Shown piece after piece: positions 1 to 64,000 of a stretch of 64,000 nucleotides of DNA; position 1 is the stretch's first letter, and each line of letters begins with the position of its first letter. The translations under genes were made by a program, and so were the position numbers. The stretch spans positions 124,001-188,000 of the forward strand of contig NZ_BMOQ01000007.1 of the NCBI RefSeq assembly GCF_014647155.1, given 5' to 3'. Under the pieces are notes generated by a model, which was not told the origin of the DNA, searched no databases, and saw only the letters and a list, made by a program, of their open reading frames with translations. The stretch comes from Halarchaeum nitratireducens (GTDB lineage Archaea > Halobacteriota > Halobacteria > Halobacteriales > Halobacteriaceae).

Positions 1-969
1 GGTGAGGATGAACGAGGCGAGTGGTACGCGGACCCCTATCGGGAACTCGACCGAACGAACGATACCGACCGCTTCGTCGAGTCCGAATCCGATGGTGAGT
101 ATCCTGTACTGGGCGGGAAGAACGTCTACCAGTTCGTTCACGACTCGACGTACTTCGACATTGCCGAGCCCGAGTTCTGGAGCGTCGAATCACCGCCCGA
201 GAAGAGTGCCAAACACCGCGTACGAGAGAAGAATCTTCGAAACCTCAAACGCGCCGTCTACGACGCCTTCGACGGAACTGGGTCACAGGTCGGATTCGTC
301 AACGATCTCCTCGAAGAACACCGTGGAGAGCCGCTAAGTGAGGAGGACGTTCTTCTCGACTGTACGGAGTACCGAATCGCCATCCGCGACGTGACGAGCG
401 CGACGAACGAGAGGTCGATTCTCGCTGCCATCATTCCACCCGGTGTCGTCTGTACGAACACGGTCCACACGCTACGCCCCTACGAGATAGTCCCCACGGA
501 GGGCGACCTCGAAGACTATCCGCTCCACAGCGCCTACGAGCGACTGTTCACCGACGAGGAACTGTTTGCGGCTCTCGGCCTGATTAACAGTATCCCGTTC
601 GACTTCCTGCTTAAGACGAAGGTAGACACCCACATCGTGATGTACAAATTCACCGAATCACAGGTCCCCCACCTGACCGAGGGCGACGAGTGGTTCGACT
701 ACATCTCGACCCGCGCAGCCCGCCTGAACTGCTACGGCGAGGAGTTCGCGGAGATGCGTGACCGGCTCGGCGGGATCGAGCCGGCGACCGAGATGGACGA
801 GCGCCGCGAGGTTCAGGCCGAACTCGACGCCGCCGCGTTCCACGCCTACGGGCTCGACCGCCAGCAGACCGCGTTCGTCCTCGACGACTTCCACCGCGTG
901 CAGAACCCCCGGCTGATGGACGAGGACTACTTCGAGATGGTACTGGAGAAATACAACGACCTCGTCTAA
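1..969 (+). CDS. C-terminal part of an Eco57I-like restriction-modification DNA methylase (5' partial)
   Basis: The frame is open from the first base of the window, so the N-terminal catalytic part lies outside. About 322 residues remain. The stretch YRIAIRDVTSATNERSILAA, followed by a PPGVVCTNT-like segment and FDFLLKTKVDTHI, matches the usual order in the target-recognition half of Eco57I/BREX-type N6-adenine methylases ('RD...TNERT...A..P', then 'fD.llr.kv'). The methylase signature NPPY is not visible because it would lie upstream. The protein probably belongs to a restriction or phage-defence locus continuing left of the window. Whether it also carries a nuclease domain cannot be seen. 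Confidence 0.7.
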   Translation, partial: GEDERGEWYADPYRELDRTNDTDRFVESESDGEYPVLGGKNVYQFVHDSTYFDIAEPEFWSVESPPEKSAKHRVREKNLRNLKRAVYDAFDGTGSQVGFVNDLLEEHRGEPLSEEDVLLDCTEYRIAIRDVTSATNERSILAAIIPPGVVCTNTVHTLRPYEIVPTEGDLEDYPLHSAYERLFTDEELFAALGLINSIPFDFLLKTKVDTHIVMYKFTESQVPHLTEGDEWFDYISTRAARLNCYGEEFAEMRDRLGGIEPATEMDERREVQAELDAAAFHAYGLDRQQTAFVLDDFHRVQNPRLMDEDYFEMVLEKYNDLV

Positions 970-1073
970 CCGGGAGCGTCGAGTGCGGCGGGAACGCCGG
1001 CGTTCTGTACGAGGGAGTTCTTTATAAGTAACCCACCGCCGTCTGTCCAATCGGAGCGACCGCGAAAACTGGA

Positions 1074-1145
1074 TGGACTCGCCGGGATTTGAACCCGGGG
1101 CCTCTCCCATGCCAAGGGAGTGATCTACCACTGATCTACGAGCCC
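1074..1145 (-). tRNA. tRNA-Ala (anticodon GGC)
   Basis: Read on the minus strand, this 72-nt gene folds as a complete cloverleaf. The acceptor stem GGGCTCG pairs with CGAGTCC (one G-U pair) before discriminator A. The anticodon arm CTCCC-TTGGCAT-GGGAG presents GGC, and the T arm is CCGGG-TTCAAAT-CCCGG. No intron is visible and CCA is not encoded, as is usual in archaea. It stands alone between the methylase gene and rps15. Confidence 0.96.
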
Positions 1146-1374
1146 GCGAACGCAATTCTTCGTATCCGGGGGACGTAATTGAACCCTTCGATCCGCTCTC
1201 GACGCCGGCGGAAGTGGAAACCCTTTAGCGTCCGAGATGCCCACAACGACGTAGGGAACTGCACGGCCGCATATCCGACGCGCCGTCCGCTTGGGCGGCT
1301 TGGGAGTGTGGCAGTGCTCGGGCGCCTTTCGCGCCCAGCGCCGCACAGCGGTTCGTGTCGTTCCAATTCACACT

Positions 1375-1842
1375 ATGGCACGAATGCACACCCGCCGTCG
1401 CGGCTCGTCCGGTTCGGACAAGCCGGCGGCAGACGAACCCCCGGAGTGGAGCGACGTGGACGCCGACGCCGTCGAGGAGCGCGTCGTCGAACTGGCCGAA
1501 GAGGGGTACGACCCCAGCCAGATCGGCATGAAGCTGCGCGACGAGGGCGTCCAGGGGACGCCGATCCCGGACGTGAAGCTCGCGACGGACAAGAAGGTCA
1601 CCGAGATCCTCGAGGAGAACGACGCCGACCCCGAGCTCCCGGAGGACTTCCGTAACCTCCTGGAGAAGGCGATCCGCCTGCGCCGTCACGTCGAGGAGAA
1701 CGGCCAGGACCACCAGAACCGGCGTTCGCTCCAGAACACGGAGTCGAAGATCCGCCGGCTCGCGGACTACTACCGCGGTGACCAGCTCGACGAGGACTTC
1801 ACGTATTCGTACGAGGCCGCGGTCGAACTCCTCGAAGAGTAA
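1375..1842 (+). CDS. rps15: 30S ribosomal protein uS15
   Basis: This 155-residue protein has the archaeal/eukaryotic S15 layout. A basic N-terminus (MARMHTRRRGSSGS) leads to the PEW motif, then the SQIGMKLRDEGVQGTPIPDVK region and the C-terminal 16S rRNA-binding helices with HQNRRSLQNTESKIRRLADYYR. The ATG at 1375 is chosen because MARMHTRRRG is the conserved family start; a longer in-frame extension upstream has no family-like sequence. It heads a tight cluster with a RecJ-like gene, pcc1 and rps3ae. Confidence 0.98.
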   Translation: MARMHTRRRGSSGSDKPAADEPPEWSDVDADAVEERVVELAEEGYDPSQIGMKLRDEGVQGTPIPDVKLATDKKVTEILEENDADPELPEDFRNLLEKAIRLRRHVEENGQDHQNRRSLQNTESKIRRLADYYRGDQLDEDFTYSYEAAVELLEE

Positions 1843-1848
1843 CCCCTG

Positions 1849-2955
1849 ATGTCCACCACGGGCCGTTCGGAGTCGTCCGGTGACGCCGCGACGCTGGCCG
1901 AGCGCTGCCGCGAGGCGGCGTTCGTCCGCATAGTCGCGCGACCGGACGGCGACGCGATCGCGGCCGCCGGCCTGCTCGGGCGGGCCTGCGCGGCGATCCG
2001 GACGCCCTATCAGGTGAGCGTTGCGGCGACCCGCGGCGCGGCGAGCGATCGCCTGCTCGCCGCTGACGACGACGCGACGCTCGCGCTCGGATTCGACGGG
2101 ACGCCCGCGGACGCGACGCTCGCCGGGGACACCCTCTCCACGGGAGCGCTCGCGGCCGCGCGCGAACTCCACGAGCCGGCGGCGTCGCTCGCACTCGCGG
2201 GCGTCCGCGCGGCGGGGAGCGTCCCGTCGGGCGACCTCGCCGAGGCGTTCGAGCGCCGGCCGGGCGTCGGCCTGCCGGTCGCGGACCTCTCGGACGGGCT
2301 CGCGCACGCGACGCGGCTGCACGCCGACTGGTCGGGCGACGACCGGCAGGCGGGCGCGCTGCTCGCGGAGCTCGACCTCCCGGCGGAACTCGACGACGAC
2401 GCGCGGCGCCGCCTGGCGTCGCGGGTCGCGCTCGACGCGACCGAGAACGCCGCGCCCCGCGCGGTCGGGGCGCTCGACGGCGTCCTCCGGCCGCACGTCA
2501 CGCCGGACGGGCCGTTCGAGACCGCCGAGGGCCACGCGGACGTCCTCGACTGCCTCGCGGTCGCCGACCCGGGGCTCGCGTCGGCGCTCGCGCTCGGCGT
2601 CGCGGACCGGCCGACGGCGCTCGACGCGTGGCGCGAGCACGCGAGCGCGACCCACGCGGCGCTCCGAACGGCCGACCCCGCGCGGTACAGCGGGCTCGTC
2701 GCCGCCGAGGCCGACGCGCCCGCGTGGCCGCTCGCGCGACTCCTGCGCGACACTCGGGCCGACGAACCCGCGGTGCTCGTCGTCGGTGACGCCGGTGCGG
2801 CGCTGGCGACGGCGCCGGACGGTCCGGACGCCCACGCGACGATCGCGGCGGCGCTCGGCGACGACGTCGTCGCGGGCGCGTCGACGCACGCGCGGACGGA
2901 TGAGTCGGACGCCGAGGCCGTGATCGACGCCGTCCGAGGGGTGCTCTCGGGATGA
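1849..2955 (+). CDS. RecJ-like (DHH superfamily) protein of the rps15-rps3ae cluster
   Basis: This 368-residue protein sits 6 bp after rps15 and overlaps pcc1 by 4 bp, the place where haloarchaea usually carry a gene annotated as exonuclease RecJ. The N-terminus has the shape of a DHH phosphoesterase motif I (RPDGDAIAAAGLLGRA, about residues 32-47), with DGD in place of the usual DxDG/DHDG. I cannot find a convincing DHH triad, and the C-terminus (GASTHARTDESDAEAVIDA) lacks a clear DHHA1 GGGH motif. It may therefore be a degenerate or non-nucleolytic member, possibly acting in replication together with GINS/CMG as archaeal RecJ homologues do. The catalytic status is inferred. Confidence 0.7.
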   Translation: MSTTGRSESSGDAATLAERCREAAFVRIVARPDGDAIAAAGLLGRACAAIRTPYQVSVAATRGAASDRLLAADDDATLALGFDGTPADATLAGDTLSTGALAAARELHEPAASLALAGVRAAGSVPSGDLAEAFERRPGVGLPVADLSDGLAHATRLHADWSGDDRQAGALLAELDLPAELDDDARRRLASRVALDATENAAPRAVGALDGVLRPHVTPDGPFETAEGHADVLDCLAVADPGLASALALGVADRPTALDAWREHASATHAALRTADPARYSGLVAAEADAPAWPLARLLRDTRADEPAVLVVGDAGAALATAPDGPDAHATIAAALGDDVVAGASTHARTDESDAEAVIDAVRGVLSG

Positions 2956-3203
2956 CCGAGGACGCCCCGCGGACGGCGACGGTCCGGACGACGCACGACG
3001 ACGCCGGGCTGATCGCGCGCGCGATCCGGCCGGACAACACCGAGTCGATGACGACGCGCGTCGAGGGCGACGCCGTGGTCACGACGATCCGGCGCGACGA
3101 CACCGGCGGCCTGCGGGCGACGACGGACGACTACGTGGTGAACGTCACGGTGGCAGCGGACGTGGCACAGCACGCGAAACGACACATGACACACGACACA
3201 TGA
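2952..3203 (+). CDS. pcc1: KEOPS complex subunit Pcc1
   Basis: At 83 residues this is the normal size for Pcc1, the dimerisation subunit of the KEOPS complex, which makes N6-threonylcarbamoyladenosine at position 37 of ANN-decoding tRNAs. The beta-strand pattern ATVRTTHDDAGLIARAIRPDN followed by 'ESMTTRVEGDAVVTTI' matches the family core, in which acidic and hydrophobic strands precede a helix. It overlaps the upstream gene (ATGA) and the following rps3ae by 4 bp, consistent with one translationally coupled operon. Confidence 0.9.
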   Translation: MTEDAPRTATVRTTHDDAGLIARAIRPDNTESMTTRVEGDAVVTTIRRDDTGGLRATTDDYVVNVTVAADVAQHAKRHMTHDT

Positions 3204-3826
3204 GCGAACGTTCAGTATCCAAGCAGAACCAGCAGAAGCGATGGTACACCGTGCTCGCCCCCGAGCAGTTCGACCGGGCGGAGCTCGGCGAGACCCTCGC
3301 GGACGAACCGGAAAAGGTGCTCGATCGCACCATCGAAGCCACTCTCGACGACGTCACGGGCGAGTCGGGTGGCGAGAACAACCTCAAGCTCACCTTCCAG
3401 GTGACGGACGTCGGTAGCGACTCGGCGTACACCGAGTTCGTCGAGTCCGAGCTGACCCGCGACTACCAGCGCAGCCTCGTCCGCCGGGGCTCCTCGAAGA
3501 TCGCGTCGGTCATCACCGTCGAGACGACGGACGACTACCGCGTGCGCCTGCAGCCGGTCTCGTACACGACGAAGAGCGCGGACGACAGCCAGCAGAAGGC
3601 CATCCGCCGCCTCATGATCGACCTCGTCGAGGAGGCCGCGGAGGAGCGCACCTTCGAGGGGCTCATCGACTCGGTCATCGAGGGCCGCCTCTCCAGCGCC
3701 ATCTACAGCGAGGCCAACACCATCTACCCGCTCCGCCGGGTCGAGGTGGAGAAGGCGACGCTCGAAGCCCACCCCGAGGAGGTCCACGAGGAGGAGGAGA
3801 CCTCCGCCGTGGACACCGAGGAGTAA
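3200..3826 (+). CDS. rps3ae: 30S ribosomal protein S3ae (eS1)
   Basis: This 208-residue protein starts MSERSVSKQNQQKRWYTVLA, close to the conserved 'KkWy.v.aP..F' start of S3ae. It contains the family blocks ETLADEPEKVLDRTIEATL, NLKLTFQVTDV and RRGSSKIASVI. The acidic tail EEVHEEEETSAVDTEE is typical of halophiles. The start codon overlaps the pcc1 stop by 4 bp. It is the last gene of the rps15 cluster, and about 140 bp of intergenic DNA follow. Confidence 0.97.
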   Translation: MSERSVSKQNQQKRWYTVLAPEQFDRAELGETLADEPEKVLDRTIEATLDDVTGESGGENNLKLTFQVTDVGSDSAYTEFVESELTRDYQRSLVRRGSSKIASVITVETTDDYRVRLQPVSYTTKSADDSQQKAIRRLMIDLVEEAAEERTFEGLIDSVIEGRLSSAIYSEANTIYPLRRVEVEKATLEAHPEEVHEEEETSAVDTEE

Positions 3827-3966
3827 CGACTCTCGCCCTTCTTTCGGCGCGCGACGGCCCGCCAGCGACGGCGCCGGCGACGAGACGCGCCCCCGTTGGA
3901 TGCTCTCCGCCGCCACCGCTCGGACGGATATAAACACGTAAGGACGCGCTGGTCGTCGCGTGGGGT

Positions 3967-4692
3967 ATGCCTCCCGGGTCCGACGACGGCCGCCGCGCAC
4001 GTCTGCGCGGCCTCCGCCCCCGGTTTACGGGGCGACTCGGCGTCGCGGACGTCGCCACGGTCGCGAACGCGGCGCTCGGATTCTGCGCCGCGGTCGCCGC
4101 GGCCGTCTCGCCCGCACTCGCCGCACGCGTCCTCCTCCTCGCCGCGATGGTCGACGCCGTCGACGGCATCCTCGCACGGCGATACGGCGGGTCGACCGTC
4201 GGGCCGTACCTCGACTCGCTCGCGGACGTCGCGTCCTTCGGCGTCGCGCCCGCCGCGCTCCTCGTCGCGGTCGCACACACCGCGTGGCGCGGGACGCCGC
4301 TCGTCGTCGCCGTCGCCGTTGGCGCGTGTTTCGTCGGCGCTGCCGTCGTCCGTCTCGGCCTCTACACGGCCGACGACGTCGGCAACGGTCACACCGAGGG
4401 CGTCCCGACGACGCTCGCGGGAACGCTGCTCGCCGCGGCGGTGCTCGCGGGCGTCGCTGCGCCCGCCCCGCTCGTCGGCTTCGGTGCGGTGCTCACCGCC
4501 GCGATGGTGACGCGCCTCCCGTATCCGGATCTGCGCGTGCGCGACGCGCTCGTGATGGGTGCGGTGCAGGCGCTCGCGGTCCTCGCGCCGACCGTCCTCG
4601 GGCGACTCTTTCCTCGGGCGCTCCTCGCGTTCGCGCTCGCCTACACGGTTCTCGGACCGTGGTTCTATCGGACCGGCGAAGGGAAACGCTGA
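3967..4692 (+). CDS. CDP-alcohol phosphatidyltransferase, archaetidylserine synthase type
   Basis: This 241-residue, highly hydrophobic enzyme carries the complete CDP-alcohol transferase signature at residues 63-87: D63xxD66G67xxA70R71, G79, D83 and D87 (read VDAVDGILARR then YLDSLAD). The family transfers a phosphatidyl or archaetidyl group from CDP-archaeol to an alcohol. The LDSLADVASFGVAPA extension is the serine-type variant, used in haloarchaea to make archaetidylserine, which is further converted to archaetidylethanolamine, a lipid linked to archaeosortase-dependent anchoring. Six or seven membrane helices are likely. A promoter-like ATATAAAC lies just upstream at about 3927-3934. Confidence 0.88.
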   Translation: MPPGSDDGRRARLRGLRPRFTGRLGVADVATVANAALGFCAAVAAAVSPALAARVLLLAAMVDAVDGILARRYGGSTVGPYLDSLADVASFGVAPAALLVAVAHTAWRGTPLVVAVAVGACFVGAAVVRLGLYTADDVGNGHTEGVPTTLAGTLLAAAVLAGVAAPAPLVGFGAVLTAAMVTRLPYPDLRVRDALVMGAVQALAVLAPTVLGRLFPRALLAFALAYTVLGPWFYRTGEGKR

Positions 4693-4718
4693 TAGGCGCG
4701 CTGGCGGAACGCTGGAGT

Positions 4719-6107
4719 ATGAGTGACGGGGACGACGAGCCGGCGGACGCCGCGGACGAGCCGGCCCCCGACGAGTCCGAGAGCACGGACGCGCCGGCCG
4801 ACGAACCCGACGCGGCCGAGACAGCCGGCGACGGGGCGACCGAGAGCGAAGACGACGGTCCCCGCCCCGAGGAGCGCGAGCGCTACGAGACGCTCCTCGC
4901 CCGCTTGAGCGAGGCCGAGGACGCGCTCGTGGCCGCCGAGACGGAGGCCGACCTCGACGGCGTCGAGGCGACCCTGGACGAGATCGAGGCCGACATCGAG
5001 GCCGCCGACTTCACCGACCCCGAGGCGTTCCAGCCGGACGAGGAGGAACTCGATGAGGACGAGGAGGTCGAGGAGCTCCTCGACTTCGAAGAAGAGCTGA
5101 CGAACGAACTCCAAGACCTCCAGGACGAACTCGAAGAGCAACGCGGCCCGTACGCCGAGGACGTGGTGAGCGAGATCGAGGCGGCGAAATCGACGGTCGA
5201 GGGTACGCGCTGGACGGAGACGGGCGACGGGCAGGTCGCGGCCGCGATCGAGACGTTCGTGACGGACGTCGCCGCAGAGCTCGGGACCGATCTCGCCGGC
5301 GACGACGCCGACGCGCTCGACGCGACGGTCGCAGCCGTAGAGGACGCGGCCCTCGATGCCGACGAGGACGAGGAGACGATCGCCGCGCTCCTCGATCTCG
5401 CGGACGCGCTCCACTCCGGGGTTGAGGACTCACAGGCGTTCGCCGACCTCTCCTCGCGCGCGAAACTGCAGTACGAGGGATTCTACGACGTCCTCGGCAA
5501 ACACAAGGACTACCCGCCCGAGTGGTCGGCGGTGAAGGAGTGGACGAAGCGCGACGACGCCGAGATGGTCGCGCTCTGCATGGAGCACTTCGGGGACTCC
5601 GAATACATGCAAAAGCACTGCCTGGAGGCGTTCGTCCGCATGGGGAACCCCGAGGCCATCGAGGTCCTGAAGGAGAAGGCCCAGCGGCGCACCCTCAAAG
5701 CCGTCGAGGCGCTCGGGAAGACGGGGCACCCCGACGCCGTCGAGGGCGTCGCGGACTACATCGACTCCGACTCGAACCCCCAACTCCAGAAGACGGCGCT
5801 GCGTGCGATCGGCGAGCTCGGCGCGACCGACTACACGGCGGACGTCGCCCAGTGGCTCGTCGCGGAGCGCGAGGACGTCCGGAGCGCGGCGGCGCGCGCC
5901 CTCGGCCTCCTCGGTGACACGCGCGCGATCGCCCCGCTCGGCGACGTCCTCGCCGACGACGAGAGCGAGGGCGTGCGCGCGAGCGCCGCGTGGGCGCTCT
6001 ACCAGATCGGCACCGCGCGGGCGCTCGAAACGGCCGCCGAACACGCCGAGACGCGGTCGTTCCTCGTGCAGTCCGAGGCCGAGAAGGCGGCGGCGGCGCT
6101 CGACTAG
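4719..6107 (+). CDS. HEAT-repeat protein with acidic N-terminus
   Basis: This 462-residue protein has three visible parts. The first is an Asp/Glu-rich, probably disordered N-terminus (residues 1-55). The second is a charged helical segment that may form a coiled coil, with repeated EEL/DEEELDEDEEVEELLDFEEE and LQDLQDELEEQ (about 60-150). The third is a run of HEAT/PBS-lyase-like repeats from about residue 270 to the end (AMVALCMEHFGDSEYMQK, AIEVLKEKAQRRTLKAVEAL, VRSAAARALGLLGDTRAIAP). HEAT repeats bind proteins; the partner is unknown. The ATG at 4719 is preferred because the upstream reading frame is antisense-like low-complexity sequence. The stop overlaps the convergent gene by 4 bp. Confidence 0.85.
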   Translation: MSDGDDEPADAADEPAPDESESTDAPADEPDAAETAGDGATESEDDGPRPEERERYETLLARLSEAEDALVAAETEADLDGVEATLDEIEADIEAADFTDPEAFQPDEEELDEDEEVEELLDFEEELTNELQDLQDELEEQRGPYAEDVVSEIEAAKSTVEGTRWTETGDGQVAAAIETFVTDVAAELGTDLAGDDADALDATVAAVEDAALDADEDEETIAALLDLADALHSGVEDSQAFADLSSRAKLQYEGFYDVLGKHKDYPPEWSAVKEWTKRDDAEMVALCMEHFGDSEYMQKHCLEAFVRMGNPEAIEVLKEKAQRRTLKAVEALGKTGHPDAVEGVADYIDSDSNPQLQKTALRAIGELGATDYTADVAQWLVAEREDVRSAAARALGLLGDTRAIAPLGDVLADDESEGVRASAAWALYQIGTARALETAAEHAETRSFLVQSEAEKAAAALD

Positions 6108-6349
6108 AGGAAGAAGGCGAGGAACTCGACGGCGAACCCGGCCGCGGCGCAGAGCGCGCCGATCCGGCCGATCCACGTGTGCTCGCGGACCGCCCTCGGA
6201 GAGATGTCGACGGTGTAGTTCTCGAACTCCGGATCGTAACTCACGTAGCTCGGCTGTTGGAAGAATTCGAGGAAGACGAGCAACATCCCGAGCGTCGCCA
6301 GCGCGTAGCCGGCCATGCGGACGCCCTCGATCAGCGTGAACGCGACCAT
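6104..6349 (-). CDS. Small two-helix membrane protein of unknown function
   Basis: This 81-residue protein has an N-terminal hydrophobic helix (YALATLGMLLVFLEFF, about residues 15-30), a central polar segment containing YVSYDPEFENYTVD, and a C-terminal helix (IGALCAAAGFAVEFLAFFL). The topology suggests a hairpin in the membrane with the YDPEFENYTV loop on one face. I recognise it as the kind of small conserved haloarchaeal membrane protein that has no assigned role. It is convergent with the HEAT-repeat gene. Confidence 0.75.
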   Translation of the reverse strand: MVAFTLIEGVRMAGYALATLGMLLVFLEFFQQPSYVSYDPEFENYTVDISPRAVREHTWIGRIGALCAAAGFAVEFLAFFL

Positions 6350-6418
6350 ACGCCGCCCTCGGGTCGCCGGTCGCTAAAGCGTGCCGACCGCGCCGCCGTC
6401 AGCGCGCCTTCTTGTGCG

Positions 6419-8134
6419 ATGGCGGGCGCACTCGGGAGCGTGACGCCACGGACACGCCTTGCCGCGCGACTCGCCTGCGCGCTCCTGCTCGTCGCCTGCG
6501 TCTCCGGGACGGTCGCCGGAACGGACGCGGGTGGCGAGCGCGACCCGGTCGCCGCGGGCGGAACCCCGACCGTCGTCGCGCTCTACCCGAACCCGGTTCT
6601 CCCGAACGACGCCGGCGAGTTTGTCACCGTCGCGCTCCCCGAGGAGACGCACCTCGGACGGTGTACGCTCGCGGATGACGAAAAAACCGTCAGCCTCCCG
6701 AACGTCACGGTCCGAGGGCGCGTGACGCTCAGCACCGCCCCGAACCGGACGCGCGCGCTCGTCTCCGGCCGCGTGATCGAGAGCGCGCTCCCGTCGCTCG
6801 CCAACGCCGGCGAGCGCCTCGTCCTCGTCTGCGGTGGGCGCGTCGTCGACGCCGCGAGCTACACGGACGCTCCCTCGGGTGAGGTGTACGCGCGAGGCGA
6901 GTGGCGTTCGCCCGGCCGAACGGCGTTCGACGTACGATCGGTGACGGACGCCTCGACGACGGTGTTCGCGCTCCCCGACGCTCCCGACGTGGTCACGGAC
7001 GCCCTCGGGGCGGCCGAGCGTCGCGTGCTCCTCGGCGGCTACACGTTCACGTCGACGCGCGTCGCCGCGGCCCTCCGCGACGCCGCCGGACGCGGCGTGC
7101 GCGTGCACGTCCTCGTCGAGGGCGGACCGGTCGGCGGCGTCTCCGCACGGGAGGCGACCGTCCTCGATCGCCTCGCCGCGGCGCCGAACGTCACGGTGAC
7201 GGTTCTCGACGGCCCACACGCGCGCTACCCGTTCCACCACGCGAAGTACGCCGTCGTCGACGACGCGGCGCTCGTCACCTCGGAGAACTGGGATCCGAGC
7301 GGCGTCGGCGGGCACGCGACCCGTGGCTGGGGGGCGGTCGTCGACGACGCGGCGCTCGCCGACGCCCTCGCCGCGGTCCACCGCGCCGACAGCGGGTGGA
7401 TCGACGGCGTCGCGTGGCCGAGCTACCGAGCGAACGCGACGTTCCAGCCGCCCCATCCCGCGAACGCGACGTATCCGTCGACGTTCGCGCCGTTGACCAC
7501 GACCGCCGATCGCGTCTCGCTCGTCGTCTCACCGGACACCTCGAAGCGCGCGCTCGTCGGATTCGTCCGCAACGCCACCGAGATGCTCGCCGTCGAACAG
7601 ATGGAGTTCAGTCCCGACACCGCCCTCTGGAACGAGACGCTCGCGGCCGCGGGACGCGGCGTCCGCGTCCGCGTCCTGTTGAGCGGCGCGTGGTACGCTC
7701 GTGAGGAGAACGCCGCCCTCGTTGCGCGATTGAACGACCGCGCGCGACGCGACGGCCTCGACCTCCGCGCGAAACTCGCCGACTCCCGCGGACGCTACGG
7801 GCACCTCCACGTGAAGGGCGCGATCGCGGACGGCGAGCGCGTCCTCGTCGGGAGCGTCAACTGGAACGCGAACGCCGTGACCGCCAACCGCGAGACGGAA
7901 CTCGTCGTCGACGACCCGGCCGTCGGGCGCTACTACGCGCGACTCTTCGGTGCGGACTGGCGCGGCGGCGTCTGGACGCTCCCGGTCGCACTGGTGATCG
8001 CGGTACTCTGTGGCGTCGGGGGCGCGTGTGCGTATCTCCGTCGAGAAATCGCGTTCGTGCGCGCCGACGCCGGCGCCGGCGGTGCGGCCGCCGAGACCGA
8101 CGTGGTCGGGTGGCGCGGCGAGGAGTGGGAGTGA
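6419..8134 (+). CDS. Secreted/membrane-anchored phospholipase D-like protein
   Basis: This 571-residue protein begins with a signal-like segment (RLAARLACALLLVACVSGTVAGT). A lamin-tail-like beta domain follows (VVALYPNPVLPNDAGEFVTVALP), then two PLD phosphodiesterase domains. The HKD motifs are both complete: HHAKYAVVDDAALVTSENW near residue 275 and HLHVKGAIADGERVLVGSVNW near residue 463. A single helix near the C-terminus (LPVALVIAVLCGVGGACAYL) probably anchors it with the catalytic part outside the cell. The substrate could be a phospholipid or nucleic acid; the sequence does not decide. The ATG at 6419 gives the signal peptide directly. Confidence 0.88.
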   Translation: MAGALGSVTPRTRLAARLACALLLVACVSGTVAGTDAGGERDPVAAGGTPTVVALYPNPVLPNDAGEFVTVALPEETHLGRCTLADDEKTVSLPNVTVRGRVTLSTAPNRTRALVSGRVIESALPSLANAGERLVLVCGGRVVDAASYTDAPSGEVYARGEWRSPGRTAFDVRSVTDASTTVFALPDAPDVVTDALGAAERRVLLGGYTFTSTRVAAALRDAAGRGVRVHVLVEGGPVGGVSAREATVLDRLAAAPNVTVTVLDGPHARYPFHHAKYAVVDDAALVTSENWDPSGVGGHATRGWGAVVDDAALADALAAVHRADSGWIDGVAWPSYRANATFQPPHPANATYPSTFAPLTTTADRVSLVVSPDTSKRALVGFVRNATEMLAVEQMEFSPDTALWNETLAAAGRGVRVRVLLSGAWYAREENAALVARLNDRARRDGLDLRAKLADSRGRYGHLHVKGAIADGERVLVGSVNWNANAVTANRETELVVDDPAVGRYYARLFGADWRGGVWTLPVALVIAVLCGVGGACAYLRREIAFVRADAGAGGAAAETDVVGWRGEEWE

Positions 8135-8165
8135 GCGCCCGTGCGTTCGCTGGCGACGTGACGCG

Positions 8166-10055
8166 CTAGCGCGTCAGCGTGCTGTGCAGTTCCTCGTCGA
8201 TCTCGGCGTCGGCCATCTTCGAGACGAGGGCGTCGAGGACCTCCTCGCGCATCCCGTTGACGAAGCGGATGGAGCCGACGACGAGGTGGCCGCCGCCCGA
8301 AACGCCGGCCCCGGGGAACTCCTCGTTGAGTTCGGTGACCATCTGCGGGATGTCCATGCGGACGCCGTCGCTTCGGAGGACGGCGAAGTCGGGGCCGTAC
8401 CCGATGGTGATGACGGGCTCGCCCGTCTCCTCGACCTTCCGGTCGTGGATCTCGCCCGTCGTCTTCCCGGGCGCGGGGTAGGTGAAGCGGTGGGCGTAGT
8501 TCTCGACGTCGATCCGATAGAGGTGTGCGCCCGAGTCGACGGTCTCGTGCTCGACGTGGGGCAGTGCGGCGTCGAGTTGGAGTTCGACGTCGCGCTCGGC
8601 GCGCTCGGCGAGCCACGGGACGAGTTCGCGCTGGCGCTCCTCGCTTCCCCCGACGTTCAGCACGTCGTTGATGAGGTTCCGACCCGCGCTATAGCGGAGC
8701 CAGAAGGCCTCGTAGTCGAGCGCCTCGCTGACGTCGTGGAGGAATTCCTCGTCGTAGCCGGCCTCGCGCGCGAGATCGAGGTAGTCGCTCATCGCGCTGG
8801 CTTTCGAGCGATCGGAGAGGCCGGCGACCGCGGGGACGTGATCGAGGTCGTCGGCGATCGAGGGCGCGATCATGCGCGCGAGCTCGACGCACATCATGCC
8901 CGTCGTCACGCGGTAGTCCTCGCCGTGGAGGTAGGGGTTGACGTGCTCGTCGACGAACGGGTCGACGGCGTCGTGATCCGGGTGGTGGTGATCGACCACG
9001 AGGATCGGGATGTCGTAGTGACTGAGCGTCTCGTAGGCGGGCGTGTCCTCCTCCGTGGAGCCGTTGTCGAGCATGAGGAGGAGCGGGAGCTTCTGCCCGT
9101 GGCGGGTCTGGTCTTCGAGGGCGAAGTTGAGGTCCCGCGTCGCGTCCTCCATCTCGTAGTAGGGGGCCTTCGAGGGGAGGCGCTTGAGGAGGTGGCGCTT
9201 CGCGTCGGGGTCCTCGTGGGTGCGCTCGATGAAGCGCTCCAAGGCGAGCTGGACCGGAACGCTCGCGCACATCCCGTCGCCGTCGGCGTGGTGGCGCATC
9301 CGGATCGGACGCGACTCCAAGACGGTCCGGCGGAGGCGGCGCGCGACCCGTTGGAGGTCGGGGTAGAGTTCGCGCATCGCCGACCAGTCGACGAGCGGGT
9401 CGACGTCGGCGGGCGTCGCGCGCTCGGCCGCGGAGGCGTCGAGGCGGGCGCGGACGTGCTCCGCCGCCCCGGCATCGAGCGTTTCGAGCGCGTCGATCTC
9501 GACTTGCAGGGCGCCCTCGCGCTCCTCGACCTCGCCGGTCACGTGGACGACGTCGCCGATCTCGATCTCGGGATAGGCGCGGACGCCGGCCTCCTCGAAG
9601 GCGGTGCAGGGGACGGTGCCGCTCTCGTCGCGGAGGCGGAATACCGTCGGGCCGCCGGTCTGTTTGATCTGGACGATCTCGCCTTCGACGTGGACGGTGT
9701 CACCGGTCCGACCGGCGAGCGCGCCCGCGGCGGTACGGTCGTAGGCGAACATCCGCTCCTCGATCGCGTAGTCGTCGCCCTCGTAGAGCTCGAAGCCGAG
9801 ATCGCCGTTTTCGCGGATCTCGGTGAGCTCGACGACGAGGTCGTCACCGACATCGTAGTCGGCCTCGGCGGGGAGGACGGACTCGTGGAGGAGTCCCGAG
9901 ACGTTCGCTGAGAGGTCGACGAAGACGCCGTATTCGACCACGCCGTTCACGGTCGCGGTGTAACGCTCGCCCACGTCGGTAGCCTCGACGGTACACTCGG
10001 GGGCGAGCCGATAGACGACGGGCGTGGCGTCGTCGTCGGAAGAACCGTCAGTCAT
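8166..10055 (-). CDS. DHH-family phosphoesterase with N-terminal S1 and OB domains (RecJ-like)
   Basis: This 629-residue protein opens with an S1 RNA-binding domain (VGERYTATVNGVVEYGVFVDL...GLLHESVLP, about residues 25-100) and an OB-fold (about 115-190, DTVHVEGEIVQIKQTGGPTVF). A DHH domain follows with HHADGDGMCAS (about 255), LLMLDNGSTEED (about 325) and VVDHHHPDHD (about 352). A C-terminal DHHA1-like GGGH motif (VSGGGHLVVGS, about 580) completes it, so the catalytic residues look intact. Such proteins are single-strand nucleases or nanoRNases; the S1 domain favours RNA. It is monocistronic and divergent from the JAMM gene. Confidence 0.88.
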   Translation of the reverse strand: MTDGSSDDDATPVVYRLAPECTVEATDVGERYTATVNGVVEYGVFVDLSANVSGLLHESVLPAEADYDVGDDLVVELTEIRENGDLGFELYEGDDYAIEERMFAYDRTAAGALAGRTGDTVHVEGEIVQIKQTGGPTVFRLRDESGTVPCTAFEEAGVRAYPEIEIGDVVHVTGEVEEREGALQVEIDALETLDAGAAEHVRARLDASAAERATPADVDPLVDWSAMRELYPDLQRVARRLRRTVLESRPIRMRHHADGDGMCASVPVQLALERFIERTHEDPDAKRHLLKRLPSKAPYYEMEDATRDLNFALEDQTRHGQKLPLLLMLDNGSTEEDTPAYETLSHYDIPILVVDHHHPDHDAVDPFVDEHVNPYLHGEDYRVTTGMMCVELARMIAPSIADDLDHVPAVAGLSDRSKASAMSDYLDLAREAGYDEEFLHDVSEALDYEAFWLRYSAGRNLINDVLNVGGSEERQRELVPWLAERAERDVELQLDAALPHVEHETVDSGAHLYRIDVENYAHRFTYPAPGKTTGEIHDRKVEETGEPVITIGYGPDFAVLRSDGVRMDIPQMVTELNEEFPGAGVSGGGHLVVGSIRFVNGMREEVLDALVSKMADAEIDEELHSTLTR

Positions 10056-10212
10056 GGATCGAGTTTCGGCACCGGCGCGTTTAAGACTTTATAGGTCGCG
10101 TGGCGTCGGCTCCGCGCACAGCGGCGTTCCCGCGCGCCCACTGCGTCCGCCGACCGGCGCCGCTCGTCCCGCCCTCGAAAGGTTTAGCACGCGCGGGCGA
10201 CCACGACGACGT

Positions 10213-10707
10213 ATGGCGTTCCGCTCGCGGCCGGTGGTCGGCATCGCCGGGGAGACGCTCGATTTCGCCCTCGAAGCGGCCGAGGACTCCCACCCGAACG
10301 AGTACCTCGGCGTCCTTCGGGGGACGCCGGCCGCGGAGTACGACCTCGACGGCGAGGGCGATCTCATCACGGACGTGCTCTTCATCCCGAAGACGACGTC
10401 AAGTCCCGTGCAGGCGACCCTCCAGTCCGACCTCGTGCCGAACGACAGCCACACGGTCGGGACCATCCACTCCCACCCGAACGGCGTCCTCCGGCCGAGC
10501 GATCAGGACCGACAGATGTTCACGAAGGGGAACGTCCACGTGATCCTCGGCGCGCCCTACGAGCGCGACTGCTGGCGCGCGTTCGACCGCGAGGGCGAAC
10601 CGGCGACGCTCGACGTCTACGACGTCTCGCTTCCCGACCCGGAGGACTTCTTCGACTTCACGCAGGCCGACATCGACGCCGAGCTCGAAGAGGAGGACCG
10701 ACGATGA
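10213..10707 (+). CDS. JAMM/MPN metalloprotease-like protein (Mov34/MPN/PAD-1 family)
   Basis: This 164-residue protein carries the complete JAMM zinc signature: an upstream glutamate ([11 protein letters not shown], about residue 29) and [14 protein letters not shown] at about residues 86-99 (HxHP-x6-S-x2-D type). Archaeal members of this size include desampylases that cleave SAMP (ubiquitin-like) conjugates, so a role in protein desampylation is plausible but inferred. The ATG at 10213 follows a TTTAGCAC-like promoter element. It overlaps the FAD synthase gene by 4 bp, so the two are co-transcribed. Confidence 0.87.
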
Positions 10708-11135
10708 CGGCGCGCGTCGTCGCGCAGGGCACCTTCGATCTCCTCCACCCCGGCCACGTCCACTACCTCCGCGAGGCGAAGGCGATGGGGGACGAACTCC
10801 ACGTCATCGTCGCCCGTCGGGAGAACGTGACGCACAAAGCACAGCCGATCCTTCCGAACCGCCAGCGCCGCGATATGGTCGCCGCGCTCGACCCCGTCGA
10901 CGAGGCGCGCGTCGGCCACCCCGACGACATCTTCGCGCCGATCGAGGAGATCGAGCCGTCGGTCATCGCACTCGGCTACGACCAACACCACGACGCCGAC
11001 GCGATCGCGGCGCAACTGGCCGAGCGCGGCCTAGACTGCGCCGTCCGCCGAGCGTCGGCACGCGAACGCCGATACGACGACGAACTGCTCTCGACGGGCG
11101 CGATCATCGACCGGATCCTCGATCAGCGCGAGTGA
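10704..11135 (+). CDS. ribL: FAD synthase (archaeal cytidylyltransferase-like)
   Basis: This 143-residue nucleotidyltransferase has the HxGH motif ([15 protein letters not shown], about residues 12-26) and the matching '[12 protein letters not shown]' and '[10 protein letters not shown]' segments. This short single-domain form is the archaeal RibL, which adenylates FMN to FAD. The related glycerol-3-phosphate cytidylyltransferase family is the main alternative, but the length and the haloarchaeal context favour RibL. The start overlaps the stop of the JAMM gene (ATGA). Confidence 0.88.
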
Positions 11136-11255
11136 ACGCGCCGCGGTGCCACGAGGCCGCGGGCGTGAGACACCGACCCGAACGAGACCGTTCTCGCGTG
11201 ATCCAAGCGGTACCGAGCGGTACCGTTTTGCGTCCGGACGCGACACCACCGAACG

Positions 11256-11684
11256 ATGCCCTCAACACACCGCGTCGCCGCGGGCGTCGTCGTTCTCCTC
11301 GGCGTCCTCGCGCTCGTGTACAGCATGCTCATCGTCCAAGAGGTCCTCCTCGGCGTCGGTGTCCTGATCGCGGCGCTGGCGCTCGCCGCCATCGTCTACT
11401 ACGGTGGAGCCGACCGGCAGACGCTCGCCCGAGCGACGATGGCCGTGACGGTCGTCTACGGTGCCGTCTCGTTCCAACTGCCGGCCGCCGTCGTCGCCGC
11501 CTGCGTCGTCTACCTCACCGCGTGGCTCACCGGTCCCGACAGCCCCCTCGACGCTCCCGACACGACGATCCTACCCGTATCCGACGCCGCAGCGAACGGG
11601 GACGATGCCGGCCGCCCCGGGATCAACACCGCCGACACCGACTCCCACGGGCGCGACGGACGCGTTGACGACCCGCGGCGCTGA
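11256..11684 (+). CDS. Small membrane protein of unknown function
   Basis: This 142-residue protein has four closely spaced hydrophobic helices in the first 95 residues (VAAGVVVLLGVLALVYSMLI, VLLGVGVLIAALALAAIVYY, ATMAVTVVYGAVSF, PAAVVAACVVYLTAW). A polar, Asp-rich cytoplasmic-type tail follows (residues 95-142). No catalytic motif is visible. A TACCGTTTTGCG element lies about 30 bp upstream. It stands between ribL and menB and is probably monocistronic. Confidence 0.72.
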   Translation: MPSTHRVAAGVVVLLGVLALVYSMLIVQEVLLGVGVLIAALALAAIVYYGGADRQTLARATMAVTVVYGAVSFQLPAAVVAACVVYLTAWLTGPDSPLDAPDTTILPVSDAAANGDDAGRPGINTADTDSHGRDGRVDDPRR

Positions 11685-11721
11685 GGGAAGCCTTTAGCGC
11701 GACCCGGCCCGATCACCCGGT

Positions 11722-12687
11722 ATGGACACCGTCTCGGAGACCTTCGACCCCGAGCGCTGGGAGGAGGTAGCGAACTTCGACTTCGACGATCTCACCTATC
11801 ACCGCGCCCGGGACGTCGGCGCGCTCCGCATCGCCTTCGACCGCCCCGCGGTTCGCAACGCATTTCGCCCGCAGACGGTGGACGAACTCGCCACCGCGCT
11901 CGATCACGCGAAACGCAAGTCGGACGTCGGATGCGTCATCCTCACCGGTAACGGTCCGAGTCCGAAGGACGGCGGCTGGGCCTTCTGCGCCGGCGGCGAT
12001 CAGTCCGTCCGCGGGAACGAAGGGTACGAGTACCGCGACGAGGGCGACGAGAACCCGGAGCGAAGCGACGGGGACAGTCGAGCGGCGGAGCCGCGAGACG
12101 AGAACGGGGACGCGGACATCGACGAGGCTGAGGCCGGCCGACTTCACATCCTCGAAGTCCAGCGCGCCATCCGTTTCATGCCGAAGCCCGTCGTCGCCGT
12201 CGTCCCCGGCTGGGCGGTCGGCGGCGGCCACTCCCTCCACGTCGTCTGCGATCTGACGCTCGCCAGCGAGGAGCACGCGAAGTTCCTCCAGACCGACCCC
12301 GACGTCGCCTCCTTCGACGCCGGCTTCGGCTCCGCCTACCTCGCCAAACAGATCGGACAGAAGAAAGCCCGCGAGGTCTTCTTCCTCGGGAAGACCTACA
12401 GTGCTGAGGAGGCCGTCGACATGGGGATGGCCAACGAGGCCGTCCCGCACGATGAGCTGGAGGATGTCGCGCTTGAGTGGGCGGAGACGATGTGCGCGAA
12501 GTCCCCGATGGCGATGCGGATGCTCAAATACGGGTTCAACGCGACCGACGACGGCATGATCGGCCAGCAGGTCTTCGCCGGCGAAGCCACGCGCCTCGGC
12601 TACATGACCGACGAGGCGGCCGAGGGCCGCGACGCCTTCCTCGACGGGCGGGACCCGGACTTCGACGACGACGCCTGGTACTACTAA
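11722..12687 (+). CDS. menB: 1,4-dihydroxy-2-naphthoyl-CoA synthase (crotonase family)
   Basis: This 321-residue crotonase-fold enzyme has the MenB-type oxyanion segments: CAGGDQSVRG (about residues 91-100), VVAVVPGWAVGGGHSLHVVCD (about 154-174) and QTDPDVASFDAGFGSAYLAKQIGQKKARE. The last segment, with the DxxSFDxG pattern, is the MenB hallmark. It closes the o-succinylbenzoyl-CoA ring in menaquinone synthesis, the haloarchaeal respiratory quinone pathway. An acidic stretch at about residues 102-138 (YRDEGDENPERSDGDSRAAE onward) sits in a loop and is longer than in bacterial MenB. No other men gene is in the window. Confidence 0.95.
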   Translation: MDTVSETFDPERWEEVANFDFDDLTYHRARDVGALRIAFDRPAVRNAFRPQTVDELATALDHAKRKSDVGCVILTGNGPSPKDGGWAFCAGGDQSVRGNEGYEYRDEGDENPERSDGDSRAAEPRDENGDADIDEAEAGRLHILEVQRAIRFMPKPVVAVVPGWAVGGGHSLHVVCDLTLASEEHAKFLQTDPDVASFDAGFGSAYLAKQIGQKKAREVFFLGKTYSAEEAVDMGMANEAVPHDELEDVALEWAETMCAKSPMAMRMLKYGFNATDDGMIGQQVFAGEATRLGYMTDEAAEGRDAFLDGRDPDFDDDAWYY

Positions 12688-12752
12688 CGGACTTTTTCCT
12701 GCTCGGGCCGCCTCCGGCGACCGCTCGCAGCAAAAACCTCCACTAAAAAAGC

Positions 12753-12775
12753 CCGCGAGCGCGCCGCGCTCGCGG
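12753..12775 (-). terminator. Stem-loop terminator for the malic-enzyme transcript
   Basis: A perfect 9-bp stem (CCGCGAGCG with its complement) and a 5-nt loop are followed, in the minus direction, by GGGC and six T residues (the complement of 12745-12750). It lies about 130 bp past the malic-enzyme stop codon and faces the menB 3' end, so it could serve as a terminator for the leftward transcript. The role is inferred from shape only. Confidence 0.5.
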
Positions 12776-12824
12776 TACGACTCGGTGGCGGTGACCGTAC
12801 CGCAATCGCACACCGCGACGGCGA

Positions 12825-12891
12825 GCCGAACCGCGACCCCACTGTGGCCGAACCGCGACCCAGCGCACTAGACCGTGACCGAGCCGCGACC
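12825..12891. repeat. Short degenerate tandem repeat in a convergent intergenic region
   Basis: GCCGAACCGCGACCC occurs twice (12825-12839 and 12847-12861), and a related ACCGAGCCGCGACC follows at 12878-12891. It lies between the convergent menB and malic-enzyme genes. No protein is encoded here and its role is unknown. Confidence 0.5.
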
Positions 12892-12903
12892 ACACCGCGG
12901 CCG

Positions 12904-15162
12904 CTACTCTTCCTCTTGGGCGTCCACGACCGCGACGGCGGCCAGATTGACGATGTCCTTGACCTCGTCGCCGCGCTGGATGACGTGGACGGGTTCGTCC
13001 ATGCCCGCGAGCATCGGGCCGATCGCGTCGGCACCACCCAGACGCTGGAGGAGCTTGTAGCCGATGTTACCGGCTTCGAGGTTCGGGAAGACGAGGCAGT
13101 TCGCGGGCCCATCGAGTTCCGCGAAGCCGTACGTGTCCGCGAGGATGTCCTCGACGACGGCGGTGTCAGCCTGCATCTCGCCGTCCACCGGGAAATCCAC
13201 GCTCGGATCGTCGTGAAGCATCTCGACGGCCTCGCGGGGCTTCGCCGTCCCCTCGTTCTCGACGCTGCCGAAGTCAGAGTAGGAGAGGAGCGCGACGCGC
13301 GGGTCGACGTCGAAGCGACGGGCGGTCTCCGCGACGTGATGCGTGATCTCCGCCAACTGTTCGGCCGTCGGATCGAGGTTGACAGTGGCGTCGGCGCAGA
13401 AGAGCACGCGGTTCTTGAACGTCAGCATGTAGATCCCGGCGACGTACTCGGCGTCAGGGGCGGTGCCGACGACCTGGAGAGGCGGGCGGAGCGCCGTCGG
13501 GTGGTGATGCGTGAGGCCGGTGAGGAGGGCGTCCGCGTCCCCCTGTTCCACCATCACGCTACCGTAGTACGCCGAGTCGCGCGAGACGAGGTCGGAAGCC
13601 TCGCTCCGCGTCACCCCCTTGCGCTTGCGGAGGTCGTGGAGGCGATCGACGTACGCCTCGTTGCCGGCGGTCCCGGGGTCGACGATCTCGGGCTCGAAGT
13701 CGAGCGTGAGGTCGTCCGCGATCGCCACGATCGTCTCCCGATCGCCGAGGAGGACCGGCTCCGCGATCCCCTGATCCTGGAGCTGGTAGGCCGCACGAAC
13801 CATCTTCTCCTGGTCGCCGTCGCCGAGGGCGACGCGCTTCGGGTCGCTCTTGGCCTTGTTGAGGACGACGCGCATCATCTCGCGGGACTTCCCGAGACGG
13901 GCTTCGAGGCGCTCGCGGTACGCCGAGAGATCGAGCGATTCGCGCGCGACGCCGGACTCCATGGCGGCGTCGGCGACGGCGGGCGCGACCTCGAAGAGCA
14001 CGCGCGGGTCGAGCGGCTTCGGGAGGATGTACTCGGGGCCGAACTGGAGGGGCTGGTCGCCGTAGGCCTTCACGACCTGATCCGGCACGTCCTCCCGCGC
14101 GAGATCCGCCAGCGCCTCCGCGGCGGCGACCTTCATCCCCTCGTTGATCTCCGTGGCACGGGCGTCGAGCGCCCCACGGAAGATGAACGGGAATCCGAGG
14201 ACGTTGTTGACCATGTTCGGGTAGTCCGAGCGCCCCGTCGCCATGATCACCTGATCGTCGCGGGCGTTCTTCGCCTCCTCGTAGCCGATCTCCGGATCCG
14301 GGTTCGCCATGGCGAAGACGATCGGGTTGTCGGCCATCGAGCGGATCATCTCCGGCGAGACGATCCCGCCCACGGAGAGCCCGACGAGGACGTCCGCGCC
14401 CTCGATCGCGTCTGCGAGGTCGCCCGGCTCGACGCCCTGCGCGAACGGTTCGGCGTGCCGGCTGAGGTCGCCCGCGTCCGCGCGCTCCTGTGAGAGGACC
14501 CCGTCGATGTCGCACATCGTGATATGGTCGCGCGGGACGCCGAGCGACGCGTAGAACTTCGCGCACGAGACGGCGGCCGCCCCCGCACCGGAGAACGCCA
14601 CCTCGACGTCCTCGACGTCCTTATCGACGACGTCGAGGGCGTTGAGGAGTCCGGCACCGGAGATGATGGCGGTGCCGTGTTGGTCGTCGTGGAAGACGGG
14701 GATGTCCATCTGGTCGCGGAGGCGTCGCTCGATCTCGAAGCACTCCGGGGCTTTGATGTCTTCGAGGTTGATGCCCCCGAAAGTGGGCTCCATGGCGGCG
14801 ACGGAGGCGACGAAGGCGTCGACATCGGTCTGATCGAGTTCGACGTCGAAGACGTCGATGTCCGCGAAGCGCTTGAAGAGGACGCCCTTCCCCTCCATGA
14901 CCGGCTTTGAGGCCTGTGCGCCGATGTCACCCAAGCCGAGCACCGCCGACCCGTTCGACACCACGCCCACTAAGTTCCCCTTCGCCGTGTACCGGTAGGC
15001 GTCGGTCTCGTCGGCGTCGATCTTCCGACAGGGCGCGGCGACCCCCGGCGAGTACGCCAGCGAGAGGTCGCGCTGCGTGTTCGTCGGCTTCGTCGTCGCG
15101 ATCGCCACCTTCCCCGCCGGTTCGCGCTCGTGGTACTCCAACGCGTCTTCGTCCAATCCCAT
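12904..15162 (-). CDS. maeB: NADP-dependent malic enzyme with C-terminal phosphotransacetylase-like domain
   Basis: This 752-residue protein has the two-domain MaeB architecture. The malic-enzyme half (residues 1 to about 420) contains [37 protein letters not shown] and a [12 protein letters not shown] Rossmann loop. The phosphate acetyltransferase-like half (about 430-752) contains [20 protein letters not shown] and [21 protein letters not shown] at the end. It decarboxylates malate to pyruvate with NADP; in MaeB proteins the PTA half is usually regulatory. The start at 15162 ([11 protein letters not shown]) is chosen because that is the family start; a longer reading frame upstream is low-complexity. 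Confidence 0.94.
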
Positions 15163-15310
15163 GTCCGGCCCCACGGACGACGTGACGAAAAACCCCGCCG
15201 CCGTCGACGGTCGTGTTTCCGACTCGCTCCCGGGACCCCGAATCCACGGGCGAACGCGGGCCACACTCCCCCACCCAGTACTTAGGTGACCACCGGACGA
15301 AGTCGTACGT

Positions 15311-16021
15311 ATGCCGAGCGCCGACGGCGACGACACCTACGAGGAACTGAACCGATTCGACGGCGGGACGAGCTGGCTTGCTCACCCTGACGAGGCGATG
15401 CAACGCGTCAGTCACGTCCTCGACACCGACGCGGGGGTGTTCCTCGTCGACCCGATCGACGTGTCCGGGATCGACGACCTCGCCGCCGAGTTCGGCGACG
15501 GTCGCGGGAGCGACGCTCCCGCGGGCCAGCCGGAAGCGGGTGCTTCCGGCGACGTCGCGGGCGTCGTCCTCCTGCTCAATCGCCACGAACGCGACGCCGC
15601 GACCGTCGCGCGTCGCCACGACGTCCCCGTCTACCTCCCGTCGTTTCTCACCCGCGAGGTCGACGCTCCCACCGAGCGCTTCGACGGGTCGCTCCCCGGC
15701 ACGGACTACGGTCTCCTCCGGACGCTCGCCGTCCCGGGATGGCACGAGGCCGCGCTCTTCGACGGTGAGACGCTCGTCGTCCCCGAAGCCGTCGGCACCG
15801 CCCCGTTCTTCCACGGCGCCGACGAGCAACTCGGCGTCCACCCGATGCTCCGACTCACCCCGCCCTCGACGCTTCGAGGCCTCCGACCTGAGCGCATCCT
15901 CGTCGGCCACGGTCGTGGCGTCCACGAGGCCGCCGCGGACAGCCTCCGCTACGCCTTGGAACACTCACGCTCGAACGCGCCCGGCGTGTGGGCGGGGATG
16001 GTGCGCGAACTGTTCCGGTAG
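15311..16021 (+). CDS. Metallo-beta-lactamase-fold-like protein lacking metal ligands
   Basis: This 236-residue protein follows the order of a small MBL-fold protein: GVFLVDPIDVSGIDDLAAEF, then VVLLLNRHERDAATVARRHDVPVYLP where active enzymes have THxHxDH, then a late ILVGHGRGVHEAAADSL. Only single histidines remain at these points, so hydrolase activity is doubtful. An internal segment with Ala/Gly/Ser-rich sequence (residues 62-80) is probably a loop insertion. It is divergent from the malic-enzyme gene; the shared upstream region is about 150 bp. The fold assignment is an inference. Confidence 0.65.
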   Translation: MPSADGDDTYEELNRFDGGTSWLAHPDEAMQRVSHVLDTDAGVFLVDPIDVSGIDDLAAEFGDGRGSDAPAGQPEAGASGDVAGVVLLLNRHERDAATVARRHDVPVYLPSFLTREVDAPTERFDGSLPGTDYGLLRTLAVPGWHEAALFDGETLVVPEAVGTAPFFHGADEQLGVHPMLRLTPPSTLRGLRPERILVGHGRGVHEAAADSLRYALEHSRSNAPGVWAGMVRELFR

Positions 16022-16177
16022 ACCCGTCGGTCAGCGAGAGAAGTGGACCTAGCAAAAGGGCACGCCATTTCGGTGGCGTAACCAGACGTCGTCCTACGAA
16101 GGCCACTACGGCGGTAGTTTTAACGGATCCAGTCGGGTACGCCCCACCTGATAATTGATGCCGTAGGGGACGCTGTA

Positions 16178-16489
16178 GTGACTCTTTTCGACACTTTCGG
16201 GGTCTACTACGTGCTCGGAACGTGGTTGTTCACGAGCTCGGCAGTAGCCCTCGCACTCGGCGCGAGTCTCGAAGAGCCGTCAGCGCAGGCTCCGATCGCC
16301 CTCTCTGTGTTCGTCCTCACACCGCTCTCCTTGTGGTGTTTACACATCATCTACGCCGCTACTCCGATCCCGCGTGAGATATTCGGCCTTGATCTCACGG
16401 ACATCTCGACGGCCGCCTTCGTATTCATATTCGCATCTGGCTTCCTCGCCGAGGTCATCGACCACTTTCGGATCACGCCCGAGTCATGA
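16178..16489 (+). CDS. Small membrane protein of unknown function (GTG start)
   Basis: This 103-residue protein has three hydrophobic segments: YYVLGTWLFTSSAVALALGA, PIALSVFVLTPLSLWCLHIIYA and STAAFVFIFASGFLAEVI. The GTG at 16178 is the only start that keeps the first helix whole; the nearby ATG at 16158 is out of frame. Its stop overlaps the next membrane-protein gene (ATGA at 16486-16489), so the pair forms a small operon just outside the CRISPR array. I do not recognise the family. Confidence 0.6.
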   Translation: MTLFDTFGVYYVLGTWLFTSSAVALALGASLEEPSAQAPIALSVFVLTPLSLWCLHIIYAATPIPREIFGLDLTDISTAAFVFIFASGFLAEVIDHFRITPES

Positions 16490-16914
16490 GTTTGCTCTCG
16501 CTGGCCGTTGATTTCGTCCCGAAGGTCGGTCTGGGCTGTCTCGCTCTCGGAAGTTTCGTCTTAACGGCGAGCGTGCTCGGGAACCCGAACTCCCCAGTCG
16601 GCGTGCTCCGTCCAAGGGTGGGTCGATCGGTAAGCGGCGTACAAGTCGTACTGAGCGCCAGCGCCGGCCTCGGAATCGCGTTTAGCGTGTTACACCTCGA
16701 ACGCACGCATCCACTGCTCCGTTCTGGGTTTCTACCGCGTTGCGACTCGACGTCGTTCACGTTCATCAGACCGCGCTCCTCGGTTTCAATCCCGTTCTGG
16801 GTTTCTACCGCGTTGCGACGAAGTAGTCGGAGTCGACAACGATCGCGTCCGGCCGTTTCAATCCCGTTCTGGGTTTCTACCGCGTTGCGACGTGAGCGTG
16901 TCGGAGTTCCTTGA
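16486..16914 (+). CDS. Small membrane protein whose 3' end runs into the CRISPR array
   Basis: The first 77 residues look like a real protein: MSLLSLAVDFVPKVGLGCLA and VQVVLSASAGLGIAFSVLHL form two helices, and the gene is coupled to the preceding one by an ATGA overlap. From about residue 78 the frame is made of CRISPR repeat and spacer DNA (SGFLPRCD and SIPFWVSTALRR are translated repeats) and ends in the third spacer. The original C-terminus has therefore probably been lost or replaced by the trailer end of array 1. Whether it is expressed is unknown. Confidence 0.5.
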   Translation: MSLLSLAVDFVPKVGLGCLALGSFVLTASVLGNPNSPVGVLRPRVGRSVSGVQVVLSASAGLGIAFSVLHLERTHPLLRSGFLPRCDSTSFTFIRPRSSVSIPFWVSTALRRSSRSRQRSRPAVSIPFWVSTALRRERVGVP

Positions 16915-18062
16915 GGGCGACCGGGTGTTTCAATCCCGTTCTGGGTTTCTACCGCGTTGCGACAGGTCGCGGAACTCGCACAGCACGGCCCCCAGGATGT
17001 TTCAATCCCGTTCTGGGTTTCTACCGCGTTGCGACTTGCCGTTCGCGGTTTGCTTCCGGTACCACACCGCGCTGTTTCAATCCCGTTCTGGGTTTCTACC
17101 GCGTTGCGACAGTGACGCGGATGCCCTCGACTGGCTGCGGATCAATAGTTTCAATCCCGTTCTGGGTTTCTACCGCGTTGCGACCCGATCGCGCCCTTAC
17201 TGATCGCACCGTCGATCGTTTCAATCCCGTTCTAGGTTTCTACCGCGTTGCGACACGACGAGCCCGACGTCGAGGACGTCGTCGATCCGTGTTTCAATCC
17301 CGTTCTGGGTTTCTACCGCGTTGCGACCGAGCAGGTCGCGGACTCGATCGACGAGCAGGGGTGTTTCAATCCCGTTCTGGGTTTCTACCGCGTTGCGACT
17401 GTCAAGTCCATATTGATCTGCGTCGGACCACCACAGCGTTTCAATCCCGTTCTGGGTTTCTACCGCGTTGCGACAATCCGGGAGAAAGCCCAGGAGTTCG
17501 TCGACGACCGTTTCAATCCCGTTCTGGGTTTCTACCGCGTTGCGACGGTCCTCCCCGGCGCGTCCTCGCCACGTGCGAGGTTCGTTTCAATCCCGTTCTG
17601 GGTTTCTACCGCGTTGCGACGGTAGTGGTGCGCTTGAAGCGTCGCGTCGCGGACGTGTTTCAATCCCGTTCTGGGTTTCTACCGCGTTGCGACCTGCATA
17701 CGACTCACGCCGAAACACCCCCATCTGCATGTTTCAATCCCGTTCTGGGTTTCTACCGCGTTGCGACACGTGGTGGACGACGCGCCGAGCGACGAGGAGG
17801 CCGAGTTTCAATCCCGTTCTGGGTTTCTACCGCGTTGCGACGTTCGGGAGTGGCTCGCGGACCAGGACGACCTTGTTTCAATCCCGTTCTGGGTTTCTAC
17901 CGCGTTGCGACTCGCGTTGAATTCACATGGTCGGGCGGGCGTGCGGTGAACAGTTTCAATCCCGTTCTGGGTTTCTACCGCGTTGCGACCCGAGCTGAAA
18001 CGCCTCCTCCTCTCCGAACAGGGGAGTTTCAATCCCGTTCTGGGTTTCTACCGCGTTGCGAC
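16719..18062 (-). CRISPR. CRISPR array 1: 19 repeats, 18 spacers, transcribed leftward
   Basis: The 37-bp repeat reads GTTTCAATCCCG...ACCGCGTTGCGAC on the plus strand. On the minus strand it ends in ATTGAAAC, the usual 8-nt crRNA 5' handle, so transcription runs from 18062 to 16719. Full repeats start at 16783, 16855, 16927, 16999, 17074, 17148, 17218, 17291, 17363, 17438, 17510, 17584, 17657, 17731, 17805, 17875, 17953 and 18026. The leader-distal repeat (16719-16746) keeps only 28 bp and has lost the handle, as terminal repeats often do. The repeat at 17218 has one substitution (TTCTAGG for TTCTGGG). Spacers are 33-41 bp and none repeats. Confidence 0.99.
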
Positions 18063-18178
18063 AGGGGTCTTATTTCGGTGCAAAGCACCTATACTTTTCT
18101 CTGAAGACGCATGAGAGGAGAGTTGATTCGTGGACCCCACCTGTCCACGGCTTTGAAAAGGGTCCACGAAGATGGTGC
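18063..18178 (-). promoter_or_regulatory. Leader of CRISPR array 1
   Basis: This 116-bp segment lies between the csa3 stop and the first repeat. On the minus strand it carries TCAGAGAAAAGTATAGGTGC, whose TATA-like core is about 30 bp before the repeat. It also has an 11-bp inverted repeat, TTCGTGGACCC (18127-18137) with GGGTCCACGAA (18160-18170). The whole segment aligns with the leader of array 2, which is evidence that it is functional. New spacers should enter at this end. Confidence 0.85.
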
Positions 18179-18811
18179 TCATACGCGAAGTTGACCGGCG
18201 AGCGTCGGAGAGACGTGGCGCGTTTTCCCCTCCATCCACGTCTCGACAGCGCCATCGGCCTCAAGTGCATCGAGATGTCGGCCGACGGTACTCCGAGATT
18301 TATCAGTCTCATTGGAGAGCTGGGGGAGTGTCATTTCTTCAGCAGTAGAGACGAGATAGCGGAGCGTATCAAGGGTCGCATCCGATGGACGACTCATTAG
18401 ATTCGGAATCGTGAGCTCCTCGATCTCTTCGTCCACGTCTCTGAACTGAAGAGCGAGGTCAACGACGGTCGGTCGAGCAATCGCAGCGACGGTCAACGGC
18501 AGGAAGATTTCTCGCGGCCCCCCATCGAAGTTGAGTACGACAGCTCCATCTGCCGCCTCTAGGATGTCGACACACTCTAACACGGCTGTCTGAAACGATC
18601 CGTAGCTGATCTCCTCAACGACGATATCCGATCCAGGGCCGAGTTCGTTGACGGTCTGTTCGACGTCTCGGATTGCGTTCTTCGCCCGGTCGCTCGTGTC
18701 GTCGTGCGGTCGGAGGAGAACGACAACGTCGTCCGCATTGAGGCCGTTGTTGAGGATCGGGCGCATCACGCGTGGGCTGTGATGCCCGATCGTCGAGACG
18801 TATGTGCGCAT
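18179..18811 (-). CDS. csa3: CRISPR-associated CARF-HTH regulator Csa3
   Basis: This 210-residue protein has an N-terminal CARF-type Rossmann domain (MRTYVSTIGHHSPRVMRPIL, then VVLLRPHDD and a conserved VLNFDGGPREIFLPLTVAA block). A C-terminal winged HTH follows (EEMTLPQLSNETDKSRSTVG, HLDALEADGAVETW). That is the Csa3 layout; family members bind cyclic oligoadenylates or related ligands and regulate cas genes or array expression. It is divergent from cas6 across 174 bp and lies directly upstream of, and parallel to, array 1. Read-through into the array and control of the cas promoter are therefore both possible (inference). Confidence 0.88.
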   Translation of the reverse strand: MRTYVSTIGHHSPRVMRPILNNGLNADDVVVLLRPHDDTSDRAKNAIRDVEQTVNELGPGSDIVVEEISYGSFQTAVLECVDILEAADGAVVLNFDGGPREIFLPLTVAAIARPTVVDLALQFRDVDEEIEELTIPNLMSRPSDATLDTLRYLVSTAEEMTLPQLSNETDKSRSTVGRHLDALEADGAVETWMEGKTRHVSPTLAGQLRV

Positions 18812-18896
18812 ACGTTCGCTTGCAGTCGAGTGTGACTAAACGGTTTGGCTTCGATATAGTGCAACTGAACGTCTAGTATTTCACATACACAAATAC
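18799..18896. promoter_or_regulatory. csa3-cas6 divergent promoter region with two palindromes
   Basis: CGTATG-N4-CATACG (18799-18814) covers the csa3 start codon, and GTATTT-N9-AAATAC (18876-18896) lies between the two genes. The region is AT-rich compared with its surroundings. Csa3 is an HTH protein encoded next to it, so these palindromes are candidate autoregulatory or cas-operon operators. This is inference from position and symmetry. Confidence 0.35.
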
Positions 18897-18985
18897 GTTT
18901 GCATAACCACGAAAAGATTCAATAGGGTGACCGGTACAGATGTGATCGTGAATCGACACACGATTACCCTGCTTCGTGAGGTGTC

Positions 18986-19834
18986 ATGCGTCGGGTCGAC
19001 TTAACGCTTGAGCCGAAGGGGTCATTCCCGGTGCCGACCGCGAACGGCTACCAGATCTACGGGGCCGTGCTCTCGGCGCTCGACGACGTCGACGAGGACG
19101 TCAGCATGCGCGTCCATGACTCCCCGATCGGGAGCCTGACGAACAGTGGCCTCCTCGGGAGCTTCGACGGGAGCCACCGCGACCACCACAAACGCGTGAT
19201 CCGCGACGAGACCTACGACCTCAAGCTGGGCGTCGCCGACCCACGTGATCAGTCGGTCTTCCAAGCGCTCGCCGACGCGTTCGTCTTCAGCGGCGACACG
19301 CTCGAACTCGCCGACGGCAACTTCCGCGTGCGCGACTTCGCAAGTACGAACACGACGCACGAGGAGCTCCTCACCGAAGCCTCGCAGATCGTCAAGCGGA
19401 ACCACGACACCTTCGAAATCGAGGTGCGCTTCGAGACGCCGACCTGCATCAAGGAGAGTGGAGAGATTACGACGATGTTTCCCCATCGAGGCAGCGTCTT
19501 CCGCTCGCTCCTCCGCAAATGGTCGTCGACGATCCCGGATGAGCGGGCCGACGAACTCGACCTCGCGATGACTCGCGAGGACTTTGAGACGAACCTCATC
19601 GAGAAGCCCGACGCGAACACGTACGAGACGCACAGCGTTCTCGTCAATCGCGGTGAAGACGGTGGCCCAATCCTCCGCCAGGGATTCACCGCCGACTGCA
19701 CCTATCGATTCAAGGGTTCAAGCGAAGCCATCCGGACAGCGGTCACGGCGCTCGCGCTCTTCAGCGAGTACGCGGGCGTGGGCGGGTTCGTCTCTCGTGG
19801 GTGCGGGACGGCCTCTGTGGAGGTGAAAGAATGA
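18986..19834 (+). CDS. cas6: CRISPR pre-crRNA endoribonuclease Cas6
   Basis: This 282-residue protein has the Cas6 double-ferredoxin layout, ending in the glycine-rich RNA-binding loop GVGGFVSRGCGTASVEV (about residues 262-278). FRVRDFASTNTTHEELL and ETPTCIKESGEITTMFPHRG fit the central RAMP region. It cuts the array transcripts to leave the ATTGAAAC handle. It opens the rightward cas block but is separated from cas10d by 288 bp, a gap that carries the CreTA-like sequences described below. A histidine near the N-terminus (H44) may be catalytic; this is not proven. Confidence 0.9.
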   Translation: MRRVDLTLEPKGSFPVPTANGYQIYGAVLSALDDVDEDVSMRVHDSPIGSLTNSGLLGSFDGSHRDHHKRVIRDETYDLKLGVADPRDQSVFQALADAFVFSGDTLELADGNFRVRDFASTNTTHEELLTEASQIVKRNHDTFEIEVRFETPTCIKESGEITTMFPHRGSVFRSLLRKWSSTIPDERADELDLAMTREDFETNLIEKPDANTYETHSVLVNRGEDGGPILRQGFTADCTYRFKGSSEAIRTAVTALALFSEYAGVGGFVSRGCGTASVEVKE

Positions 19835-20122
19835 ACGGTTGTTCGTACGACCCGGACAGAGTTTCAATTCCGCTTGGATTTCTTCGGGGGTCGCACTGGT
19901 CTATATGGTCGGGAGTACACTCGAATGTTGGGTATAGTACAACCTATACAGACGCCACCCTAGAATTTTGCCCTTGGGATACGTATTCTGGTATCGAGGA
20001 AAGGCACGTGGAAACCACAAACAGCCCACAGAGATATAGAGCCGTCGAATACGACGGTAGAATTCGGTACGCCCCGATCAGCTCGGTCGTGCTACGATCG
20101 CAAAGCGCTGTTCGAGTACAAA
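19835..20122. other. cas6-cas10d gap: candidate CreTA-like toxin-antitoxin RNA locus
   Basis: This 288-bp gap has no convincing protein; a 110-codon open frame covers it but has no family look. On the minus strand, 19896-19861 is a degenerate CRISPR repeat ending in a perfect ATTGAAAC handle (25 of 37 positions match array 1 with one gap, 11 of 12 at the handle end). The 'spacer' would begin TCTGTCCGGGTCGTAC. On the plus strand are TATA-like elements at 19932-19936 and 19943-19949, an SD-like GAGGAAAGG (19996-20004) with GTG at 20008, rare AGA codons at 20032 and 20038, and a 6-bp hairpin CCGTCG-AATA-CGACGG (20042-20057). A second repeat-like stretch, GTCGAATACGACGGTAGAA, starts at 20044. CreTA pairs occupy exactly this cas6-cas8 position in type I-B haloarchaea. 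Function here is inferred. Confidence 0.55.
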
Positions 20123-22624
20123 ATGCCCGTTAACGACTCCATCTGGGGAGACCGAGACGTCCACCCGGCCCTCGCCGAGTACCTTGCGGACGTCGACCCA
20201 CGACTCCTCGACGTCGGCTGGGCGTTCGAGTCCGCAAAGAGCGTCAAGTACGATCTCACCGACCAGTCGATGCTCAACCACGTGCGGAACGGCGTGTTCG
20301 CGATCACGTGGCTGAACGAGGTCGCGCCGTCGTTCGACGCGTACGAGCTGGACGACGACGATCTCCGTCGGGTGATCGCGCTGTTCGCCGTCCACGACCT
20401 TCACAAGCTACGCGGCGAGCAGTCGATGGACGAGGAGTACGACATCCCACGAGAGGAGGTCGAAGAGCTCGTCGACGCGCTCGGGGTCGACGAGTTCGGA
20501 CCAAACCTCCGGATCGAGGACTTCCACGCGTCCGCGGTCGACCACGCGAACACGTGGAACTCGAAGCCAGAGCACTCCACTCGAACGTACGGTCGGCTTC
20601 GTCCGTACGTTCGCCTCGCGGACGCGTTCGCGTCCTGTCCCACGCCGGAGTCAGCCGTCGTCGAGCGGAACCAGCGTGCGCTCGACGTCGCGTACCCCGA
20701 TACCGACCTCGAACTCCGCCAGCACACGCTCGACGACGTCAAGGGGATGCTCACGAACCTGCTCAACGGAGCCGTCAGTGAGGCCCTCGGTGATCGCGTG
20801 AGCTACGAGCCGCTCCTCGTTTATCAGGACGGCTGCGTCTATTTGACAGACGGCGACGCTCCCGACGTGACCGTCGACGACGCACTGATCGGGGACGTGT
20901 ATAACCGGCTCCAGTCCACGATCGGTGACTCCCATCCCGCGTACGACGACCACGACGCGCTCGCTGAGAACCTCTCGACGCAGTCGCAGGGCTTCTACAC
21001 AATCAACGATCAAGACTTCTTCTACGCGGGCGCACGGAACCTCCTCTATGCGGTCGCAGTGAAGGCGACGCAGGACGCCGATCCCGACGCCGATCCGACC
21101 GACAGCATGGCGGAGACGATGGAGACACTGAACGACCGGCTCCCCATCGAGATCGATACGACCACGCGCGTCGCTCCGGGATACGCGCGTCTGGTGTACA
21201 CGTTCGAACGGTCGTTCGTCGCTCCGATCGTGGACGCCGGCTCGACGGACGAGGACTCGCTCACGCTCACGTGCCGGCTTTTCGAGGTCGATGAGGGCGT
21301 CCTCGACGGCCTCCGGGAGCTACGGGAGGACGACGACATCGACCTCACGGCCGGCGGCAAGTGGGACTACGCGTACGCGATCGGCCAACACGTCGCGGAC
21401 CGCGCCCGCCGCGACGGCTGGACCGGGAACGTGCCCCGGCACGTCGCGAAACTCCTCGTCACGAACCTCGACGCGCTCGAGGAGGAGTGGGAAGACGCCG
21501 TTATGGCCGCACACACGGGCCGCTTCGAGACCGAGCTCCGCGCGTACATCGGCGATGTCCTCCGCGTCGATGGACAGGCGTCCCCGCCGACCGAGGAGAT
21601 GAACGGCCTCACCGACTCCTTCGAGGAACATCACGCGATCCGACGCGGGAAGACGTGCACGTTCTGCAACCGGGGCACGACGAGCACGCGGAAGAGCGAC
21701 ATGGAGGCGCCGAAGTCGCTCACGACGTTCCAAGCGGGGTACTCGAACCGGATCTCCGCCGACGCCGGCCAGCCGGAGAAACTCCTCGTCTGCACGCCGT
21801 GTCAGATCGAGTTCTCCCTCCGGGAGACCGGCTCGAGTCGTCGCGACGCTGGCCGGATCTTCGTCCACCTCGTCCCCGACTACTTCTACACGCCGACGAT
21901 GTGGGAGTTCTACTCCGAGGAGGTGTTCGCGCAGTTCACTGGCGAGGCGATGACGCGGGTCGGACACCTCGCCTCCGCGATGTTCGACCTCGCGACCAGC
22001 GACGCGGACCGGTCCAGCCCGGCCCCGTGCGCTGAGCTGATCTCGACCGTCCTTCGAGAGTCGACACGCGCCGACGACGGGGGTGGTCGTTCGATGGTCG
22101 AAAGCATCCAACAGGACTTCGAGTCGGACGCCGGGTTCGGAACACAGACCCTCTCATTCTATAAACCGAGGGACAACGACACGGAGTTCCAGTTCTTCGG
22201 CGTCTTCGTCGGCCTCTCGGTCGCGTCCGCGATGGGGCTCCGGGCGTACGTCTCGGAGTCCCCGATTCCCGACCTCAGGGGTCGTGACTTCCCGGAGATG
22301 GCGAAACTCGACGCGGGGTTCTCGACCGTGAGCGGGTTCTACGGTCGGGACATCCCGCTCTCGAAGTTCCGGGAGCGCCTCGGTTCTGCCGCGGCGCTGA
22401 TCGGACTCGGCTACGAGCTCGCGCTCGACGACGCACGGTTCGCGAAGTACCTTCGGATCGTCCGGAACAAGCCGCTTCCCGGATCGTACCTGCTGAAACG
22501 GGCGGTCCAGGGTTCCGATGACGGCGGGGCCGCACGGTACCTGCTCGAGGAAGCGGACTACCTCGACCACCACGGGAATCTCACGAACGACATGCAGATT
22601 ACAACGGAGACTATCAACAGATGA
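20123..22624 (+). CDS. cas10d: Type I-D CRISPR large subunit Cas10d (Csc3) with HD domain
   Basis: This 833-residue protein starts with an HD nuclease domain: LNHVRNGVFA (H53) and LFAVHDLHKL (H91-D92). In type I-D the HD nuclease sits in Cas10d instead of Cas3, which agrees with the HD-less helicase encoded downstream. A zinc-finger-like region has two CxxC pairs (CTFC near 511 and CTPC near 556). The rest fits a degenerate Cas10 palm, and no GGDD cyclase motif is seen. The C-terminal small-subunit portion appears to be missing and encoded by the next gene. The start lies in the CreTA-like gap, with a possible TATA (GATATAGA) at 20033-20040. Its stop overlaps the next gene by 4 bp. Confidence 0.88.
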   Translation: MPVNDSIWGDRDVHPALAEYLADVDPRLLDVGWAFESAKSVKYDLTDQSMLNHVRNGVFAITWLNEVAPSFDAYELDDDDLRRVIALFAVHDLHKLRGEQSMDEEYDIPREEVEELVDALGVDEFGPNLRIEDFHASAVDHANTWNSKPEHSTRTYGRLRPYVRLADAFASCPTPESAVVERNQRALDVAYPDTDLELRQHTLDDVKGMLTNLLNGAVSEALGDRVSYEPLLVYQDGCVYLTDGDAPDVTVDDALIGDVYNRLQSTIGDSHPAYDDHDALAENLSTQSQGFYTINDQDFFYAGARNLLYAVAVKATQDADPDADPTDSMAETMETLNDRLPIEIDTTTRVAPGYARLVYTFERSFVAPIVDAGSTDEDSLTLTCRLFEVDEGVLDGLRELREDDDIDLTAGGKWDYAYAIGQHVADRARRDGWTGNVPRHVAKLLVTNLDALEEEWEDAVMAAHTGRFETELRAYIGDVLRVDGQASPPTEEMNGLTDSFEEHHAIRRGKTCTFCNRGTTSTRKSDMEAPKSLTTFQAGYSNRISADAGQPEKLLVCTPCQIEFSLRETGSSRRDAGRIFVHLVPDYFYTPTMWEFYSEEVFAQFTGEAMTRVGHLASAMFDLATSDADRSSPAPCAELISTVLRESTRADDGGGRSMVESIQQDFESDAGFGTQTLSFYKPRDNDTEFQFFGVFVGLSVASAMGLRAYVSESPIPDLRGRDFPEMAKLDAGFSTVSGFYGRDIPLSKFRERLGSAAALIGLGYELALDDARFAKYLRIVRNKPLPGSYLLKRAVQGSDDGGAARYLLEEADYLDHHGNLTNDMQITTETINR

Positions 22625-23058
22625 CGAACGCGACGAAAGACACCGTCACTGAACTCGCGGAACTGGCTTACGATGCAGTGCGTCCGGTCTACGGGAACGA
22701 CAGCCCGTATGCGATCGAGCGCGTGTTCCGCGAATCGGTGAAGGCAGTGAAGGACTCGAACGAGTTTCGACTCAGTGCAGACGAGGCTGCGCTTCTCGTC
22801 GCCGGTCGGCTCGAAAAACTTCACCAGCGAAGCGAACAAGTGTGGCCGGTACCCGCGGACAAGAGCCGAAGCGGTGACCAGCTGAACGAACGTATCGAGC
22901 GCTACGCGGAGGCGTTTGCCCGGCGGTTACTCGTCGACCGTTGCGAGGGGAAGCCGTCGCTGTTGAAGCGGCGGGCAAACAACCTCGCAGACGGCTTCTA
23001 CGCGGCGACGATCAAGCTACAGCGCGAGACGACCGACGACACCACGGAGACCAACTAA
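22621..23058 (+). CDS. Putative stand-alone small subunit (Cas11d-like) of the type I-D complex
   Basis: This 145-residue, probably all-helical protein (e.g. ELAYDAVRPVYGNDSPYAIE, ADEAALLVAGRLEKLHQRSE, RRANNLADGFYAATIKLQ) is coupled to cas10d by an ATGA overlap and is followed by csc2 after 2 bp. In characterised type I-D systems the small subunit Cas11d is made from an internal start at the 3' end of cas10d. Here the size, helicity and position suggest that this portion is a separate gene. Together the two proteins (833 + 145 residues) equal the usual Cas10d length. I recognise no exact family; the assignment is inferred from position. Confidence 0.6.
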   Translation: MTNATKDTVTELAELAYDAVRPVYGNDSPYAIERVFRESVKAVKDSNEFRLSADEAALLVAGRLEKLHQRSEQVWPVPADKSRSGDQLNERIERYAEAFARRLLVDRCEGKPSLLKRRANNLADGFYAATIKLQRETTDDTTETN

Positions 23059-23060
23059 CG

Positions 23061-24047
23061 ATGTTCGACTACGACACCTACCCCGAACTGGAGCGCGGCA
23101 CCGTTTCCCGAGACGAGATGACGATCGCCCCGGAGAACAACTTCACGAACGTGCTCGTCCTCCGCGAGCTGGAGAGCCACGCGGTCTTCACGACAGACGG
23201 GCAGAGCGCCGATCTCGCGAACGTCGCGGTCGGGTCTGGCGACGACCGCGAGACGTACTCGCCAGGACTGATGTTCATGCGCAAGCAGACGGGGAGCGAT
23301 CGGCGCTTCGGCAAGTCCCTCCAGCGCGACCTGCTTGACACCGAGTGTACGATGCAGGTCAACAAGATGTGTCAGGAGTGCGTCGAGTGCATCCTCTACG
23401 GGAGCGCCGCGAGCGACGACGCCGACCAACAGCTCTCGATCACGTCTCGCGTGATGTACGACACCGCCTACACGCTGCGGGACGCGACTGCGGTGATCGA
23501 CGAGAAGTTCCAGAACGCACCCGGTGACGACTACGCGAAGAGCGCGGAGGCGACGATCCGCGAACCTGACTTCTTCGAACCCGGGACGCTGTTCCCCTCG
23601 GTCATCACGCTCCGCGACGCGACGCCTGAGGAGCTCGCGTTCGTCCTCGGGATCACGGCGAAGAACAAACGCTACGGCGCCGCGACGTCCCGCCTCGGCC
23701 GCGTTAAGAATCACGTCCTCGGCGTCTACACCGGGAGCGAAGAGGGCCCGGCGAACCTCGGGCTGACCCGGGACGTCCTCACGCGCCTCCGTGATACCGA
23801 CGAGACGACTGCCGACTCGATCCAGGACGTCATCACGGCAGCAGCACACGACCCTGAGCTCGTCGGCGACTTGCTTCAGTCCGCCTTCGACGAGCGCGTC
23901 AACGCGGAGCGCGGCGGCCTCGACCTCGAGCGCGTCCCGGACGACACCGTCGACGATTTGCTCGACGCCGCAACGGGCGACTCACTCGCCGACGTCCTCG
24001 AAACGCAACTGGACGCCTCACGCGCGTTCCTCGAACAGACCGACTGA
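23061..24047 (+). CDS. csc2: Type I-D CRISPR backbone protein Csc2 (Cas7d)
   Basis: This 328-residue protein carries the Csc2 hallmark cysteine cluster, MCQECVECILYGS (about residues 102-115). It also has the backbone blocks FTNVLVLRELESHAVF, ITSRVMYDTAYTLRD and ELAFVLGITAKNKRYGAATSR. Csc2 polymerises along the crRNA spacer in the type I-D effector. The ATG at 23061 is 2 bp after the preceding stop. It is followed 3 bp later by csc1, so the effector genes are co-translated. Confidence 0.93.
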   Translation: MFDYDTYPELERGTVSRDEMTIAPENNFTNVLVLRELESHAVFTTDGQSADLANVAVGSGDDRETYSPGLMFMRKQTGSDRRFGKSLQRDLLDTECTMQVNKMCQECVECILYGSAASDDADQQLSITSRVMYDTAYTLRDATAVIDEKFQNAPGDDYAKSAEATIREPDFFEPGTLFPSVITLRDATPEELAFVLGITAKNKRYGAATSRLGRVKNHVLGVYTGSEEGPANLGLTRDVLTRLRDTDETTADSIQDVITAAAHDPELVGDLLQSAFDERVNAERGGLDLERVPDDTVDDLLDAATGDSLADVLETQLDASRAFLEQTD

Positions 24048-24050
24048 GGG

Positions 24051-24806
24051 ATGACGGCAGCACTCGAAGTGACGCTCCGGACGCAGGGAGAGATCTGGTT
24101 CGCGAGCCGCGAGGTCGGCCGGCTCGCGGACACCGAACCCTACTTCCTGAACACGGCGCTCTACTACGCGCTCGGATTCGCCTCCGGCCGCTACGTCGAT
24201 CGCTCGTTCGAACCGACGTACCTCGACGACACCGACGCGATCGCCGACGAGCTGTACGTGACACCGGCGACGCCGTCCGACTCCCCCGGGGTGGGACTCG
24301 CGAACCGGATCACGTCGACGTACAACACGAGCAGCGACGACTACGCGACCATCAACTACTCGGCACAGGAAGACCCGGACGCGAAACGGAATCTCCCGAC
24401 GTACGGTCGGCGTCGCGTGCTCGGCCACGGGAACGAACTCACGTGCTACGTCGTCGGGCGCGGTTTCGATACGGCCGAGCTCGAGGAACTGGTGCCCGGC
24501 TACGCTCGCCTCGGGAAGAAACGCGGCAAAGCCCGCATCGAAACCGAACCGCTGACCGTCTCGGAAGGATCCGGGGAGTTCGATCTCGGTCATCCGATCG
24601 GGGCGTACGACACGAGCCTCACGCCGGTCGGGAACCTCGTAACCAAGCGGATGCGACCGACGCCGCTCGTGATGCAGGCATCGTACGAGGGTTCGTACCT
24701 CGAACTCGAGGTACTAGATCCGGACGGCGAAGACGAAGAGAACGGGGGGGACGACGACGGCATCCGCCTCCCCGCCGACGCGACGTTCCTCGAGACCAAG
24801 CGATGA
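24051..24806 (+). CDS. csc1: Type I-D CRISPR protein Csc1 (Cas5d-type)
   Basis: This 251-residue protein begins with the RAMP strand ALEVTLRTQGEIWFASREVG and has PYFLNTALYYALGF, as expected of Csc1, the Cas5 homologue that caps the crRNA 5' handle. The central and C-terminal parts (GKARIETEPLTVSEGSG, GAYDTSLTPVGNLV) complete the fold; an acidic loop near 225-238 is typical of halophiles. The stop overlaps the helicase start (ATGA at 24803-24806). Confidence 0.9.
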   Translation: MTAALEVTLRTQGEIWFASREVGRLADTEPYFLNTALYYALGFASGRYVDRSFEPTYLDDTDAIADELYVTPATPSDSPGVGLANRITSTYNTSSDDYATINYSAQEDPDAKRNLPTYGRRRVLGHGNELTCYVVGRGFDTAELEELVPGYARLGKKRGKARIETEPLTVSEGSGEFDLGHPIGAYDTSLTPVGNLVTKRMRPTPLVMQASYEGSYLELEVLDPDGEDEENGGDDDGIRLPADATFLETKR

Positions 24807-26950
24807 ACGCTACGCTTCCCCTCTCGGGCGTCGAACTACGACGGCACGACGACCCGACGTATCCGGTCGAAGGGGACACTTTCGAGCCGTACGGCCATCA
24901 ACAGGACCTCCGAGAGTTGTTCGACACCTCGGACGAGTTCCTCGCGGTGAACGACAGTCCGACCGGTGGTGGGAAGACGATGTCGTGGCTCGCTCCCGTC
25001 GTCGAACGGGGCGAGCACGCGCTCGCGGTCTACCCGACGAACGCACTCATCCACGACCAGTACGACCAGCTCACTGACGAACTCGAGGAGAGCTTCCCGA
25101 AGGTGGGAACGGACGTCGAAGTGCTCCCGATCACGGCCGAGACACTCAGGACACGGTACGCAACCGAGTACCCGAAAGCGGAGACGAACGGGGAACGGTT
25201 ACAACGCCTCCTTCGAACGTACGTGCACCAGCGTCAAGGCCCAGTTCTCGTCCTGACGAATCCCGACATACTCGTGATGATGCGGCGGCACATCTACGGA
25301 CGGTCCGGTGATCCGGGGTCACGAATCAGACAGCTCAATGAGCTCGAGACGGTCGTCGTCGACGAGTTCCACCGCGCCGATCGAAAAGAGCAGAACACGC
25401 TCCTGTTCGCGCTCGACGAGATGTACGACCTCCCCGAGTACCAGTGCGCGCTCTCGAAGGTCGTGCTCCTCAGCGCGACACCGACGACGCGTCTCGAACA
25501 CCGCTTCGAGGAAGCGATGAGCGCCTCGTACCACCGCGTGACCGCGCGTCGCGAAACCGTCGAGGAGCGCCCGTTCGACGAGACGCCGACGGACGGATGG
25601 AGTGCAGTCATGCCGCCCGTCGACCTCGACGTCCGCTCGGCGTCGACGTTCGACACCGCGAGTGAACTCCTCGGTGCTGATTGGGAGGACACGGAAGCAT
25701 TCGCCAAGCGGTCTGGACGGACCGTCTTCATCCTCGACGGGATACACGAAGTGGACGAGGTGTATACTCGCCTCTCGAGCGCGCTCGACGAACAGACCGT
25801 CGTTCGAATCGACGGGTTCCATCGCGGCGACGCCGAGGAGAAACTCGACGACTTCGACGTGCTCGTGAGTAACTCCGCCGTCGAAGTCGGTATCGACTTC
25901 TCTGTCGACCGTCTCGTGTTCTCGGCTCCCGACCGGGCGAGTTTCGTCCAGCGCCTCGGTCGTCTCCGAACGAAATCCGAGCGACAGTCCGCCCGCTGCT
26001 ACGTTCCATCGACCGTCGCGGCTTCGATTTCCGAGATCGAACACGACGGTCGTGTCCCGCGGGTGCGTCTCATCGAGGTGCTTGAGGACGCCTATCACGA
26101 CCCTCGGGAGTTCGAATCGTTCGACTGGCGGTACTCGGCAGCCGAAGCATACTACCACGTCGAGCGGCGTGCTCGCGATGCCAACTCAGAACGGGCCGAA
26201 GAGATCCGCGAGAAAGGGTGGGCGCGTATCCTCCGACACTTCAGCGGTGGCGATCCACCGCTCACTCGATCGGACGTCGAAACGCACGCCGACGTCATCG
26301 ACAGTGCGGCCGAACGAACGCTCCAGTGGTACCGCGGCGGCTCGCTACAAGCCCTCGTCTACGACAGGGACCCGGGCGCCGACGAGCCGATCAAGACGTA
26401 CGACCTGTTCTACCTCCTTCGTTACGGGGACGTCGAGTTCTTCTCACGATCTGACTTCGACAAACTCGTCCCGGAGGATCACGCTGACGACGTTTCCCAC
26501 CTCGCGCCGTACGTCACGGGATACTGCACGTACGACGGAACGATCGAAACGAACGACGACGGATACGGACGGAGCGTACGTCTCCAAGCTATCCCGGAGA
26601 TATACAGCTGGCTTCGCGGCGACGGCGCTGACGAGGGAACGCGGAAACCTCGCGAACTCGATGGAATCGGGATTGACGTCGATCCCGACGGAGCGGATCG
26701 GATCACGTCGATCGCCCACCTCCGCGACGAGATGGACGAGGACCTCGACGTGCTCTGCTACGCCCTGAAGGGGAATCCCTCGAAGGTCAAGAACCGATAC
26801 GATCTTGGGACGTTCCTCTTCCTTTACCCACTCACCCTCGGCGACGAGCAGTGGTGTGTCGCACTCGGTCTCGACGCGCTCTATCTTCACTGCGCGGTAC
26901 AGGAGTCGCAGAACGCCGTCGACCTCGAGAGCTTGGGGATCGATCTCTGA
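24803..26950 (+). CDS. cas3: Type I-D CRISPR helicase Cas3' (no HD domain)
   Basis: This 715-residue SF2 helicase has Walker A DSPTGGGKT (about residues 51-59), a DEFH box (about 187), SATP (about 224) and motif VI FVQRLGRLRT (about 378-387). No HD nuclease domain precedes or follows it, which fits type I-D, where the nuclease lies in Cas10d. The start at 24803 overlaps the csc1 stop; a much longer reading frame upstream is an artefact over csc1. It unwinds target DNA after Cascade binding. Confidence 0.92.
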   Translation: MNATLPLSGVELRRHDDPTYPVEGDTFEPYGHQQDLRELFDTSDEFLAVNDSPTGGGKTMSWLAPVVERGEHALAVYPTNALIHDQYDQLTDELEESFPKVGTDVEVLPITAETLRTRYATEYPKAETNGERLQRLLRTYVHQRQGPVLVLTNPDILVMMRRHIYGRSGDPGSRIRQLNELETVVVDEFHRADRKEQNTLLFALDEMYDLPEYQCALSKVVLLSATPTTRLEHRFEEAMSASYHRVTARRETVEERPFDETPTDGWSAVMPPVDLDVRSASTFDTASELLGADWEDTEAFAKRSGRTVFILDGIHEVDEVYTRLSSALDEQTVVRIDGFHRGDAEEKLDDFDVLVSNSAVEVGIDFSVDRLVFSAPDRASFVQRLGRLRTKSERQSARCYVPSTVAASISEIEHDGRVPRVRLIEVLEDAYHDPREFESFDWRYSAAEAYYHVERRARDANSERAEEIREKGWARILRHFSGGDPPLTRSDVETHADVIDSAAERTLQWYRGGSLQALVYDRDPGADEPIKTYDLFYLLRYGDVEFFSRSDFDKLVPEDHADDVSHLAPYVTGYCTYDGTIETNDDGYGRSVRLQAIPEIYSWLRGDGADEGTRKPRELDGIGIDVDPDGADRITSIAHLRDEMDEDLDVLCYALKGNPSKVKNRYDLGTFLFLYPLTLGDEQWCVALGLDALYLHCAVQESQNAVDLESLGIDL

Positions 26951-26951
26951 G

Positions 26952-27575
26952 ATGCCGGGATCGAGCTTCAAGGACGAACTGGTCTACGTGAGTGCGCTGA
27001 ACGAGTTCGTCTACTGTCCCCGTCGATACTACTACCAGCGGTACTACGACGAAATCGGCGAACCGTACGAACTCGTCGACGGTCGCTCGAAACACGAGCA
27101 CGGGTCCCGTCGTGGGAGTTGGGTGACAGAGCGGTACTTCCGCTCGGACGACCTCGGGATGCACGGAAAGATCGACCTCGTGGACACCGAGAGCGGGACA
27201 CCGACTCCGGTCGAGCGGAAGCGCTCGGAGAGCGGATCGTACTATCCGAGTGACGAAGTCCAACTCGCCGGCTACTGTATGCTGCTCGAAGACGCCATGG
27301 ACGAACCCGTGAACGTGGGGTACATCTACCTCTACTCGACTGATACCCGACACTCGGTCCGTATCACACAGGACCACCGCGACACAGTCCGCGAGATACT
27401 ACAGCGAATCCAGACCATGTCCGTCGATTCGATTCCACCGCTGACTCAAACTCCCTCGAAGTGCGAGGCGTGCTCAGCGAGAGCGTACTGTATGCCCGGT
27501 GAAACAGCCGTTCTCTCCCCATCCGAAGCAGAAGGAACTGGATGGGAGGGGACGTCGTCAGGTGACCTGACGTGA
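26952..27575 (+). CDS. cas4: CRISPR adaptation exonuclease Cas4
   Basis: This 207-residue protein has the four Fe-S cysteines of Cas4: C22 (VYCPRRYYYQRY) and CEAC...YC (C172, C175, C181). The RecB-like nuclease core is visible as GKIDLVD (about 74-80) and PVERKRS (about 86-92). Cas4 trims prespacers and selects PAMs together with Cas1-Cas2. It follows cas3' by 1 bp and overlaps the GTG start of cas1. Confidence 0.93.
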   Translation: MPGSSFKDELVYVSALNEFVYCPRRYYYQRYYDEIGEPYELVDGRSKHEHGSRRGSWVTERYFRSDDLGMHGKIDLVDTESGTPTPVERKRSESGSYYPSDEVQLAGYCMLLEDAMDEPVNVGYIYLYSTDTRHSVRITQDHRDTVREILQRIQTMSVDSIPPLTQTPSKCEACSARAYCMPGETAVLSPSEAEGTGWEGTSSGDLT

Positions 27576-28567
27576 AAGAGAGCCAGGGAATGTTCGACGA
27601 CTCGGTCGTCTACGTGACGACGCAGGGCTCGCAGGTCCGTATCGACGGCGGCCAGGTCGTCGTCTACGATGTCGAGGGGGACGACGGCGAACTCGCGTCG
27701 TTCCCCGTCGAAAAACTCGACACGATCAACGTCTTCGGCGGCGTGAACTTCTCGACGCCGTTCGTCGCGACGGCGAACGAACACGGAATCGTGCTCAACT
27801 ACTTCACGCAGAAGGGGCAGTACCGGGGGAGTTTCGTGCCCGAGCGGAACACCATCGCAGAAGTCCGTCGCGCGCAGTACGCACTCAACGACGACGCCGA
27901 GCTCGCCATCGCAAAGGCCATGATCGCGGCGAAGATTCGGAACGCGCGGACAATCCTCTCGCGGAAGGGCGTTCGCGGGACGACCGTGCTCAAGGACCTT
28001 GGCGAGCACGTCTCGACCGCATCGAACAAGGACGATCTCCGCGGCATCGAAGGCGAGGCCGCCGAGCGCTACTTCGACCGACTCGACGAGACGCTCGTTG
28101 ACGACTGGACGTTCGAGACGCGCAGTAAGCGCCCGCCCGAAGACCACATCAACTCCCTGCTGTCGCTGACGTACGTGATGATGAAGAACGAGGTGTTGAG
28201 CGCGCTGCGCTGCTACAATCTCGATCCCTTCCTGGGCGTACTCCACGCTGATCGACACGGCCGGCCGTCGCTCGCGCTCGACCTCGAAGAGGAGTTCCGG
28301 CCGCTTTTCTGCGACGCGTTCGTCACCCGCTTGGTCAACCGCGGGACGATCACGCACGACCAGTTCGGGACCGACAACCGTCTCACCGACGACGGCTTCC
28401 AAGCGTACCTGGACAAGTTCGACGACTACATGGACGAGGAGCTGACACATCCCCACTTCGACTATCGCGTGAGCCGTCGGAAGGCGATCCGACAGCAAGT
28501 GATCCTCCTGCGGAAAGCGATCACAGGTGAACTCGACGACTACCACGCGCTGGAGGTATCGAGATGA
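27572..28567 (+). CDS. cas1: CRISPR integrase Cas1
   Basis: This 331-residue protein carries the Cas1 metal site: E160 in RGIEGEAAERYF, H225 in LGVLHADRHG and D237 in SLALDLEEEFRP. It integrates spacers with Cas2. The GTG at 27572 overlaps the cas4 stop (GTGA); an ATG six codons later (27590, MFDDSVVYVT) is an alternative start close to the usual N-terminus of the family. It overlaps cas2 by 4 bp. Confidence 0.96.
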   Translation: MKESQGMFDDSVVYVTTQGSQVRIDGGQVVVYDVEGDDGELASFPVEKLDTINVFGGVNFSTPFVATANEHGIVLNYFTQKGQYRGSFVPERNTIAEVRRAQYALNDDAELAIAKAMIAAKIRNARTILSRKGVRGTTVLKDLGEHVSTASNKDDLRGIEGEAAERYFDRLDETLVDDWTFETRSKRPPEDHINSLLSLTYVMMKNEVLSALRCYNLDPFLGVLHADRHGRPSLALDLEEEFRPLFCDAFVTRLVNRGTITHDQFGTDNRLTDDGFQAYLDKFDDYMDEELTHPHFDYRVSRRKAIRQQVILLRKAITGELDDYHALEVSR

Positions 28568-28836
28568 GGTTGGCAGTGACGTACGACGTCAGCGACGACG
28601 GGAATCGGCGGCGCGTCTATCGGACGCTCGAACGATACGGCGCGTGGCGACAGTACAGCGTCTTTGAAGTCGATGTCTCGAAGAGCCAGCGGGTCGAACT
28701 CGAAGACGAACTCGAGAGCCACATCGAGCCAGCTGATGGCGACCGTATTCGATTGTATCGACTCTGTGAGGCCTGTCAGAAGGCGACGACCGACCTCGGA
28801 ACGGAGCCACCGGACGAGCAGTCGAACGTTATCTGA
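28564..28836 (+). CDS. cas2: CRISPR adaptation protein Cas2
   Basis: This 90-residue protein has the typical ferredoxin start MRLAVTYDVSDDGNRRRVYR, with D8 as the conserved aspartate, and GAWRQYSVFEVDVS in the second half. It forms the bridge of the Cas1-Cas2 integration complex. It overlaps cas1 by 4 bp and is the last gene before the leader of array 2. Confidence 0.95.
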   Translation: MRLAVTYDVSDDGNRRRVYRTLERYGAWRQYSVFEVDVSKSQRVELEDELESHIEPADGDRIRLYRLCEACQKATTDLGTEPPDEQSNVI

Positions 28837-28953
28837 CGTCCCCCCTTCGTGGACCTTTTTCAAAGCCGTGTACAGCAGGGGTCCACGAACAACCGCCGCT
28901 CTCTCCTACCGTCAGAGAAAACTATAGGTGCTATCCCCGACAAAACACCCCCT
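28837..28953 (+). promoter_or_regulatory. Leader of CRISPR array 2
   Basis: This 117-bp segment lies between the cas2 stop and the first repeat. It carries the inverted repeat TTCGTGGACC (28846-28855) with GGTCCACGAA (28880-28889), and TCAGAGAAAACTATAGGTGC with its TATA core about 30 bp before the first repeat. The same elements, in the same order and spacing, are present in the leader of array 1. It is both promoter and integration leader by position. Confidence 0.85.
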
Positions 28954-30607
28954 GTCGAAGCGCGGTAGAAACCCAGAACGGGATTGAAACGGAGAGGATC
29001 GCCGCAATCGTCCTGCGCGGTCGTCGCGTCGAAGCGCGGTAGAAACCCAGAACGGGATTGAAACCGGATATCCAGGAAGCCACCGTCCACGCGAGCGCCG
29101 GTCGAAGCGCGGTAGAAACCCAGAACGGGATTGAAACAGTGGGCTCCGACACCGCTGAACGGCGGAAGTGCGGTCGAAGCGCGGTAGAAACCCAGAACGG
29201 GATTGAAACATCCCCCCGATAATCGACGAGAGAGTCCGCTGCACGCGTCGAAGCGCGGTAGAAACCCAGAACGGGATTGAAACCCCCCATCATCGTCGAG
29301 GCCGACGACCGCCGCGAGCGGTCGAAGCGCGGTAGAAACCCAGAACGGGATTGAAACGTGCCACTCTGCGGTGTCTCGACAACCTCGACGTGTCGAAGCG
29401 CGGTAGAAACCCAGAACGGGATTGAAACACGTCTTCGAGTAGTCCTACGTAGCCGGCTCGCTGGGTCGAAGCGCGGTAGAAACCCAGAACGGGATTGAAA
29501 CAGGATTCCCTGTAGGTCGTGGGGGATTCGGATGGTCGTCGAAGCGCGGTAGAAACCCAGAACGGGATTGAAACAGGGGGAGGACCCCCAGGACGACGGC
29601 GGGAGTTCGAGTCGAAGCGCGGTAGAAACCCAGAACGGGATTGAAACACCCCGAGCCGGACCCCGTAGTCGACCCCGTTGATGACGGGGCCGGGTCGAAG
29701 CGCGGTAGAAACCCAGAACGGGATTGAAACCGCTTGACGACGCCGACGACGTCGAGGACGCCGACGTCGAAGCGCGGTAGAAACCCAGAACGGGATTGAA
29801 ACATCGACCGGACGACGAGCTGGTCAGCCGCCGGGTTCGGTCGAAGCGCGGTAGAAACCCAGAACGGGATTGAAACTTGCCGGGGCCCTGACGGCTGGAC
29901 ATGAGGATGCGGTCGAAGCGCGGTAGAAACCCAGAGCGGGATTGAAACCGTACTGGCTCGCCGCCTCACGCACCCGAGCGAGCTGTCGAAGCGCGGTAGA
30001 AACCCAGAACGGGATTGAAACACATCGGCGCACCGTCCTCGTTGTCGTTGTCGGCCTGTCGAAGCGCGGTAGAAACCCAGAACGGGATTGAAACCGGGCG
30101 CATCGGCGGCTCGACGACGTCGGTGGAGGGCGTCGAAGCGCGGTAGAAACCCAGAACGGGATTGAAACACTATCTCTCGTGGTCGATCGGCGATCAGGAC
30201 TATTGTCGAAGCGCGGTAGAAACCCAGAACGGGATTGAAACGTGGGGCGCAGACGCTCGGCCAGGATCGCGAAACCGAGTCGAAGCGCGGTAGAAACCCA
30301 GAACGGGATTGAAACTGTAGTCGGGTGAGTTCGGCCCGGACGAGCCGAACCGTCGAAGCGCGGTAGAAACCCAGAACGGGATTGAAACACGGGACGCGCG
30401 ACGTCGACGTCGTCGGTCCCGACGGGTCGAAGCGCGGTAGAAACCCAGAACGGGATTGAAACCGCACCTCCCGGTCTGGGAGGTTCGGAAGCGGGTGGTC
30501 GAAGCGCGGTAGAAACCCAGAACGGGATTGAAACCCGTCGGACCGGGCGACCTCGTCGTCCTGACGGGGTGTCGAAGCGCGGTAGAAACCCAGAACGGGA
30601 TTGAAAC
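28954..30607 (+). CRISPR. CRISPR array 2: 23 repeats, 22 spacers, transcribed rightward
   Basis: The 37-bp repeat reads GTCGAAGCGCGGTAG...GAACGGGATTGAAAC on the plus strand and ends in the ATTGAAAC handle. It differs from the array 1 repeat at two positions near the 5' end (GTCGAAGC versus GTCGCAAC). Repeats start at 28954, 29028, 29101, 29173, 29247, 29321, 29392, 29465, 29538, 29611, 29694, 29766, 29840, 29912, 29985, 30058, 30132, 30205, 30279, 30352, 30426, 30498 and 30571. The repeat at 29912 has AGAGCGGG for AGAACGGG. Spacers are 34-37 bp except one of 46 bp (29648-29693). The final repeat is intact. Confidence 0.99.
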
Positions 30608-30853
30608 CGCCGTTCAGGACGTACACCGACATTCCGGACACGCCAAGGATGACGTTGGCAGGAACTGACTGACTGAGTGAGAAGATCGGCTTCCGACTGA
30701 GAGATCACCCAAAACGAATGCATATCCGAGGTAGATAACGAAGGCGATAACGCTCGCTCCGGGGCCGAGTTGGCCTAGGCGGACGAGCGCGATGCGTCCG
30801 TATGATGCCGTCGCTCGTTTTCCGATACCGTGCTGGTGGACGTGATATTCTCG
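30608..30853. other. Trailer region after CRISPR array 2
   Basis: These 246 bp between the last repeat and the permease stop codon hold no gene, no repeat-like sequence and no clear hairpin terminator. The short run CTGACTGACTGAGTGAG (30667-30683) is low complexity. Confidence 0.6.
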
Positions 30854-33235
30854 CTACTTCCAGGTGAACCACCGTGAGAGCCACGAGCGGAACGTCCCGT
30901 GGCGCTTGACCATGATGACCGTGCCCTTCGCTCGTTCGCCGACAGCTTCGGGAACGGCCCCGAAGACGAGTTGTTGGAGGAGGCCTTCTCGTGACGACCC
31001 GATCACGGTCACGTCGTATTCTCCCGACGCGTCGACGATTTCGTCCACGACGTTGCCTTCAAGAACGCGCGTTCCGACCGTGACGTCGTCGGCGAGCGTC
31101 GATACGAGAGTATCCACGAGCTCTTCAGCGTCCGCGTGGTCAGCCTCTGAGCCATCCGGTTCGACCACGTGGGCGACGTCAACGTGCGCGTGCGTGGTGT
31201 GTGAGATCGCCTGTGCGACTTCGGCTGCGAGCTTGGCGTGCGGACCACCGGCGGTCGGCACGAGGATTCGCTCAATGTCTTGGACCGTCTCGTCGATGCG
31301 CTCGACGAGAACGTCACACTTCGCGCCCGTGACGACGTCGTCGACGTTACTCCCGAGGACGAAGTCGCGACGCCGGGAGCGCCCCCGCCAGCCGAGGATG
31401 ACGGCATCGCTGTCGTGTTGCTCGATCGTGTTCAGGATCGCTGTGGAGACCTGGTGGCCGATCTTGATCGTGCCGCTGACCGGAACGTCGGCGTCCTCGG
31501 CGATCTCCATCGTCTGGGCCAACAGTTCGCGTTCGTCGTCGACGAACTCGCGCCCCTCGTCGAGCGGGGTTTGTTGGGGAACGGTGACGACGCTGAGCGC
31601 GAGGATTTCGCCGTCGTTCTCACGCGCCATGTCGATGGCGGTGTGCATGAGCTGTTCTGCGGTCTCCGGATTGGCGACCGGGACGACGATCTGGTACTCC
31701 CGGTCGGCGGGTTCCTGCTCGACGACGACAGTCGGCGTCTCCTCTTCGAGTTGCTCTTCTTCCTTTGCCTGCGAGTAGCCGTAGTAAACGACGAGACCGA
31801 GCCCCATCCAGACGATGGTCGTGACGAGCGCGATCAATCCCTCGTTGCTCGTGCCGATGCCGATGGCTTGGAGGCCGAGTTCGTAGACGAGGAAGGGCGT
31901 GAGGAGGAACTGGAGGACGATGCCGATGAGTGGCGGCCACGGCATATAGGGGACTTCGTAGGTCCGTGGGAGGTCCGGGTGGGTCTTGCGCATCCGGATG
32001 AGCGTCCAGTTCACCTGCACGAACAGCAAAATGAACATGATGTCCGCCGCGGCGGCGACGGACTCGATCGGGAGGGCGATGGCCATCACGACAATGATCA
32101 CCGCCGAGATGGCGATCGCGATGTGTGGCGTGCGCTTCTCCGGGTGAACGTTGTCGAAGACGGGCGGGAGGACGCGGTCGCGCCCCATCGCGAAGGAGAC
32201 GCGCGAGGAGGAGTAGACGGTTGCGTTGAGCGCGGAGACGGTGGCGGCGAGCCCAGCGAAGAGGAGGAGCGGGACGCCGTAAGGGACGAACTGGCCGGCC
32301 GCGCGGATGATGCCGAGCTCACCGAGTTCGCCGAGGATCTGCCACGTCGTCCAGTCGGCGGGCGTACCCGCGACACCGGCGAGATCGATGATGTGCTGGT
32401 TGACGGTGATGCCGCCGATCGAGACGAAGGCGACGAGAACGTAGATGGGTATGACGATGGCGAGCGAGTAGAAGACGGCTTTCGGGATGTTCGTTCCGGG
32501 GTCAACGACTTCCTCGCCGGACTGGACGATGATCTCGTAGCCCTCGAAGGCGATGTAAGTAAAGCCCATCGCGCCGATGATCCCAAAGACGCCGTTCGGA
32601 GCGAACATGGGGCTAGAGAGGAACTTGCCAGCCCACTGGGGGGCGGTGAGCGTGGCGCGCACGCCGAAGACGATGAAGGCACCGAGGATGAGGAGCTTAA
32701 GTCCCGTGACGACGACGCCGGCTTTCCCGGTCTCCTCGGCGCCGCGATAGTTGATGTACGCGAACGCGATGACGACGAGGACGGCGACGATCTTCTCCGC
32801 CCAGTGTTGGGAGAGGACGCCGAAGAGGACGAAGTGGTTGGAGAGACCGGGAATGGCGTAGACGGCGAGGACAGTGAAGAACGTCCCGAACGTCACCGCG
32901 TAGAGCGAGCAGGCGACGGCGTGGGCGAACCAGCTCATCCAGCCGGCGTAGAAGCCGTTGGGGTCCCGGAGGGCCTCTTTCACCCAGAGGTAGCCGCCGC
33001 CCGCCTCGGGGAACGCGGCGCCGAGTTCGGCGTAGCTCACGGCGGTGAAGAGTGCGACGAAGCCGTTGATGATGAACGCGATGGTAAGCGCGGGACCGGC
33101 GATACCGGCGGCGAAGCCCGTGAGGGCGAAGACGCCGGCACCGATCATCGCGCCGACACCGATGAACGTGATGTCGAAGAGGCTCATGTCCCGGGACAGC
33201 TCCGTGGTCGCCCCTCCGGAGGCCGCGTCGCTCAC
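30854..33235 (-). CDS. APC-family amino acid permease fused to two UspA domains
   Basis: This 793-residue protein has an APC transporter half of about 12 membrane helices (residues 1 to about 480). It begins DITFIGVGAMIGAGVFALTG, the classical GxGxxIGxGIF substrate loop, and includes AMGFTYIAFEGYEIIVQSGE. Two tandem universal-stress-protein domains follow (about 505-640 and 655-780; EYQIVVPVANPETAEQLM and ERILVPTAGGPHAKLA). GWRGRSRRRDFVLGSNVDDV and GSSREGLLQQLVFGAVPEAV are the ATP-binding G-x-[GR]-x-(9)-G-[ST] type loops. Fusion of Usp domains to a transporter suggests nucleotide-dependent control of uptake. A cationic amino acid is the likely substrate. Confidence 0.9.
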   Translation of the reverse strand: MSDAASGGATTELSRDMSLFDITFIGVGAMIGAGVFALTGFAAGIAGPALTIAFIINGFVALFTAVSYAELGAAFPEAGGGYLWVKEALRDPNGFYAGWMSWFAHAVACSLYAVTFGTFFTVLAVYAIPGLSNHFVLFGVLSQHWAEKIVAVLVVIAFAYINYRGAEETGKAGVVVTGLKLLILGAFIVFGVRATLTAPQWAGKFLSSPMFAPNGVFGIIGAMGFTYIAFEGYEIIVQSGEEVVDPGTNIPKAVFYSLAIVIPIYVLVAFVSIGGITVNQHIIDLAGVAGTPADWTTWQILGELGELGIIRAAGQFVPYGVPLLLFAGLAATVSALNATVYSSSRVSFAMGRDRVLPPVFDNVHPEKRTPHIAIAISAVIIVVMAIALPIESVAAAADIMFILLFVQVNWTLIRMRKTHPDLPRTYEVPYMPWPPLIGIVLQFLLTPFLVYELGLQAIGIGTSNEGLIALVTTIVWMGLGLVVYYGYSQAKEEEQLEEETPTVVVEQEPADREYQIVVPVANPETAEQLMHTAIDMARENDGEILALSVVTVPQQTPLDEGREFVDDERELLAQTMEIAEDADVPVSGTIKIGHQVSTAILNTIEQHDSDAVILGWRGRSRRRDFVLGSNVDDVVTGAKCDVLVERIDETVQDIERILVPTAGGPHAKLAAEVAQAISHTTHAHVDVAHVVEPDGSEADHADAEELVDTLVSTLADDVTVGTRVLEGNVVDEIVDASGEYDVTVIGSSREGLLQQLVFGAVPEAVGERAKGTVIMVKRHGTFRSWLSRWFTWK

Positions 33236-33631
33236 GTGAGTCCCCCCAGTTGAGAGACTTGTCTAGTTTGGCCGCTCAGACAGCGGGGTGCCGGGCAGGC
33301 TCCGACGTCTATTCGATGCGTGAGATTGCGAGTTCGTTCGTGGGCTCTCCCGATACGGGCTTCACAGATCGGGTCTGACCGATAGCCCAACGCGCCGAGC
33401 CTCGACGTACTCATATACGGACGTTTCTCTCGACCCATATAAAAACAGCAGATAGTTGCGTATAACGCACAAAAGAGGTGTTTAGTTTCGTTTCAGGAAA
33501 TATGTCGGTGGTCGATAGGGCGCGAGTCGCCCGACGACGCGAACGTCGCGGCGTGGCCGAGCCAAGCCGAGCTAGACGAGCCCCCGAGGTGGTATGCGAA
33601 GACTGTTAGCTTCGGGGCTCGTACCGTCGAT
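33236..33631. promoter_or_regulatory. Divergent promoter region of the permease and Lrp genes
   Basis: These 396 bp contain no credible gene. An AT-rich block, CCCATATAAAAACAGC (33436-33451), holds a TATA-like element readable on either strand. GCGT-ATA-ACGC, at 33458-33468 within GTTGCGTATAACGCAC, is a short palindrome and a possible Lrp operator. These readings are weak. Confidence 0.3.
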
Positions 33632-34375
33632 ATGGAGCGGTTGGACGAAGTCGATCGGCGTATCCTCTATCGTCTCGTCGAGGACGCACGGAACACGTCC
33701 GCACCGATGATCGCCGACGAGGTGAACGTCTCGGGTGCGACGATTCGGAACCGTATCGAGCAGCTTGAGGAACGAGGCGTTATCACTGGCTATCACGCAG
33801 CCATCAACTACGAGCGGGGCGATAATTGGATGCAGAACCTCTTCATCTGCACCGCGCCGGTCGCCGACCGCGAGAAACAAGCGAAGAAAGTGTCGAATAT
33901 CCCGGGCGTCGTCAACGTCCGTGAACTACTCGCTGGTCGGCGAAACCTCCACGTCACCGCGATCGGCGCAAATTCCGACGAGCTGACGGTCATCTCGCGG
34001 AGACTCGCTGACATCGGGCTCGACATCGAGGACGAACACATCGTCCACATGGAGGAGACGGTTCCGCTCGACCACTTCGGGCCAGGCGACGGACCGCGGA
34101 ACTCGCCGATGCGGGACTTCCTCAGCCTCACCGGAGGGGCCGAGGTGATCGAGCTTACTGTCGACGAAAACTCACCGATCGCCGGCCTCACACTCTCCGA
34201 GGCGAATAAATCCGGGCTCCTCGATAAGGACTTGCTTGTCATCGCCATCGAGCGCGACGACGAGATCATCACTCCACGCGGGTTCACCGAGATCCGAGCC
34301 GACGATCTCGTCACCATCTTCTCACGCTACAGTACGGACGGCGTCGCCATCGAGCCGTTCGAGGCGGACGCCTGA
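33632..34375 (+). CDS. Lrp/AsnC-type regulator with C-terminal TrkA_C (RCK-C) domain
   Basis: This 247-residue protein has an AsnC-type HTH (LDEVDRRILYRLVEDARNTS, then VSGATIRNRIEQLEERGVIT; residues 1-55) and an Lrp ligand-binding-like middle (about 60-150). A TrkA_C domain follows (about 168-240: VIELTVDENSPIAGLTLSEA and 'DLLVIAIERDDEIITPRGFT'). TrkA_C binds nucleotides or cyclic dinucleotides in potassium transport proteins. Together with trkA and trkH about 300 bp to 1.2 kb downstream, a role in regulating K+ or amino acid uptake is plausible. Confidence 0.88.
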   Translation: MERLDEVDRRILYRLVEDARNTSAPMIADEVNVSGATIRNRIEQLEERGVITGYHAAINYERGDNWMQNLFICTAPVADREKQAKKVSNIPGVVNVRELLAGRRNLHVTAIGANSDELTVISRRLADIGLDIEDEHIVHMEETVPLDHFGPGDGPRNSPMRDFLSLTGGAEVIELTVDENSPIAGLTLSEANKSGLLDKDLLVIAIERDDEIITPRGFTEIRADDLVTIFSRYSTDGVAIEPFEADA

Positions 34376-34390
34376 GGTTCCAGCATCGAA

Positions 34391-34543
34391 CTAGCGGAGG
34401 TCGATTCTCGCGATCTCCTCGGAACAGCAGGCCGGACACGTCTCGCTCGCGGACTCCACGATGGTTCCGCAGTGACGACACTCGTAGAACCCGTCTTCGT
34501 CGAGTCGGACGCCCAGTTCCCACAGCCGTACGAGGGCCCTCAT
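34391..34543 (-). CDS. Small zinc-ribbon (rubrerythrin-like domain) protein
   Basis: This 50-residue protein reads MRALVRLWELGVRLDEDGFY, then ECRHCG and CPACCSEEIARIDLR. It has two CxxC knuckles (C22/C25 and C36/C39), as in the short rubredoxin-like zinc ribbons common in haloarchaea. Many haloarchaea carry such tiny proteins next to regulators. It is convergent with the Lrp gene, with its stop 16 bp away. Its partner is unknown. Confidence 0.75.
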   Translation of the reverse strand: MRALVRLWELGVRLDEDGFYECRHCGTIVESASETCPACCSEEIARIDLR

Positions 34544-34643
34544 GAGACACACCTACCAGTAAGTACTCTGTGGGTATCGTTATCTATCCGATGGGACGGA
34601 TCGCTGTGCAGTCTATCGGTTTTCATCGTCACGTTCGGTCGGC

Positions 34644-35321
34644 TTACTGCTCGGTGTCCGTCCCGGTGAACGTCCGGAGGATCCCGTCTGTCGCGCCTTC
34701 CCGTGAGAAGACGGTGAGGAGGTCACCGGCCTCAACGATGGTCCCGCCCCGGGGTGTTACGACGGTCTCACCGCGCTCGACGGCGACGACGAGGACATCC
34801 TCCGGGATGAGGTCGGCGCCGTCGGCTTCGTGGAGGGATTTCCCGGCGATGGGTGCGGTGTCGGTGACCGTGACCTCGAACACCTCGGCCCCACCGGCGA
34901 GGGACATGAAGTCCTTGATCGCGGGACGCTGGACGGCTCGAAAGAGATATTCGGCGATGAGGCGCTGGGGGTTCTCGAGGACGTTCGCGCCGATCTGGCG
35001 GAAGACGTTCATGTGCTCGGGATTCTGGACGACGGTGACGAGCGAGGGGATCTCGAACTCCTTCGCGAGCAGGAGGCACATGATGTTGGTCGCATCCTCG
35101 TCGGTCGTGCATATGATCGCGTCGGCCTGTGCAGCACCTGCATCTTCGAGTGTTTCCTTCTCCGTTGCGTCCGCGTTGATGACGAGACAGTCGTGTCTGC
35201 GACCGGCGCGGTCTGCGACGTCCGGGTCGCGTTCGATGACGACGACTTCGTTCTGTGTCTGTTCAGCTAGCTCAAGGACTTGCGAGCCGATATTGCCCGC
35301 GCCGACGATGATGACGTACAT
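34644..35321 (-). CDS. trkA: Trk potassium uptake regulatory subunit TrkA
   Basis: This 225-residue, single RCK protein has the NAD-binding Rossmann start MYVIIVGAGNIGSQVLELAE (GxGxxG), E30 at the end of strand 2, ATEKETLEDAGAAQADAII and a C-terminal TrkA_C domain (about 145-215, EVTVTDTAPIAGKSLHEADG). It gates the TrkH channel in response to nucleotides. It is downstream of trkH and a small membrane gene in the same direction. The C-terminal domain resembles that of the Lrp-TrkA_C protein encoded nearby. Confidence 0.93.
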   Translation of the reverse strand: MYVIIVGAGNIGSQVLELAEQTQNEVVVIERDPDVADRAGRRHDCLVINADATEKETLEDAGAAQADAIICTTDEDATNIMCLLLAKEFEIPSLVTVVQNPEHMNVFRQIGANVLENPQRLIAEYLFRAVQRPAIKDFMSLAGGAEVFEVTVTDTAPIAGKSLHEADGADLIPEDVLVVAVERGETVVTPRGGTIVEAGDLLTVFSREGATDGILRTFTGTDTEQ

Positions 35322-35358
35322 GGATTGTGTGGTTGTGAGTTAGTCGTAGTCGATGCTG

Positions 35359-35565
35359 TCAGGGCCGCCGCACCCAACGGTAGACGGGGTAGGTTGCGAC
35401 GGCGACGACGTAGAGGGCTGCGGCACCGAGAATGGCCGGATGCCGGCCGAGGGTGGCGCCGGCGGCGACGAGTGCGAGACCGACGACGATGAGTGCGTCC
35501 ACGATGGAGTCGTCACCGCCGAACTCGCGGAACTGCCGGATGACCGGCCAGTTTCGGAGGCTCAT
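35359..35565 (-). CDS. Small membrane protein encoded between trkH and trkA
   Basis: This 68-residue protein, MSLRNWPVIRQFREFGGDDS followed by two helices (IVDALIVVGLALVAAGATLG and ILGAAALYVVAVATYPVYRW), is coupled to trkH by an ATGA overlap. Upstream in-frame sequence is antisense to trkH, so the ATG at 35565 is the start. Its position inside the trk operon suggests an accessory role in K+ uptake. I recognise no family beyond a small haloarchaeal membrane protein. Confidence 0.72.
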   Translation of the reverse strand: MSLRNWPVIRQFREFGGDDSIVDALIVVGLALVAAGATLGRHPAILGAAALYVVAVATYPVYRWVRRP

Positions 35566-37139
35566 TGGAAGACACCCTCGCGGTAGAGGAGGCCGCGGAG
35601 TAAGACGAGCACGGGGATGATTTCGAGGCGGCCGATCCACATGTTGAAGAGGAAGGTCACCTTCGCGGGCGTCGGCATTTCGGGGCCGGTAATGCCCGCC
35701 GAGAGTCCGACGTTCCCCTGCGCGCTCGCGATCTCGAAGAGGACGTTCGGAAGCGTGAACGACGAGTCGACGGTGAGCATGAGGACGAACGCACCGACGG
35801 CGAGGAAGATGAACCAGAGGAACGTGATGATGGCGGCCTCCTCGAACTCCCGGGCGGCTTCCTGATCGTCGAGCTTCCGGTTCCCGAGATCGAAGTGCGT
35901 CACGGCGGTCTGTGGCAGAAAGACGTTCCGGATGCGGTAGGCGGTCCCCTTTGTGAGCGTGGCGAGACGGACGAGTTTGATGCCGCCGACGGTCGACCCC
36001 GCAGCCGCCCCGACTACCATCCCGATTGCGACCGTCACCTGCGCGGCCATCGACCACTGCGTTCCGAGCGAGTTGGCCGTCTGGAAGCCCGTACAGGAAG
36101 CCGCCGAGACGAACTGGAAGACGCCGTACCGGACCGACTGGAAGAGCGCCGCCGCGTTCCCGGTGAGCGTGGTACCGAGGAAGGTGACCGTCTCCGTCGA
36201 CTGATACACGCCCTGGCTGTAGATGATGGCGACGAGGAATGCCGACAGGAGTCCGAAGAAACCGAATACCCAGCGCGTCTGGAGGTCCTCGTACAGCTGG
36301 GAGAGGTCGCCACGGAGGACGAGGTAGTGGACGGGGAACGCGATGCTCCCGAGCACCATAATGGGAAGAAGTGCGAAATCAATGAGGGGGCTGTCGTAGG
36401 TCGCAATAGAGCCGTCCGTGATCGAGAACCCGCCGGTGGCGAGCCCAGTCATCGCATGGTTGATTGCGTCCCACATCGGCATTCCCGCCAGCCACAACAC
36501 CAGGATGGAGAAGACGGTGAAGAGGAGGAAGATCCACCAGATGGTGCGGACCGTCGAGACGATGCTCGGGTGGATCTTCTCGGAGCGTGCCTCCGACTCG
36601 TAAAGCGTCAGGCTCCCCGACCCTGGGCGTGCGAGAATCGCCGTCGTCAACACGATGACGCCGACACCGCCGATCCATTCGATGAACGACCGCCACCACT
36701 GCAGGACGTGCGGGAGTTCGGACTCGTTCACGCTCATCGTGAGTCCCGTACCCGTGAAGCCGCTAAGGCTTTCGAAGACTGCGTTCAGCGCGGAGAGGTG
36801 TGCCGCCGTCGTCTCCGAGAGGAGCGGCGCCCCGAAGAGTGCAAATCGCTGTGTCCACGCGACGAGGAGAAACGGAAGTGCACCGAAGATGGCGACGAGG
36901 AACCAACCGCTCGCCGCGATCATCATCCCGTGGAGCTTCCCCGGCTCGGCAGCGCCAGCGAACCGACGGGTGAGTGCGGTTCCGATTCCGAGTGGAAGGA
37001 CCGCCGAGACGAGGAGTGCAGGAACTGCGTAGAGCTCGTGCCAGACGAGGGTGACCGGGAGCGACAGCAGCGGCATCACGGAGAACGCCTGAAAGATTCG
37101 GCCGAGATCCCGGCCGATCGTCGCAGAGGACTCCTGCAT
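35562..37139 (-). CDS. trkH: Trk potassium uptake channel subunit TrkH
   Basis: This 525-residue membrane protein carries the four TrkH pore segments. The filter-like regions are readable as SLSGFTGTGLTM (about 126-137), TGLATGGFSI, SAASCTGFQTANS and 'SAQGNVGLSAG', each with the TGF/NVG-type glycine of Trk/Ktr filters. It forms the K+ translocating pore, controlled by TrkA. A TATA-like CCTATATATG lies about 65 bp upstream at 37202-37211. It leads the trkH-small membrane gene-trkA operon. Confidence 0.94.
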   Translation of the reverse strand: MQESSATIGRDLGRIFQAFSVMPLLSLPVTLVWHELYAVPALLVSAVLPLGIGTALTRRFAGAAEPGKLHGMMIAASGWFLVAIFGALPFLLVAWTQRFALFGAPLLSETTAAHLSALNAVFESLSGFTGTGLTMSVNESELPHVLQWWRSFIEWIGGVGVIVLTTAILARPGSGSLTLYESEARSEKIHPSIVSTVRTIWWIFLLFTVFSILVLWLAGMPMWDAINHAMTGLATGGFSITDGSIATYDSPLIDFALLPIMVLGSIAFPVHYLVLRGDLSQLYEDLQTRWVFGFFGLLSAFLVAIIYSQGVYQSTETVTFLGTTLTGNAAALFQSVRYGVFQFVSAASCTGFQTANSLGTQWSMAAQVTVAIGMVVGAAAGSTVGGIKLVRLATLTKGTAYRIRNVFLPQTAVTHFDLGNRKLDDQEAAREFEEAAIITFLWFIFLAVGAFVLMLTVDSSFTLPNVLFEIASAQGNVGLSAGITGPEMPTPAKVTFLFNMWIGRLEIIPVLVLLRGLLYREGVFQ

Positions 37140-37265
37140 GCCCCGTCCGTACTAAGAGCCGAAACAAATACCTACCGATGCCGGTCGTCAGTACACAACT
37201 CCTATATATGCCTGGTTTCTCTGAGAGAAAAATACACCACCCATATTTGGCAATCAGCAAATCTC

Positions 37266-37553
37266 ATGTGCGGGGACCTGGTATACTGTGATATGGGAAC
37301 AGATGATAAATCGGAGGATACCCTTCCCTCTATCGAGGGAATCCTCGACGACGAAATCGGGGGCAGGGACAACGTCGAGCGATACAGCATCATTGAACGC
37401 ACGCGCCACGAAGCAGAAGTCATTCTTTTCGAGGAAGACGAGACGGGTGCGATCAAGCAAGCACTCTACCAAGTCGACATCACCAACGCACTTGATGGCG
37501 GGGACTACCACGTCCACTGGACATTCATCGGCTACCGTGGCAACGGTGAGTGA
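37266..37553 (+). CDS. Small acidic protein of unknown function
   Basis: This 95-residue protein starts at an ATG at 37266 (MCGDLVYCDMGTDDKSEDTL), or possibly at 37293 (MGTDDKSEDTLPS). It has SIIERTRHEAEVILFEEDET and YHVHWTFIGYRGNGE. The strand-helix pattern and single-domain size fit a small cytosolic binding domain, but I do not recognise the family. It is divergent from trkH and shares the AT-rich promoter area at 37200-37250. Confidence 0.55.
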   Translation: MCGDLVYCDMGTDDKSEDTLPSIEGILDDEIGGRDNVERYSIIERTRHEAEVILFEEDETGAIKQALYQVDITNALDGGDYHVHWTFIGYRGNGE

Positions 37554-37863
37554 GAATCTGCGGGGACTCCCTCTAGCGGCATCTCTCACCGGGAACCCCG
37601 AGTAGGTCCGTCGATCTCGGAATCGCTCGTGCCGTCGCCCGCTCGGACACCCGCCTTCGCTTCCGGCAGCGCACAGTCTCGTCATTGACTTCGGCTTCCG
37701 AGAGACTGTCAGCCTCACTAGCTGCCGCTCGCTCCGCGGATGATTTCCAAGGGCGCTTCTCGGAATCCCACGGCTGAAGTTCAGGCCGAGTGCAACGACC
37801 CCATGGTCTCGAGACGCAGACGGTCCACCCCAAGAGATACTCCGACCCTCTGCAAATTCCGGG
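37554..37863. other. Intergenic stretch without a recognised gene
   Basis: These 310 bp between the small acidic protein and the BASS transporter gene hold no credible gene. GGAATCCCACGGCTGAAG (37762-37779) resembles the right end of some haloarchaeal IS1341/TnpB-type elements, but no transposase sequence precedes it, so this is only a hint. Confidence 0.35.
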
Positions 37864-38772
37864 TCAGTTGCGCGTCGCCAACTGCGCGATTGCGGCGCTG
37901 GTCACCATTTCGACGATGCCGAAGCAGACTGCGGGGAGCGCAGCAATTGCGGGGAAGCCGGCGGCGACGACGAGCGCGGCGGCGACGGCGAAGTCGCGCA
38001 TTCCGACGGAAAACGTCCCGGCGAGGCGTTCGGCGTGCGTCGCGTCCGCGATGCGTGTGACGCTCCACCCGAGGCCGTAGCCGAGGAGGTTCAGCGTGAA
38101 CGCGCCGGTAACGACGAGCGCCAGATGGGGAGTGACCGCACGGAGATGGGTGGCATTCGCGGCGGCGACCCCGCCGATGATCAGGACGACCATCACGGAC
38201 GCGATACTCGTGTAGTAGTCGTCGTAGTGCACGACGACGCGCTCGTAGCGCGAGCGGGCGAGTACTGCGGTCACCATCGGGAGGACGACGGCGACGAGGA
38301 GTTCGGAGACGAGGCGCCCGCTATCGACGTGGACCGCCTTACCAAGTAGCGTGATGACGGAAGCGGGCGTGTAAAGGACGCTCACGACGCCGATAGCGAC
38401 GAGCGAAATCGAGGAGAGCGCAATATCACCGTCGGCGAGCGCGGTCATCGTCGGGGAGACGAGTTCGGGTGTAACCGCGCCGAGGAGAACGAACCCCGCC
38501 GTAAGCGTAGGTGAGAGTCCCAGGACGGTGGCGATGGTGAACGCGAGAAGCGGCATTGCGAGATGTGCGAGGAGGACGCCTGCGAGGACGCGTCGGTCAA
38601 CCGCACGGACGTCCTCGATCGAGAGGAGGAGTGAGGTGCTTCCGACCATCACGACGAGAATCGGTGTGGTCGCCTGCGTCACCACGCGCAGCGATGGTAC
38701 GAGTACACCGAGGAGGACGGCGAGGATGACCCACCCGATGAGGTACTCGTCGATCAGGCGTGTCAAGCGCAC
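37864..38772 (-). CDS. Bile acid:sodium symporter (BASS) family transporter
   Basis: This 302-residue membrane protein has about nine or ten helices. The pattern LGVLVPSLRVVTQATTPILV, SIEDVRAVDRRVLAGVLLAH, LLGAVTPELVSPTMTALADG and 'VGMRDFAVAAALVVAA' corresponds to the BASS/SBF fold, with the crossing-helix motifs around PELVSPTM and GMRDFAVA. The family carries organic anions such as keto acids with Na+; the substrate is not evident. It is a single gene. Confidence 0.82.
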   Translation of the reverse strand: MRLTRLIDEYLIGWVILAVLLGVLVPSLRVVTQATTPILVVMVGSTSLLLSIEDVRAVDRRVLAGVLLAHLAMPLLAFTIATVLGLSPTLTAGFVLLGAVTPELVSPTMTALADGDIALSSISLVAIGVVSVLYTPASVITLLGKAVHVDSGRLVSELLVAVVLPMVTAVLARSRYERVVVHYDDYYTSIASVMVVLIIGGVAAANATHLRAVTPHLALVVTGAFTLNLLGYGLGWSVTRIADATHAERLAGTFSVGMRDFAVAAALVVAAGFPAIAALPAVCFGIVEMVTSAAIAQLATRN

Positions 38773-38911
38773 ACTGGGGTTTGCTGGAGTGCGGTTGAAT
38801 CGGTGCCGGTTCTACTGACCGGGATTTGCACTCCCCTGAAGCCTCGACGAGTGACGCTTTCAGTGAATTGTTTTATTATCCGATGGCGGATTGGCAGAAG
38901 ATTGCCACTGT

Positions 38912-39200
38912 CTAATTCTGAACCCCCTCGATTGGCGTCTTTCCGTCGAGATCTTGGTGCGGTCTCTAACGGTTGTAGTAGTGCGGGAATCGTTCAAGCT
39001 ATTCGCGTATACTCGACCGACTGCCCACCCACGAGCTATGGCAGTAGTCGGCGCGCATTTTGAGGGTGTAAAACCACTTCTCGATGAAGTTCCGCTCAGT
39101 ATAGTTGATCCGACCCCTCAATCCTAATCGACTAAGAGCAGTCCGATAGCCAAATTGGTCAACGAGAGGTACAGTGTCTGAGAGGTCGTATTGGACTAAC
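38912..39200 (-). pseudogene. IS6-family transposase remnant (C-terminal part, two in-frame stops)
   Basis: On the minus strand the text reads VPLVDQFGYRTALSRLGLRG, then RINYTERNFIEKWFYTLKMR, HSSWVGSRSSIRE, stop, LERFPHYYNR, stop, RPHQDLDGKTPIE. This is the C-terminal end of the DDE domain of haloarchaeal IS6-type transposases (GRxxYTERNxIEKWFxTxKMR...SWVGSR...HYYNxxRPHQALxGKTP). The two stop codons inside YYN/RPHQ show that it is inactive. The N-terminal half and the terminal inverted repeats are not found, and it is cut at about 39200 by the next gene. Confidence 0.85.
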
Positions 39201-39272
39201 CGCCCGGGCCCGACGGAGGGTTCGTGTCGCGACGTGGTAGAATCCCACGGGGCTGAGGCCCGACCTTGCCTC

Positions 39273-40595
39273 TCAGTCACCCTGGGCGAACCGTTCTCGG
39301 AGTGCGGCTTCACGCGTCTCGAACTGCTCGATGTCGGCCCGAAGGTCGCGCTCAACGCGTTCGACTTGGGCGAGCGCGGCGTGGTCGTCGAGACCAGTCT
39401 GACCATCGTCCCTCGTCGCCTCACTCACCTGTTGTCGGTACGTCCGCGTGAGTCGATCGAGCGTGCCTGCGGGGTTGAACAGGATGTCGTTAGCAACCCG
39501 AACGTACCGGTCGAGTGCCGCGCCCTCCTTACCGGTGTAGAAGTGGGTGAGGGCGTGCGTCGCGCCCGTGTGGAGTGTCCACATGTCGATCTCGAAGGGA
39601 TCGTCGGCCTCGGCACGGGCGTCGCTGGCCGCGCGCTCAGCGAGGTAGTCGGGGAAGTCGAGGAGGGCGTAGAAGGTCTCGACGTCGAAGGGCACCTCGC
39701 GGAGGTCGAGCGTGATCTCGCGGGCATCAGTGATGAAGGCCGCGAGGTCGTCAGCGACGATCTGGAGTTGGCCGAGGAGGCGCTCCCACCAGGTCTCGAA
39801 GGACTGGACGTCCCCGACGTGCTTGACGGTTCGGCGATCCGTCAGCGCGTGGATCGAGTTCGCGCAGTAGGAGTCCTGTGCGAACCCCTCGACGTAGACC
39901 GCGTGGCCGCCGAAGAAGTCGTAGCCGGAGGAGAACCCGACCGCGATCGGTTCTTCGCGCCCCGGGAGCGTGACGGAGAGGCCGTCGAAGAGGACGTCCA
40001 TGTGGACCTCGCCGCCACCACGGTACTGTCTGATCGCGCCGAAGATGGCGTCGCCGAGCGGCCGGCCGTCGATCGTCTTCTCGGCGACGACGGCTTCGAG
40101 AGGCGTGTAGACGTCGTGGGGGTTGATGATCGCATAGCTATCCGTCGGCACGTGGAAGAGCGGGTCGACGCCGCGCGCGCGTGGGCGGCGAGACGCTCCG
40201 GATAGAGGGCGGACGCGGACTCGCGGACAGCGCGGGGGCAGTCGACCGCGGCGATGCCGGGTGCGGAGGCGCGCGAGCTGGCGACGTTTGCGCGACGTGA
40301 GCGTGTTCCCGCGTGCATCCCGCTTCCACCCGATCTCACTGGAGAGCCCGCGATCGTGTCGGCCTTCGGTGAGCGGTGGGCCCGTCCGCTCGACGGTCTC
40401 CTCCTCGTCGAACCCCGTGTAGAGTCGTCCACGGTGGTCGATCCGGTACTCATCGATGACGAGCCCGCACTCGACGCACGCCGTTTCGCCGCCGTCGGTC
40501 GCCGTGTCGCCTTCGCACTCCGGGCACCCCGGATCGGTCGGCAGTGTCTGTCCGTCGTCCTCGTCGAACTGTCGCTCGTAGATACGGCTACTCAT
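39273..40595 (-). CDS. Chimeric ORF: TFB N-terminus joined to a plasmid-type (DUF932-like) protein
   Basis: This 440-codon frame starts as transcription factor B (MSSRIYERQFDEDDGQTLPT, zinc ribbon CPEC...CVEC, then GPPLTEGRHDRGLSSEIGW, the B-finger region). From about residue 142 it continues as an unrelated protein, VDPLFHVPTDSYAIINPHDV to the end, with GGEVHMDVLFDGLSV and FFGGHAVYVEGFAQDSYCAN. The second part is of a type common on haloarchaeal plasmids and in integrated elements. The junction is low-complexity Arg/Pro sequence. The second gene has probably lost its own start by deletion. Whether the fusion is translated is unknown. Confidence 0.6.
   Translation of the reverse strand: MSSRIYERQFDEDDGQTLPTDPGCPECEGDTATDGGETACVECGLVIDEYRIDHRGRLYTGFDEEETVERTGPPLTEGRHDRGLSSEIGWKRDARGNTLTSRKRRQLARLRTRHRRGRLPPRCPRVRVRPLSGASRRPRARGVDPLFHVPTDSYAIINPHDVYTPLEAVVAEKTIDGRPLGDAIFGAIRQYRGGGEVHMDVLFDGLSVTLPGREEPIAVGFSSGYDFFGGHAVYVEGFAQDSYCANSIHALTDRRTVKHVGDVQSFETWWERLLGQLQIVADDLAAFITDAREITLDLREVPFDVETFYALLDFPDYLAERAASDARAEADDPFEIDMWTLHTGATHALTHFYTGKEGAALDRYVRVANDILFNPAGTLDRLTRTYRQQVSEATRDDGQTGLDDHAALAQVERVERDLRADIEQFETREAALRERFAQGD
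40170..40595 (-). pseudogene. Truncated, frameshifted transcription initiation factor IIB (TFB)
   Basis: The first about 110 codons are a normal TFB N-terminus up to LTSRKRRQLARLRT. After that the cyclin-fold sequence is missing or shifted. In another frame, at about 40240-40170, CPRAVRESASALYPERLAAH remains, which matches the first cyclin repeat (LPRAVRExAxxLYRxAL). A deletion or indel has thus removed the TFB core. It forms the 5' end of the chimeric frame described separately. Confidence 0.7.
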
Positions 40596-40778
40596 GGTCG
40601 TGTCCGGGACGGCTCTCCGGGCCGCCCCGCGCCCGTCAGGGGCGGCCCACAAACGGCGACTGGAGTCGACCGCAAAGCCAAACCCGGGCACTGATGTCGA
40701 GAGAGACTAGCGAGAGCGCGACCTAGAGAGGAGACATCACTCATCTGCGCTTTTTGTCAGTCGGCAGCCCGGTGTCGC

Positions 40779-41615
40779 GTGTCTGCTACTGCCGTATTTG
40801 AGGAGCGTCTACACGTCCCGCTCCCATCTCTCCCCGAACAGCACCGCATCGCCGACATCCTCTCGACAGTTGATGAGCAAATTCAGCGGACGGACGAGAT
40901 CATCGAGGAAACGGAGGCGTTGAAGCGTGGCCTGATGCAGGGCTTGCTTACGACCGGTCCCGGGGACAACGTGGGGACGACAGAAGCGAGGATCGGGCCG
41001 ATGCCGGTCGAGATTGCCGACAACTGGGAGGTGGACTATTTCGACGACGTGATCGAACTGAATCCCAACGACGACGTGCCAAACGAGGATTCGTTCCCAT
41101 TCCTCCCGATGGACGCGGTGAATGAAGACACCCGTACCGTCGATTACTGGGAAGAACGCGACGCCGAGGACTGCACACGACCTCGATTCCGTAAAGGAGA
41201 TACGGTGTACGCGAAGACCACGCCCTGTACCGAGACCGGGAGGATCGCGTTCATCGAACAGCCCGATGGCCTCGCTTTCGGCTCGACAGAGTTTCTCGTT
41301 TTCCGTGCCCGGGAGGGACTGATGCTCCCCAAGTACGCCTACTACCTTTTGAGCCTCCCGCAGTTCCGTGCCGTCACGGTTTCCCTAATGGAGGGTTCGA
41401 CGGGCCGCCAACGGGTCCCATCCGATACGTTCGAGCAGAACATTCGGATCCCGGTTCCTCCGATGGAGGAGCAGCGGACAATCGTGGAAGCGCTTGACTA
41501 CGTGCAACGACGAAGTGAGCAGGAGCGCGAAACCAAACGGGCCTACCAAGACCTCAAGCGCGGTCTGATGCAGGACCTCCTCACGGGGAAGGCCCGCGTG
41601 AGCGAAGACACGTAG
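40779..41615 (+). pseudogene. Type I restriction specificity subunit HsdS, N-terminally truncated
   Basis: This 278-codon frame begins (GTG) at the end of a first target-recognition domain: VPLPSLPEQHRIADILSTVD, the conserved HsdS spacer helix with EALKRGLMQGLLTTG. A complete second TRD follows (WEVDYFDDVIELNPNDD to GRQRVPSDTFEQNIRIPVPP) and a second helix (YQDLKRGLMQDLLTGKARVS). A normal HsdS has about 400-450 residues, so the first TRD is gone. No hsdM or hsdR is in the window. It could still act as a half-subunit, but it is more likely a relic. Confidence 0.8.
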
Positions 41616-41649
41616 CCGCTCACCCCTCGCTAAGTGCATCCAACTTGGT

Positions 41650-42093
41650 TCAGCGGTCGGTCAGGCGGGCTTCGAGCCGGTCGAGAATCGCCCAGAGTAG
41701 CGGAACTGGCTGTAAACTCCCGAACTCGACCGCGTCGTACTCGTAGTCATCGTCGGCTATCGGACGTTCCTGAGAGTGCGCCCGCTCCTCGACGTGAGGG
41801 TTGGGTTCGTGATGCCACCCGCAGTCGAATCCCGTGGCGTCGCTGTAGTGGAAGGCGAACGCCGGCTCAGCGTCGGCGGTTTCGCCCGCGTACCACCGGA
41901 TCGTCAGTGTTCCCGCATCGGCGTCGCTGCCGAGGACAGTGGGGTCGAGCGTTGCGGCGACGTGGATGAACTGGCCGGGCGGCTCGCCGGTGGCGTGCCG
42001 GACGGCGGGGTGGCGCTCGACCGTGCGTCGAAGTTCGAGGAGGGCGGTATGTGAAGCTTCACCGGGGTCGTAGCCGCCGTCGAACGCGAACAT
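41650..42093 (-). CDS. Protein of unknown function paired with a DUF7342-type HTH gene
   Basis: This 147-residue acidic protein (MFAFDGGYDPGEASHTALLE, then VAATLDPTVLGSDADAG and YDAVEFGSLQPVPLLWAILD) starts 5 bp after the stop of the HTH gene upstream, so the two form an operon. The start at 42093 is chosen over a longer frame that merely overlaps the HTH gene. The pairing of a small HTH protein with an acidic partner resembles regulator or toxin-antitoxin modules of haloarchaeal accessory DNA. I recognise no catalytic motif. Confidence 0.65.
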   Translation of the reverse strand: MFAFDGGYDPGEASHTALLELRRTVERHPAVRHATGEPPGQFIHVAATLDPTVLGSDADAGTLTIRWYAGETADAEPAFAFHYSDATGFDCGWHHEPNPHVEERAHSQERPIADDDYEYDAVEFGSLQPVPLLWAILDRLEARLTDR

Positions 42094-42097
42094 CGCG

Positions 42098-42616
42098 TCA
42101 GGCGGGAGCGGGAGTGCTTCCCGTGTAGTCGGAGTAGTGTTCGATGGCGTCCTCGACGAGTCGAAGACGGTAGGCGATGATGTCCCAGTCGTTGGCAGCT
42201 CGGCGCATCTCGCGGGTCCCCTCGGCGGTGTCCGCGTGGGCGGCCTGCTCGCGGAGGTAGCCGGGGGAGTCGGCGCCGTGCTCGTCCTGCCAGACTTCGA
42301 CCCGCTCTTGCAGGTCACCGCGTAGTTCGAGCAGGTCGTCTCGGTCGCGGCCATCGAGGAGGTCGCGAAGCGCCTGCATGCGCGTGTAGAGCGGGTCGGG
42401 CGCGTACAGGGTCGCGCTCTCCCCGTTGGTGGTCTGGAGAACGTTCATCTCGACGAGACGCTGAAGGTGGTCGCGAGCGGTATTCTCCGCGACGTGTGAG
42501 CGCTCGGCTATCCGGTCCGCCGATTCGGGCTCGGAAACCGTGACGGCGACAGAGCGCACGCGGTCGAACGCGCTCTGGTGTTCTTTCCACCGCTCGACAC
42601 CGACATCCGAGACCAT
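42098..42616 (-). CDS. Winged-HTH protein of DUF7342 type
   Basis: This 172-residue protein has an N-terminal HTH (RVRSVAVTVSEPESADRIAE, then SHVAENTARDHLQRLVEMNV; residues 20-65) and the following YAPDPLYTRMQALRDLLDGR. A helical C-terminal part (REMRRAANDWDIIAYRLRLV) completes the layout of DUF7342 regulators, abundant in Halobacteria. It is co-directional with its acidic partner downstream. Its target is unknown. An AT-rich segment, CAATAGTTCTATTGGG, lies at about 42639-42654 upstream. Confidence 0.78.
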   Translation of the reverse strand: MVSDVGVERWKEHQSAFDRVRSVAVTVSEPESADRIAERSHVAENTARDHLQRLVEMNVLQTTNGESATLYAPDPLYTRMQALRDLLDGRDRDDLLELRGDLQERVEVWQDEHGADSPGYLREQAAHADTAEGTREMRRAANDWDIIAYRLRLVEDAIEHYSDYTGSTPAPA

Positions 42617-42739
42617 ACACGAACGACGAGACAGATTGCAATAGTTCTATTGGGAAGTCGAATAGTTGCATTGAGTGCGGTTCTGCTTTCGGCGGGTGTC
42701 GAACACGCGCAGCGTCGCCCCGAGCGGTGAACCTACGGA

Positions 42740-42931
42740 GTGATTCGAGTGAACTGGCGATTGGTTCTCGCCCCAGTCCGAATCCAGGATTACGTCCTCG
42801 TCGACGAGTTCGTTCACGCGAAGCATCCACACCACTCGGATCGGTTCTGGAACGCCGTTGGAACGGTGCTCCCGGACTACTCGGACCGTCGGCGGTGGTT
42901 GCGTGTCAACGGGAATACGTTGACAGTGTGA
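42740..42931 (+). pseudogene. YgjP-like (M48/DUF45) metallopeptidase remnant
   Basis: The 63 codons read VNWRLVLAPVRIQDYVLVDE, FVHAKHPHHSDRFWNAVGTV, then LPDYSDRRRWLRVNGNTLTV. This is the C-terminal third of YgjP-like metallopeptidases (NWRLILAP...DYVxxHELxHLxHxxHSxxFW...DYxxRRxWLR). The first zinc histidine of HELxH is replaced by Asp (VDEFVH), so the site is broken as well as truncated. In archaea this family often accompanies type I restriction genes, which agrees with the HsdS relic about 1.1 kb to the left. Confidence 0.75.
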
Positions 42932-43734
42932 GTGCAACGAGCTGAGACGATTGCCGTGCACGCTCCGGTCTCGCTATGCGGGTCGTGGTCGGACGTGCGG
43001 AACTCGGGTCCATCGCCGGTCTTGCACGCGACGCTGACGGGCTCGCGCTCGGGGGCAGGAACCGCCTCAGGGGCGTTGAGACTGGAACTATCGGTGTGGT
43101 CGGTGTCGATTCGCCGCTGTCGGACTGGACGTTGGTCGTCTCGAATCCCTCATCCCTTTGGGGGACCAACACTCGCGAGCGCCGAAGAGACACTGACCAC
43201 GACCACGAGAACTCCGAATCACCCACTGAAAGCGGTAGCAGAATTCGAGAGTAGTCGGGGGAAATCAACGAGCGGTACGTGCGGCCACATCAGAAACAGT
43301 CTCGAAAACAGCACTGGTGGCGACAGAGAACGGTAGCACTACGCAGAGATGGAGCCGATCGATCGGGCCACCACATCCTCGGTGCGGACGACGGTCTCGC
43401 TGACCAGCAGTCCCCCGCGTGAGCAGCGGTGACGGGACGCTCGAACTCGACGTGGGTGATGGTGTCCCGATCGATTTCGAACGACTCTCACTCATCGCCG
43501 AGCGTCTCGGCGACGCTACTCGCTCCGCGATCGACGAGTCGTCGCCGACTGCACCAGACCGACTCGTCTGTGTCTTCGAGCCCGCGCTCTATCCGGTACG
43601 CGTCGGAGAAGCGCGCCGTACCCCGCGTCGAAGTTAGACATACGTGTAGTTATATCCTAAATATCCCGCTCTAACACGCCACATGGGCTTTTTATTCAAA
43701 GCATTTATACATAGATGGGGCGGACGGGTGAACG
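42932..43734. other. About 800 bp without a recognised gene
   Basis: Short open frames exist on both strands (e.g. 42976-43254 and 43419-43637), but none has codon use or motifs that I can tie to a family. The last 100 bp (43635-43734) are AT-rich, with TATCCTAAATATCC and TTTATACATAG, and probably hold the promoter of the symporter operon. The remainder may be decayed accessory DNA. Confidence 0.45.
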
Positions 43735-43881
43735 ATGCCAGACGGAAACTCGACTACCCTGTTATACCTGTTCGGGCCGTTCGCCGTGTACTTGGCGATG
43801 CTCGTCGTCTACTACGTCTGGGAGGGCAGACGGGAGCGTCGCCTCCACGAGACGTACGAGACGGAGGGCGAGCATGCCTAG
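43735..43881 (+). CDS. Symporter small accessory membrane protein
   Basis: This 48-residue protein (MPDGNSTTLLYLFGPFAVYL, AMLVVYYVWEGRRERRLHET, YETEGEHA) has one hydrophobic helix followed by a positively charged stretch. It overlaps the start of the sodium:solute symporter by 8 bp. Many haloarchaeal SSS transporters are preceded by such a short partner, so it is probably a structural accessory. TTTATACATAG (43704-43714) is a good TATA element about 25 bp before the start. Confidence 0.8.
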   Translation: MPDGNSTTLLYLFGPFAVYLAMLVVYYVWEGRRERRLHETYETEGEHA

Positions 43882-45535
43882 TGGGATCGCGGGCGCCGCG
43901 GGCACGTGGGTGCTCGGCACGTTCGCCGCGTACCTCCTCGTCCTCCTCGGGATCGGCCTCTACTCCTCGCAGTTGATGGACACCGTCGACGACTACGTCA
44001 TCGGCGGCCGCGAGGTCGGCCCCGTCGTCACTGGGTTCTCCGAGCGCGCCTCCGAGATGAGCGGCTGGCTCACCCTCGGCGTCCCCGGCGACGCCTACAA
44101 CACCGGCGTCATGGCGTTCTACAACGGCCTCGGCATGATCCCGGCCGACCTCTTCGCGTGGGCGGGCATGGCCAAGCGCCTCCGCAAGTACTCCGAGATC
44201 GTCCGCGCCGTCACGCTCCCGACGTTCTTCGCGACGCGCCTCCAGGACGACACCGGCCTCGTGAAGGGCATCTCCGCCGTGCTGCTCATGCTCTTCGAGG
44301 GCGGCTACGTCGGCGCGCAGATCGTCGCCGCCGGCACCCTCCTCCAGGTCCTCACCGGCGTCTCCCCGCTCGTGGGGATCCTCGCCGGCGGCGTCATCGT
44401 CGTCGGCTACACGATGCTCGGCGGCTATTTCGCCGTCGCGTGGTCCGACTACTTCCAGGGCGCCATCATCCTCGCCGCCTTCATCCTCCTGCCCGTCCTC
44501 GCGTTCACCACCTACGGACTCCCCTTCGACGACCTCGCCGCGATGGGCGGCGGCCTCTCCAGCGTCACCGCCGGAATGACCGGCTGGGCCGCCGTCTTCG
44601 GCATCATCAGCTACGCCGCGATCGGCCTCGGCATCCCCGGCAACCCGCACGTGATGGTGCGCTTCATGGGCATCGACGAAGTCGAGAACATCCGTCTCGC
44701 CGCCGTCGTCGCCCAGCTCTTCATGTTCGTCGCGTACATCGGCGCCGGCTTCGTCGGCCTCTACGGCCTCGTCGTCTTCGGCGGCGGTATCTCCAACACG
44801 GACAACGTCATGCCGATGCTCACCCTCGACCTCTTCCCCGGCTGGCTCGCCGGCATCATCCTCGCCGCCGCGCTCGCCGCGATGATGTCGAGCGCGGACT
44901 CCCAGCTCCTCGTCGCCACCAGCGCCGTCGTCGAGGACGTCTACCACGGCTTCGTCGACCCCGACGCGAGCGACGAGACCCTCGTGCGGTACTCCCAGCT
45001 CGTCACGCTCGCGCTCGGCGCCAGCAGCATCGTCTTCGCGTACGTCGCGAAGGACACTCCCATCTACACGCTCGTCCTCGACTACGCCTGGGGCGGCCTC
45101 GGCGCCGCCATCGGCCCGACGCTCATCGCCGCGCTCTGGTGGAAGCGCGTCACCGCGACGGGCTCCGCTGCGAGCATGATCGTCGGCGCCGGGACGATGA
45201 TCCTCTGGACGCAGCTCTCGACCGTCCTCGGCGCGCTCGGCCTCGGCGGCCTCACCGAGGGCTCGGGCTTCGTTGCGAACTTCCTCGGCGTCTACGGGCT
45301 CTTCCCCGCGTTCATCCTCTCCGTCCTCGTCCTCGTCGTCGTCTCCCTCCTCACCCAGCCCCCGGAGGGCGTCGACGAGCACTTCGACGTCTTCGATAAA
45401 CCCCTCGCGGCCGTCGTCGAGGAGGACACCCCGGAGTACGCGACCGACGGCGGGCGCGACTACGCCCCGAAGGCCGTCACTGAGACCGACACCATCCGCG
45501 CGCACGTCGACGCCGCGGACTACTGGGAGGAGTAG
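43874..45535 (+). CDS. Sodium:solute symporter (SSS family)
   Basis: This 553-residue protein has about 13 membrane helices. The signature GFSERASEMSGWLTLGVPGD and, later, AAALAAMMSSADSQLLVATS and 'SAVVEDVY' are those of SSS-family transporters of the PutP/PanF type (the second contains the Na2-site serines). The start at 43874 is inside the upstream gene; a longer frame is artefactual. The substrate could be proline, pantothenate or another organic solute. It is followed directly by a soluble protein in the same operon. Confidence 0.92.
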   Translation: MPSGIAGAAGTWVLGTFAAYLLVLLGIGLYSSQLMDTVDDYVIGGREVGPVVTGFSERASEMSGWLTLGVPGDAYNTGVMAFYNGLGMIPADLFAWAGMAKRLRKYSEIVRAVTLPTFFATRLQDDTGLVKGISAVLLMLFEGGYVGAQIVAAGTLLQVLTGVSPLVGILAGGVIVVGYTMLGGYFAVAWSDYFQGAIILAAFILLPVLAFTTYGLPFDDLAAMGGGLSSVTAGMTGWAAVFGIISYAAIGLGIPGNPHVMVRFMGIDEVENIRLAAVVAQLFMFVAYIGAGFVGLYGLVVFGGGISNTDNVMPMLTLDLFPGWLAGIILAAALAAMMSSADSQLLVATSAVVEDVYHGFVDPDASDETLVRYSQLVTLALGASSIVFAYVAKDTPIYTLVLDYAWGGLGAAIGPTLIAALWWKRVTATGSAASMIVGAGTMILWTQLSTVLGALGLGGLTEGSGFVANFLGVYGLFPAFILSVLVLVVVSLLTQPPEGVDEHFDVFDKPLAAVVEEDTPEYATDGGRDYAPKAVTETDTIRAHVDAADYWEE

Positions 45536-46045
45536 ATGGCCGCCGAACCCACCGACGACGCGCCCGACCCGCGAACCGGCACGCGTCGTGCGTCCGCGAC
45601 CCTCGACGTCATCCCGCCGCACGTTGAGCGCGGTGACGTGGACGCCGACGGCCGCGTCGGCGCCGTCGCCTACCCCTACCGGGTCTACGAGGCGAACGCC
45701 ACGATCGAGCGGGCGTTCCTCCCGGAGCGCGAGGTGTCGTACGTCGCGAGCGTCGACCGCGCACGCAACCTCGTCCTCCGCGCCGACACCGTCCCGGACG
45801 TCGAATCGAACGACGTCGACGACGTGCTCGTGCTCCCCGCCGACCTCCCCGCGGAGCTCTGCCGCGAGCGCGCCCACGACACCGTCTTCGAGTGGACGGC
45901 GCGGAAGTTCGCGCTCGGGAGCGCTCCCGACGTCGACCTCGGGCGCGGCGTCGACGCCCGCAAGCTCTTCTGGCTCGCCGAGCGCGACGACGGCGACGTC
46001 ATCGTCGACAGCGCCACCGGCGACGAGTCGCGCCTCGACGGCTGA
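45536..46045 (+). CDS. Soluble protein of unknown function downstream of the symporter
   Basis: This 169-residue acidic protein has its ATG immediately after the symporter stop. It contains GAVAYPYRVYEANATIERAF and RNLVLRADTVPDVESNDVDD, and a tail with DVIVDSATGDESRLDG. The beta-rich pattern gives no motif that I recognise. Because the stop and start codons abut, it is translationally linked with the symporter and might be its regulatory or substrate-handling partner. Confidence 0.65.
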   Translation: MAAEPTDDAPDPRTGTRRASATLDVIPPHVERGDVDADGRVGAVAYPYRVYEANATIERAFLPEREVSYVASVDRARNLVLRADTVPDVESNDVDDVLVLPADLPAELCRERAHDTVFEWTARKFALGSAPDVDLGRGVDARKLFWLAERDDGDVIVDSATGDESRLDG

Positions 46046-46192
46046 TCGACTCGTCCTCTCGCGGCGAGAAGTGGAGATCGACGGAGCGTCTCCCCTTCAC
46101 GCACCGAGGGCACGTCTACGCCGCGCTCCTCGCGCTCGTCCCGTGTCGCCGGTGTCCGAACGCATTTCGGATCGGCAGTCCAACGCGTCGCT

Positions 46193-46507
46193 ATGACACG
46201 AACCGCCGTCATCGCCGGTGTCGGCCCCGGACTGGGTGCGTCACTCGCCCGAACGTTCGCCGCGGAGGGCTGTCGAGTCGCGCTGTTCGCGCGCTCGACG
46301 GCGTACATCGAGGAGCTCGCCGACGACCCCCCCGATCCGGGTGAGGGACTCGCGGTCACGGTCGATCTCGCGGACGTCGAGGCGATCCGCGAGGCCTTCG
46401 GGACCGTCCGCGAGGAATTCGGCCCCGTGGACGTCCTCGTGAACCACGCGAGCGCGGCGTCGTGGACCGGCCTCATGGACAGGGACGTTGTGAAAGGCGA
46501 AAACTGA
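46193..46507 (+). pseudogene. Short-chain dehydrogenase truncated after about 100 codons
   Basis: The frame MTRTAVIAGVGPGLGASLAR (Rossmann GxGxGLG) and REEFGPVDVLVNHASAASWT is a normal SDR N-terminus. It stops after SWTGLMDRDVVKGEN at 46507, where the catalytic YxxxK half should follow. The break coincides with the start of the orc1-like remnant and origin repeat at 46515, so the gene seems to have been cut by integration of the neighbouring replicon. Confidence 0.75.
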
Positions 46508-46514
46508 GAGAGAC

Positions 46515-46533
46515 ACACCACCTCCAGATTGTT
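46515..46533. repeat. Origin repeat of family B, isolated copy at the island edge
   Basis: ACACCACCTCCAGATTGTT is a close match to the inverted repeats that flank the second orc1 gene (ACACCACCCTCAGATTGTT at 52343 and 52403). It lies just before a decayed copy of the end of that gene. Confidence 0.75.
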
Positions 46534-46569
46534 AGCGTTGAGTAGTCGGTCCAATACCTGCGGGGAGTG

Positions 46570-46650
46570 TTCTCTCAAGGGGTGTTCAATTCACTAAGGA
46601 CGTCACGAACGACCTCGTACGCGATGTCACTCTCCTATATGTAGTAGAAG
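46570..46650 (-). pseudogene. Decayed C-terminal end of an orc1/cdc6 gene
   Basis: On the minus strand the text reads YYI, stop, ESDIAYEVVRDVLSELNT, against YYTWESDIAYGVVRDVLDEL of the intact gene ending at 52461. Flanking DNA is also alike: TGTTCTCTCAAGGGGTGTTC matches TGTTCTCTCAGGGGGTGTTC (52453-52472). It is a direct copy about 6 kb away from the intact one, with a stop codon inside. Confidence 0.8.
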
Positions 46651-46800
46651 CTCATGATCTGGAAAATAATCATCTTGGTAATGACTTGGATGTTGTTCCT
46701 GCAGACTACCCTGCCAGATGCACAGAAGTCCCGCTGACCCATCTCGGGACAACCGCGTCTCCCTTCTTTGTGTCGTGTCGTTGGTTGATCGTACGGAGAC

Positions 46801-46936
46801 AGTACGTTTCGTATGCTTTGTCGCAGGTGGTCTCTCCAGTCCCCTCATCGGGGGAGTACAATTCGTATGCTTTCCCCACGTTCGTCCCGATGGGCCGACA
46901 ATATATCGGCGGGGGACAGTACATTTCGTATGTTAT
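46801..46936. repeat. Origin repeats of family A upstream of orc1 gene 1 (three copies)
   Basis: AGTACGTTTCGTATGCTTT (46801-46819), AGTACAATTCGTATGCTTT (46855-46873) and AGTACATTTCGTATGTTAT (46918-46936) are same-oriented copies. Inverted copies lie behind the same orc1 gene. This arrangement of ORB-like boxes around an orc1/cdc6 gene is typical of archaeal replication origins. ACAATATATCGGC (46899-46911) between copies 2 and 3 is AT-rich and may be part of the unwinding region. Confidence 0.8.
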
Positions 46937-47043
46937 CTGCCCATAAATGCGGTCTTAGAACTATATGAGGCGGACGATATTAGCAATCGAAGCAAGCGAA
47001 AGGTAGTTTTATATGTTAACTCGCCGATGGCTCTGTTACGCAC

Positions 47044-48243
47044 ATGGTCACGTCGTTCGATGATTTCACAGATACGCTCTTCGCAGACAAGAGCGTCCTC
47101 ACTGAGCGCCACCAACCTGACGAGATTCTCGAACGCGATGACGAGATTGAGCAATATCACTACGCCCTCCGAGACATTCTATTTGGTCGCGATCCGGAGA
47201 ACATCATGCTCTACGGGAAGGCCGGACTTGGAAAAACTGCGGTCACGAACTACATGATGGCTGAGCTTCAAGAGGCAGTCGCAGAGCGCCCCGCAGCGGA
47301 TGACCTCTACGTACACCAGATTAACTGCAACGGAATGACCCTCTACCAGACGCTCCGCTATCTCGTCAACGACCTCCTCCCGCCGAACGCGAGTGAGTTT
47401 CCGAAACGTGGCCTTGGGGTCACTGACGCGTTTGAAGAACTCTACGATCAACTCAATCAACGGGGCGGCACACATCTTCTTGTGTTCGACGAGATCGATC
47501 ACCTCGACGACGTCGACACCCTACTCTACGAACTCCCGCGAGCGCCCTCGAACGGAAAGCTCACCGACGCTAAGGTCGGCGTGATCGGAATCTCGAACAA
47601 CTACACGTTCCGGAAGAGTCTCTCGTCGAAGGTTCGAGACACCCTGATGGAGACGGAAATCTCGTTCGGATCGTACGATGCAGAGGAGTTGCGGACAATC
47701 CTCTCGGATAGAGCTGAACGCGCATTCGTTGAGGGGACATGCGACGAGGCAGCCATCGCGAAAGCAGCAGCTCTCGCGGCACGCGATATGGGGAACGCCC
47801 GCCAAGCGATCGATATGCTCCGGGTTGGCGCTGAAGTTGCTGAGGAGAACGGCGATTTACAAGTCACCGACGCCCACATCAGCGATGCTCAAGAGCGGGT
47901 ACGGCGTGGGCGTCTGCAGAACCGAATTCGCGATCAGACGCAGCATGCCCAATACGTCCTTGAGACGATCGCACTTCTTGAGCAAAGGGATCGTGCACCG
48001 ACACGTTCCAAGGAGATCAAGGAGCATTACGAGGGCGTTGCAGAGTCATGGGCCTCTGATCCCCTTACCACGCTCAAGAGCATTCAGGATCACCTCGCGG
48101 ACCTCCACATGCTTGGCTTCCTTACCCGTCACGACAAAAACGATGGCCTAAGTGGTGGACAACACTACGAGTACGAGCTCGACCTTGACGCGGATCTCGT
48201 TTTGGAGACGCGCCAGACGATCGAGGGAGCCGATATTCGCTGA
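47044..48243 (+). CDS. orc1: Orc1/Cdc6 replication initiator (gene 1)
   Basis: This 399-residue AAA+ protein has Walker A GKAGLGKT (residues 58-65), Walker B LLVFDEIDHL (about 149-158), sensor-1-like VIGISNNYTF and the C-terminal winged helix (TRSKEIKEHYEGVAESWASD). It binds origin repeats and recruits the MCM helicase. It is bracketed by family A repeats on both sides, which marks a self-contained origin. GTTTTATATGTTAAC (47007-47021) is a good promoter about 25 bp before the ATG. The protein is clearly different from the second Orc1 in the window. Confidence 0.94.
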   Translation: MVTSFDDFTDTLFADKSVLTERHQPDEILERDDEIEQYHYALRDILFGRDPENIMLYGKAGLGKTAVTNYMMAELQEAVAERPAADDLYVHQINCNGMTLYQTLRYLVNDLLPPNASEFPKRGLGVTDAFEELYDQLNQRGGTHLLVFDEIDHLDDVDTLLYELPRAPSNGKLTDAKVGVIGISNNYTFRKSLSSKVRDTLMETEISFGSYDAEELRTILSDRAERAFVEGTCDEAAIAKAAALAARDMGNARQAIDMLRVGAEVAEENGDLQVTDAHISDAQERVRRGRLQNRIRDQTQHAQYVLETIALLEQRDRAPTRSKEIKEHYEGVAESWASDPLTTLKSIQDHLADLHMLGFLTRHDKNDGLSGGQHYEYELDLDADLVLETRQTIEGADIR

Positions 48244-48333
48244 ATACGTGACGAGAGCATCGAAACAGATTGCTTGATCCGTCTTCAAGACGCCTGCGAA
48301 CAGTGCTGTCCTCTCGTGTCGTCCGATGTGGAG

Positions 48334-48414
48334 AGCATACGAAACGTACTGTGTTGGAGGACACAGCACAACGGATCACTCTCTGCTGCTCTCCAAAAGC
48401 ATACGAAACGTACT
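48334..48414. repeat. Origin repeats of family A downstream of orc1 gene 1 (two inverted copies)
   Basis: AGCATACGAAACGTACT (48334-48350) and AAAGCATACGAAACGTACT (48396-48414) are reverse complements of the upstream repeats. The orc1 gene is thus flanked by repeats facing each other. The second copy ends 6 bp before the stop codon of the small leftward gene. Confidence 0.8.
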
Positions 48415-48419
48415 GCCTC

Positions 48420-48560
48420 TCACTCGTGTTCGAGTGCGTCGTAGATCCCGCGGTTCGCGTCCCGGTCTGCTGCTGCGACTCGACGCACGAGTTCTCCTCG
48501 AATGTCTTCCATCACGTCGTCAAGCGGAGTGGCTGATTCAGCTCCTTCCTCAGTCGCCAT
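48420..48560 (-). CDS. Putative small partner (antitoxin-like) of the Doc-family protein
   Basis: This 46-residue acidic protein (MATEEGAESATPLDDVMEDI, then RGELVRRVAAADRDANRGIY) is encoded just downstream of the Doc-like gene. A longer start at 48611 (63 residues) would overlap the Doc gene by 26 bp; the ATG at 48560 avoids this. Doc-type toxins usually have a small antitoxin encoded beside them, most often upstream; here it is downstream. The antitoxin role is inferred from position and size. Confidence 0.5.
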   Translation of the reverse strand: MATEEGAESATPLDDVMEDIRGELVRRVAAADRDANRGIYDALEHE

Positions 48561-48585
48561 GATTGAGATCCCGGTCCGAGTGCCG

Positions 48586-49074
48586 TTAATCGTTCGGGTC
48601 TGCTGAGTCACCGGTTAGTTCCGCTAGTCCGTACTGAATGATGTCGTCACGCCACTGTTCGATTTCTCCCGCCAAGTCTATGTTCTCGGTCTGTGATCGC
48701 AGGTAATCGATCGTCTCTCCTTCGTCGACGGTTGCCTCATCGGTTCCGAACTGCTTGAGGACCGAGATGATCTCGTCGTCGTAGTCGAATTGGTAGCCAT
48801 TGAGAAAGTAGAAGACTGACGTCGTGTTGAGTGCAGTCCGTTTGTTGGCGTCGACAAACGGATGGTTAGTCACCAACAGGCGGAGCAGGTGAAACGCCTT
48901 CTCGTGAATCGTTTCAGGTACCGCTCCAAACGCCCCCTCTTCGATGTAGGTCAGCGCGAACGCAATGTCTCCCTGGTTCTGGATACCGGACGCTGTGTCT
49001 GTGTATTCTGCGACGATATCGTCGTAGATGGCAAGAACGTTCCCCACGGATGGATACCAGAACGACTCAGCCAT
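48586..49074 (-). CDS. Fic/Doc (death-on-curing) family protein
   Basis: This 162-residue protein has the Doc version of the Fic motif, HPFVDANKRTAL, at residues 71-82, with the catalytic-type histidine and NKR loop intact. The helix before it (HEKAFHLLRLLVTN) and after it (TSVFYFLNGYQFDYDDEI) match the Fic core. Doc proteins phosphorylate EF-Tu in bacteria; in an archaeon the target could be the elongation factor or something else. It belongs to a likely toxin-antitoxin pair in the replicon-like island and may help its maintenance. Confidence 0.87.
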   Translation of the reverse strand: MAESFWYPSVGNVLAIYDDIVAEYTDTASGIQNQGDIAFALTYIEEGAFGAVPETIHEKAFHLLRLLVTNHPFVDANKRTALNTTSVFYFLNGYQFDYDDEIISVLKQFGTDEATVDEGETIDYLRSQTENIDLAGEIEQWRDDIIQYGLAELTGDSADPND

Positions 49075-49228
49075 TCGGTTGTACTTCCAAGCTGAGTCGG
49101 TGTAACCCTTTTCGTCGTCCAGAATCGGGCTTCGCTGAATCCCCCACTACTGTTGAGCAGTGCATTCGTCGTGACCTAACGATTTGACTATCGACTATCG
49201 CGGTGTAGGACATGGCGCCCTCTCTCTT

Positions 49229-49753
49229 CTAGAACTGGGTTGTGTCAGGTTCGTCGGGTTTGAACGAGTCGGAACCATCGCCACCACGGCGGCCGAGGAA
49301 GACGATGGCGTCGAGGGCGCCGCGGGTAAAACGGGCTTCGTACGACCAGAAGAATCCGTCCCTGATGTCGTCGCGCGACCCGTGGAACTCGAAGGTTCCG
49401 TGCATGTTGTGGTCAAGCCAGAACTCTTCGGCGACGGTCTGCGTTCGCGGTGCCGCCGGGGAGAGCCCCCGTTCGAGGCAGTCGCTCAGAGTCGCGTCCT
49501 CACAGAACGCGACGTAGTCCGCCCACGAGTCGAAGCCGTGCGATTCCGCCTCAGCTCGTTTCTCCGACTCCGTCTTCTCCCGGAATTCCTCTTCGTGGCG
49601 GAGAAGGCGTCCATCCGTAGTGAGCTTGTACTGCTGTCCGGCCGGGTAGCCGATGTCCTTCGTCTGCCACTCGATCTCGCTCGGCCGTCGGTCTGCGGGG
49701 AACTTCGGAAGGTCAATCTCGTCTTCGACGACGAGCGGGTCGTACATCCCCAT
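49229..49753 (-). CDS. Haloarchaeal protein of unknown function
   Basis: This 174-residue acidic protein starts MGMYDPLVVEDEIDLPKFPA, followed by WQTKDIGYPAGQQYKLTTDG. That is a conserved start of a family of haloarchaeal accessory proteins whose role I do not know. The middle is Glu/Lys-rich (REKTESEKRAEAESHGF) and the end is DAIVFLGRRGGDGSDSFKPD. A start 10 codons earlier (49783) is possible, but MGMYDPL is the family-like start. It is encoded alone. Confidence 0.65.
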   Translation of the reverse strand: MGMYDPLVVEDEIDLPKFPADRRPSEIEWQTKDIGYPAGQQYKLTTDGRLLRHEEEFREKTESEKRAEAESHGFDSWADYVAFCEDATLSDCLERGLSPAAPRTQTVAEEFWLDHNMHGTFEFHGSRDDIRDGFFWSYEARFTRGALDAIVFLGRRGGDGSDSFKPDEPDTTQF

Positions 49754-50078
49754 AGGTATCTCCGATTCGCGGAGCGGGCGCAAAATCCTTCCGTCGACTC
49801 GATCCGCTTCGGTGTGGGCTGAGTGCGACCTCTCGTTCTGCTCTCGGTATTACGACGAGATGAGTGTCGACTCAGACCGACATCGTGGGCCACACGTCGA
49901 CCCTCACTCTTCGCTGTCGTTCTCGATGCCGCATTGGTTCTTCGCTTCCGAGATCGACATCGTCCGTCCAATCAGACAGAGTCACTCAAGCGACTACCAA
50001 CGGCTCTTTCTCTTTCGCTTCGACCCCAAGCGACTAGGACGGGGCGACTCAATGCCGTTTGGACATCATTTCACGACG
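49754..50078. other. Intergenic region without a recognised gene
   Basis: These 325 bp lie between the unknown protein and the HTH gene. Short open frames on the plus strand (e.g. 49823 onward) have no recognisable motif and look like chance frames. No repeat of either origin family is seen here. Confidence 0.5.
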
Positions 50079-50510
50079 TCATGCGTGAGCGCGTTCACTG
50101 CCCGGCTCGCCGACGACCTCGATGTCGAGGTGGATGCGTTCGTAGGGGATGATGGGGCGCTTTGCGCGGCCGTCCTGCTCGAAGTAGACGATGTGTTGGT
50201 TGGCGAGAACCTGGACGTCGGCGTGGACATCGGCATAGTTGCGGTCGAGGCGGTCGGCGAGATCGCTGATACTGTCCGGTGTTTCGGTCATGATAGCGCG
50301 CATGACCGCCAGGCGACGGTCGGTGAGAAGCTTGCGGATCTCGGCGACGCTCTCGAACGTCCGCACGGCTTCGTCCGCAACGCCCTCGGAGCCGGCTTGG
50401 TCGATGGCGCGGTCGAAGACATCGTCCATGCCGCCGACGGTGATACGGAGGGTGCTGGGGTAGTTCTCTGCGTCGGCCTCGGGGTCGTCGGAATGGGTGT
50501 TATCGTTCAT
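50079..50510 (-). CDS. HTH protein of the HVO_A0114 type (antitoxin-like partner of TumE)
   Basis: This 143-residue protein has a MarR-like winged helix at the centre: LLTDRRLAVMRAIMTETPDS, ISDLADRLDRNYADVHADVQ, then YFEQDGRAKRPIIPY (the wing). This is the haloarchaeal HVO_A0114-type DNA-binding family. It is translated after an 11-bp overlap with the upstream TumE-like gene. The pair resembles a TumE/TumA toxin-antitoxin module in which the HTH protein neutralises the partner and represses the operon; that role is inferred. Confidence 0.8.
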   Translation of the reverse strand: MNDNTHSDDPEADAENYPSTLRITVGGMDDVFDRAIDQAGSEGVADEAVRTFESVAEIRKLLTDRRLAVMRAIMTETPDSISDLADRLDRNYADVHADVQVLANQHIVYFEQDGRAKRPIIPYERIHLDIEVVGEPGSERAHA

Positions 50511-50805
50511 AGTCGGTTACTTCCTCCCGGAAGTTGGCGAGGTGGGCGTTGAGGTCCTCGAATTTGATGCCGTTGACGTCTTCTTCGCCGTTGGTCCATT
50601 CGTGGCGATGGTGATGGCCAGCGTCGTGAAGAGGGATCTGAGAGCTATCGTACCGAAGGAACTCGTCGCCGGTCTCCGGGTCATAGTACTGGAACCGGTA
50701 GTTGTACCCTCCGGGATAGTCCGTGCTCTCGACGGCGAAGAGCCGGATTCGTGTCCCATCCGCGAGGATGATGTCTTCATCGACGTGGACGTCGCCCTCA
50801 GCCAT
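50500..50805 (-). CDS. TumE-family (DUF6516) toxin-like protein
   Basis: This 101-residue protein (MAEGDVHVDEDIILADGTRI, then YNYRFQYYDPETGDEFLRYD, and HDAGHHHRHEW) matches the TumE/DUF6516 layout. A beta-rich start with RYxYYD is followed by a histidine-rich HHHHE-like loop and a C-terminal 'DLNAHLANFREEV' helix. The ATG at 50805 is preferred to an upstream ATG at 50835 that adds a non-conserved stretch. It is followed by the HTH gene with an 11-bp overlap. TATTGGCTAATAGCCAATAG (50844-50863), just upstream, contains a perfect palindrome, CTATTGGC/GCCAATAG-like, that could be the operator. Confidence 0.75.
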   Translation of the reverse strand: MAEGDVHVDEDIILADGTRIRLFAVESTDYPGGYNYRFQYYDPETGDEFLRYDSSQIPLHDAGHHHRHEWTNGEEDVNGIKFEDLNAHLANFREEVTDYER

Positions 50806-50843
50806 CGATACTAGAGGGTACAACCCAATATACAATAAGATTA

Positions 50844-50863
50844 TTGGCTAATAGCCAATAGTA
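50844..50863. promoter_or_regulatory. Palindrome upstream of the TumE-like/HTH operon
   Basis: TATTGGC-TA-ATAGCCAATA is nearly symmetric (TATTGGC with GCCAATA) and lies about 40 bp before the TumE-like start in an AT-rich stretch that includes CAATATACAATAAG. The HTH product of the operon is the natural candidate to bind it. This is inference. Confidence 0.45.
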
Positions 50864-51138
50864 CTATTTGTTGCTGCCTTCATCTGACTGGTCACTACCA
50901 GCGAGCGCATCGAGGACGTCTCGCTGCTCCTCAAGCCGGCCCCGCGTCGTGCTCGCTCTTTCTCCCACGCTATACCGCGGCGAAGAAGGGGGGACCAAGC
51001 GACAGTCGGGCTCCTTCGGTGGAATCAGACGTTTCCGTCTGTGTTCAAGCAGCGTTGCTGAACGGAGGGGCAGGCCGCTTCCCTGCTCGTGCTGACTTCT
51101 CCACTGAGGAAGCGGTGCAACTCTTCGATTGAGCGACT
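50864..51138. other. Intergenic region between the TumE-like operon and the epimerase gene
   Basis: An open frame on the minus strand ends RLEEQRDVLDALAGSDQSDE and could be the tail of a lost protein, but it lacks a start outside the epimerase gene. No other feature is recognised in these bases. Confidence 0.4.
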
Positions 51139-52056
51139 CTACTGATACTGAGCGCAGACCTCTTCGATGCCCTCCTGGAAGGAGATTCGGGGTCCCCACC
51201 CGGTCGCCTCCGTCATCTTCGTGATGTCGGCCATGGTGTCGTGGACGTAGACGTCCTCGGGGATGGGGTTCTCGACGTACTCGGGTTCGATGTCGGTGCC
51301 CAGCCCGTCGTTGAGCATCTCGACGAGCGTGTTGAAGGAGTAGCTCTCGCCCGTGCCGAGGTTGTAGACGCCGTCGAGGCGTTCGTCGGCGGCGAGTTCG
51401 AGGCCGCGGACGATGTCGGAGACGTGCGTGAAGTCCCGGGTCTGCGTGCCGTCGCCGTAGAGGACTGGGGCGTCGCCGTGCGCCATGTCGTCGGCGAACT
51501 GCGCGATGACGTTCGCGTACTCGCCCTTGTGTTCCTCGCTCCCGCCGTAGCCCTGGTACACCGAGAAGAAGCGCATGCCCGCACAGGTGATGTCGTGGAA
51601 GTTCGAGTAGTACTCGGCGTACTTCTCGCGGGCGAGCTTCGAGGCCTCGTAGCCCGTGTTGACGTGGACGTCCATGTCCTCGGGGCTCGGCTCGGTCCGA
51701 TTGCCGTAGATGGAGGACGTCGAGGCATACACGATCGTCTCGCAGCCGTCCTGGACGGCCTGCTCGACGGTGTTGACGAATCCCTCGACGTTCACGCGCG
51801 CACCGCGCTGAGGGTTCTCCTCGTGCATCGCGTACGACGAGAGCGCGGCGAGGTGAAAGACGACATCGACGTCCGTCGGGAGATCGTCGTCGAGGACGCT
51901 CGCGTCCACGTACTCCACGTCGTCGTCGAGGTTCTCGGGCGTGCCAAGATAGCCGTCGTCAAGCGCGAGGACGTCGTTGTCCGCGGCGAGGTGGTTTGCC
52001 AGATTCGACCCGATGAAGCCCGCACCCCCGGTGACGAGGATCCGCTGGTTCTGCAT
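51139..52056 (-). CDS. NAD-dependent sugar epimerase/dehydratase (GalE-like SDR)
   Basis: This 305-residue extended SDR has GGAGFIGSNLANHL (TGxxGxxG, residues 9-24), STSSIYGN, and the YxxxK active site in GYEASKLAREKYAEYY (about 145-160). HVSDIVRGLELA and YNLGTGESYSFNTLVEML complete the C-terminal substrate domain. It probably acts on a nucleotide sugar such as UDP-glucose. GATATATATG (52074-52083) forms a TATA element about 25 bp upstream. It is placed between the two orc1 genes, away from the main glycan cluster. Confidence 0.88.
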   Translation of the reverse strand: MQNQRILVTGGAGFIGSNLANHLAADNDVLALDDGYLGTPENLDDDVEYVDASVLDDDLPTDVDVVFHLAALSSYAMHEENPQRGARVNVEGFVNTVEQAVQDGCETIVYASTSSIYGNRTEPSPEDMDVHVNTGYEASKLAREKYAEYYSNFHDITCAGMRFFSVYQGYGGSEEHKGEYANVIAQFADDMAHGDAPVLYGDGTQTRDFTHVSDIVRGLELAADERLDGVYNLGTGESYSFNTLVEMLNDGLGTDIEPEYVENPIPEDVYVHDTMADITKMTEATGWGPRISFQEGIEEVCAQYQ

Positions 52057-52460
52057 ACCGCAGTCTGGTCGGTCGATATATATGTATCTGGCCGTCGTCG
52101 GTCTCCGTGACGGTTCGCCTCAGAACGGAGGCGTATCGGACTCCGCGGGCGTGACCGCGTCGATACTCTACCACGTCGACCGACGCGAATGGAGATCTGG
52201 AGGATACTGTGCGTGAAGCGGACCTCGTACAGAAGCCTCCGCCTCAACGTCGTCGCGTAGCCGCGAGCGCCTCTCTTTGAACTCGTGTGTCTTCGTTTCG
52301 AGGTCATCGTTTTGCTTACGCGAGACGAAAATTGAGGGAGACACACCACCCTCAGATTGTTCCATCTCGTCGCCTGCTTGGGGGCACCACTTTCCAGCAG
52401 AGACACCACCCTCAGATTGTTAGCGTCGAGTGGGGGTCCGATACCGGCGAGGATGTTCTC
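52057..52460. other. Epimerase promoter and downstream flank of orc1 gene 2
   Basis: The left end contains the TATA element of the epimerase gene. The right half (52325-52460) contains two origin repeats and the sequence copied at 46490-46570. The middle (52090-52320) has no gene that I can support. Confidence 0.6.
52343..52421. repeat. Origin repeats of family B downstream of orc1 gene 2 (two copies)
   Basis: ACACCACCCTCAGATTGTT occurs at 52343-52361 and again at 52403-52421, 60 bp apart. They are inverted relative to the copies upstream of the gene. Together with the upstream copies they enclose orc1 gene 2. Confidence 0.85.
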
Positions 52461-53648
52461 TCAGGGGGTGTTCAACTCATCAAGAACGTCACGAACGACC
52501 CCGTACGCGATGTCACTCTCCCAGGTGTAGTAGATTCCGCCACCGCGTCCCTCGTTGTGTCGATGCCTGAGTGCGATGCCAAGCATATCGAGGTCATCAA
52601 GCTGATCACGGAACGCATCGTGTGAACGCCGCTCGACACCGTTTTCACGCGCTATTTGACAATAGGTGTCGTGGAGGGCCGCTGTTCGGATTGGGCCGCT
52701 GCTTGCTTCTGTACGGAAGGCGAGTGTGAGTGTTGCGAGTTTCGTCTGGAGTGGGAGGTCGTCAACCGCGCGCTCGATTCGACTCGCTTCGAGTTCCTCT
52801 TTTGCTGCTTCGACGATGTCGTCGGTCACGACCGCCCCACTTTCAGATTGTTTCGCGAGATCACCGGCTTCTCGCAGCAGCCGGATAGCTTGGCGTGCAT
52901 CACCACTGTTCTTTGCGGCGATTGCCGCGACGTGCTCGATAACACCGTCTTGAACGACGTCATCGAGGAATGCTGACTCAGCGCGGTCCATGACGATAGT
53001 CTGCAACTCGGTGGCGTCGTATGGTGTGAAGACGAGTTCTTTCTCACAGAGAGTCGACTTCACTTTCGAGGAGAGGTTCTTCTTGAACTCGAGGTCATTA
53101 CTGATACCGATGACGCCGAGTTTGACGTTTTCAACGTCGCCTTTCGATCGTGCTCGTGGGAGTTCGTAGAGCAATCCATCGTCATCACCGATTGCGTCAA
53201 TCTCGTCAAGGACGACGAGGACAGTGCCCCCTAATTGATCAAGTTCATCATAGAGGTACTGGTAGACCGTTTCCGCTGGATAGCCAGTGGGACTGATCTG
53301 ATCGGTTTCGTCATGGAGTTCGTTGACGAGTGCGACCGCGACTTGATAGGAGGACGAACAGTTCTGGCAGTTGAGAGTGACGACGGAGAGATCGACGGTT
53401 GGATCTTTGAATTCGTCGAGCTTCCCCAGCATATACTCCGTCACGACGGTTTTGCCGACGCCCGTCTTCCCATAGAGGAAGATGTTGTTGGGACGATTTC
53501 CGTTTGCGACGGGTGCGAGATGTGCAGCAAGCTTGTCGCGTTCCGACTCTCGCTCGAGAATTTCGGTTGGCGTGTAATCCTCGTGTAGGACGTCTCTGTT
53601 TGCCCAGATTTCGTTAAGCGATGTGAATGGATTCTCTGCCTTTCCCAT
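52461..53648 (-). CDS. orc1: Orc1/Cdc6 replication initiator (gene 2)
   Basis: This 395-residue AAA+ protein has Walker A GKTGVGKT (residues 60-67), Walker B VLVVLDEIDAIG (about 148-159), a sensor-1-like VIGISNDLEF and a C-terminal winged helix ending in GIYYTWESDIAYGVVRDVLD. The start at 53648 (MGKAENPFTS) is the normal N-terminus; a longer open frame runs through the origin repeats. It is flanked by family B repeats: three or four upstream and two downstream. A decayed copy of its last codons lies at 46570. Confidence 0.94.
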   Translation of the reverse strand: MGKAENPFTSLNEIWANRDVLHEDYTPTEILERESERDKLAAHLAPVANGNRPNNIFLYGKTGVGKTVVTEYMLGKLDEFKDPTVDLSVVTLNCQNCSSSYQVAVALVNELHDETDQISPTGYPAETVYQYLYDELDQLGGTVLVVLDEIDAIGDDDGLLYELPRARSKGDVENVKLGVIGISNDLEFKKNLSSKVKSTLCEKELVFTPYDATELQTIVMDRAESAFLDDVVQDGVIEHVAAIAAKNSGDARQAIRLLREAGDLAKQSESGAVVTDDIVEAAKEELEASRIERAVDDLPLQTKLATLTLAFRTEASSGPIRTAALHDTYCQIARENGVERRSHDAFRDQLDDLDMLGIALRHRHNEGRGGGIYYTWESDIAYGVVRDVLDELNTP

Positions 53649-54169
53649 GGTAGTTACTTCTCCTACAGAGACCACCATTAACAATCTGACGGTGGTGTCT
53701 GAAACAACAATAGGTGGTATGTGGAAAGGACACTGGTAGATGTTTGAGGATTTAATGGCTGAGGATACATTCTGAAGGTGGATCTTAGAATCCCAGATAG
53801 CAGTATATCGCGGAGCAATCTGACGGTGGTGTGCGTGTGTTCGTTGTCCACCGATCAATTGCTCACCAAAACAATCTGGCGGTGGTGTCCGAGGCATCGG
53901 AAGCCAGTAGGCGACTCCGAGTCTGCACCGCTGGGAGAGGGGAACGGCTGTGTGGTGGTCCGCGAGAGTGTGGTGCCCTTTCTATATCGGGTACTCACGA
54001 CGGCGTCGCGGCCGTATTGATGGGGTCAAGTCCGACCGTCGTCGGCTGGACAGTCGGCGAAACCACAGGGAACAACAAAAACAAGGAGTGCGAATCAGTC
54101 CACATCTTCGAACTTCTGGGGCGAGCGTTATCGACCGACTGATCGGCGACAGCGGTTGTCGACTCGCCC
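53649..54169. other. Putative replication origin region of orc1 gene 2
   Basis: These 521 bp contain no credible gene. They hold the family B repeats and AT-rich stretches around 53740-53770, where unwinding could occur. ACCACCATTAACAATCTGAC followed by GGTGGTGT (53671-53698) makes an additional inverted repeat over the first box. The right third (53930-54169) has no recognisable signal. Confidence 0.65.
53680..53889. repeat. Origin repeats of family B upstream of orc1 gene 2 (three copies and one weak)
   Basis: AACAATCTGACGGTGGTGTC (53680-53699), CAATCTGACGGTGGTGT (53816-53832) and AACAATCTGGCGGTGGTGTC (53870-53889) are same-oriented. ATTCTGAAGGTGG (53769-53781) is a weaker relative. These are ORB-type boxes in an orc1 upstream region, distinct in sequence from family A at 46801. 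Confidence 0.85.
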
Positions 54170-55078
54170 TCAGTCGTCTTCCAGTCGCCGGAGCTGCTCG
54201 CGGTGGAGCGTGACGAGGAGGTCGGAGAGGACGCCGAACATGAGGAGTTGGATCCCGAGGAGGACGGTGAACGCTGAGAAGAGCGCCATGATGTTGTGCG
54301 AAACACCGGCGGTGAACCACTCGACGGCGACGTAGATCGCGGTGACGGCGCCGGCCAGCGTCGAGACGACGCCGACGCTCCCGAAGTAGAAGAGCGGGTT
54401 GTTCGTCTTGGCGAGTTTGTAGAGTGCGAAGATGATGCGCGCCCCATCGCGGAACGGTCGGAGGTTCGTGTCCGAGGCGTCCGGGCGCGCGAGATACGTG
54501 ATGTCGACGACGCGGGTCTCGATGTCGTGTTTCGCGCACTTGACGGCCATCTCCGTCTCGATGGCGAAGCCGTCCGCGGTGAGGTGCATCCGCTCGAAGG
54601 ACTCGACGCTGAAGGCGCGATACCCGCTCAAGATGTCCCGGTAGTCGTAGCCGTGGATGAACGCGAACGCGCGATTGATCACCGAGTTCCCGAGGCCGTT
54701 GAGCGTGCTCATCGCGCCCTCCTCCATGTCCGCGAAGCGATCGCCGATGACGTGCTCGGCGTCGCCCTCTACGAGCGGGTCGAGCATCGCGGGGGCGTCT
54801 TCTGCCCGGTAGGTGCCGTCGCCGTCGAGCATCAATACGTACGGTTCGTCGACGTGGGCGACGCCCTCGCGGACGGCTTGGCCCTTCCCCGACCCGGACT
54901 GCGTGATGACGTCCGCGCCGTGCTCGCGCGCGATCTCCCGGGTATCGTCGTCCGAGCGACCGTCGACGACGAGGATCGACTCGAACCCCTCCGCCCGGAA
55001 GTCGTCGACGACGTCGCCGACGGTCTCCGCCTCGTCGAGCGTCGGGATGAGCACGCAGACCTCGGAGTAGTCCGGCAT
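54170..55078 (-). CDS. aglJ: Dolichol-phosphate glycosyltransferase, AglJ-like
   Basis: This 302-residue protein has a family 2 glycosyltransferase domain (VCVLIPTLDEAETVGDVVDD, residues 7-26, and VLMLDGDGTYRAEDAPAML with DGD near residue 84). Two C-terminal membrane helices follow (YFGSVGVVSTLAGAVTAIYV and IMALFSAFTVLLGIQLLMFG). AglJ adds the first sugar to dolichol phosphate in haloarchaeal N-glycosylation. The layout and length match AglJ, though related DPM-like enzymes exist. It opens the surface-glycan cluster. Confidence 0.82.
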   Translation of the reverse strand: MPDYSEVCVLIPTLDEAETVGDVVDDFRAEGFESILVVDGRSDDDTREIAREHGADVITQSGSGKGQAVREGVAHVDEPYVLMLDGDGTYRAEDAPAMLDPLVEGDAEHVIGDRFADMEEGAMSTLNGLGNSVINRAFAFIHGYDYRDILSGYRAFSVESFERMHLTADGFAIETEMAVKCAKHDIETRVVDITYLARPDASDTNLRPFRDGARIIFALYKLAKTNNPLFYFGSVGVVSTLAGAVTAIYVAVEWFTAGVSHNIMALFSAFTVLLGIQLLMFGVLSDLLVTLHREQLRRLEDD

Positions 55079-55257
55079 CGATTCGAAACGCGACGCGGAG
55101 AGGGAAAAAGGATTGCGTGTTCGGTTACTGCGTCGTCTTCACGAACTTCACGGCGTCGCGGGAGACTGCCCTACTCTTCGCGGCTCTCGCTGAGGCGTTC
55201 CCAGATCTCGGTGCAACCGGCACCGTCTTCGACATCGTCCAGGTGTGCACCATCTTG

Positions 55258-55278
55258 GTTACTCATACTTCGAGTAAC
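55258..55278. promoter_or_regulatory. TrmB-type operator upstream of the TrmB gene
   Basis: GTTACTC, seven unrelated bases, and GAGTAAC form a perfect 7-bp palindrome, fitting the TACT-N7-8-GAGTA sites described for haloarchaeal TrmB proteins. It lies about 72-92 bp before the regulator start and upstream of a possible TATA (GAGATAAGAG, 55284-55293). It also lies 180 bp before the leftward aglJ start. Autoregulation, perhaps with activation, is inferred. Confidence 0.7.
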
Positions 55279-55349
55279 TCTCCGCGTCGAGATAAGAGTT
55301 GTGCCAATCGACCGCCACGCTATTGCGCACCACCACCCGAAGTTCGTGT

Positions 55350-56210
55350 ATGATCGGAGACGACGAACCCGCGGACGTGCTCGAACGTCTCGACCTCACC
55401 GAGTACGAGGCGACAGCACTCGCGGAACTCCTCGCGCTCGGGCGGACGACGGCGCCCGACCTCTCGGAGGCGACCGGCATCCCGAAGGCCCGCATCTACG
55501 GCGTCCTCGACGGGCTCGCCGACCGGGGCTACGTGAAGGTGATTCCGGGCCGCCCGAAGCACTACCAACCGAAGCCACCCGAGCGCATCCTCGAGCGCGC
55601 CGTCGAGAACGAGCGCCAAGCGTTCGAGCGCTACCGGCAGGACGTCGAGGCAATGCGCGAAGAGTTTCTCGACACGTTCGAGCCGATGTACGAGGGGGCG
55701 AGCGAGGGCGTCACGCCCACGGAAGAGCTCTTCTGGGTCGTGGACGTTGGGGATCCCTCCGAGCAGGAGACACGCTCGCTCTATCGGGAGGCCGAAGAGT
55801 CAGTGTCGGTGATCACGAAGTCCTTCGAGTACTTCGAGCGCGTCGAGGAAGCGTTCGCGGACGCGCTCTCTCGCGGCGTCGACGTCGATGTCCTCTTTCT
55901 CCACCCCTCACATCTTACCGAGACGAACCGCGAGATCCAGCACGAAATCGTCGCGTATCTCCGCGAGACCTATCCCTCGGTTGACGTACGATTCAGTCGC
56001 GAGCAGCTGCCGTGGCGCGGGACGTTCGTGGACCCGAGCATGGATTACGAGACCGGCCGAGCCATCCTCCTCGTCGAGGAACGCGACGTCCCGCTCTCGA
56101 TGCGGCAGGCGGCGGTCACGGAGAACGGCTCGTTCGTCGCGGGTCTCGAACGCTTCTTCGACCTTGTCTGGGAATACGAGGCGGCGAGCGCGGACAGTAT
56201 CAACGAGTAG
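55350..56210 (+). CDS. TrmB-family transcriptional regulator
   Basis: This 286-residue protein has a TrmB-type N-terminal HTH (LERLDLTEYEATALAELLAL, then TTAPDLSEATGIPKARIYGV; residues 10-60), a coiled linker (residues 85-125) and a C-terminal ligand domain that starts with EELFWVVDVGDPSEQETRSL. TrmB proteins sense sugars and control sugar metabolism. The ATG at 55350 follows GTGT; a longer start at 55299 adds a non-family stretch. Operator palindromes lie in front of this gene and of the next one, so it probably controls the glycan operon. Confidence 0.87.
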   Translation: MIGDDEPADVLERLDLTEYEATALAELLALGRTTAPDLSEATGIPKARIYGVLDGLADRGYVKVIPGRPKHYQPKPPERILERAVENERQAFERYRQDVEAMREEFLDTFEPMYEGASEGVTPTEELFWVVDVGDPSEQETRSLYREAEESVSVITKSFEYFERVEEAFADALSRGVDVDVLFLHPSHLTETNREIQHEIVAYLRETYPSVDVRFSREQLPWRGTFVDPSMDYETGRAILLVEERDVPLSMRQAAVTENGSFVAGLERFFDLVWEYEAASADSINE

Positions 56211-56270
56211 GTCGTTCCTACGCGGGCTTCGAACGCTGTGACGCGAGCGGACGGAAGACTTATGCCTTCT

Positions 56271-56291
56271 GTTACTCACAATTTGAGTAAC
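56271..56291. promoter_or_regulatory. TrmB-type operator overlapping the start of the glycan operon
   Basis: GTTACTC, seven bases, and GAGTAAC is the second copy of the palindrome found at 55258. It ends 1 bp before the ATG at 56293. A TATA-like ACTTATGCC is at 56257-56265. An operator between TATA box and start of a leaderless transcript would block transcription, so repression is the natural reading. Confidence 0.72.
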
Positions 56292-56292
56292 T

Positions 56293-57435
56293 ATGACCGT
56301 GCTCCTCACCGGTGCCGACGGCTACGTTGGTTGGCCGACCGCCCTCCGACTCGCCGACCGTCTCGACGACCGCGTCGTCTGCGTCGACAACGGCTATCGC
56401 CGCGAGTGGGTCGCCGAATCCGGCAGCGTCTCCGCGGTGCCCATCGACTCCCCCGAAGAGCGCTTCGCGGCCGTTGACGGTCTTTCCTACGTCGAGGGCG
56501 ATCTCGCCGATCGGGAGTTCGTCGAGCAGCTCATCGAGGTGTACGAGCCGGACACTGTCCTCCACGCCGCCGCCCAGCCCTCCGCCGTCTATGCGGGAAT
56601 CAACGGCGAGCGTGCGCTCTTCACCCAGCAGAACAACGTCTCGATGACGCTCAACCTCCTCCACTGCCTGCACGAGGCCGGCCTCGACGACACGCACTTC
56701 ATCGAGACGACGACCACGGGGGTCTACGGCGCGCCCGAGTTCCCCATTCCTGAAGGCCCCACCGAGATGTCGAACAGTGGGGAGAGCGACGACGTACCGT
56801 TCCCCGCGATGGGCGGCTCCTGGTACCACCAGACGAAGGCGTTCGACGCCGGGAACATGCGCCTCGCAAGCGGCGAGTGGGACATGCCCATTAGCGACGT
56901 CCGCACCGCCATCGTCTTCGGGACCGAGACGGCGGAGACGCGCGAGCACGCCTCGCCGACGCGCTTCGACTTCGACTACTACTTCGGCACCGTCGTGAAC
57001 CGCTTCTGCGCGCAGGCCGTCGCAGGCTATCCCATTACCGTGTACGGGAAGGGCGAGCAGCGCAAGCCGATGGTCACGCTCGAGGACACCGTTGAGAGCC
57101 TCGTTTCCCTCGTTGAGGCTGGTCCTGCGGCGGATGACGACGTCACCGTCTACAATCAGGTGAATCGTCCCGTCGCCATCGTCGAACTCGCCGAGACCAT
57201 CGCCGAGGTCGGCGAAGAGTTCGATCTCGATGCCGACGTCGAGCACTTCGAGAATCCGCGTGACGAGGACGAGGAGCACGAGATGGAGATGGATAACGAG
57301 CGCTTCCGTTCGCTCGTCGACGACGAGACAAGCCTCGAAGAGGGCATCCGTGACGTTCTTTCGACGCTCGTCGAGCACGACGAACGCATCGCTGCCCACG
57401 AGGACCGCTTCCTGCCGGGGGTGCTCTCCGATTAG
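56293..57435 (+). CDS. UDP-sulfoquinovose-synthase-like (SQD1/Agl3-like) NAD-dependent enzyme
   Basis: This 380-residue SDR has GADGYVGWPTALRLADRL (residues 7-24), VDNGYRREWVAESGSVSAVP (matching the SQD1 'R.....gs.SL.P' region) and the active site SWYHQTKAFDAGNMRLA (about 176-192, YxxxK). The tail FLPGVLSD ends it. The family converts UDP-glucose and sulfite to UDP-sulfoquinovose, used for sulfated glycans in archaea. It is first in an operon of sugar genes and has the TrmB operator at its start codon. Confidence 0.83.
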   Translation: MTVLLTGADGYVGWPTALRLADRLDDRVVCVDNGYRREWVAESGSVSAVPIDSPEERFAAVDGLSYVEGDLADREFVEQLIEVYEPDTVLHAAAQPSAVYAGINGERALFTQQNNVSMTLNLLHCLHEAGLDDTHFIETTTTGVYGAPEFPIPEGPTEMSNSGESDDVPFPAMGGSWYHQTKAFDAGNMRLASGEWDMPISDVRTAIVFGTETAETREHASPTRFDFDYYFGTVVNRFCAQAVAGYPITVYGKGEQRKPMVTLEDTVESLVSLVEAGPAADDDVTVYNQVNRPVAIVELAETIAEVGEEFDLDADVEHFENPRDEDEEHEMEMDNERFRSLVDDETSLEEGIRDVLSTLVEHDERIAAHEDRFLPGVLSD

Positions 57436-58330
57436 CAACACCATCCTCGTCACCGGCGGCGCGGGCTACGTCGGGAGCGCGCTCGTCCCGCGCCTCCTTG
57501 CCGGAGGCTACGACGTCCGCGTCCTCGACGACTTCAGCCTCTCCACCCCCCGCAATCTGATGGGATCGTCGCTCTCCGATGTCGACTTCCACCGCGGCGA
57601 CATCCGCAAGCGTGACGCCGTCGACGTGGCGATGGCGGACGTTGACGCCGTGATCCACCTCGCCGCCGTCACGGGCGCTGCGCAGTCCCACGGGATGCGC
57701 GAGCGCGTCGAGGACATCAACGTTCACGGCACCGAAGTCGTCGCGGACGCCGCGGAGGCCGCCGGCGTCGAGACGTTCGTCCTCGCCTCTTCGTGTAACG
57801 TCTACGGCGACACCCACGATGAGGAACTCGACGAGGAGTCGACGACTGCGCCCGGCAACCCCTATGCGGAGTCGAAACTCGCCTGCGAAGATATCGTCGC
57901 TGCGCGCGACTTCACCGACGTCAACCTACGGCTCGCAACGAACTTCGGTTACTCGCCGGGCGTGCGCTTCAACCTCGTCGTGAACTCCTTCGTCTTCCGC
58001 GCGCTCGCCGGCGAACCGCTCACCGTGTACGGCGACGGGACGAACTGGCGGCCGTTCCTCCACGTCAAGGACACCGCGCGCGCCTTCGAGGCCGCGCTCG
58101 ACTGGCCCGCCGGAACCTACAACGTCGGCCTCGATAACTTCCGCATCGACGAGATCGCCGACGCCGTCGCCGACGTCGCCGAACGCGACATCGAGACGGA
58201 CTACCTCGCGGAGCGAGACCCCGGTCCGTCCTATCACGTCCACTTCGACCGGATGCACGAGCGCGGTTTCGAACCGATGCACGACCTGCGCGAAGGTATT
58301 TCAGCCCTCGCCGCACAGTTCCAAGCATGA
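57431..58330 (+). CDS. NAD-dependent sugar epimerase/dehydratase with non-standard start
   Basis: The frame reads SNTILVTGGAGYVGSALVPR, a normal extended-SDR start, and continues to YAESKLACEDIV (the YxxxK site) and a FLHVKDTARAFEAAL substrate region; about 300 residues. No ATG, GTG or TTG lies at the expected place. The codon just before SNTILV is ATT (57431-57433), overlapping the TAG stop of the upstream gene by one base. The first internal ATG (57558) would lose the NAD loop. ATT initiation or a sequence error is likely. The product acts on nucleotide sugars. Confidence 0.75.
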   Translation: MSNTILVTGGAGYVGSALVPRLLAGGYDVRVLDDFSLSTPRNLMGSSLSDVDFHRGDIRKRDAVDVAMADVDAVIHLAAVTGAAQSHGMRERVEDINVHGTEVVADAAEAAGVETFVLASSCNVYGDTHDEELDEESTTAPGNPYAESKLACEDIVAARDFTDVNLRLATNFGYSPGVRFNLVVNSFVFRALAGEPLTVYGDGTNWRPFLHVKDTARAFEAALDWPAGTYNVGLDNFRIDEIADAVADVAERDIETDYLAERDPGPSYHVHFDRMHERGFEPMHDLREGISALAAQFQA

Positions 58331-59274
58331 CCGAAACGCACACCATCGGCGTCACCGGCGCCGCCGGTTACATCGGTTCGCGCGTCACACGCGAACTGTT
58401 CGCCGACGGCCACGACGTCGTCCCCGTGGACGACTTTAGCTACGGGGACGTCACCGAAATCGACGGCCGCACAGTCCGAGAACTCGACGTCCGAGACGGT
58501 GACGCGCTCCGCGATGCTTTCGACGACGTGGACGCCGTGATGCATCTTGCCGCCGTGAGCGGCGTCCAGTCCTGCGCCGAGAACGAGCGTGAGGCGTTCG
58601 ACGTGAACGTCCGCGGGACTGAGACCGTCACGTGGTTCGCACGCGAACGCGGCCTCCCGCTTGTCTTCCCCTGCAGCATGGCCATCCTCGGCGAACCGAC
58701 CGAGTTTCCCATCACTGCCGACCATCCGCGAGCGCCCGTCAACCACTACGGGCTGACGAAGAAAATGAGCGAGTCCGACGTCCACGATCTCGCGCGCGAC
58801 GAGTTCCCCGCACACGTCTACATGAAGTCGAACCTCTACGGCCACCACGAGATCGACGGTGAGACGATCGGGAAGAACACCGTCATCAACATCTTCGTCG
58901 ACCGTGCGAAGCAGGGGAAAGACCTCGAAGTCCACGCGCCCGGGACGCAGTCCCGTGACTTCATCCACGTGAAGGACGTCGCGCGGGCGTACCCACGCTC
59001 GCTTGACGTCCTCCTCGGCGCCGAGGTGGGCGCGACGACGCTTCCCATCGCGAGCGGCGAGGAGCACTCCATCCTCGAGATCGCCGAGATCGTTCGAGAA
59101 GCGGCCGCCGACGTCCGCGGAGCGGACATCGACGTCGAGATTGTCGAGAACCCGCGCGGCTCGGAGGCCGCGGGCGAGGACTTCACCGTCGACACCAGCG
59201 CGACGCAGGAAGCCATCGGCTTCGAGGCACACCACACCGTCGAGGAGACGGTCAGGGGGTTGTTGGCGGAATGA
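58327..59274 (+). CDS. NAD-dependent sugar epimerase/dehydratase
   Basis: This 315-residue SDR has GAAGYIGSRVTRELF (residues 10-24), VMHLAAVSGVQSC, and YGLTKKMSESDVHDLARDEF, where YxxxK is present. DFIHVKDVARAYPRSLDVLL and LPIASGEEHSILEIAEIV form the C-terminal part. It overlaps the upstream epimerase and the downstream nucleotidyltransferase by 4 bp each, so the operon is tightly coupled. The exact sugar is unknown. Confidence 0.87.
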   Translation: MTETHTIGVTGAAGYIGSRVTRELFADGHDVVPVDDFSYGDVTEIDGRTVRELDVRDGDALRDAFDDVDAVMHLAAVSGVQSCAENEREAFDVNVRGTETVTWFARERGLPLVFPCSMAILGEPTEFPITADHPRAPVNHYGLTKKMSESDVHDLARDEFPAHVYMKSNLYGHHEIDGETIGKNTVINIFVDRAKQGKDLEVHAPGTQSRDFIHVKDVARAYPRSLDVLLGAEVGATTLPIASGEEHSILEIAEIVREAAADVRGADIDVEIVENPRGSEAAGEDFTVDTSATQEAIGFEAHHTVEETVRGLLAE

Positions 59275-60425
59275 AGGCCGTGATTCTCGTGGCCGGCGAG
59301 GGCACCCGCCTCCAGCCGCTCACCGAGTCCCGGCCGAAGCCGATGCTCCGGGTGGCGAACCGACCGCTCCTCGAACACGTCGTCACGGCGGTCCGCGACG
59401 CCGGGATCGACGAGATCGTCCTCGTCGTCGGCTACCGGCGCGAACGCATCCAGAGCTACTTCGGCGACGGCGACGACTGGGGCGTCGACGTCACGTACGC
59501 GATCCAGGAGAAGCAGCTCGGGACCGGTCACGCGGTCCTGCAGGCCGAGTCGTTCGTCGAGGGGCCGTTCGTCGCGCTCAACGGCGACCGGATCGTGGAG
59601 AGCGACGACATCGAACGCGTCGTCGACGCGCTCCGCGAGACGGGCGAGACGACGCTCGCGGTCTCGCGCGCCTCGCGGCCGAGCGACTACGGCGTCGTCA
59701 GCCTGGAGGGGGACAGCGTCGTCGACATCGTCGAGAAACCCCCCAAGCACGCCGCGCCGTCGGACGTCGTGAACGCCGGCATCTACGGCTTTAGCCCCTC
59801 GATCTTCGACGCGCTCCGCGAGACGACCGCCGAGGGTGAGCTCGCCGTGACGGACACGCTCGAACGGCTCGTGGGCGCGGGCGAAGTCGAGGCGGTGATG
59901 CTCAATGGGCAGTGGATCGACGTCTCGTATCTCTGGGACCTCCTCCGCGTCAACGCCTCCATCGTGACGGCCGAGACCGCTGAATCGGCGCAGATCGACG
60001 CGAGCGCGAGCGTCCTCGGCGACGTCGCGGTAGGCGACGACGTCCGTGTTCGTCCAGGCGCGCGCGTCCTCACGGGCACGGCGCTCGGCGACAGCGCCAC
60101 CGTGGGCGCGAACGCCGTCGTGGCGAACAGCGTCGTCCTGCCGGACGCGACCATCGGCGCGGGCGCGGTCGTCCGCGACGCCGTCGTCGGCGAGAACGCG
60201 ACCGTCGGCCCGAATGTCACGGTCGAAGGCGGCGAAAGTGACGTTCCCGTGAATGGCCGCGTCCACGCGGACGTGCGCCTCGGCGGCGTCGTCGGCGACA
60301 ACGCGCACGTCGGGGGTGCGACGACGCTCGCACCCGGGACGGTGCTCGGCAATCGCGTCGACGTTGAGACCGGGAGTCACGCCGACGGTCGGATCGAGAG
60401 CGACGCGCTGGTACGGAGGGCCTGA
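59271..60425 (+). CDS. Bifunctional sugar-1-phosphate nucleotidylyltransferase with left-handed beta-helix
   Basis: This 384-residue protein has the nucleotidyltransferase signature LVAGEGTRLQPLTESRPKPM (residues 7-26). NGDRIVESDDIE and VVNAGIYGFSPSIFDAL mark the active site. Hexapeptide repeats begin at about residue 235 (IDASASVLGDVAVGDDVRVR). This is the archaeal GlmU-like/AglF-like layout that makes UDP-GlcNAc or UDP/dTDP-glucose. Directly followed by glmS, a role in UDP-GlcNAc synthesis is likely. Confidence 0.87.
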   Translation: MKAVILVAGEGTRLQPLTESRPKPMLRVANRPLLEHVVTAVRDAGIDEIVLVVGYRRERIQSYFGDGDDWGVDVTYAIQEKQLGTGHAVLQAESFVEGPFVALNGDRIVESDDIERVVDALRETGETTLAVSRASRPSDYGVVSLEGDSVVDIVEKPPKHAAPSDVVNAGIYGFSPSIFDALRETTAEGELAVTDTLERLVGAGEVEAVMLNGQWIDVSYLWDLLRVNASIVTAETAESAQIDASASVLGDVAVGDDVRVRPGARVLTGTALGDSATVGANAVVANSVVLPDATIGAGAVVRDAVVGENATVGPNVTVEGGESDVPVNGRVHADVRLGGVVGDNAHVGGATTLAPGTVLGNRVDVETGSHADGRIESDALVRRA

Positions 60426-60427
60426 CG

Positions 60428-62242
<1,815 letters not shown>

Positions 62243-63778
62243 TCAGCCCATCAAGTGCTTCGCGATCTCTTTTAGCGGTCCGAGGTCAACGCCGAAGCGC
62301 TCCTCGAAGCTGAGGAGGAGACGGATGTCCTCCGGTTCGACACCATACCGGACGACAGCGACACCGTAGACGAGGAGGAAGACGGTAAATATCCCGACCA
62401 GTCTCGGGAGCGACATCCCGACGGTCGGGCCGAACACGGTTAGTGCGAGCAACGTCGCAGCACCGATTGCTGGTGCAAGGAGGAGCGAGCGCGTGAACGG
62501 TTGGATGCGCGTGCGCCGATAGAGCTGTATCGAGTAGAGGAGGTTCAACAGGAGGTACGACGCCGTGGTCGCGTACGCCGCACCGAGGAGGCCGTATTTC
62601 GGAATGAGAACGAGATTGAGTAGGACGTTGAGTACCGCGGCCGCGATGTCGTCGAGCATTATCAGGCGCGTGTGGCCGAGCGAGGTCAACGTACCCTTGT
62701 TCAGGCCGAATGTGGTGTGAATGAAGAACCCGGCAGCCAGAACTGAAAGGGCCGCAGCACCGGAGACGTACTCGGCTCCGAACGTATAGCGAATCGCTTG
62801 TTCCGGGAACAGGAACAGGAGCAAGAAGAGGGGGAGTGTCGCAAGTACCACCCACCGCGTTGCCAGTTGATAGAGGCGCTTCATCTGGTCGTGCTCGCCG
62901 CTCGCGTCGAGCTCCGAGAGGATCGGCATGAAGACGAACCCGAACGCCGTCATCGCAGTCATCAGGAGCTGTGCGAGCGGATACGCGACGTTATAGACGC
63001 CGACAGCACCCGTGCCACCGAACGCGCCGAGCATGTAGAAATCGATATCGGAGATGACTATTGTCATCGCTCCGCTCGCCACGAGCGGGAGCGAGAAGGA
63101 CAGTAGCTCGCGTTCACGGCTCACCGTCGACACGGTACGGTCGAAGAGAGGCGTCCGTCGCGAGAGATAGACGAGCCCGACGAGCGCTGCCGCCGCATAC
63201 GACGCGAGATAGGCGTACGAGACGCCGATTGCGCCGAGGCCGAACAGCAGGGCGACCACGATGCCCAGGAATCGGACGACAGGGAACGTGACGTTCTGAA
63301 CCACGACCTTCGGAAGCGACTCCTGCATGCCCTGCACGGACCCGAGCGCGAGCTTCATCACTGCGCCGAACGGAATCGCGACGGCGAATATTCGAAAGAT
63401 GAATGTTAGGGACGGGTCGTCGAATACCCGTGTCGCGAGGAAGGGGGCGAGCACGAATAGAGCGGCCCCGACGAGAAGGGAGAGTGGAAAAGCCACTCGA
63501 AACGCGGAGACGAGGACCGACCGGCGATCTGCCCGGCTCTCGTATCGCGGGAGATACCGACCGATACCACTGTGGAGACCAAGTATGACTAGCGTCGAGG
63601 TGACTGCGGCCGTGGTAATGCCGAGCGAGACGGCCCCGTAATCGACGTGGCCCAGCGAGCGTGCGATGAGGACCTTCGCGATGAACGAGATCGCGAGTTC
63701 GAGAACGAGACCCAGCAGGACGACACCTCCGCCCTTGAATAGCGAGCGGATAGTCGCGAAACCGTCTTCGTCAGTCAT
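62243..63778 (-). CDS. Oligosaccharide flippase of the Wzx/MATE-like (PST) family
   Basis: This 511-residue membrane protein has about 14 helices: SLFKGGGVVLLGLVLELAIS at the start, FIAKVLIARSLGHVDYGAVS and GTLTSLGHTRLIMLDDIAAA, which are characteristic of polysaccharide flippases (Wzx, AglR-like). It would move a lipid-linked glycan across the membrane. It is convergent with glmS; their stop codons abut. Its start overlaps the stop of the gene to the right by 4 bp, so those two genes are co-transcribed leftward. Confidence 0.9.
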   Translation of the reverse strand: MTDEDGFATIRSLFKGGGVVLLGLVLELAISFIAKVLIARSLGHVDYGAVSLGITTAAVTSTLVILGLHSGIGRYLPRYESRADRRSVLVSAFRVAFPLSLLVGAALFVLAPFLATRVFDDPSLTFIFRIFAVAIPFGAVMKLALGSVQGMQESLPKVVVQNVTFPVVRFLGIVVALLFGLGAIGVSYAYLASYAAAALVGLVYLSRRTPLFDRTVSTVSRERELLSFSLPLVASGAMTIVISDIDFYMLGAFGGTGAVGVYNVAYPLAQLLMTAMTAFGFVFMPILSELDASGEHDQMKRLYQLATRWVVLATLPLFLLLFLFPEQAIRYTFGAEYVSGAAALSVLAAGFFIHTTFGLNKGTLTSLGHTRLIMLDDIAAAVLNVLLNLVLIPKYGLLGAAYATTASYLLLNLLYSIQLYRRTRIQPFTRSLLLAPAIGAATLLALTVFGPTVGMSLPRLVGIFTVFLLVYGVAVVRYGVEPEDIRLLLSFEERFGVDLGPLKEIAKHLMG

Positions 63779-64000
63779 CTCTGCGGGCCAGGGCTCGCCC
63801 CATCGCGTTCATCGCCATCGTTCATGCCGCCGTAGTTCCACGAGAAATCGCCGGATCGGAACTCGCGGAGTGCAGTGTATCCGAGGACGAAAAAGCGCGG
63901 CGCCAACCGGAAATCCCTGGCTCGGAGTTCGAACGTCGAACGATAGCGGATGGCCTTCATGTAGATGAACACGACGGTCAGCGCGACGACCGTGAGAAGC
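63775..64000 (-). CDS. C-terminal part of a membrane protein, possibly a glycosyltransferase (5' partial)
   Basis: The last 74 codons read LLTVVALTVVFIYMKAIRYR (end of a membrane helix), then FELRARDFRLAPRFFVLGYT and a polar tail (NYGGMNDGDERDGASPGPQR). The gene continues beyond the right edge. A membrane helix followed by a positively charged tail is usual in family 2 glycosyltransferases of such clusters, but nothing here proves the family. It overlaps the flippase gene by 4 bp. Confidence 0.6.
   Translation of the reverse strand, partial: LLTVVALTVVFIYMKAIRYRSTFELRARDFRLAPRFFVLGYTALREFRSGDFSWNYGGMNDGDERDGASPGPQR

What the first reader, a model, noticed from the sequence alone, without database searches (positions are those of the whole stretch)
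19835..20122. Candidate CreTA-like RNA toxin-antitoxin locus inside a type I-D cas operon
Seen: a 288-bp non-coding gap splits cas6 from cas10d in an otherwise gapless operon. It holds a degenerate CRISPR repeat (19861-19896, minus strand) with a perfect ATTGAAAC handle, followed by a 'guide' that begins TCTGTCCGGG. That guide matches 13 of 18 bases, including positions 1-5, of a minus-strand site at 19952-19935. The site covers the TATA-like element AACCTATAC of a possible rightward promoter. About 30 bp later come an SD-like GAGGAAAGG, a GTG, rare AGA codons and the hairpin CCGTCG-AATA-CGACGG. Known: CreTA pairs occur between cas6 and cas8 in haloarchaeal type I-B systems; CreA is a crRNA-like guide that makes Cascade repress creT, whose RNA sequesters a rare tRNA. 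Inferred: the same logic here, but guarding a type I-D effector. The site next to the target reads GCG, not a classic PAM, so the pairing is tentative.
Basis: partly seen in the sequence, partly recalled or inferred. Interest (0 to 1): 0.9.

Follow-up and report, generated by a model that had tools for sequence, protein, structure and literature searches.

The report
CRISPR-guarding RNA module, type I-D
Between two genes of a salt-loving archaeon's type I-D CRISPR system lies a small module in which a crRNA-like guide, kept matched to a nearby promoter-like site in five species, probably makes the CRISPR machinery silence a toxic RNA, so that losing the CRISPR system would harm the cell; the guide-target pairing is well supported, the toxin is inferred.

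Summary
The 288-bp cas6-cas10d gap carries a degenerate repeat, an intact 5' handle, a guide and a target. The same layout occurs in Halarchaeum rubridurum, H. acidiphilum, Natrialba asiatica and Halococcus dombrowskii; the other haloarchaeal I-D loci checked lack it. Guide and target sequences differ between lineages but change together. Pairing covers nt 1-5 and 7-11, with position 12 mismatched in every pair, the published CreA rule. The window's own copy is weaker (8/10 seed positions). The same scan recovers the known Haloarcula hispanica creTA as its only hit. Not foreseen: the whole gap is an open reading frame in all five species, from an ATG overlapping the cas6 stop to a stop at the cas10d start, yet with little amino-acid constraint; the H. 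hispanica gap has no open frame. I read this as a CreTA-type module for type I-D, embedded in a translational relay. Toxicity, promoter and CreA RNA are untested, and CreR-like autoregulation of cas10d remains a serious rival. New variant of a known kind.

The parts
18986..19834 (+). cas6 (processing nuclease, upstream neighbour)
   Evidence: TIGR01877 hit (E 1.9e-7, below its cutoff); 85-93% identical Cas6 in the other carriers
19831..20133 (+). relay reading frame: 100 codons open from the ATG overlapping the cas6 stop to a TAA inside the first codons of cas10d
   Evidence: the only stop-free frame in all five carriers; P 0.004-0.01 per locus; low GC3 and weak amino-acid constraint
19825..19860 (-). 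guide (psiS) of the creA-like RNA, TCTGTCCGGGTCGTACGAACAACCG..., overlapping the cas6 end; 3' end not defined (36 nt assumed)
   Evidence: sequence; covariation with the target
19861..19896 (-). degenerate CRISPR repeat (psiR) with intact 5' handle ATTGAAAC at 19861-19868
   Evidence: gapped alignment to array repeat, P<0.001
19935..19952 (-). target protospacer; seed reads from 19952 leftward, TCTGTATAGGTTGTACTA
   Evidence: same 37-nt offset from psiR in all five species
19953..19955 (-). PAM GCG next to the target
   Evidence: GCN in all five modules and at the protospacers of four window spacers
19919..19962 (+). inferred rightward BRE/TATA and start region (CTCGAATGTTGGGTATAG...), covered by the 36-nt R-loop
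   Evidence: conserved ACTCGAAnnTT in the alignment; promoter function inferred, not tested
19996..20058 (+). creT-like segment: SD-like GAGG, GTG 20008, AGA-TAT-AGA 20032-20040, hairpin 20041-20058
   Evidence: tRNA-Arg(UCU) found as one gene
20123..22624 (+). cas10d (Csc3), downstream neighbour; its start overlaps the relay frame
   Evidence: TIGR03174, E 1e-140
28951..30607 (+). CRISPR array whose spacers at about 29877, 30463 and 30535 match viral sites with GCG
16710..18062 (-). second CRISPR array; the spacer starting near 18025 matches a viral site with GCA

Best explanation
The gap is a CreTA-type addiction module attached to a type I-D CRISPR system. A leftward crRNA-like RNA (creA) made from the degenerate repeat and the guide is cut by Cas6 and loaded into the type I-D effector. 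By pairing at guide positions 1-5 and 7-11 beside a GCN PAM it holds the effector on a site that covers the inferred promoter of a rightward transcript. Pairing is too short for interference, so the effector represses without cutting. If the effector is lost or blocked, the rightward transcript is made and sequesters scarce tRNAs through rare codons after its start codon. The module sits inside a frame kept open so that ribosomes leaving cas6 can continue to cas10d. Shown by sequence: repeat, handle, guide, target, covariation, PAM, open frame. Inferred: RNA production, promoter, repression, toxicity, relay function.
For: Five carriers with the same layout. Seed pairing is 10/10 in four and 8/10 in the window; the H. 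rubridurum guide fits its own target 10/10 but the others' only 6/10. Positions 6 and 12 are the free or mismatched ones, exactly the published CreA rule (PMC8501985). GCN flanks all five targets and the protospacers of four distinct window spacers; the GC dinucleotide frequency in these viral contigs is 0.085. The known H. hispanica creTA gives the same signature as the only hit of the same scan. In the N. asiatica group the internal ORF begins ATG ATA GCT AGG/AAG ACN AAR YTA AGR, rich in TTA, AGA, ATA and AGG, the four rarest codons of the window. Their tRNAs (Arg-UCU, Arg-CCU, Leu-UAA) were each found once in the genome. The downstream segment diverges between lineages while the guide-target part stays, as for known CreTA.
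Against: The window's own seed has a mismatch at position 7 and a G.T wobble at 8; single seed mutations abolish repression in the type I-B case. H. rubridurum shows no rare-codon cluster. No structure conserved in the N. asiatica trio was found. No terminator was seen between the putative creT and cas10d. The rightward promoter is inferred by eye. No second repeat was found, although most creA genes have two.
Confidence: 0.6

Rival explanations
1. CreR-like autoregulation: the guide represses an internal promoter that drives cas10d and the genes after it, so that the effector tunes its own supply. No toxin is involved.
For: The target lies upstream of cas10d in the same direction, without an obvious terminator between. 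crRNA-like autorepressors are reported in types I-B, I-E and V-A (PMC13131331).
Against: Module-free relatives run cas6 straight into cas10d. The frame stays open upstream of the internal promoter, which only makes sense if the long transcript from the cas6 promoter is still translated through to cas10d. Rare-codon clusters and lineage-specific downstream segments have no role in this reading.
Confidence: 0.22
2. CrePA-like: the repressed product is a small protein toxin encoded by the 41-85-codon downstream part of the frame.
For: The frame is open in all five species, and a CRISPR-repressed protein toxin is known (CreP, PMC12737573).
Against: No Pfam family above its cutoff and no PADLOC hit. 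Proteins of the lineages do not resemble each other; dN/dS is 0.65-0.75 against 0.14-0.24 for cas6, without a third-position excess; GC3 about 0.5 against 0.85.
Confidence: 0.08
3. Decayed module: in the window the pair is a relic of a once functional module, active only in relatives.
For: Two imperfect seed positions and a gap about 100 nt shorter than in the relatives.
Against: Positions 13-16 and 18 still pair in the window; guide and target changed together at positions 1, 2, 14 and 15 relative to H. acidiphilum; handle and PAM are intact.
Confidence: 0.08

Closest known systems
Haloarcula hispanica creTA (type I-B, between cas6 and cas8b)
   Same: Place between cas6 and the large effector subunit; single degenerate repeat beside cas6 on the strand opposite to cas genes; seed pairing at 1-5 and 7-11 with 6 and 12 mismatched; PAM-flanked target (PMC8501985).
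   Different: Type I-D effector with PAM GCN instead of TTC; by my reading of the sequence the H. hispanica creT lies on the same strand as creA, whereas here the candidate creT is divergent from creA; the H. hispanica gap has stops in all frames, here one frame is open.
Acinetobacter type I-F creTA
   Same: Mini-ORF oriented divergently from creA and downstream of the creA target, in a cas intergenic gap (PMC10097628).
   Different: Bacterial type I-F, PAM CC, two repeats, longer pairing, non-canonical seed.
Halobacterium hubeiense creTA
   Same: Same seed rule; rare-codon mini-ORF shown to sequester a rare tRNA (PMC8501985).
   Different: Upstream of the cas operon, two repeats, one shared promoter, type I-B.
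CreR guides
   Same: crRNA-like guide partially complementary to a promoter in the cas locus (PMC12737573, PMC13131331).
   Different: No toxin segment; described for I-B, I-E and V-A in the papers held here; represses cas promoters.

Membership tests
CreTA (type VIII toxin-antitoxin) | ectopic degenerate repeat with intact 5' handle in a cas locus | tested here: met
   four of five handles perfect (ATTGAAAC), H. rubridurum ATTGAAAT
CreTA (type VIII toxin-antitoxin) | guide pairs partially with a nearby PAM-flanked site, seed 1-5 and 7-11 | tested here: met
   10/10 in four species, 8/10 in the window; covariation; PAM GCN
CreTA (type VIII toxin-antitoxin) | the target lies in the creT promoter | tested here: inconclusive
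   conserved BRE/TATA-like sequence under the target; no transcript data
CreTA (type VIII toxin-antitoxin) | creT is a toxic RNA (start codon, rare codons, stem-loop in the characterised archaeal cases) | tested here: inconclusive
   rare codons in the N. asiatica group, AGA codons and hairpin in the window, none in H. rubridurum; toxicity not testable
CreTA (type VIII toxin-antitoxin) | Cas6-dependent CreA and toxicity when the effector is lost | not testable with these tools
   needs small-RNA sequencing and transformation assays
CreR | guide represses a cas promoter, no toxin gene | tested here: inconclusive
   site is upstream of cas10d; the cas6 promoter region has only a non-conserved 9/10 site with ACA flank
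CrePA | repressed product is a KilA-N-type protein toxin | tested here: not met
   no Pfam family above cutoff, no PADLOC hit
Type I-D CRISPR-Cas | Cas10d/Csc3, Csc2, Csc1, Cas3' operon | tested here: met

The most novel reading that the evidence does not exclude
One device does two jobs. When the effector runs low, the de-repressed transcript is translated through its rare-codon start into cas10d, first restoring the effector; only if that fails does the transcript build up and stall the cell. The open frame and the stop/start overlap at cas10d would be the wiring for repair before suicide.
Probability: 0.2. Interest if true: 0.85.

Novelty: new variant of a known kind. Interest (0 to 1): 0.62.

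Why it matters
In the papers held here CreTA modules are worked out for types I-B and I-F only; none reports one for type I-D, whose effector is a hybrid of type I and III. A guarded type I-D would show that the addiction strategy follows a different effector with another PAM. The open-frame embedding suggests a solution to a general problem, how a regulatory RNA module can sit inside a translated operon, and also the kind of creT that the CreTA authors thought possible but did not find: rare codons at the start of a longer ORF (PMC8501985). The GCN PAM would be useful for work on haloarchaeal type I-D.

Tried and rejected
A guide site at the cas6 promoter (18940, 9/10 seed) was rejected: flank ACA, not conserved in relatives. 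A second repeat downstream of the guide was looked for by eye only; none seen. Rfam found nothing in 18700-20400. RNAalifold on the N. asiatica trio found no conserved structure. The bacterial sigma-70 promoter scan found none and is not suited to archaea. Phage searches with the H. rubridurum array and one of the two H. dombrowskii arrays gave no protospacer. One N. asiatica spacer matches virus HJTV-4 with flank CCT and a mismatch at position 1; it does not support GCN and was set aside as a diverged site. The module DNA was not found outside the I-D loci in 391 haloarchaeal genomes; a 24-nt match in G099 was judged chance. A plain protein-gene reading of the gap was rejected on substitution pattern and GC3. 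Two other type I-B loci fetched as controls had no cas6-cas8b gap.

Full report
Setting. The window belongs to a haloarchaeal genome of the genus Halarchaeum by relationship (its Cas10d is 94% identical to that of H. rubridurum). NCBIfam names the genes from 18986 to 28836 as a type I-D operon with Cas6, Cas10d, Csc2, Csc1, Cas3', Cas1 and Cas2, and a divergent Csa3 upstream (the Cas6 hit is below its curated cutoff). Two arrays share the repeat GTCGCAACGCGGTAGAAACCCAGAACGGGATTGAAAC except for a few bases at its 5' end. The 288-bp gap between cas6 and cas10d is real.

Is it chance? In the window alone the evidence is modest. The repeat-like stretch has 21/37 ungapped matches, no better than the best of a shuffled 64-kb window, though its gapped alignment beats 1000 shuffles of the gap. 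The guide-target seed scores 8/10 (P=0.17) and the 14 informative positions 12/14 (P=0.003).

Comparison decides it. Cas10d searches of the haloarchaeal class and three families gave about two dozen type I-D loci. Three other species carry a gap of the same kind: H. rubridurum, H. acidiphilum, N. asiatica; a fourth, Halococcus dombrowskii, came from a plasmid search. In the nearest relatives without it, Haloferax sulfurifontis and locus L012, cas6 runs directly into cas10d. In all five carriers the target lies 37 nt beyond the repeat, on the same strand as the guide. Seed pairing is complete in four. The guides are not the same: H. rubridurum reads CCTATACTGGT and its target reads the same, while the N. 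asiatica group reads CTTGTxTGGGT with matching targets; the H. rubridurum guide fits a foreign target at only 6 of 10 positions. Relative to H. acidiphilum, all four seed changes in the H. rubridurum guide are mirrored in its target. Position 6 is free and position 12 is mismatched in every pair, the flipped-out positions of a type I effector. This is the rule measured for H. hispanica and H. hubeiense CreA (PMC8501985).

Positive control. The same kind of scan on the H. hispanica cas6-cas8b gap (handle match relaxed to 5 of 8) finds one hit with a seed of at least 9/10: handle GTTGAAGT, guide CCTTGGGCTATT, target CCTTGTGCTATA, flank TTC, 10/10 seed, 6 and 12 mismatched. A first pass that required 7 of 8 handle bases missed it.

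PAM. Known type I-D PAMs are GTN or GTH (PMC10212523). I matched 310 spacers to about 1.06 Mb of phage and IMG/VR haloviral DNA. Four window spacers have credible sites: one to phage ChaoS9 (4 mismatches, GCG), one to L054 and L064 (4 and 6, GCG), one to L077/L078 (7, GCG) and one to L078 (7, GCA); the last two have perfect seeds. Reversed-spacer controls gave only two matches at 8 mismatches and none better. The background frequency of GC is 0.085. The modules are flanked by GCG, GCG, GCC, GCG and GCT. GCN is therefore the likely PAM of this system, from few sites; one N. asiatica spacer disagrees.

The gap as reading frame. In all five carriers one frame, and only that one, is open from an ATG overlapping the cas6 stop (AATGA) to a stop at the cas10d start; the probability is 0.004-0.01 per locus under dinucleotide shuffling. 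Three lineages are roughly independent. Yet amino acids are weakly constrained: NG86 dN/dS is 0.65-0.75 in the trio against 0.14-0.24 in cas6, changes are spread evenly over codon positions, and GC3 is about 0.5 against 0.85. The gap of H. hispanica has stops in every frame. I infer selection for passage of ribosomes from cas6 to cas10d, which the module would otherwise interrupt. The frame includes the part upstream of the inferred internal promoter, so the long transcript from the cas6 promoter must still be the one that is translated through; that argues against the module being only a cas10d promoter.

The toxin side. The four rarest codons of the window are TTA, AGA, ATA and AGG; tRNA-Arg(UCU), tRNA-Arg(CCU) and tRNA-Leu(UAA) were each found once. 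In N. asiatica and H. dombrowskii the first nine codons of the internal ORF hold four of these, in H. acidiphilum three plus CTA. Among the first eight codons most differences in the trio are synonymous and stay within rare codons. The window has GTG and then AGA-TAT-AGA before a stable hairpin. H. rubridurum has no such cluster. So a tRNA-sequestering toxin is plausible for four and unsupported for one. No protein family above cutoff was found for the frames.

Verdict. That there is a functional, effector-directed guide at this site I hold at about 0.9. That its purpose is CreTA-type addiction I hold at 0.6; autoregulation of the CreR kind is the main rival at 0.22. In the papers held here no CreTA for type I-D is described; the original 2021 Science paper and its lists could not be read, so earlier mention is possible.

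Noticed in passing
window 20123-23058; L038 6395-9330: Cas10d is split in two overlapping ORFs; the 145-aa second one covers the C-terminal part of the Csc3 profile (positions 814-946), as in H. dombrowskii. It may be a separate small subunit (Cas11d-like).
   Followed up: no
window spacers near 29877, 30463, 30535, 18025: Likely PAM GCN for this haloarchaeal type I-D, unlike GTN in cyanobacteria.
   Followed up: partly
L039, L040 (Halarchaeum sp. CBA1220 plasmids), L041 (Halostella pelagica): Near-identical repeats and Cas1 (85-93%) but no recognisable Cas10d by tblastn; in CBA1220 an unnamed protein of about 830 aa stands in its place, suggesting swapped or divergent effectors on a shared adaptation module.
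   Followed up: no
window 18921-18940: Site in the csa3-cas6 intergenic region matching the guide seed 9/10, flank ACA, not conserved in relatives.
   Followed up: yes
window 19932-19949: GTATAG-TACAAC-CTATAC inverted repeat at the target, perhaps a two-way promoter serving creA and creT; seen only in the window.
   Followed up: no
L029 (G237): A genome of the same genus keeps only a fragment of cas10d.
   Followed up: no

Follow-up and report, generated by a model that had tools for sequence, protein, structure and literature searches.

Halarchaeum nitratireducens carries an open frame that begins as a TFB and ends as a protein of plasmid type. Does it encode a new two-part product, or does it record the loss of the DNA that once separated two genes? 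The frame lies in the stretch of 64,000 nucleotides analysed here (the window), within a 211-kb contig (C7) of a draft genome of 27 contigs and 3.14 Mb. The original prediction, made from the letters of the window, described a broken TFB fused to a second conserved protein and favoured a deletion.

The fused frame and its two parts

The frame comprises 440 codons on the minus strand (Table 1); the plus strand over the same interval is not open, as its translation meets a stop within the range. A GTG at 40691 is a possible upstream start that would give a product of 472 aa. The ATG at 40595 is preferred because it aligns with the TFB ATG of the corresponding locus in Halarchaeum rubridurum (L044). 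The nearest named records to the fused frame are from Halarchaeum.

The first part retains the zinc ribbon and the adjoining region, named the B-finger in the original prediction and taken by us to be the B-reader/linker, with matches to PF08271 and PRK00423.1 in the first ~119 residues. The zinc-ribbon model PF08271 matches residues 24-54 (E 1.1e-5) with 25.3 bits, which is below its curated cut-off of 29. Both C-x2-C pairs of the ribbon are present (CPEC and CVEC), in residues that align to L044. The NCBIfam TFB model PRK00423.1 matches residues 23-119 (E 1.2e-15; model positions 15-116 of 312), with a score of 57.4 bits against a cut-off of 384. No PF00382 match to the cyclin repeats was found in the fused frame, whereas the intact L044 TFB has two such stretches. 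In TFBs the N-terminus recruits RNA polymerase, and the cyclin repeats bind TBP and promoter DNA. The likeness to haloarchaeal plasmid-type TFBs (TFIIB family) is thus confined to the zinc ribbon and B-reader region, and the fused frame, with two cyclin repeats missing, would not be filed as a TFB.

The frame then runs without a stop into a different conserved protein, as had been foreseen. The phrog_13083 profile matches residues 141-437 (E 2.1e-105; profile positions 121-416 of 420), and by this match, which does not cover the full profile length, the second half is judged to be a truncated phrog_13083 member of ~300 residues. About 24 codons of foreign-frame sequence separate the two parts. 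Neither homology can be put down to chance, whereas the open frame can. No other locus in the genome matches both halves: the TFB half has 13 further matches (E <= 0.001), the second half none.

Table 1. Features of the fused locus, in window coordinates.
Feature	Position	Strand	Description or basis
Fused open frame	39273..40595	minus	440 codons, ATG to stop (translation)
In-frame TFB part, zinc ribbon and presumed B-reader/linker region	40243..40595	minus	Residues 1 to ~117; Pfam, NCBIfam, L044 alignment
Joint 1	40243..40252	minus	71 bp of TFB missing vs L044 (1825 -> 1887); shifts frame
TFB cyclin-repeat remnant, out of frame	40201..40252	minus	52 bp, 84.6% identical to L044 1887-1938
Joint 2, TFB to second gene	40201..40206	minus	2042 bp apart in L044; register kept
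Joint 3	40165..40180	minus	Net 4 bp fewer than L044, in a CG-repeat/GTCGAC stretch about 30 bp past joint 2; shifts frame back
phrog_13083 part (predicted DUF932-like fold)	39276..40175	minus	Lacks first ~81 residues; profile match, alignments
Last 63 bp of upstream DNA common to L044	40596..40658	minus	Homology ends at 40658
10-bp inverted repeat, 10-nt gap, just upstream of ATG	40619..40648		9-bp core kept in L044 (1424-1451)

An intact orthologous locus in Halarchaeum rubridurum

In L044 both parent genes are intact and separate. The TFB gene (309 aa; 1476-2405) and the phrog_13083 gene (384 aa; 3758-4912) have the same order and share a strand, as in the window. An identical second protein is found in genome G003, where the same gene has the same coordinates, and the two genomes are taken as one strain. 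About 100 kb around the L044-type locus is collinear with the window in inverted orientation, in seven blocks that total 26 kb (window coordinates 1065-6493, 6550-16719, 39288-40206, 40243-40658, 46142-46482, 51134-52103 and 54131-62240), and because of this collinearity the two loci are considered orthologous. The TFB part kept in the window is 83-88% identical to the L044 TFB, and the ~300 residues kept of the second half are 89-90% identical to the L044 protein.

The interval between the two L044 genes contains two short minus-strand genes, which received no toxin-antitoxin assignment from Pfam, as well as part of the C-terminus of a second TFB (L044:3370-3486; 39 residues, 72% identical). 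This fragment appears to be left over from a duplication or rearrangement that took place earlier at this site. On the other side, a CRISPR-type array (L044:5026-8900) starts roughly 100 bp beyond the end of the intact phrog_13083 gene. Its 30-nt repeat, GCTTCAACCCCACAAGGGTACGTCTGAAAC, was counted 53 times in one repeat family, with a spacing of mostly 63-67 bp, and the window has no homologous DNA there.

Because both genes are intact and separate at an orthologous, collinear locus, the fused frame is read as the product of a deletion. This agrees with the original prediction, which can now be refined to three changes and to the loss of the start of the second gene.

Three joints account for the fusion

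Alignment of both halves with intact homologues, which had been proposed as a way to locate the deletion, placed three joints to within a few bases, the window minus strand matching L044 in three blocks. The first block begins 63 bp ahead of the TFB ATG and runs to L044 1825, with 87.5% DNA identity (L044 1413-1825). Joint 1 sits at an imperfect 10-bp repeat whose two sides agree exactly in four bases (GCCG). The cyclin-fold piece that was predicted to survive out of frame is indeed found beyond it: in the other frame it reads AAVDCPRAVRESASALY, and the L044 TFB has AAVDLSRAVRESACALY. At joint 2, which has three exact shared bases (ATC), TFB codon ~154 is linked to second-gene codon ~75. The 2042 bp that separate these points are given in L044 terms and need not equal the deletion size in the window lineage, because L044 may have gained its two short genes after the split.

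When jump 2 alone is applied to L044, an open frame of 464 codons results. The frame shifts of jumps 1 and 3 cancel out, and the DNA between these two jumps is read in a foreign frame as a result. This explains the low-complexity junction of the original prediction, which does have an Arg/Pro-rich look but consists of out-of-frame TFB and second-gene DNA and is not a linker. Beyond the joints, the fused frame has no stops or frame shifts. The short repeats of three or four bases at the joints may be regarded as modest evidence for a mechanism.

A scheme for the origin of the frame can be drawn from these blocks. In the ancestral module, a phrog_13083 (DUF932-like) gene would have stood downstream of a TFB gene on the same strand, and one deletion would have produced the in-register joint 2 that is seen against L044. 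The 71-bp loss inside the TFB and the net 4-bp loss after the joint, whose frame shifts are seen to cancel, would complete the present frame; the time order of these steps is one that we infer. The result would keep the RNA-polymerase-contacting part of the TFB, without the TBP- and promoter-binding cyclin repeats, and a second protein without its N-terminus. If expressed, the product could amount at most to a fragment able to bind polymerase, joined to a truncated form of the second protein.

The part lost from the second protein, its start and first ~81 residues, contains conserved columns. Among six intact second proteins 166 columns are invariant, 31 of them before residue 82, and hence lost, and 135 from residue 82 on. 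In a ten-row alignment the invariant columns start at residue 90, partly by construction, since the window row begins there.

The pattern of joints also bears on whether a sequencing or assembly error could have made the fusion from two intact genes. The genome is a draft and the third change falls in a CG repeat, both of which would suit an error. However, the frame is located inside a long contig, an error would have to account for two separate losses, one of 71 bp and the other of about 2 kb, whose joints lie at short repeats, and the genome has no second parent-gene copy of comparable identity. An artefact of this kind is very unlikely.

Chance, selection and the open frame

Of 20,000 simulated random deletions that joined the two L044 genes, 33% left the frame open as far as the stop of the second gene. 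The fraction fell to 21.5% when two more indels were placed at random; a draw with a TFB part too short to take the extra indel was counted as not open. The open frame was rejected as evidence of function, as 21-33% of random deletions are equally open. The two cancelling frame shifts could be a sign of selection; one in three cancels by chance.

For the second half, codon models were fitted to 295 codons in four sequences (window, L044, L050 and L016). Omega was 0.085 on the window branch versus 0.034 elsewhere (2 dlnL 3.6), and omega = 1 on the window branch was rejected (2 dlnL 7.4). A second, grid-based fit, again testing omega = 1 on the window branch, gave 2 dlnL values of 6.3 (second half, 296 codons) and 9.2 (joined halves, 388 codons); the 95% range of omega for the joined halves was about 0.045-0.25. 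For the TFB half alone (92 codons), omega = 1 was not rejected (2 dlnL 1.0). The window branch in these models starts before the deletion and spans pre-deletion time. The low omega and the little decay are therefore also explained by a late event, the alternative being that the frame is still constrained.

Conserved positions were compared at 136 near-invariant columns of the second half, defined with 28 reference copies (leaving out L015, which is the same as L044, and L038, L039, L042, L043, L051 and L052). Departures number 11 in the window, 10 in L044, 13 in L050 and 14 in L016, and 0-12 in the reference copies when these are left out one by one. Only two changes, R193H and S287T, are private to the window with respect to L044. 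By this measure, the second half of the fused frame appears nearly undecayed.

A young functional fusion, in which the TFB part brings RNA polymerase to the DUF932-like protein or serves as a decoy that competes with TFBs for polymerase, would account for a frame open end to end, for the low window-branch omega with omega = 1 rejected, for the nearly undecayed second half, and for parent genes that are regular same-strand neighbours (at least 25 of 29 loci; see below). We nonetheless regard it as unlikely. The fusion is present in one genome only among those searched, chance yields an open frame at the rates given above, the 31 conserved columns of the second protein are gone, and the upstream region differs from that of L044. 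In addition, the structure model of the fused frame is poor (pLDDT 57.4), and residues 102-158 lie below pLDDT 50 in it. It is quite improbable that selection acts on a newborn fusion whose polymerase-docking N-terminus ties the DUF932-like protein to RNA polymerase, with the cancelled shifts keeping the frame. If true, such a fusion would hint that both products act together on the many haloarchaeal elements carrying both genes on one strand.

The state of the second half could also reflect its expression alone, from an internal start, as a shortened phrog_13083 protein. This would agree with the location of 135 of the 166 invariant columns at residue 82 or later, and with a number of departures (11 at 136 columns) that falls in the range of the three intact Halarchaeum copies (10-14). 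Its own start and upstream DNA are deleted, however, and about 57 residues of the second half precede its first methionine, a GTG start being possible; we consider a working shortened protein highly improbable.

The fusion is found in a single genome

Among 146 relatives (26 matching at E <= 1e-60), only the window's own place covers both halves, and no second such place was found in 145 genomes of the class (28 matching at E <= 1e-100), a set that overlaps the 146 relatives. The fused frame matches 239 of the 72,556 plasmid records searched. All 40 matches listed among these 239 records match the second half, which bears out the plasmid-type character proposed for this protein. One record, from Halarchaeum sp. 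CBA1220, covers at least 80% of the query, in the form of two separate genes in the opposite order. A megablast search of 39200-40750 against plasmids found nothing, the exact 33-base joint pattern had 0 matches in viral contigs, and the TFB part had no relative in a scan of the viral contigs. As relatives, class genomes, plasmid records and viral contigs gave no second fusion, the idea that such fusions form a family was rejected. Among the papers listed in a literature search that covered the opening lines of abstracts, none dealt with this fusion or with a TFB beside phrog_13083.

A predicted DUF932-like fold for the second protein

No Pfam match was obtained for the intact L044 protein or any of 10 aligned members, and the three tested had no NCBIfam match. 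The DUF932 model PF06067 likewise has no match in 26 genomes of the family, that of L044 included. A structure model of the intact L044 protein was built from 10 sequences (pLDDT 66.7, pTM 0.54). When it was compared with BFVD, entries named DUF932 or TIGR03299 were recovered at E-values between 3.8e-6 and 8e-4 and a probability of 1.00, although at TM-scores of only 0.38-0.57. Among the matches listed by VIA-align against solved structures, the best had a Z of 5.9 at an rmsd of 12.2, and none was a DUF932 entry. The phrog_13083 protein is predicted to be DUF932-like in fold, and is not a member by sequence model.

Relatives of phrog_13083 at 30-38% identity are found in 13 halovirus records, several of which are duplicates of one virus; they include HSTV-2, HRTV-7, HHTV-2 and HCTV-2. 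Three viral contigs contain further relatives. The likeness to the phage- and plasmid-like phrog_13083/DUF932/TIGR03299 proteins involves ~300 residues of the window frame and the fold of its intact relative; the window part differs in the absence of the N-terminal residues.

Upstream DNA and surroundings

Just upstream of the ATG, both genomes contain an inverted repeat, GGGCCGCCCC / GGGGCGGCCC, that is perfect over 9-10 bp with arms 10 nt apart. No other exact copy is present in the window's genome, and with up to 2 mismatches 3 sites were found in the genome against 3 in the backwards control. A different, 11-bp inverted repeat (TTAACCAACAA/TTGTTGGTTAA) lies upstream of the intact TFB at L044:1361-1401 and is absent from the window; it may be either an operator or the end of an insertion. 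A scan for sigma-70 promoters and terminators, not made for archaea, gave 0 sites.

Upstream of the fused frame and divergent from it is a gene for a type I specificity protein (Methylase_S; 40779-41615) of 278 aa, perhaps shortened, judged by the usual sizes of such proteins. On the other side, 80 bp past the stop, the interval 38906-39192 is a repeat: at least 8 further long copies occur elsewhere in the genome, and relatives contain others. One full copy (L067) encodes a 231-aa transposase of the IS240 DDE type, and 38906-39192 is probably the remnant of such a gene. A stretch of low G+C (0.52-0.57) at 46500-49500 resembles an integrated plasmid in its contents: it has an Orc1/Cdc6-type gene at 47044-48240 and encodes a Fic/DOC protein at 48589-49074. 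These surroundings would fit an eroding plasmid-derived region.

TFB and phrog_13083 as neighbours

Examination of 29 phrog_13083 loci in 25 relatives revealed a TFB within 25 kb on the contig at no fewer than 25 of them, a lower bound drawn from the 44 TFB matches listed (the first 42 and two further). All 25 TFBs are on the same strand as phrog_13083, 23 are upstream, and 5 are within 2.5 kb. The loci in G001, G020, G098 and G119 have no TFB on the contig among the matches listed; a 44-residue TFB fragment (L036) is found in the vicinity of the G119 locus. Relative genomes have 3-14 TFB matches each, and by rough arithmetic chance would place a TFB within 25 kb at about one locus in seven, and fewer on the same strand and upstream. 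The 29 loci come from related genomes and hence are non-independent. Among six loci from named genomes with 4-kb flanks, a TFB is present at five (L044, L045, L046, L047 and L049) and not at L048. From these gene arrangements, TFB and phrog_13083 appear to be regular neighbours on haloarchaeal elements, and the deletion seems to have joined such a pair.

Conclusions

The fused frame is probably a recent, deletion-made chimeric gene remnant in a plasmid-derived Halarchaeum module, and most likely functionless. The three alignable blocks, short-repeat joints, lost domains, upstream DNA that differs from L044, confinement to a single genome among those searched and eroded-looking neighbours count for this reading. 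The frame that remains open past the joints, the low omega of the window branch and the presence of only two private changes count against it. Deletion-made pseudogenes of mobile-element regions likewise have intact orthologous parents, joints at short repeats, lost domains and an occurrence in one genome, but the fused frame differs from them in that it stays open throughout and shows little decay.

As a gene remnant, the frame is ordinary, and it is useful as a warning that automatic annotation may label it a TFB-like zinc-ribbon protein. We rate the frame itself of low interest and the gene pairing that it exposed of moderate interest. For the many TFBs borne by these elements, and for a protein family that has no assigned role, the pairing of TFB with phrog_13083 provides a first functional link.
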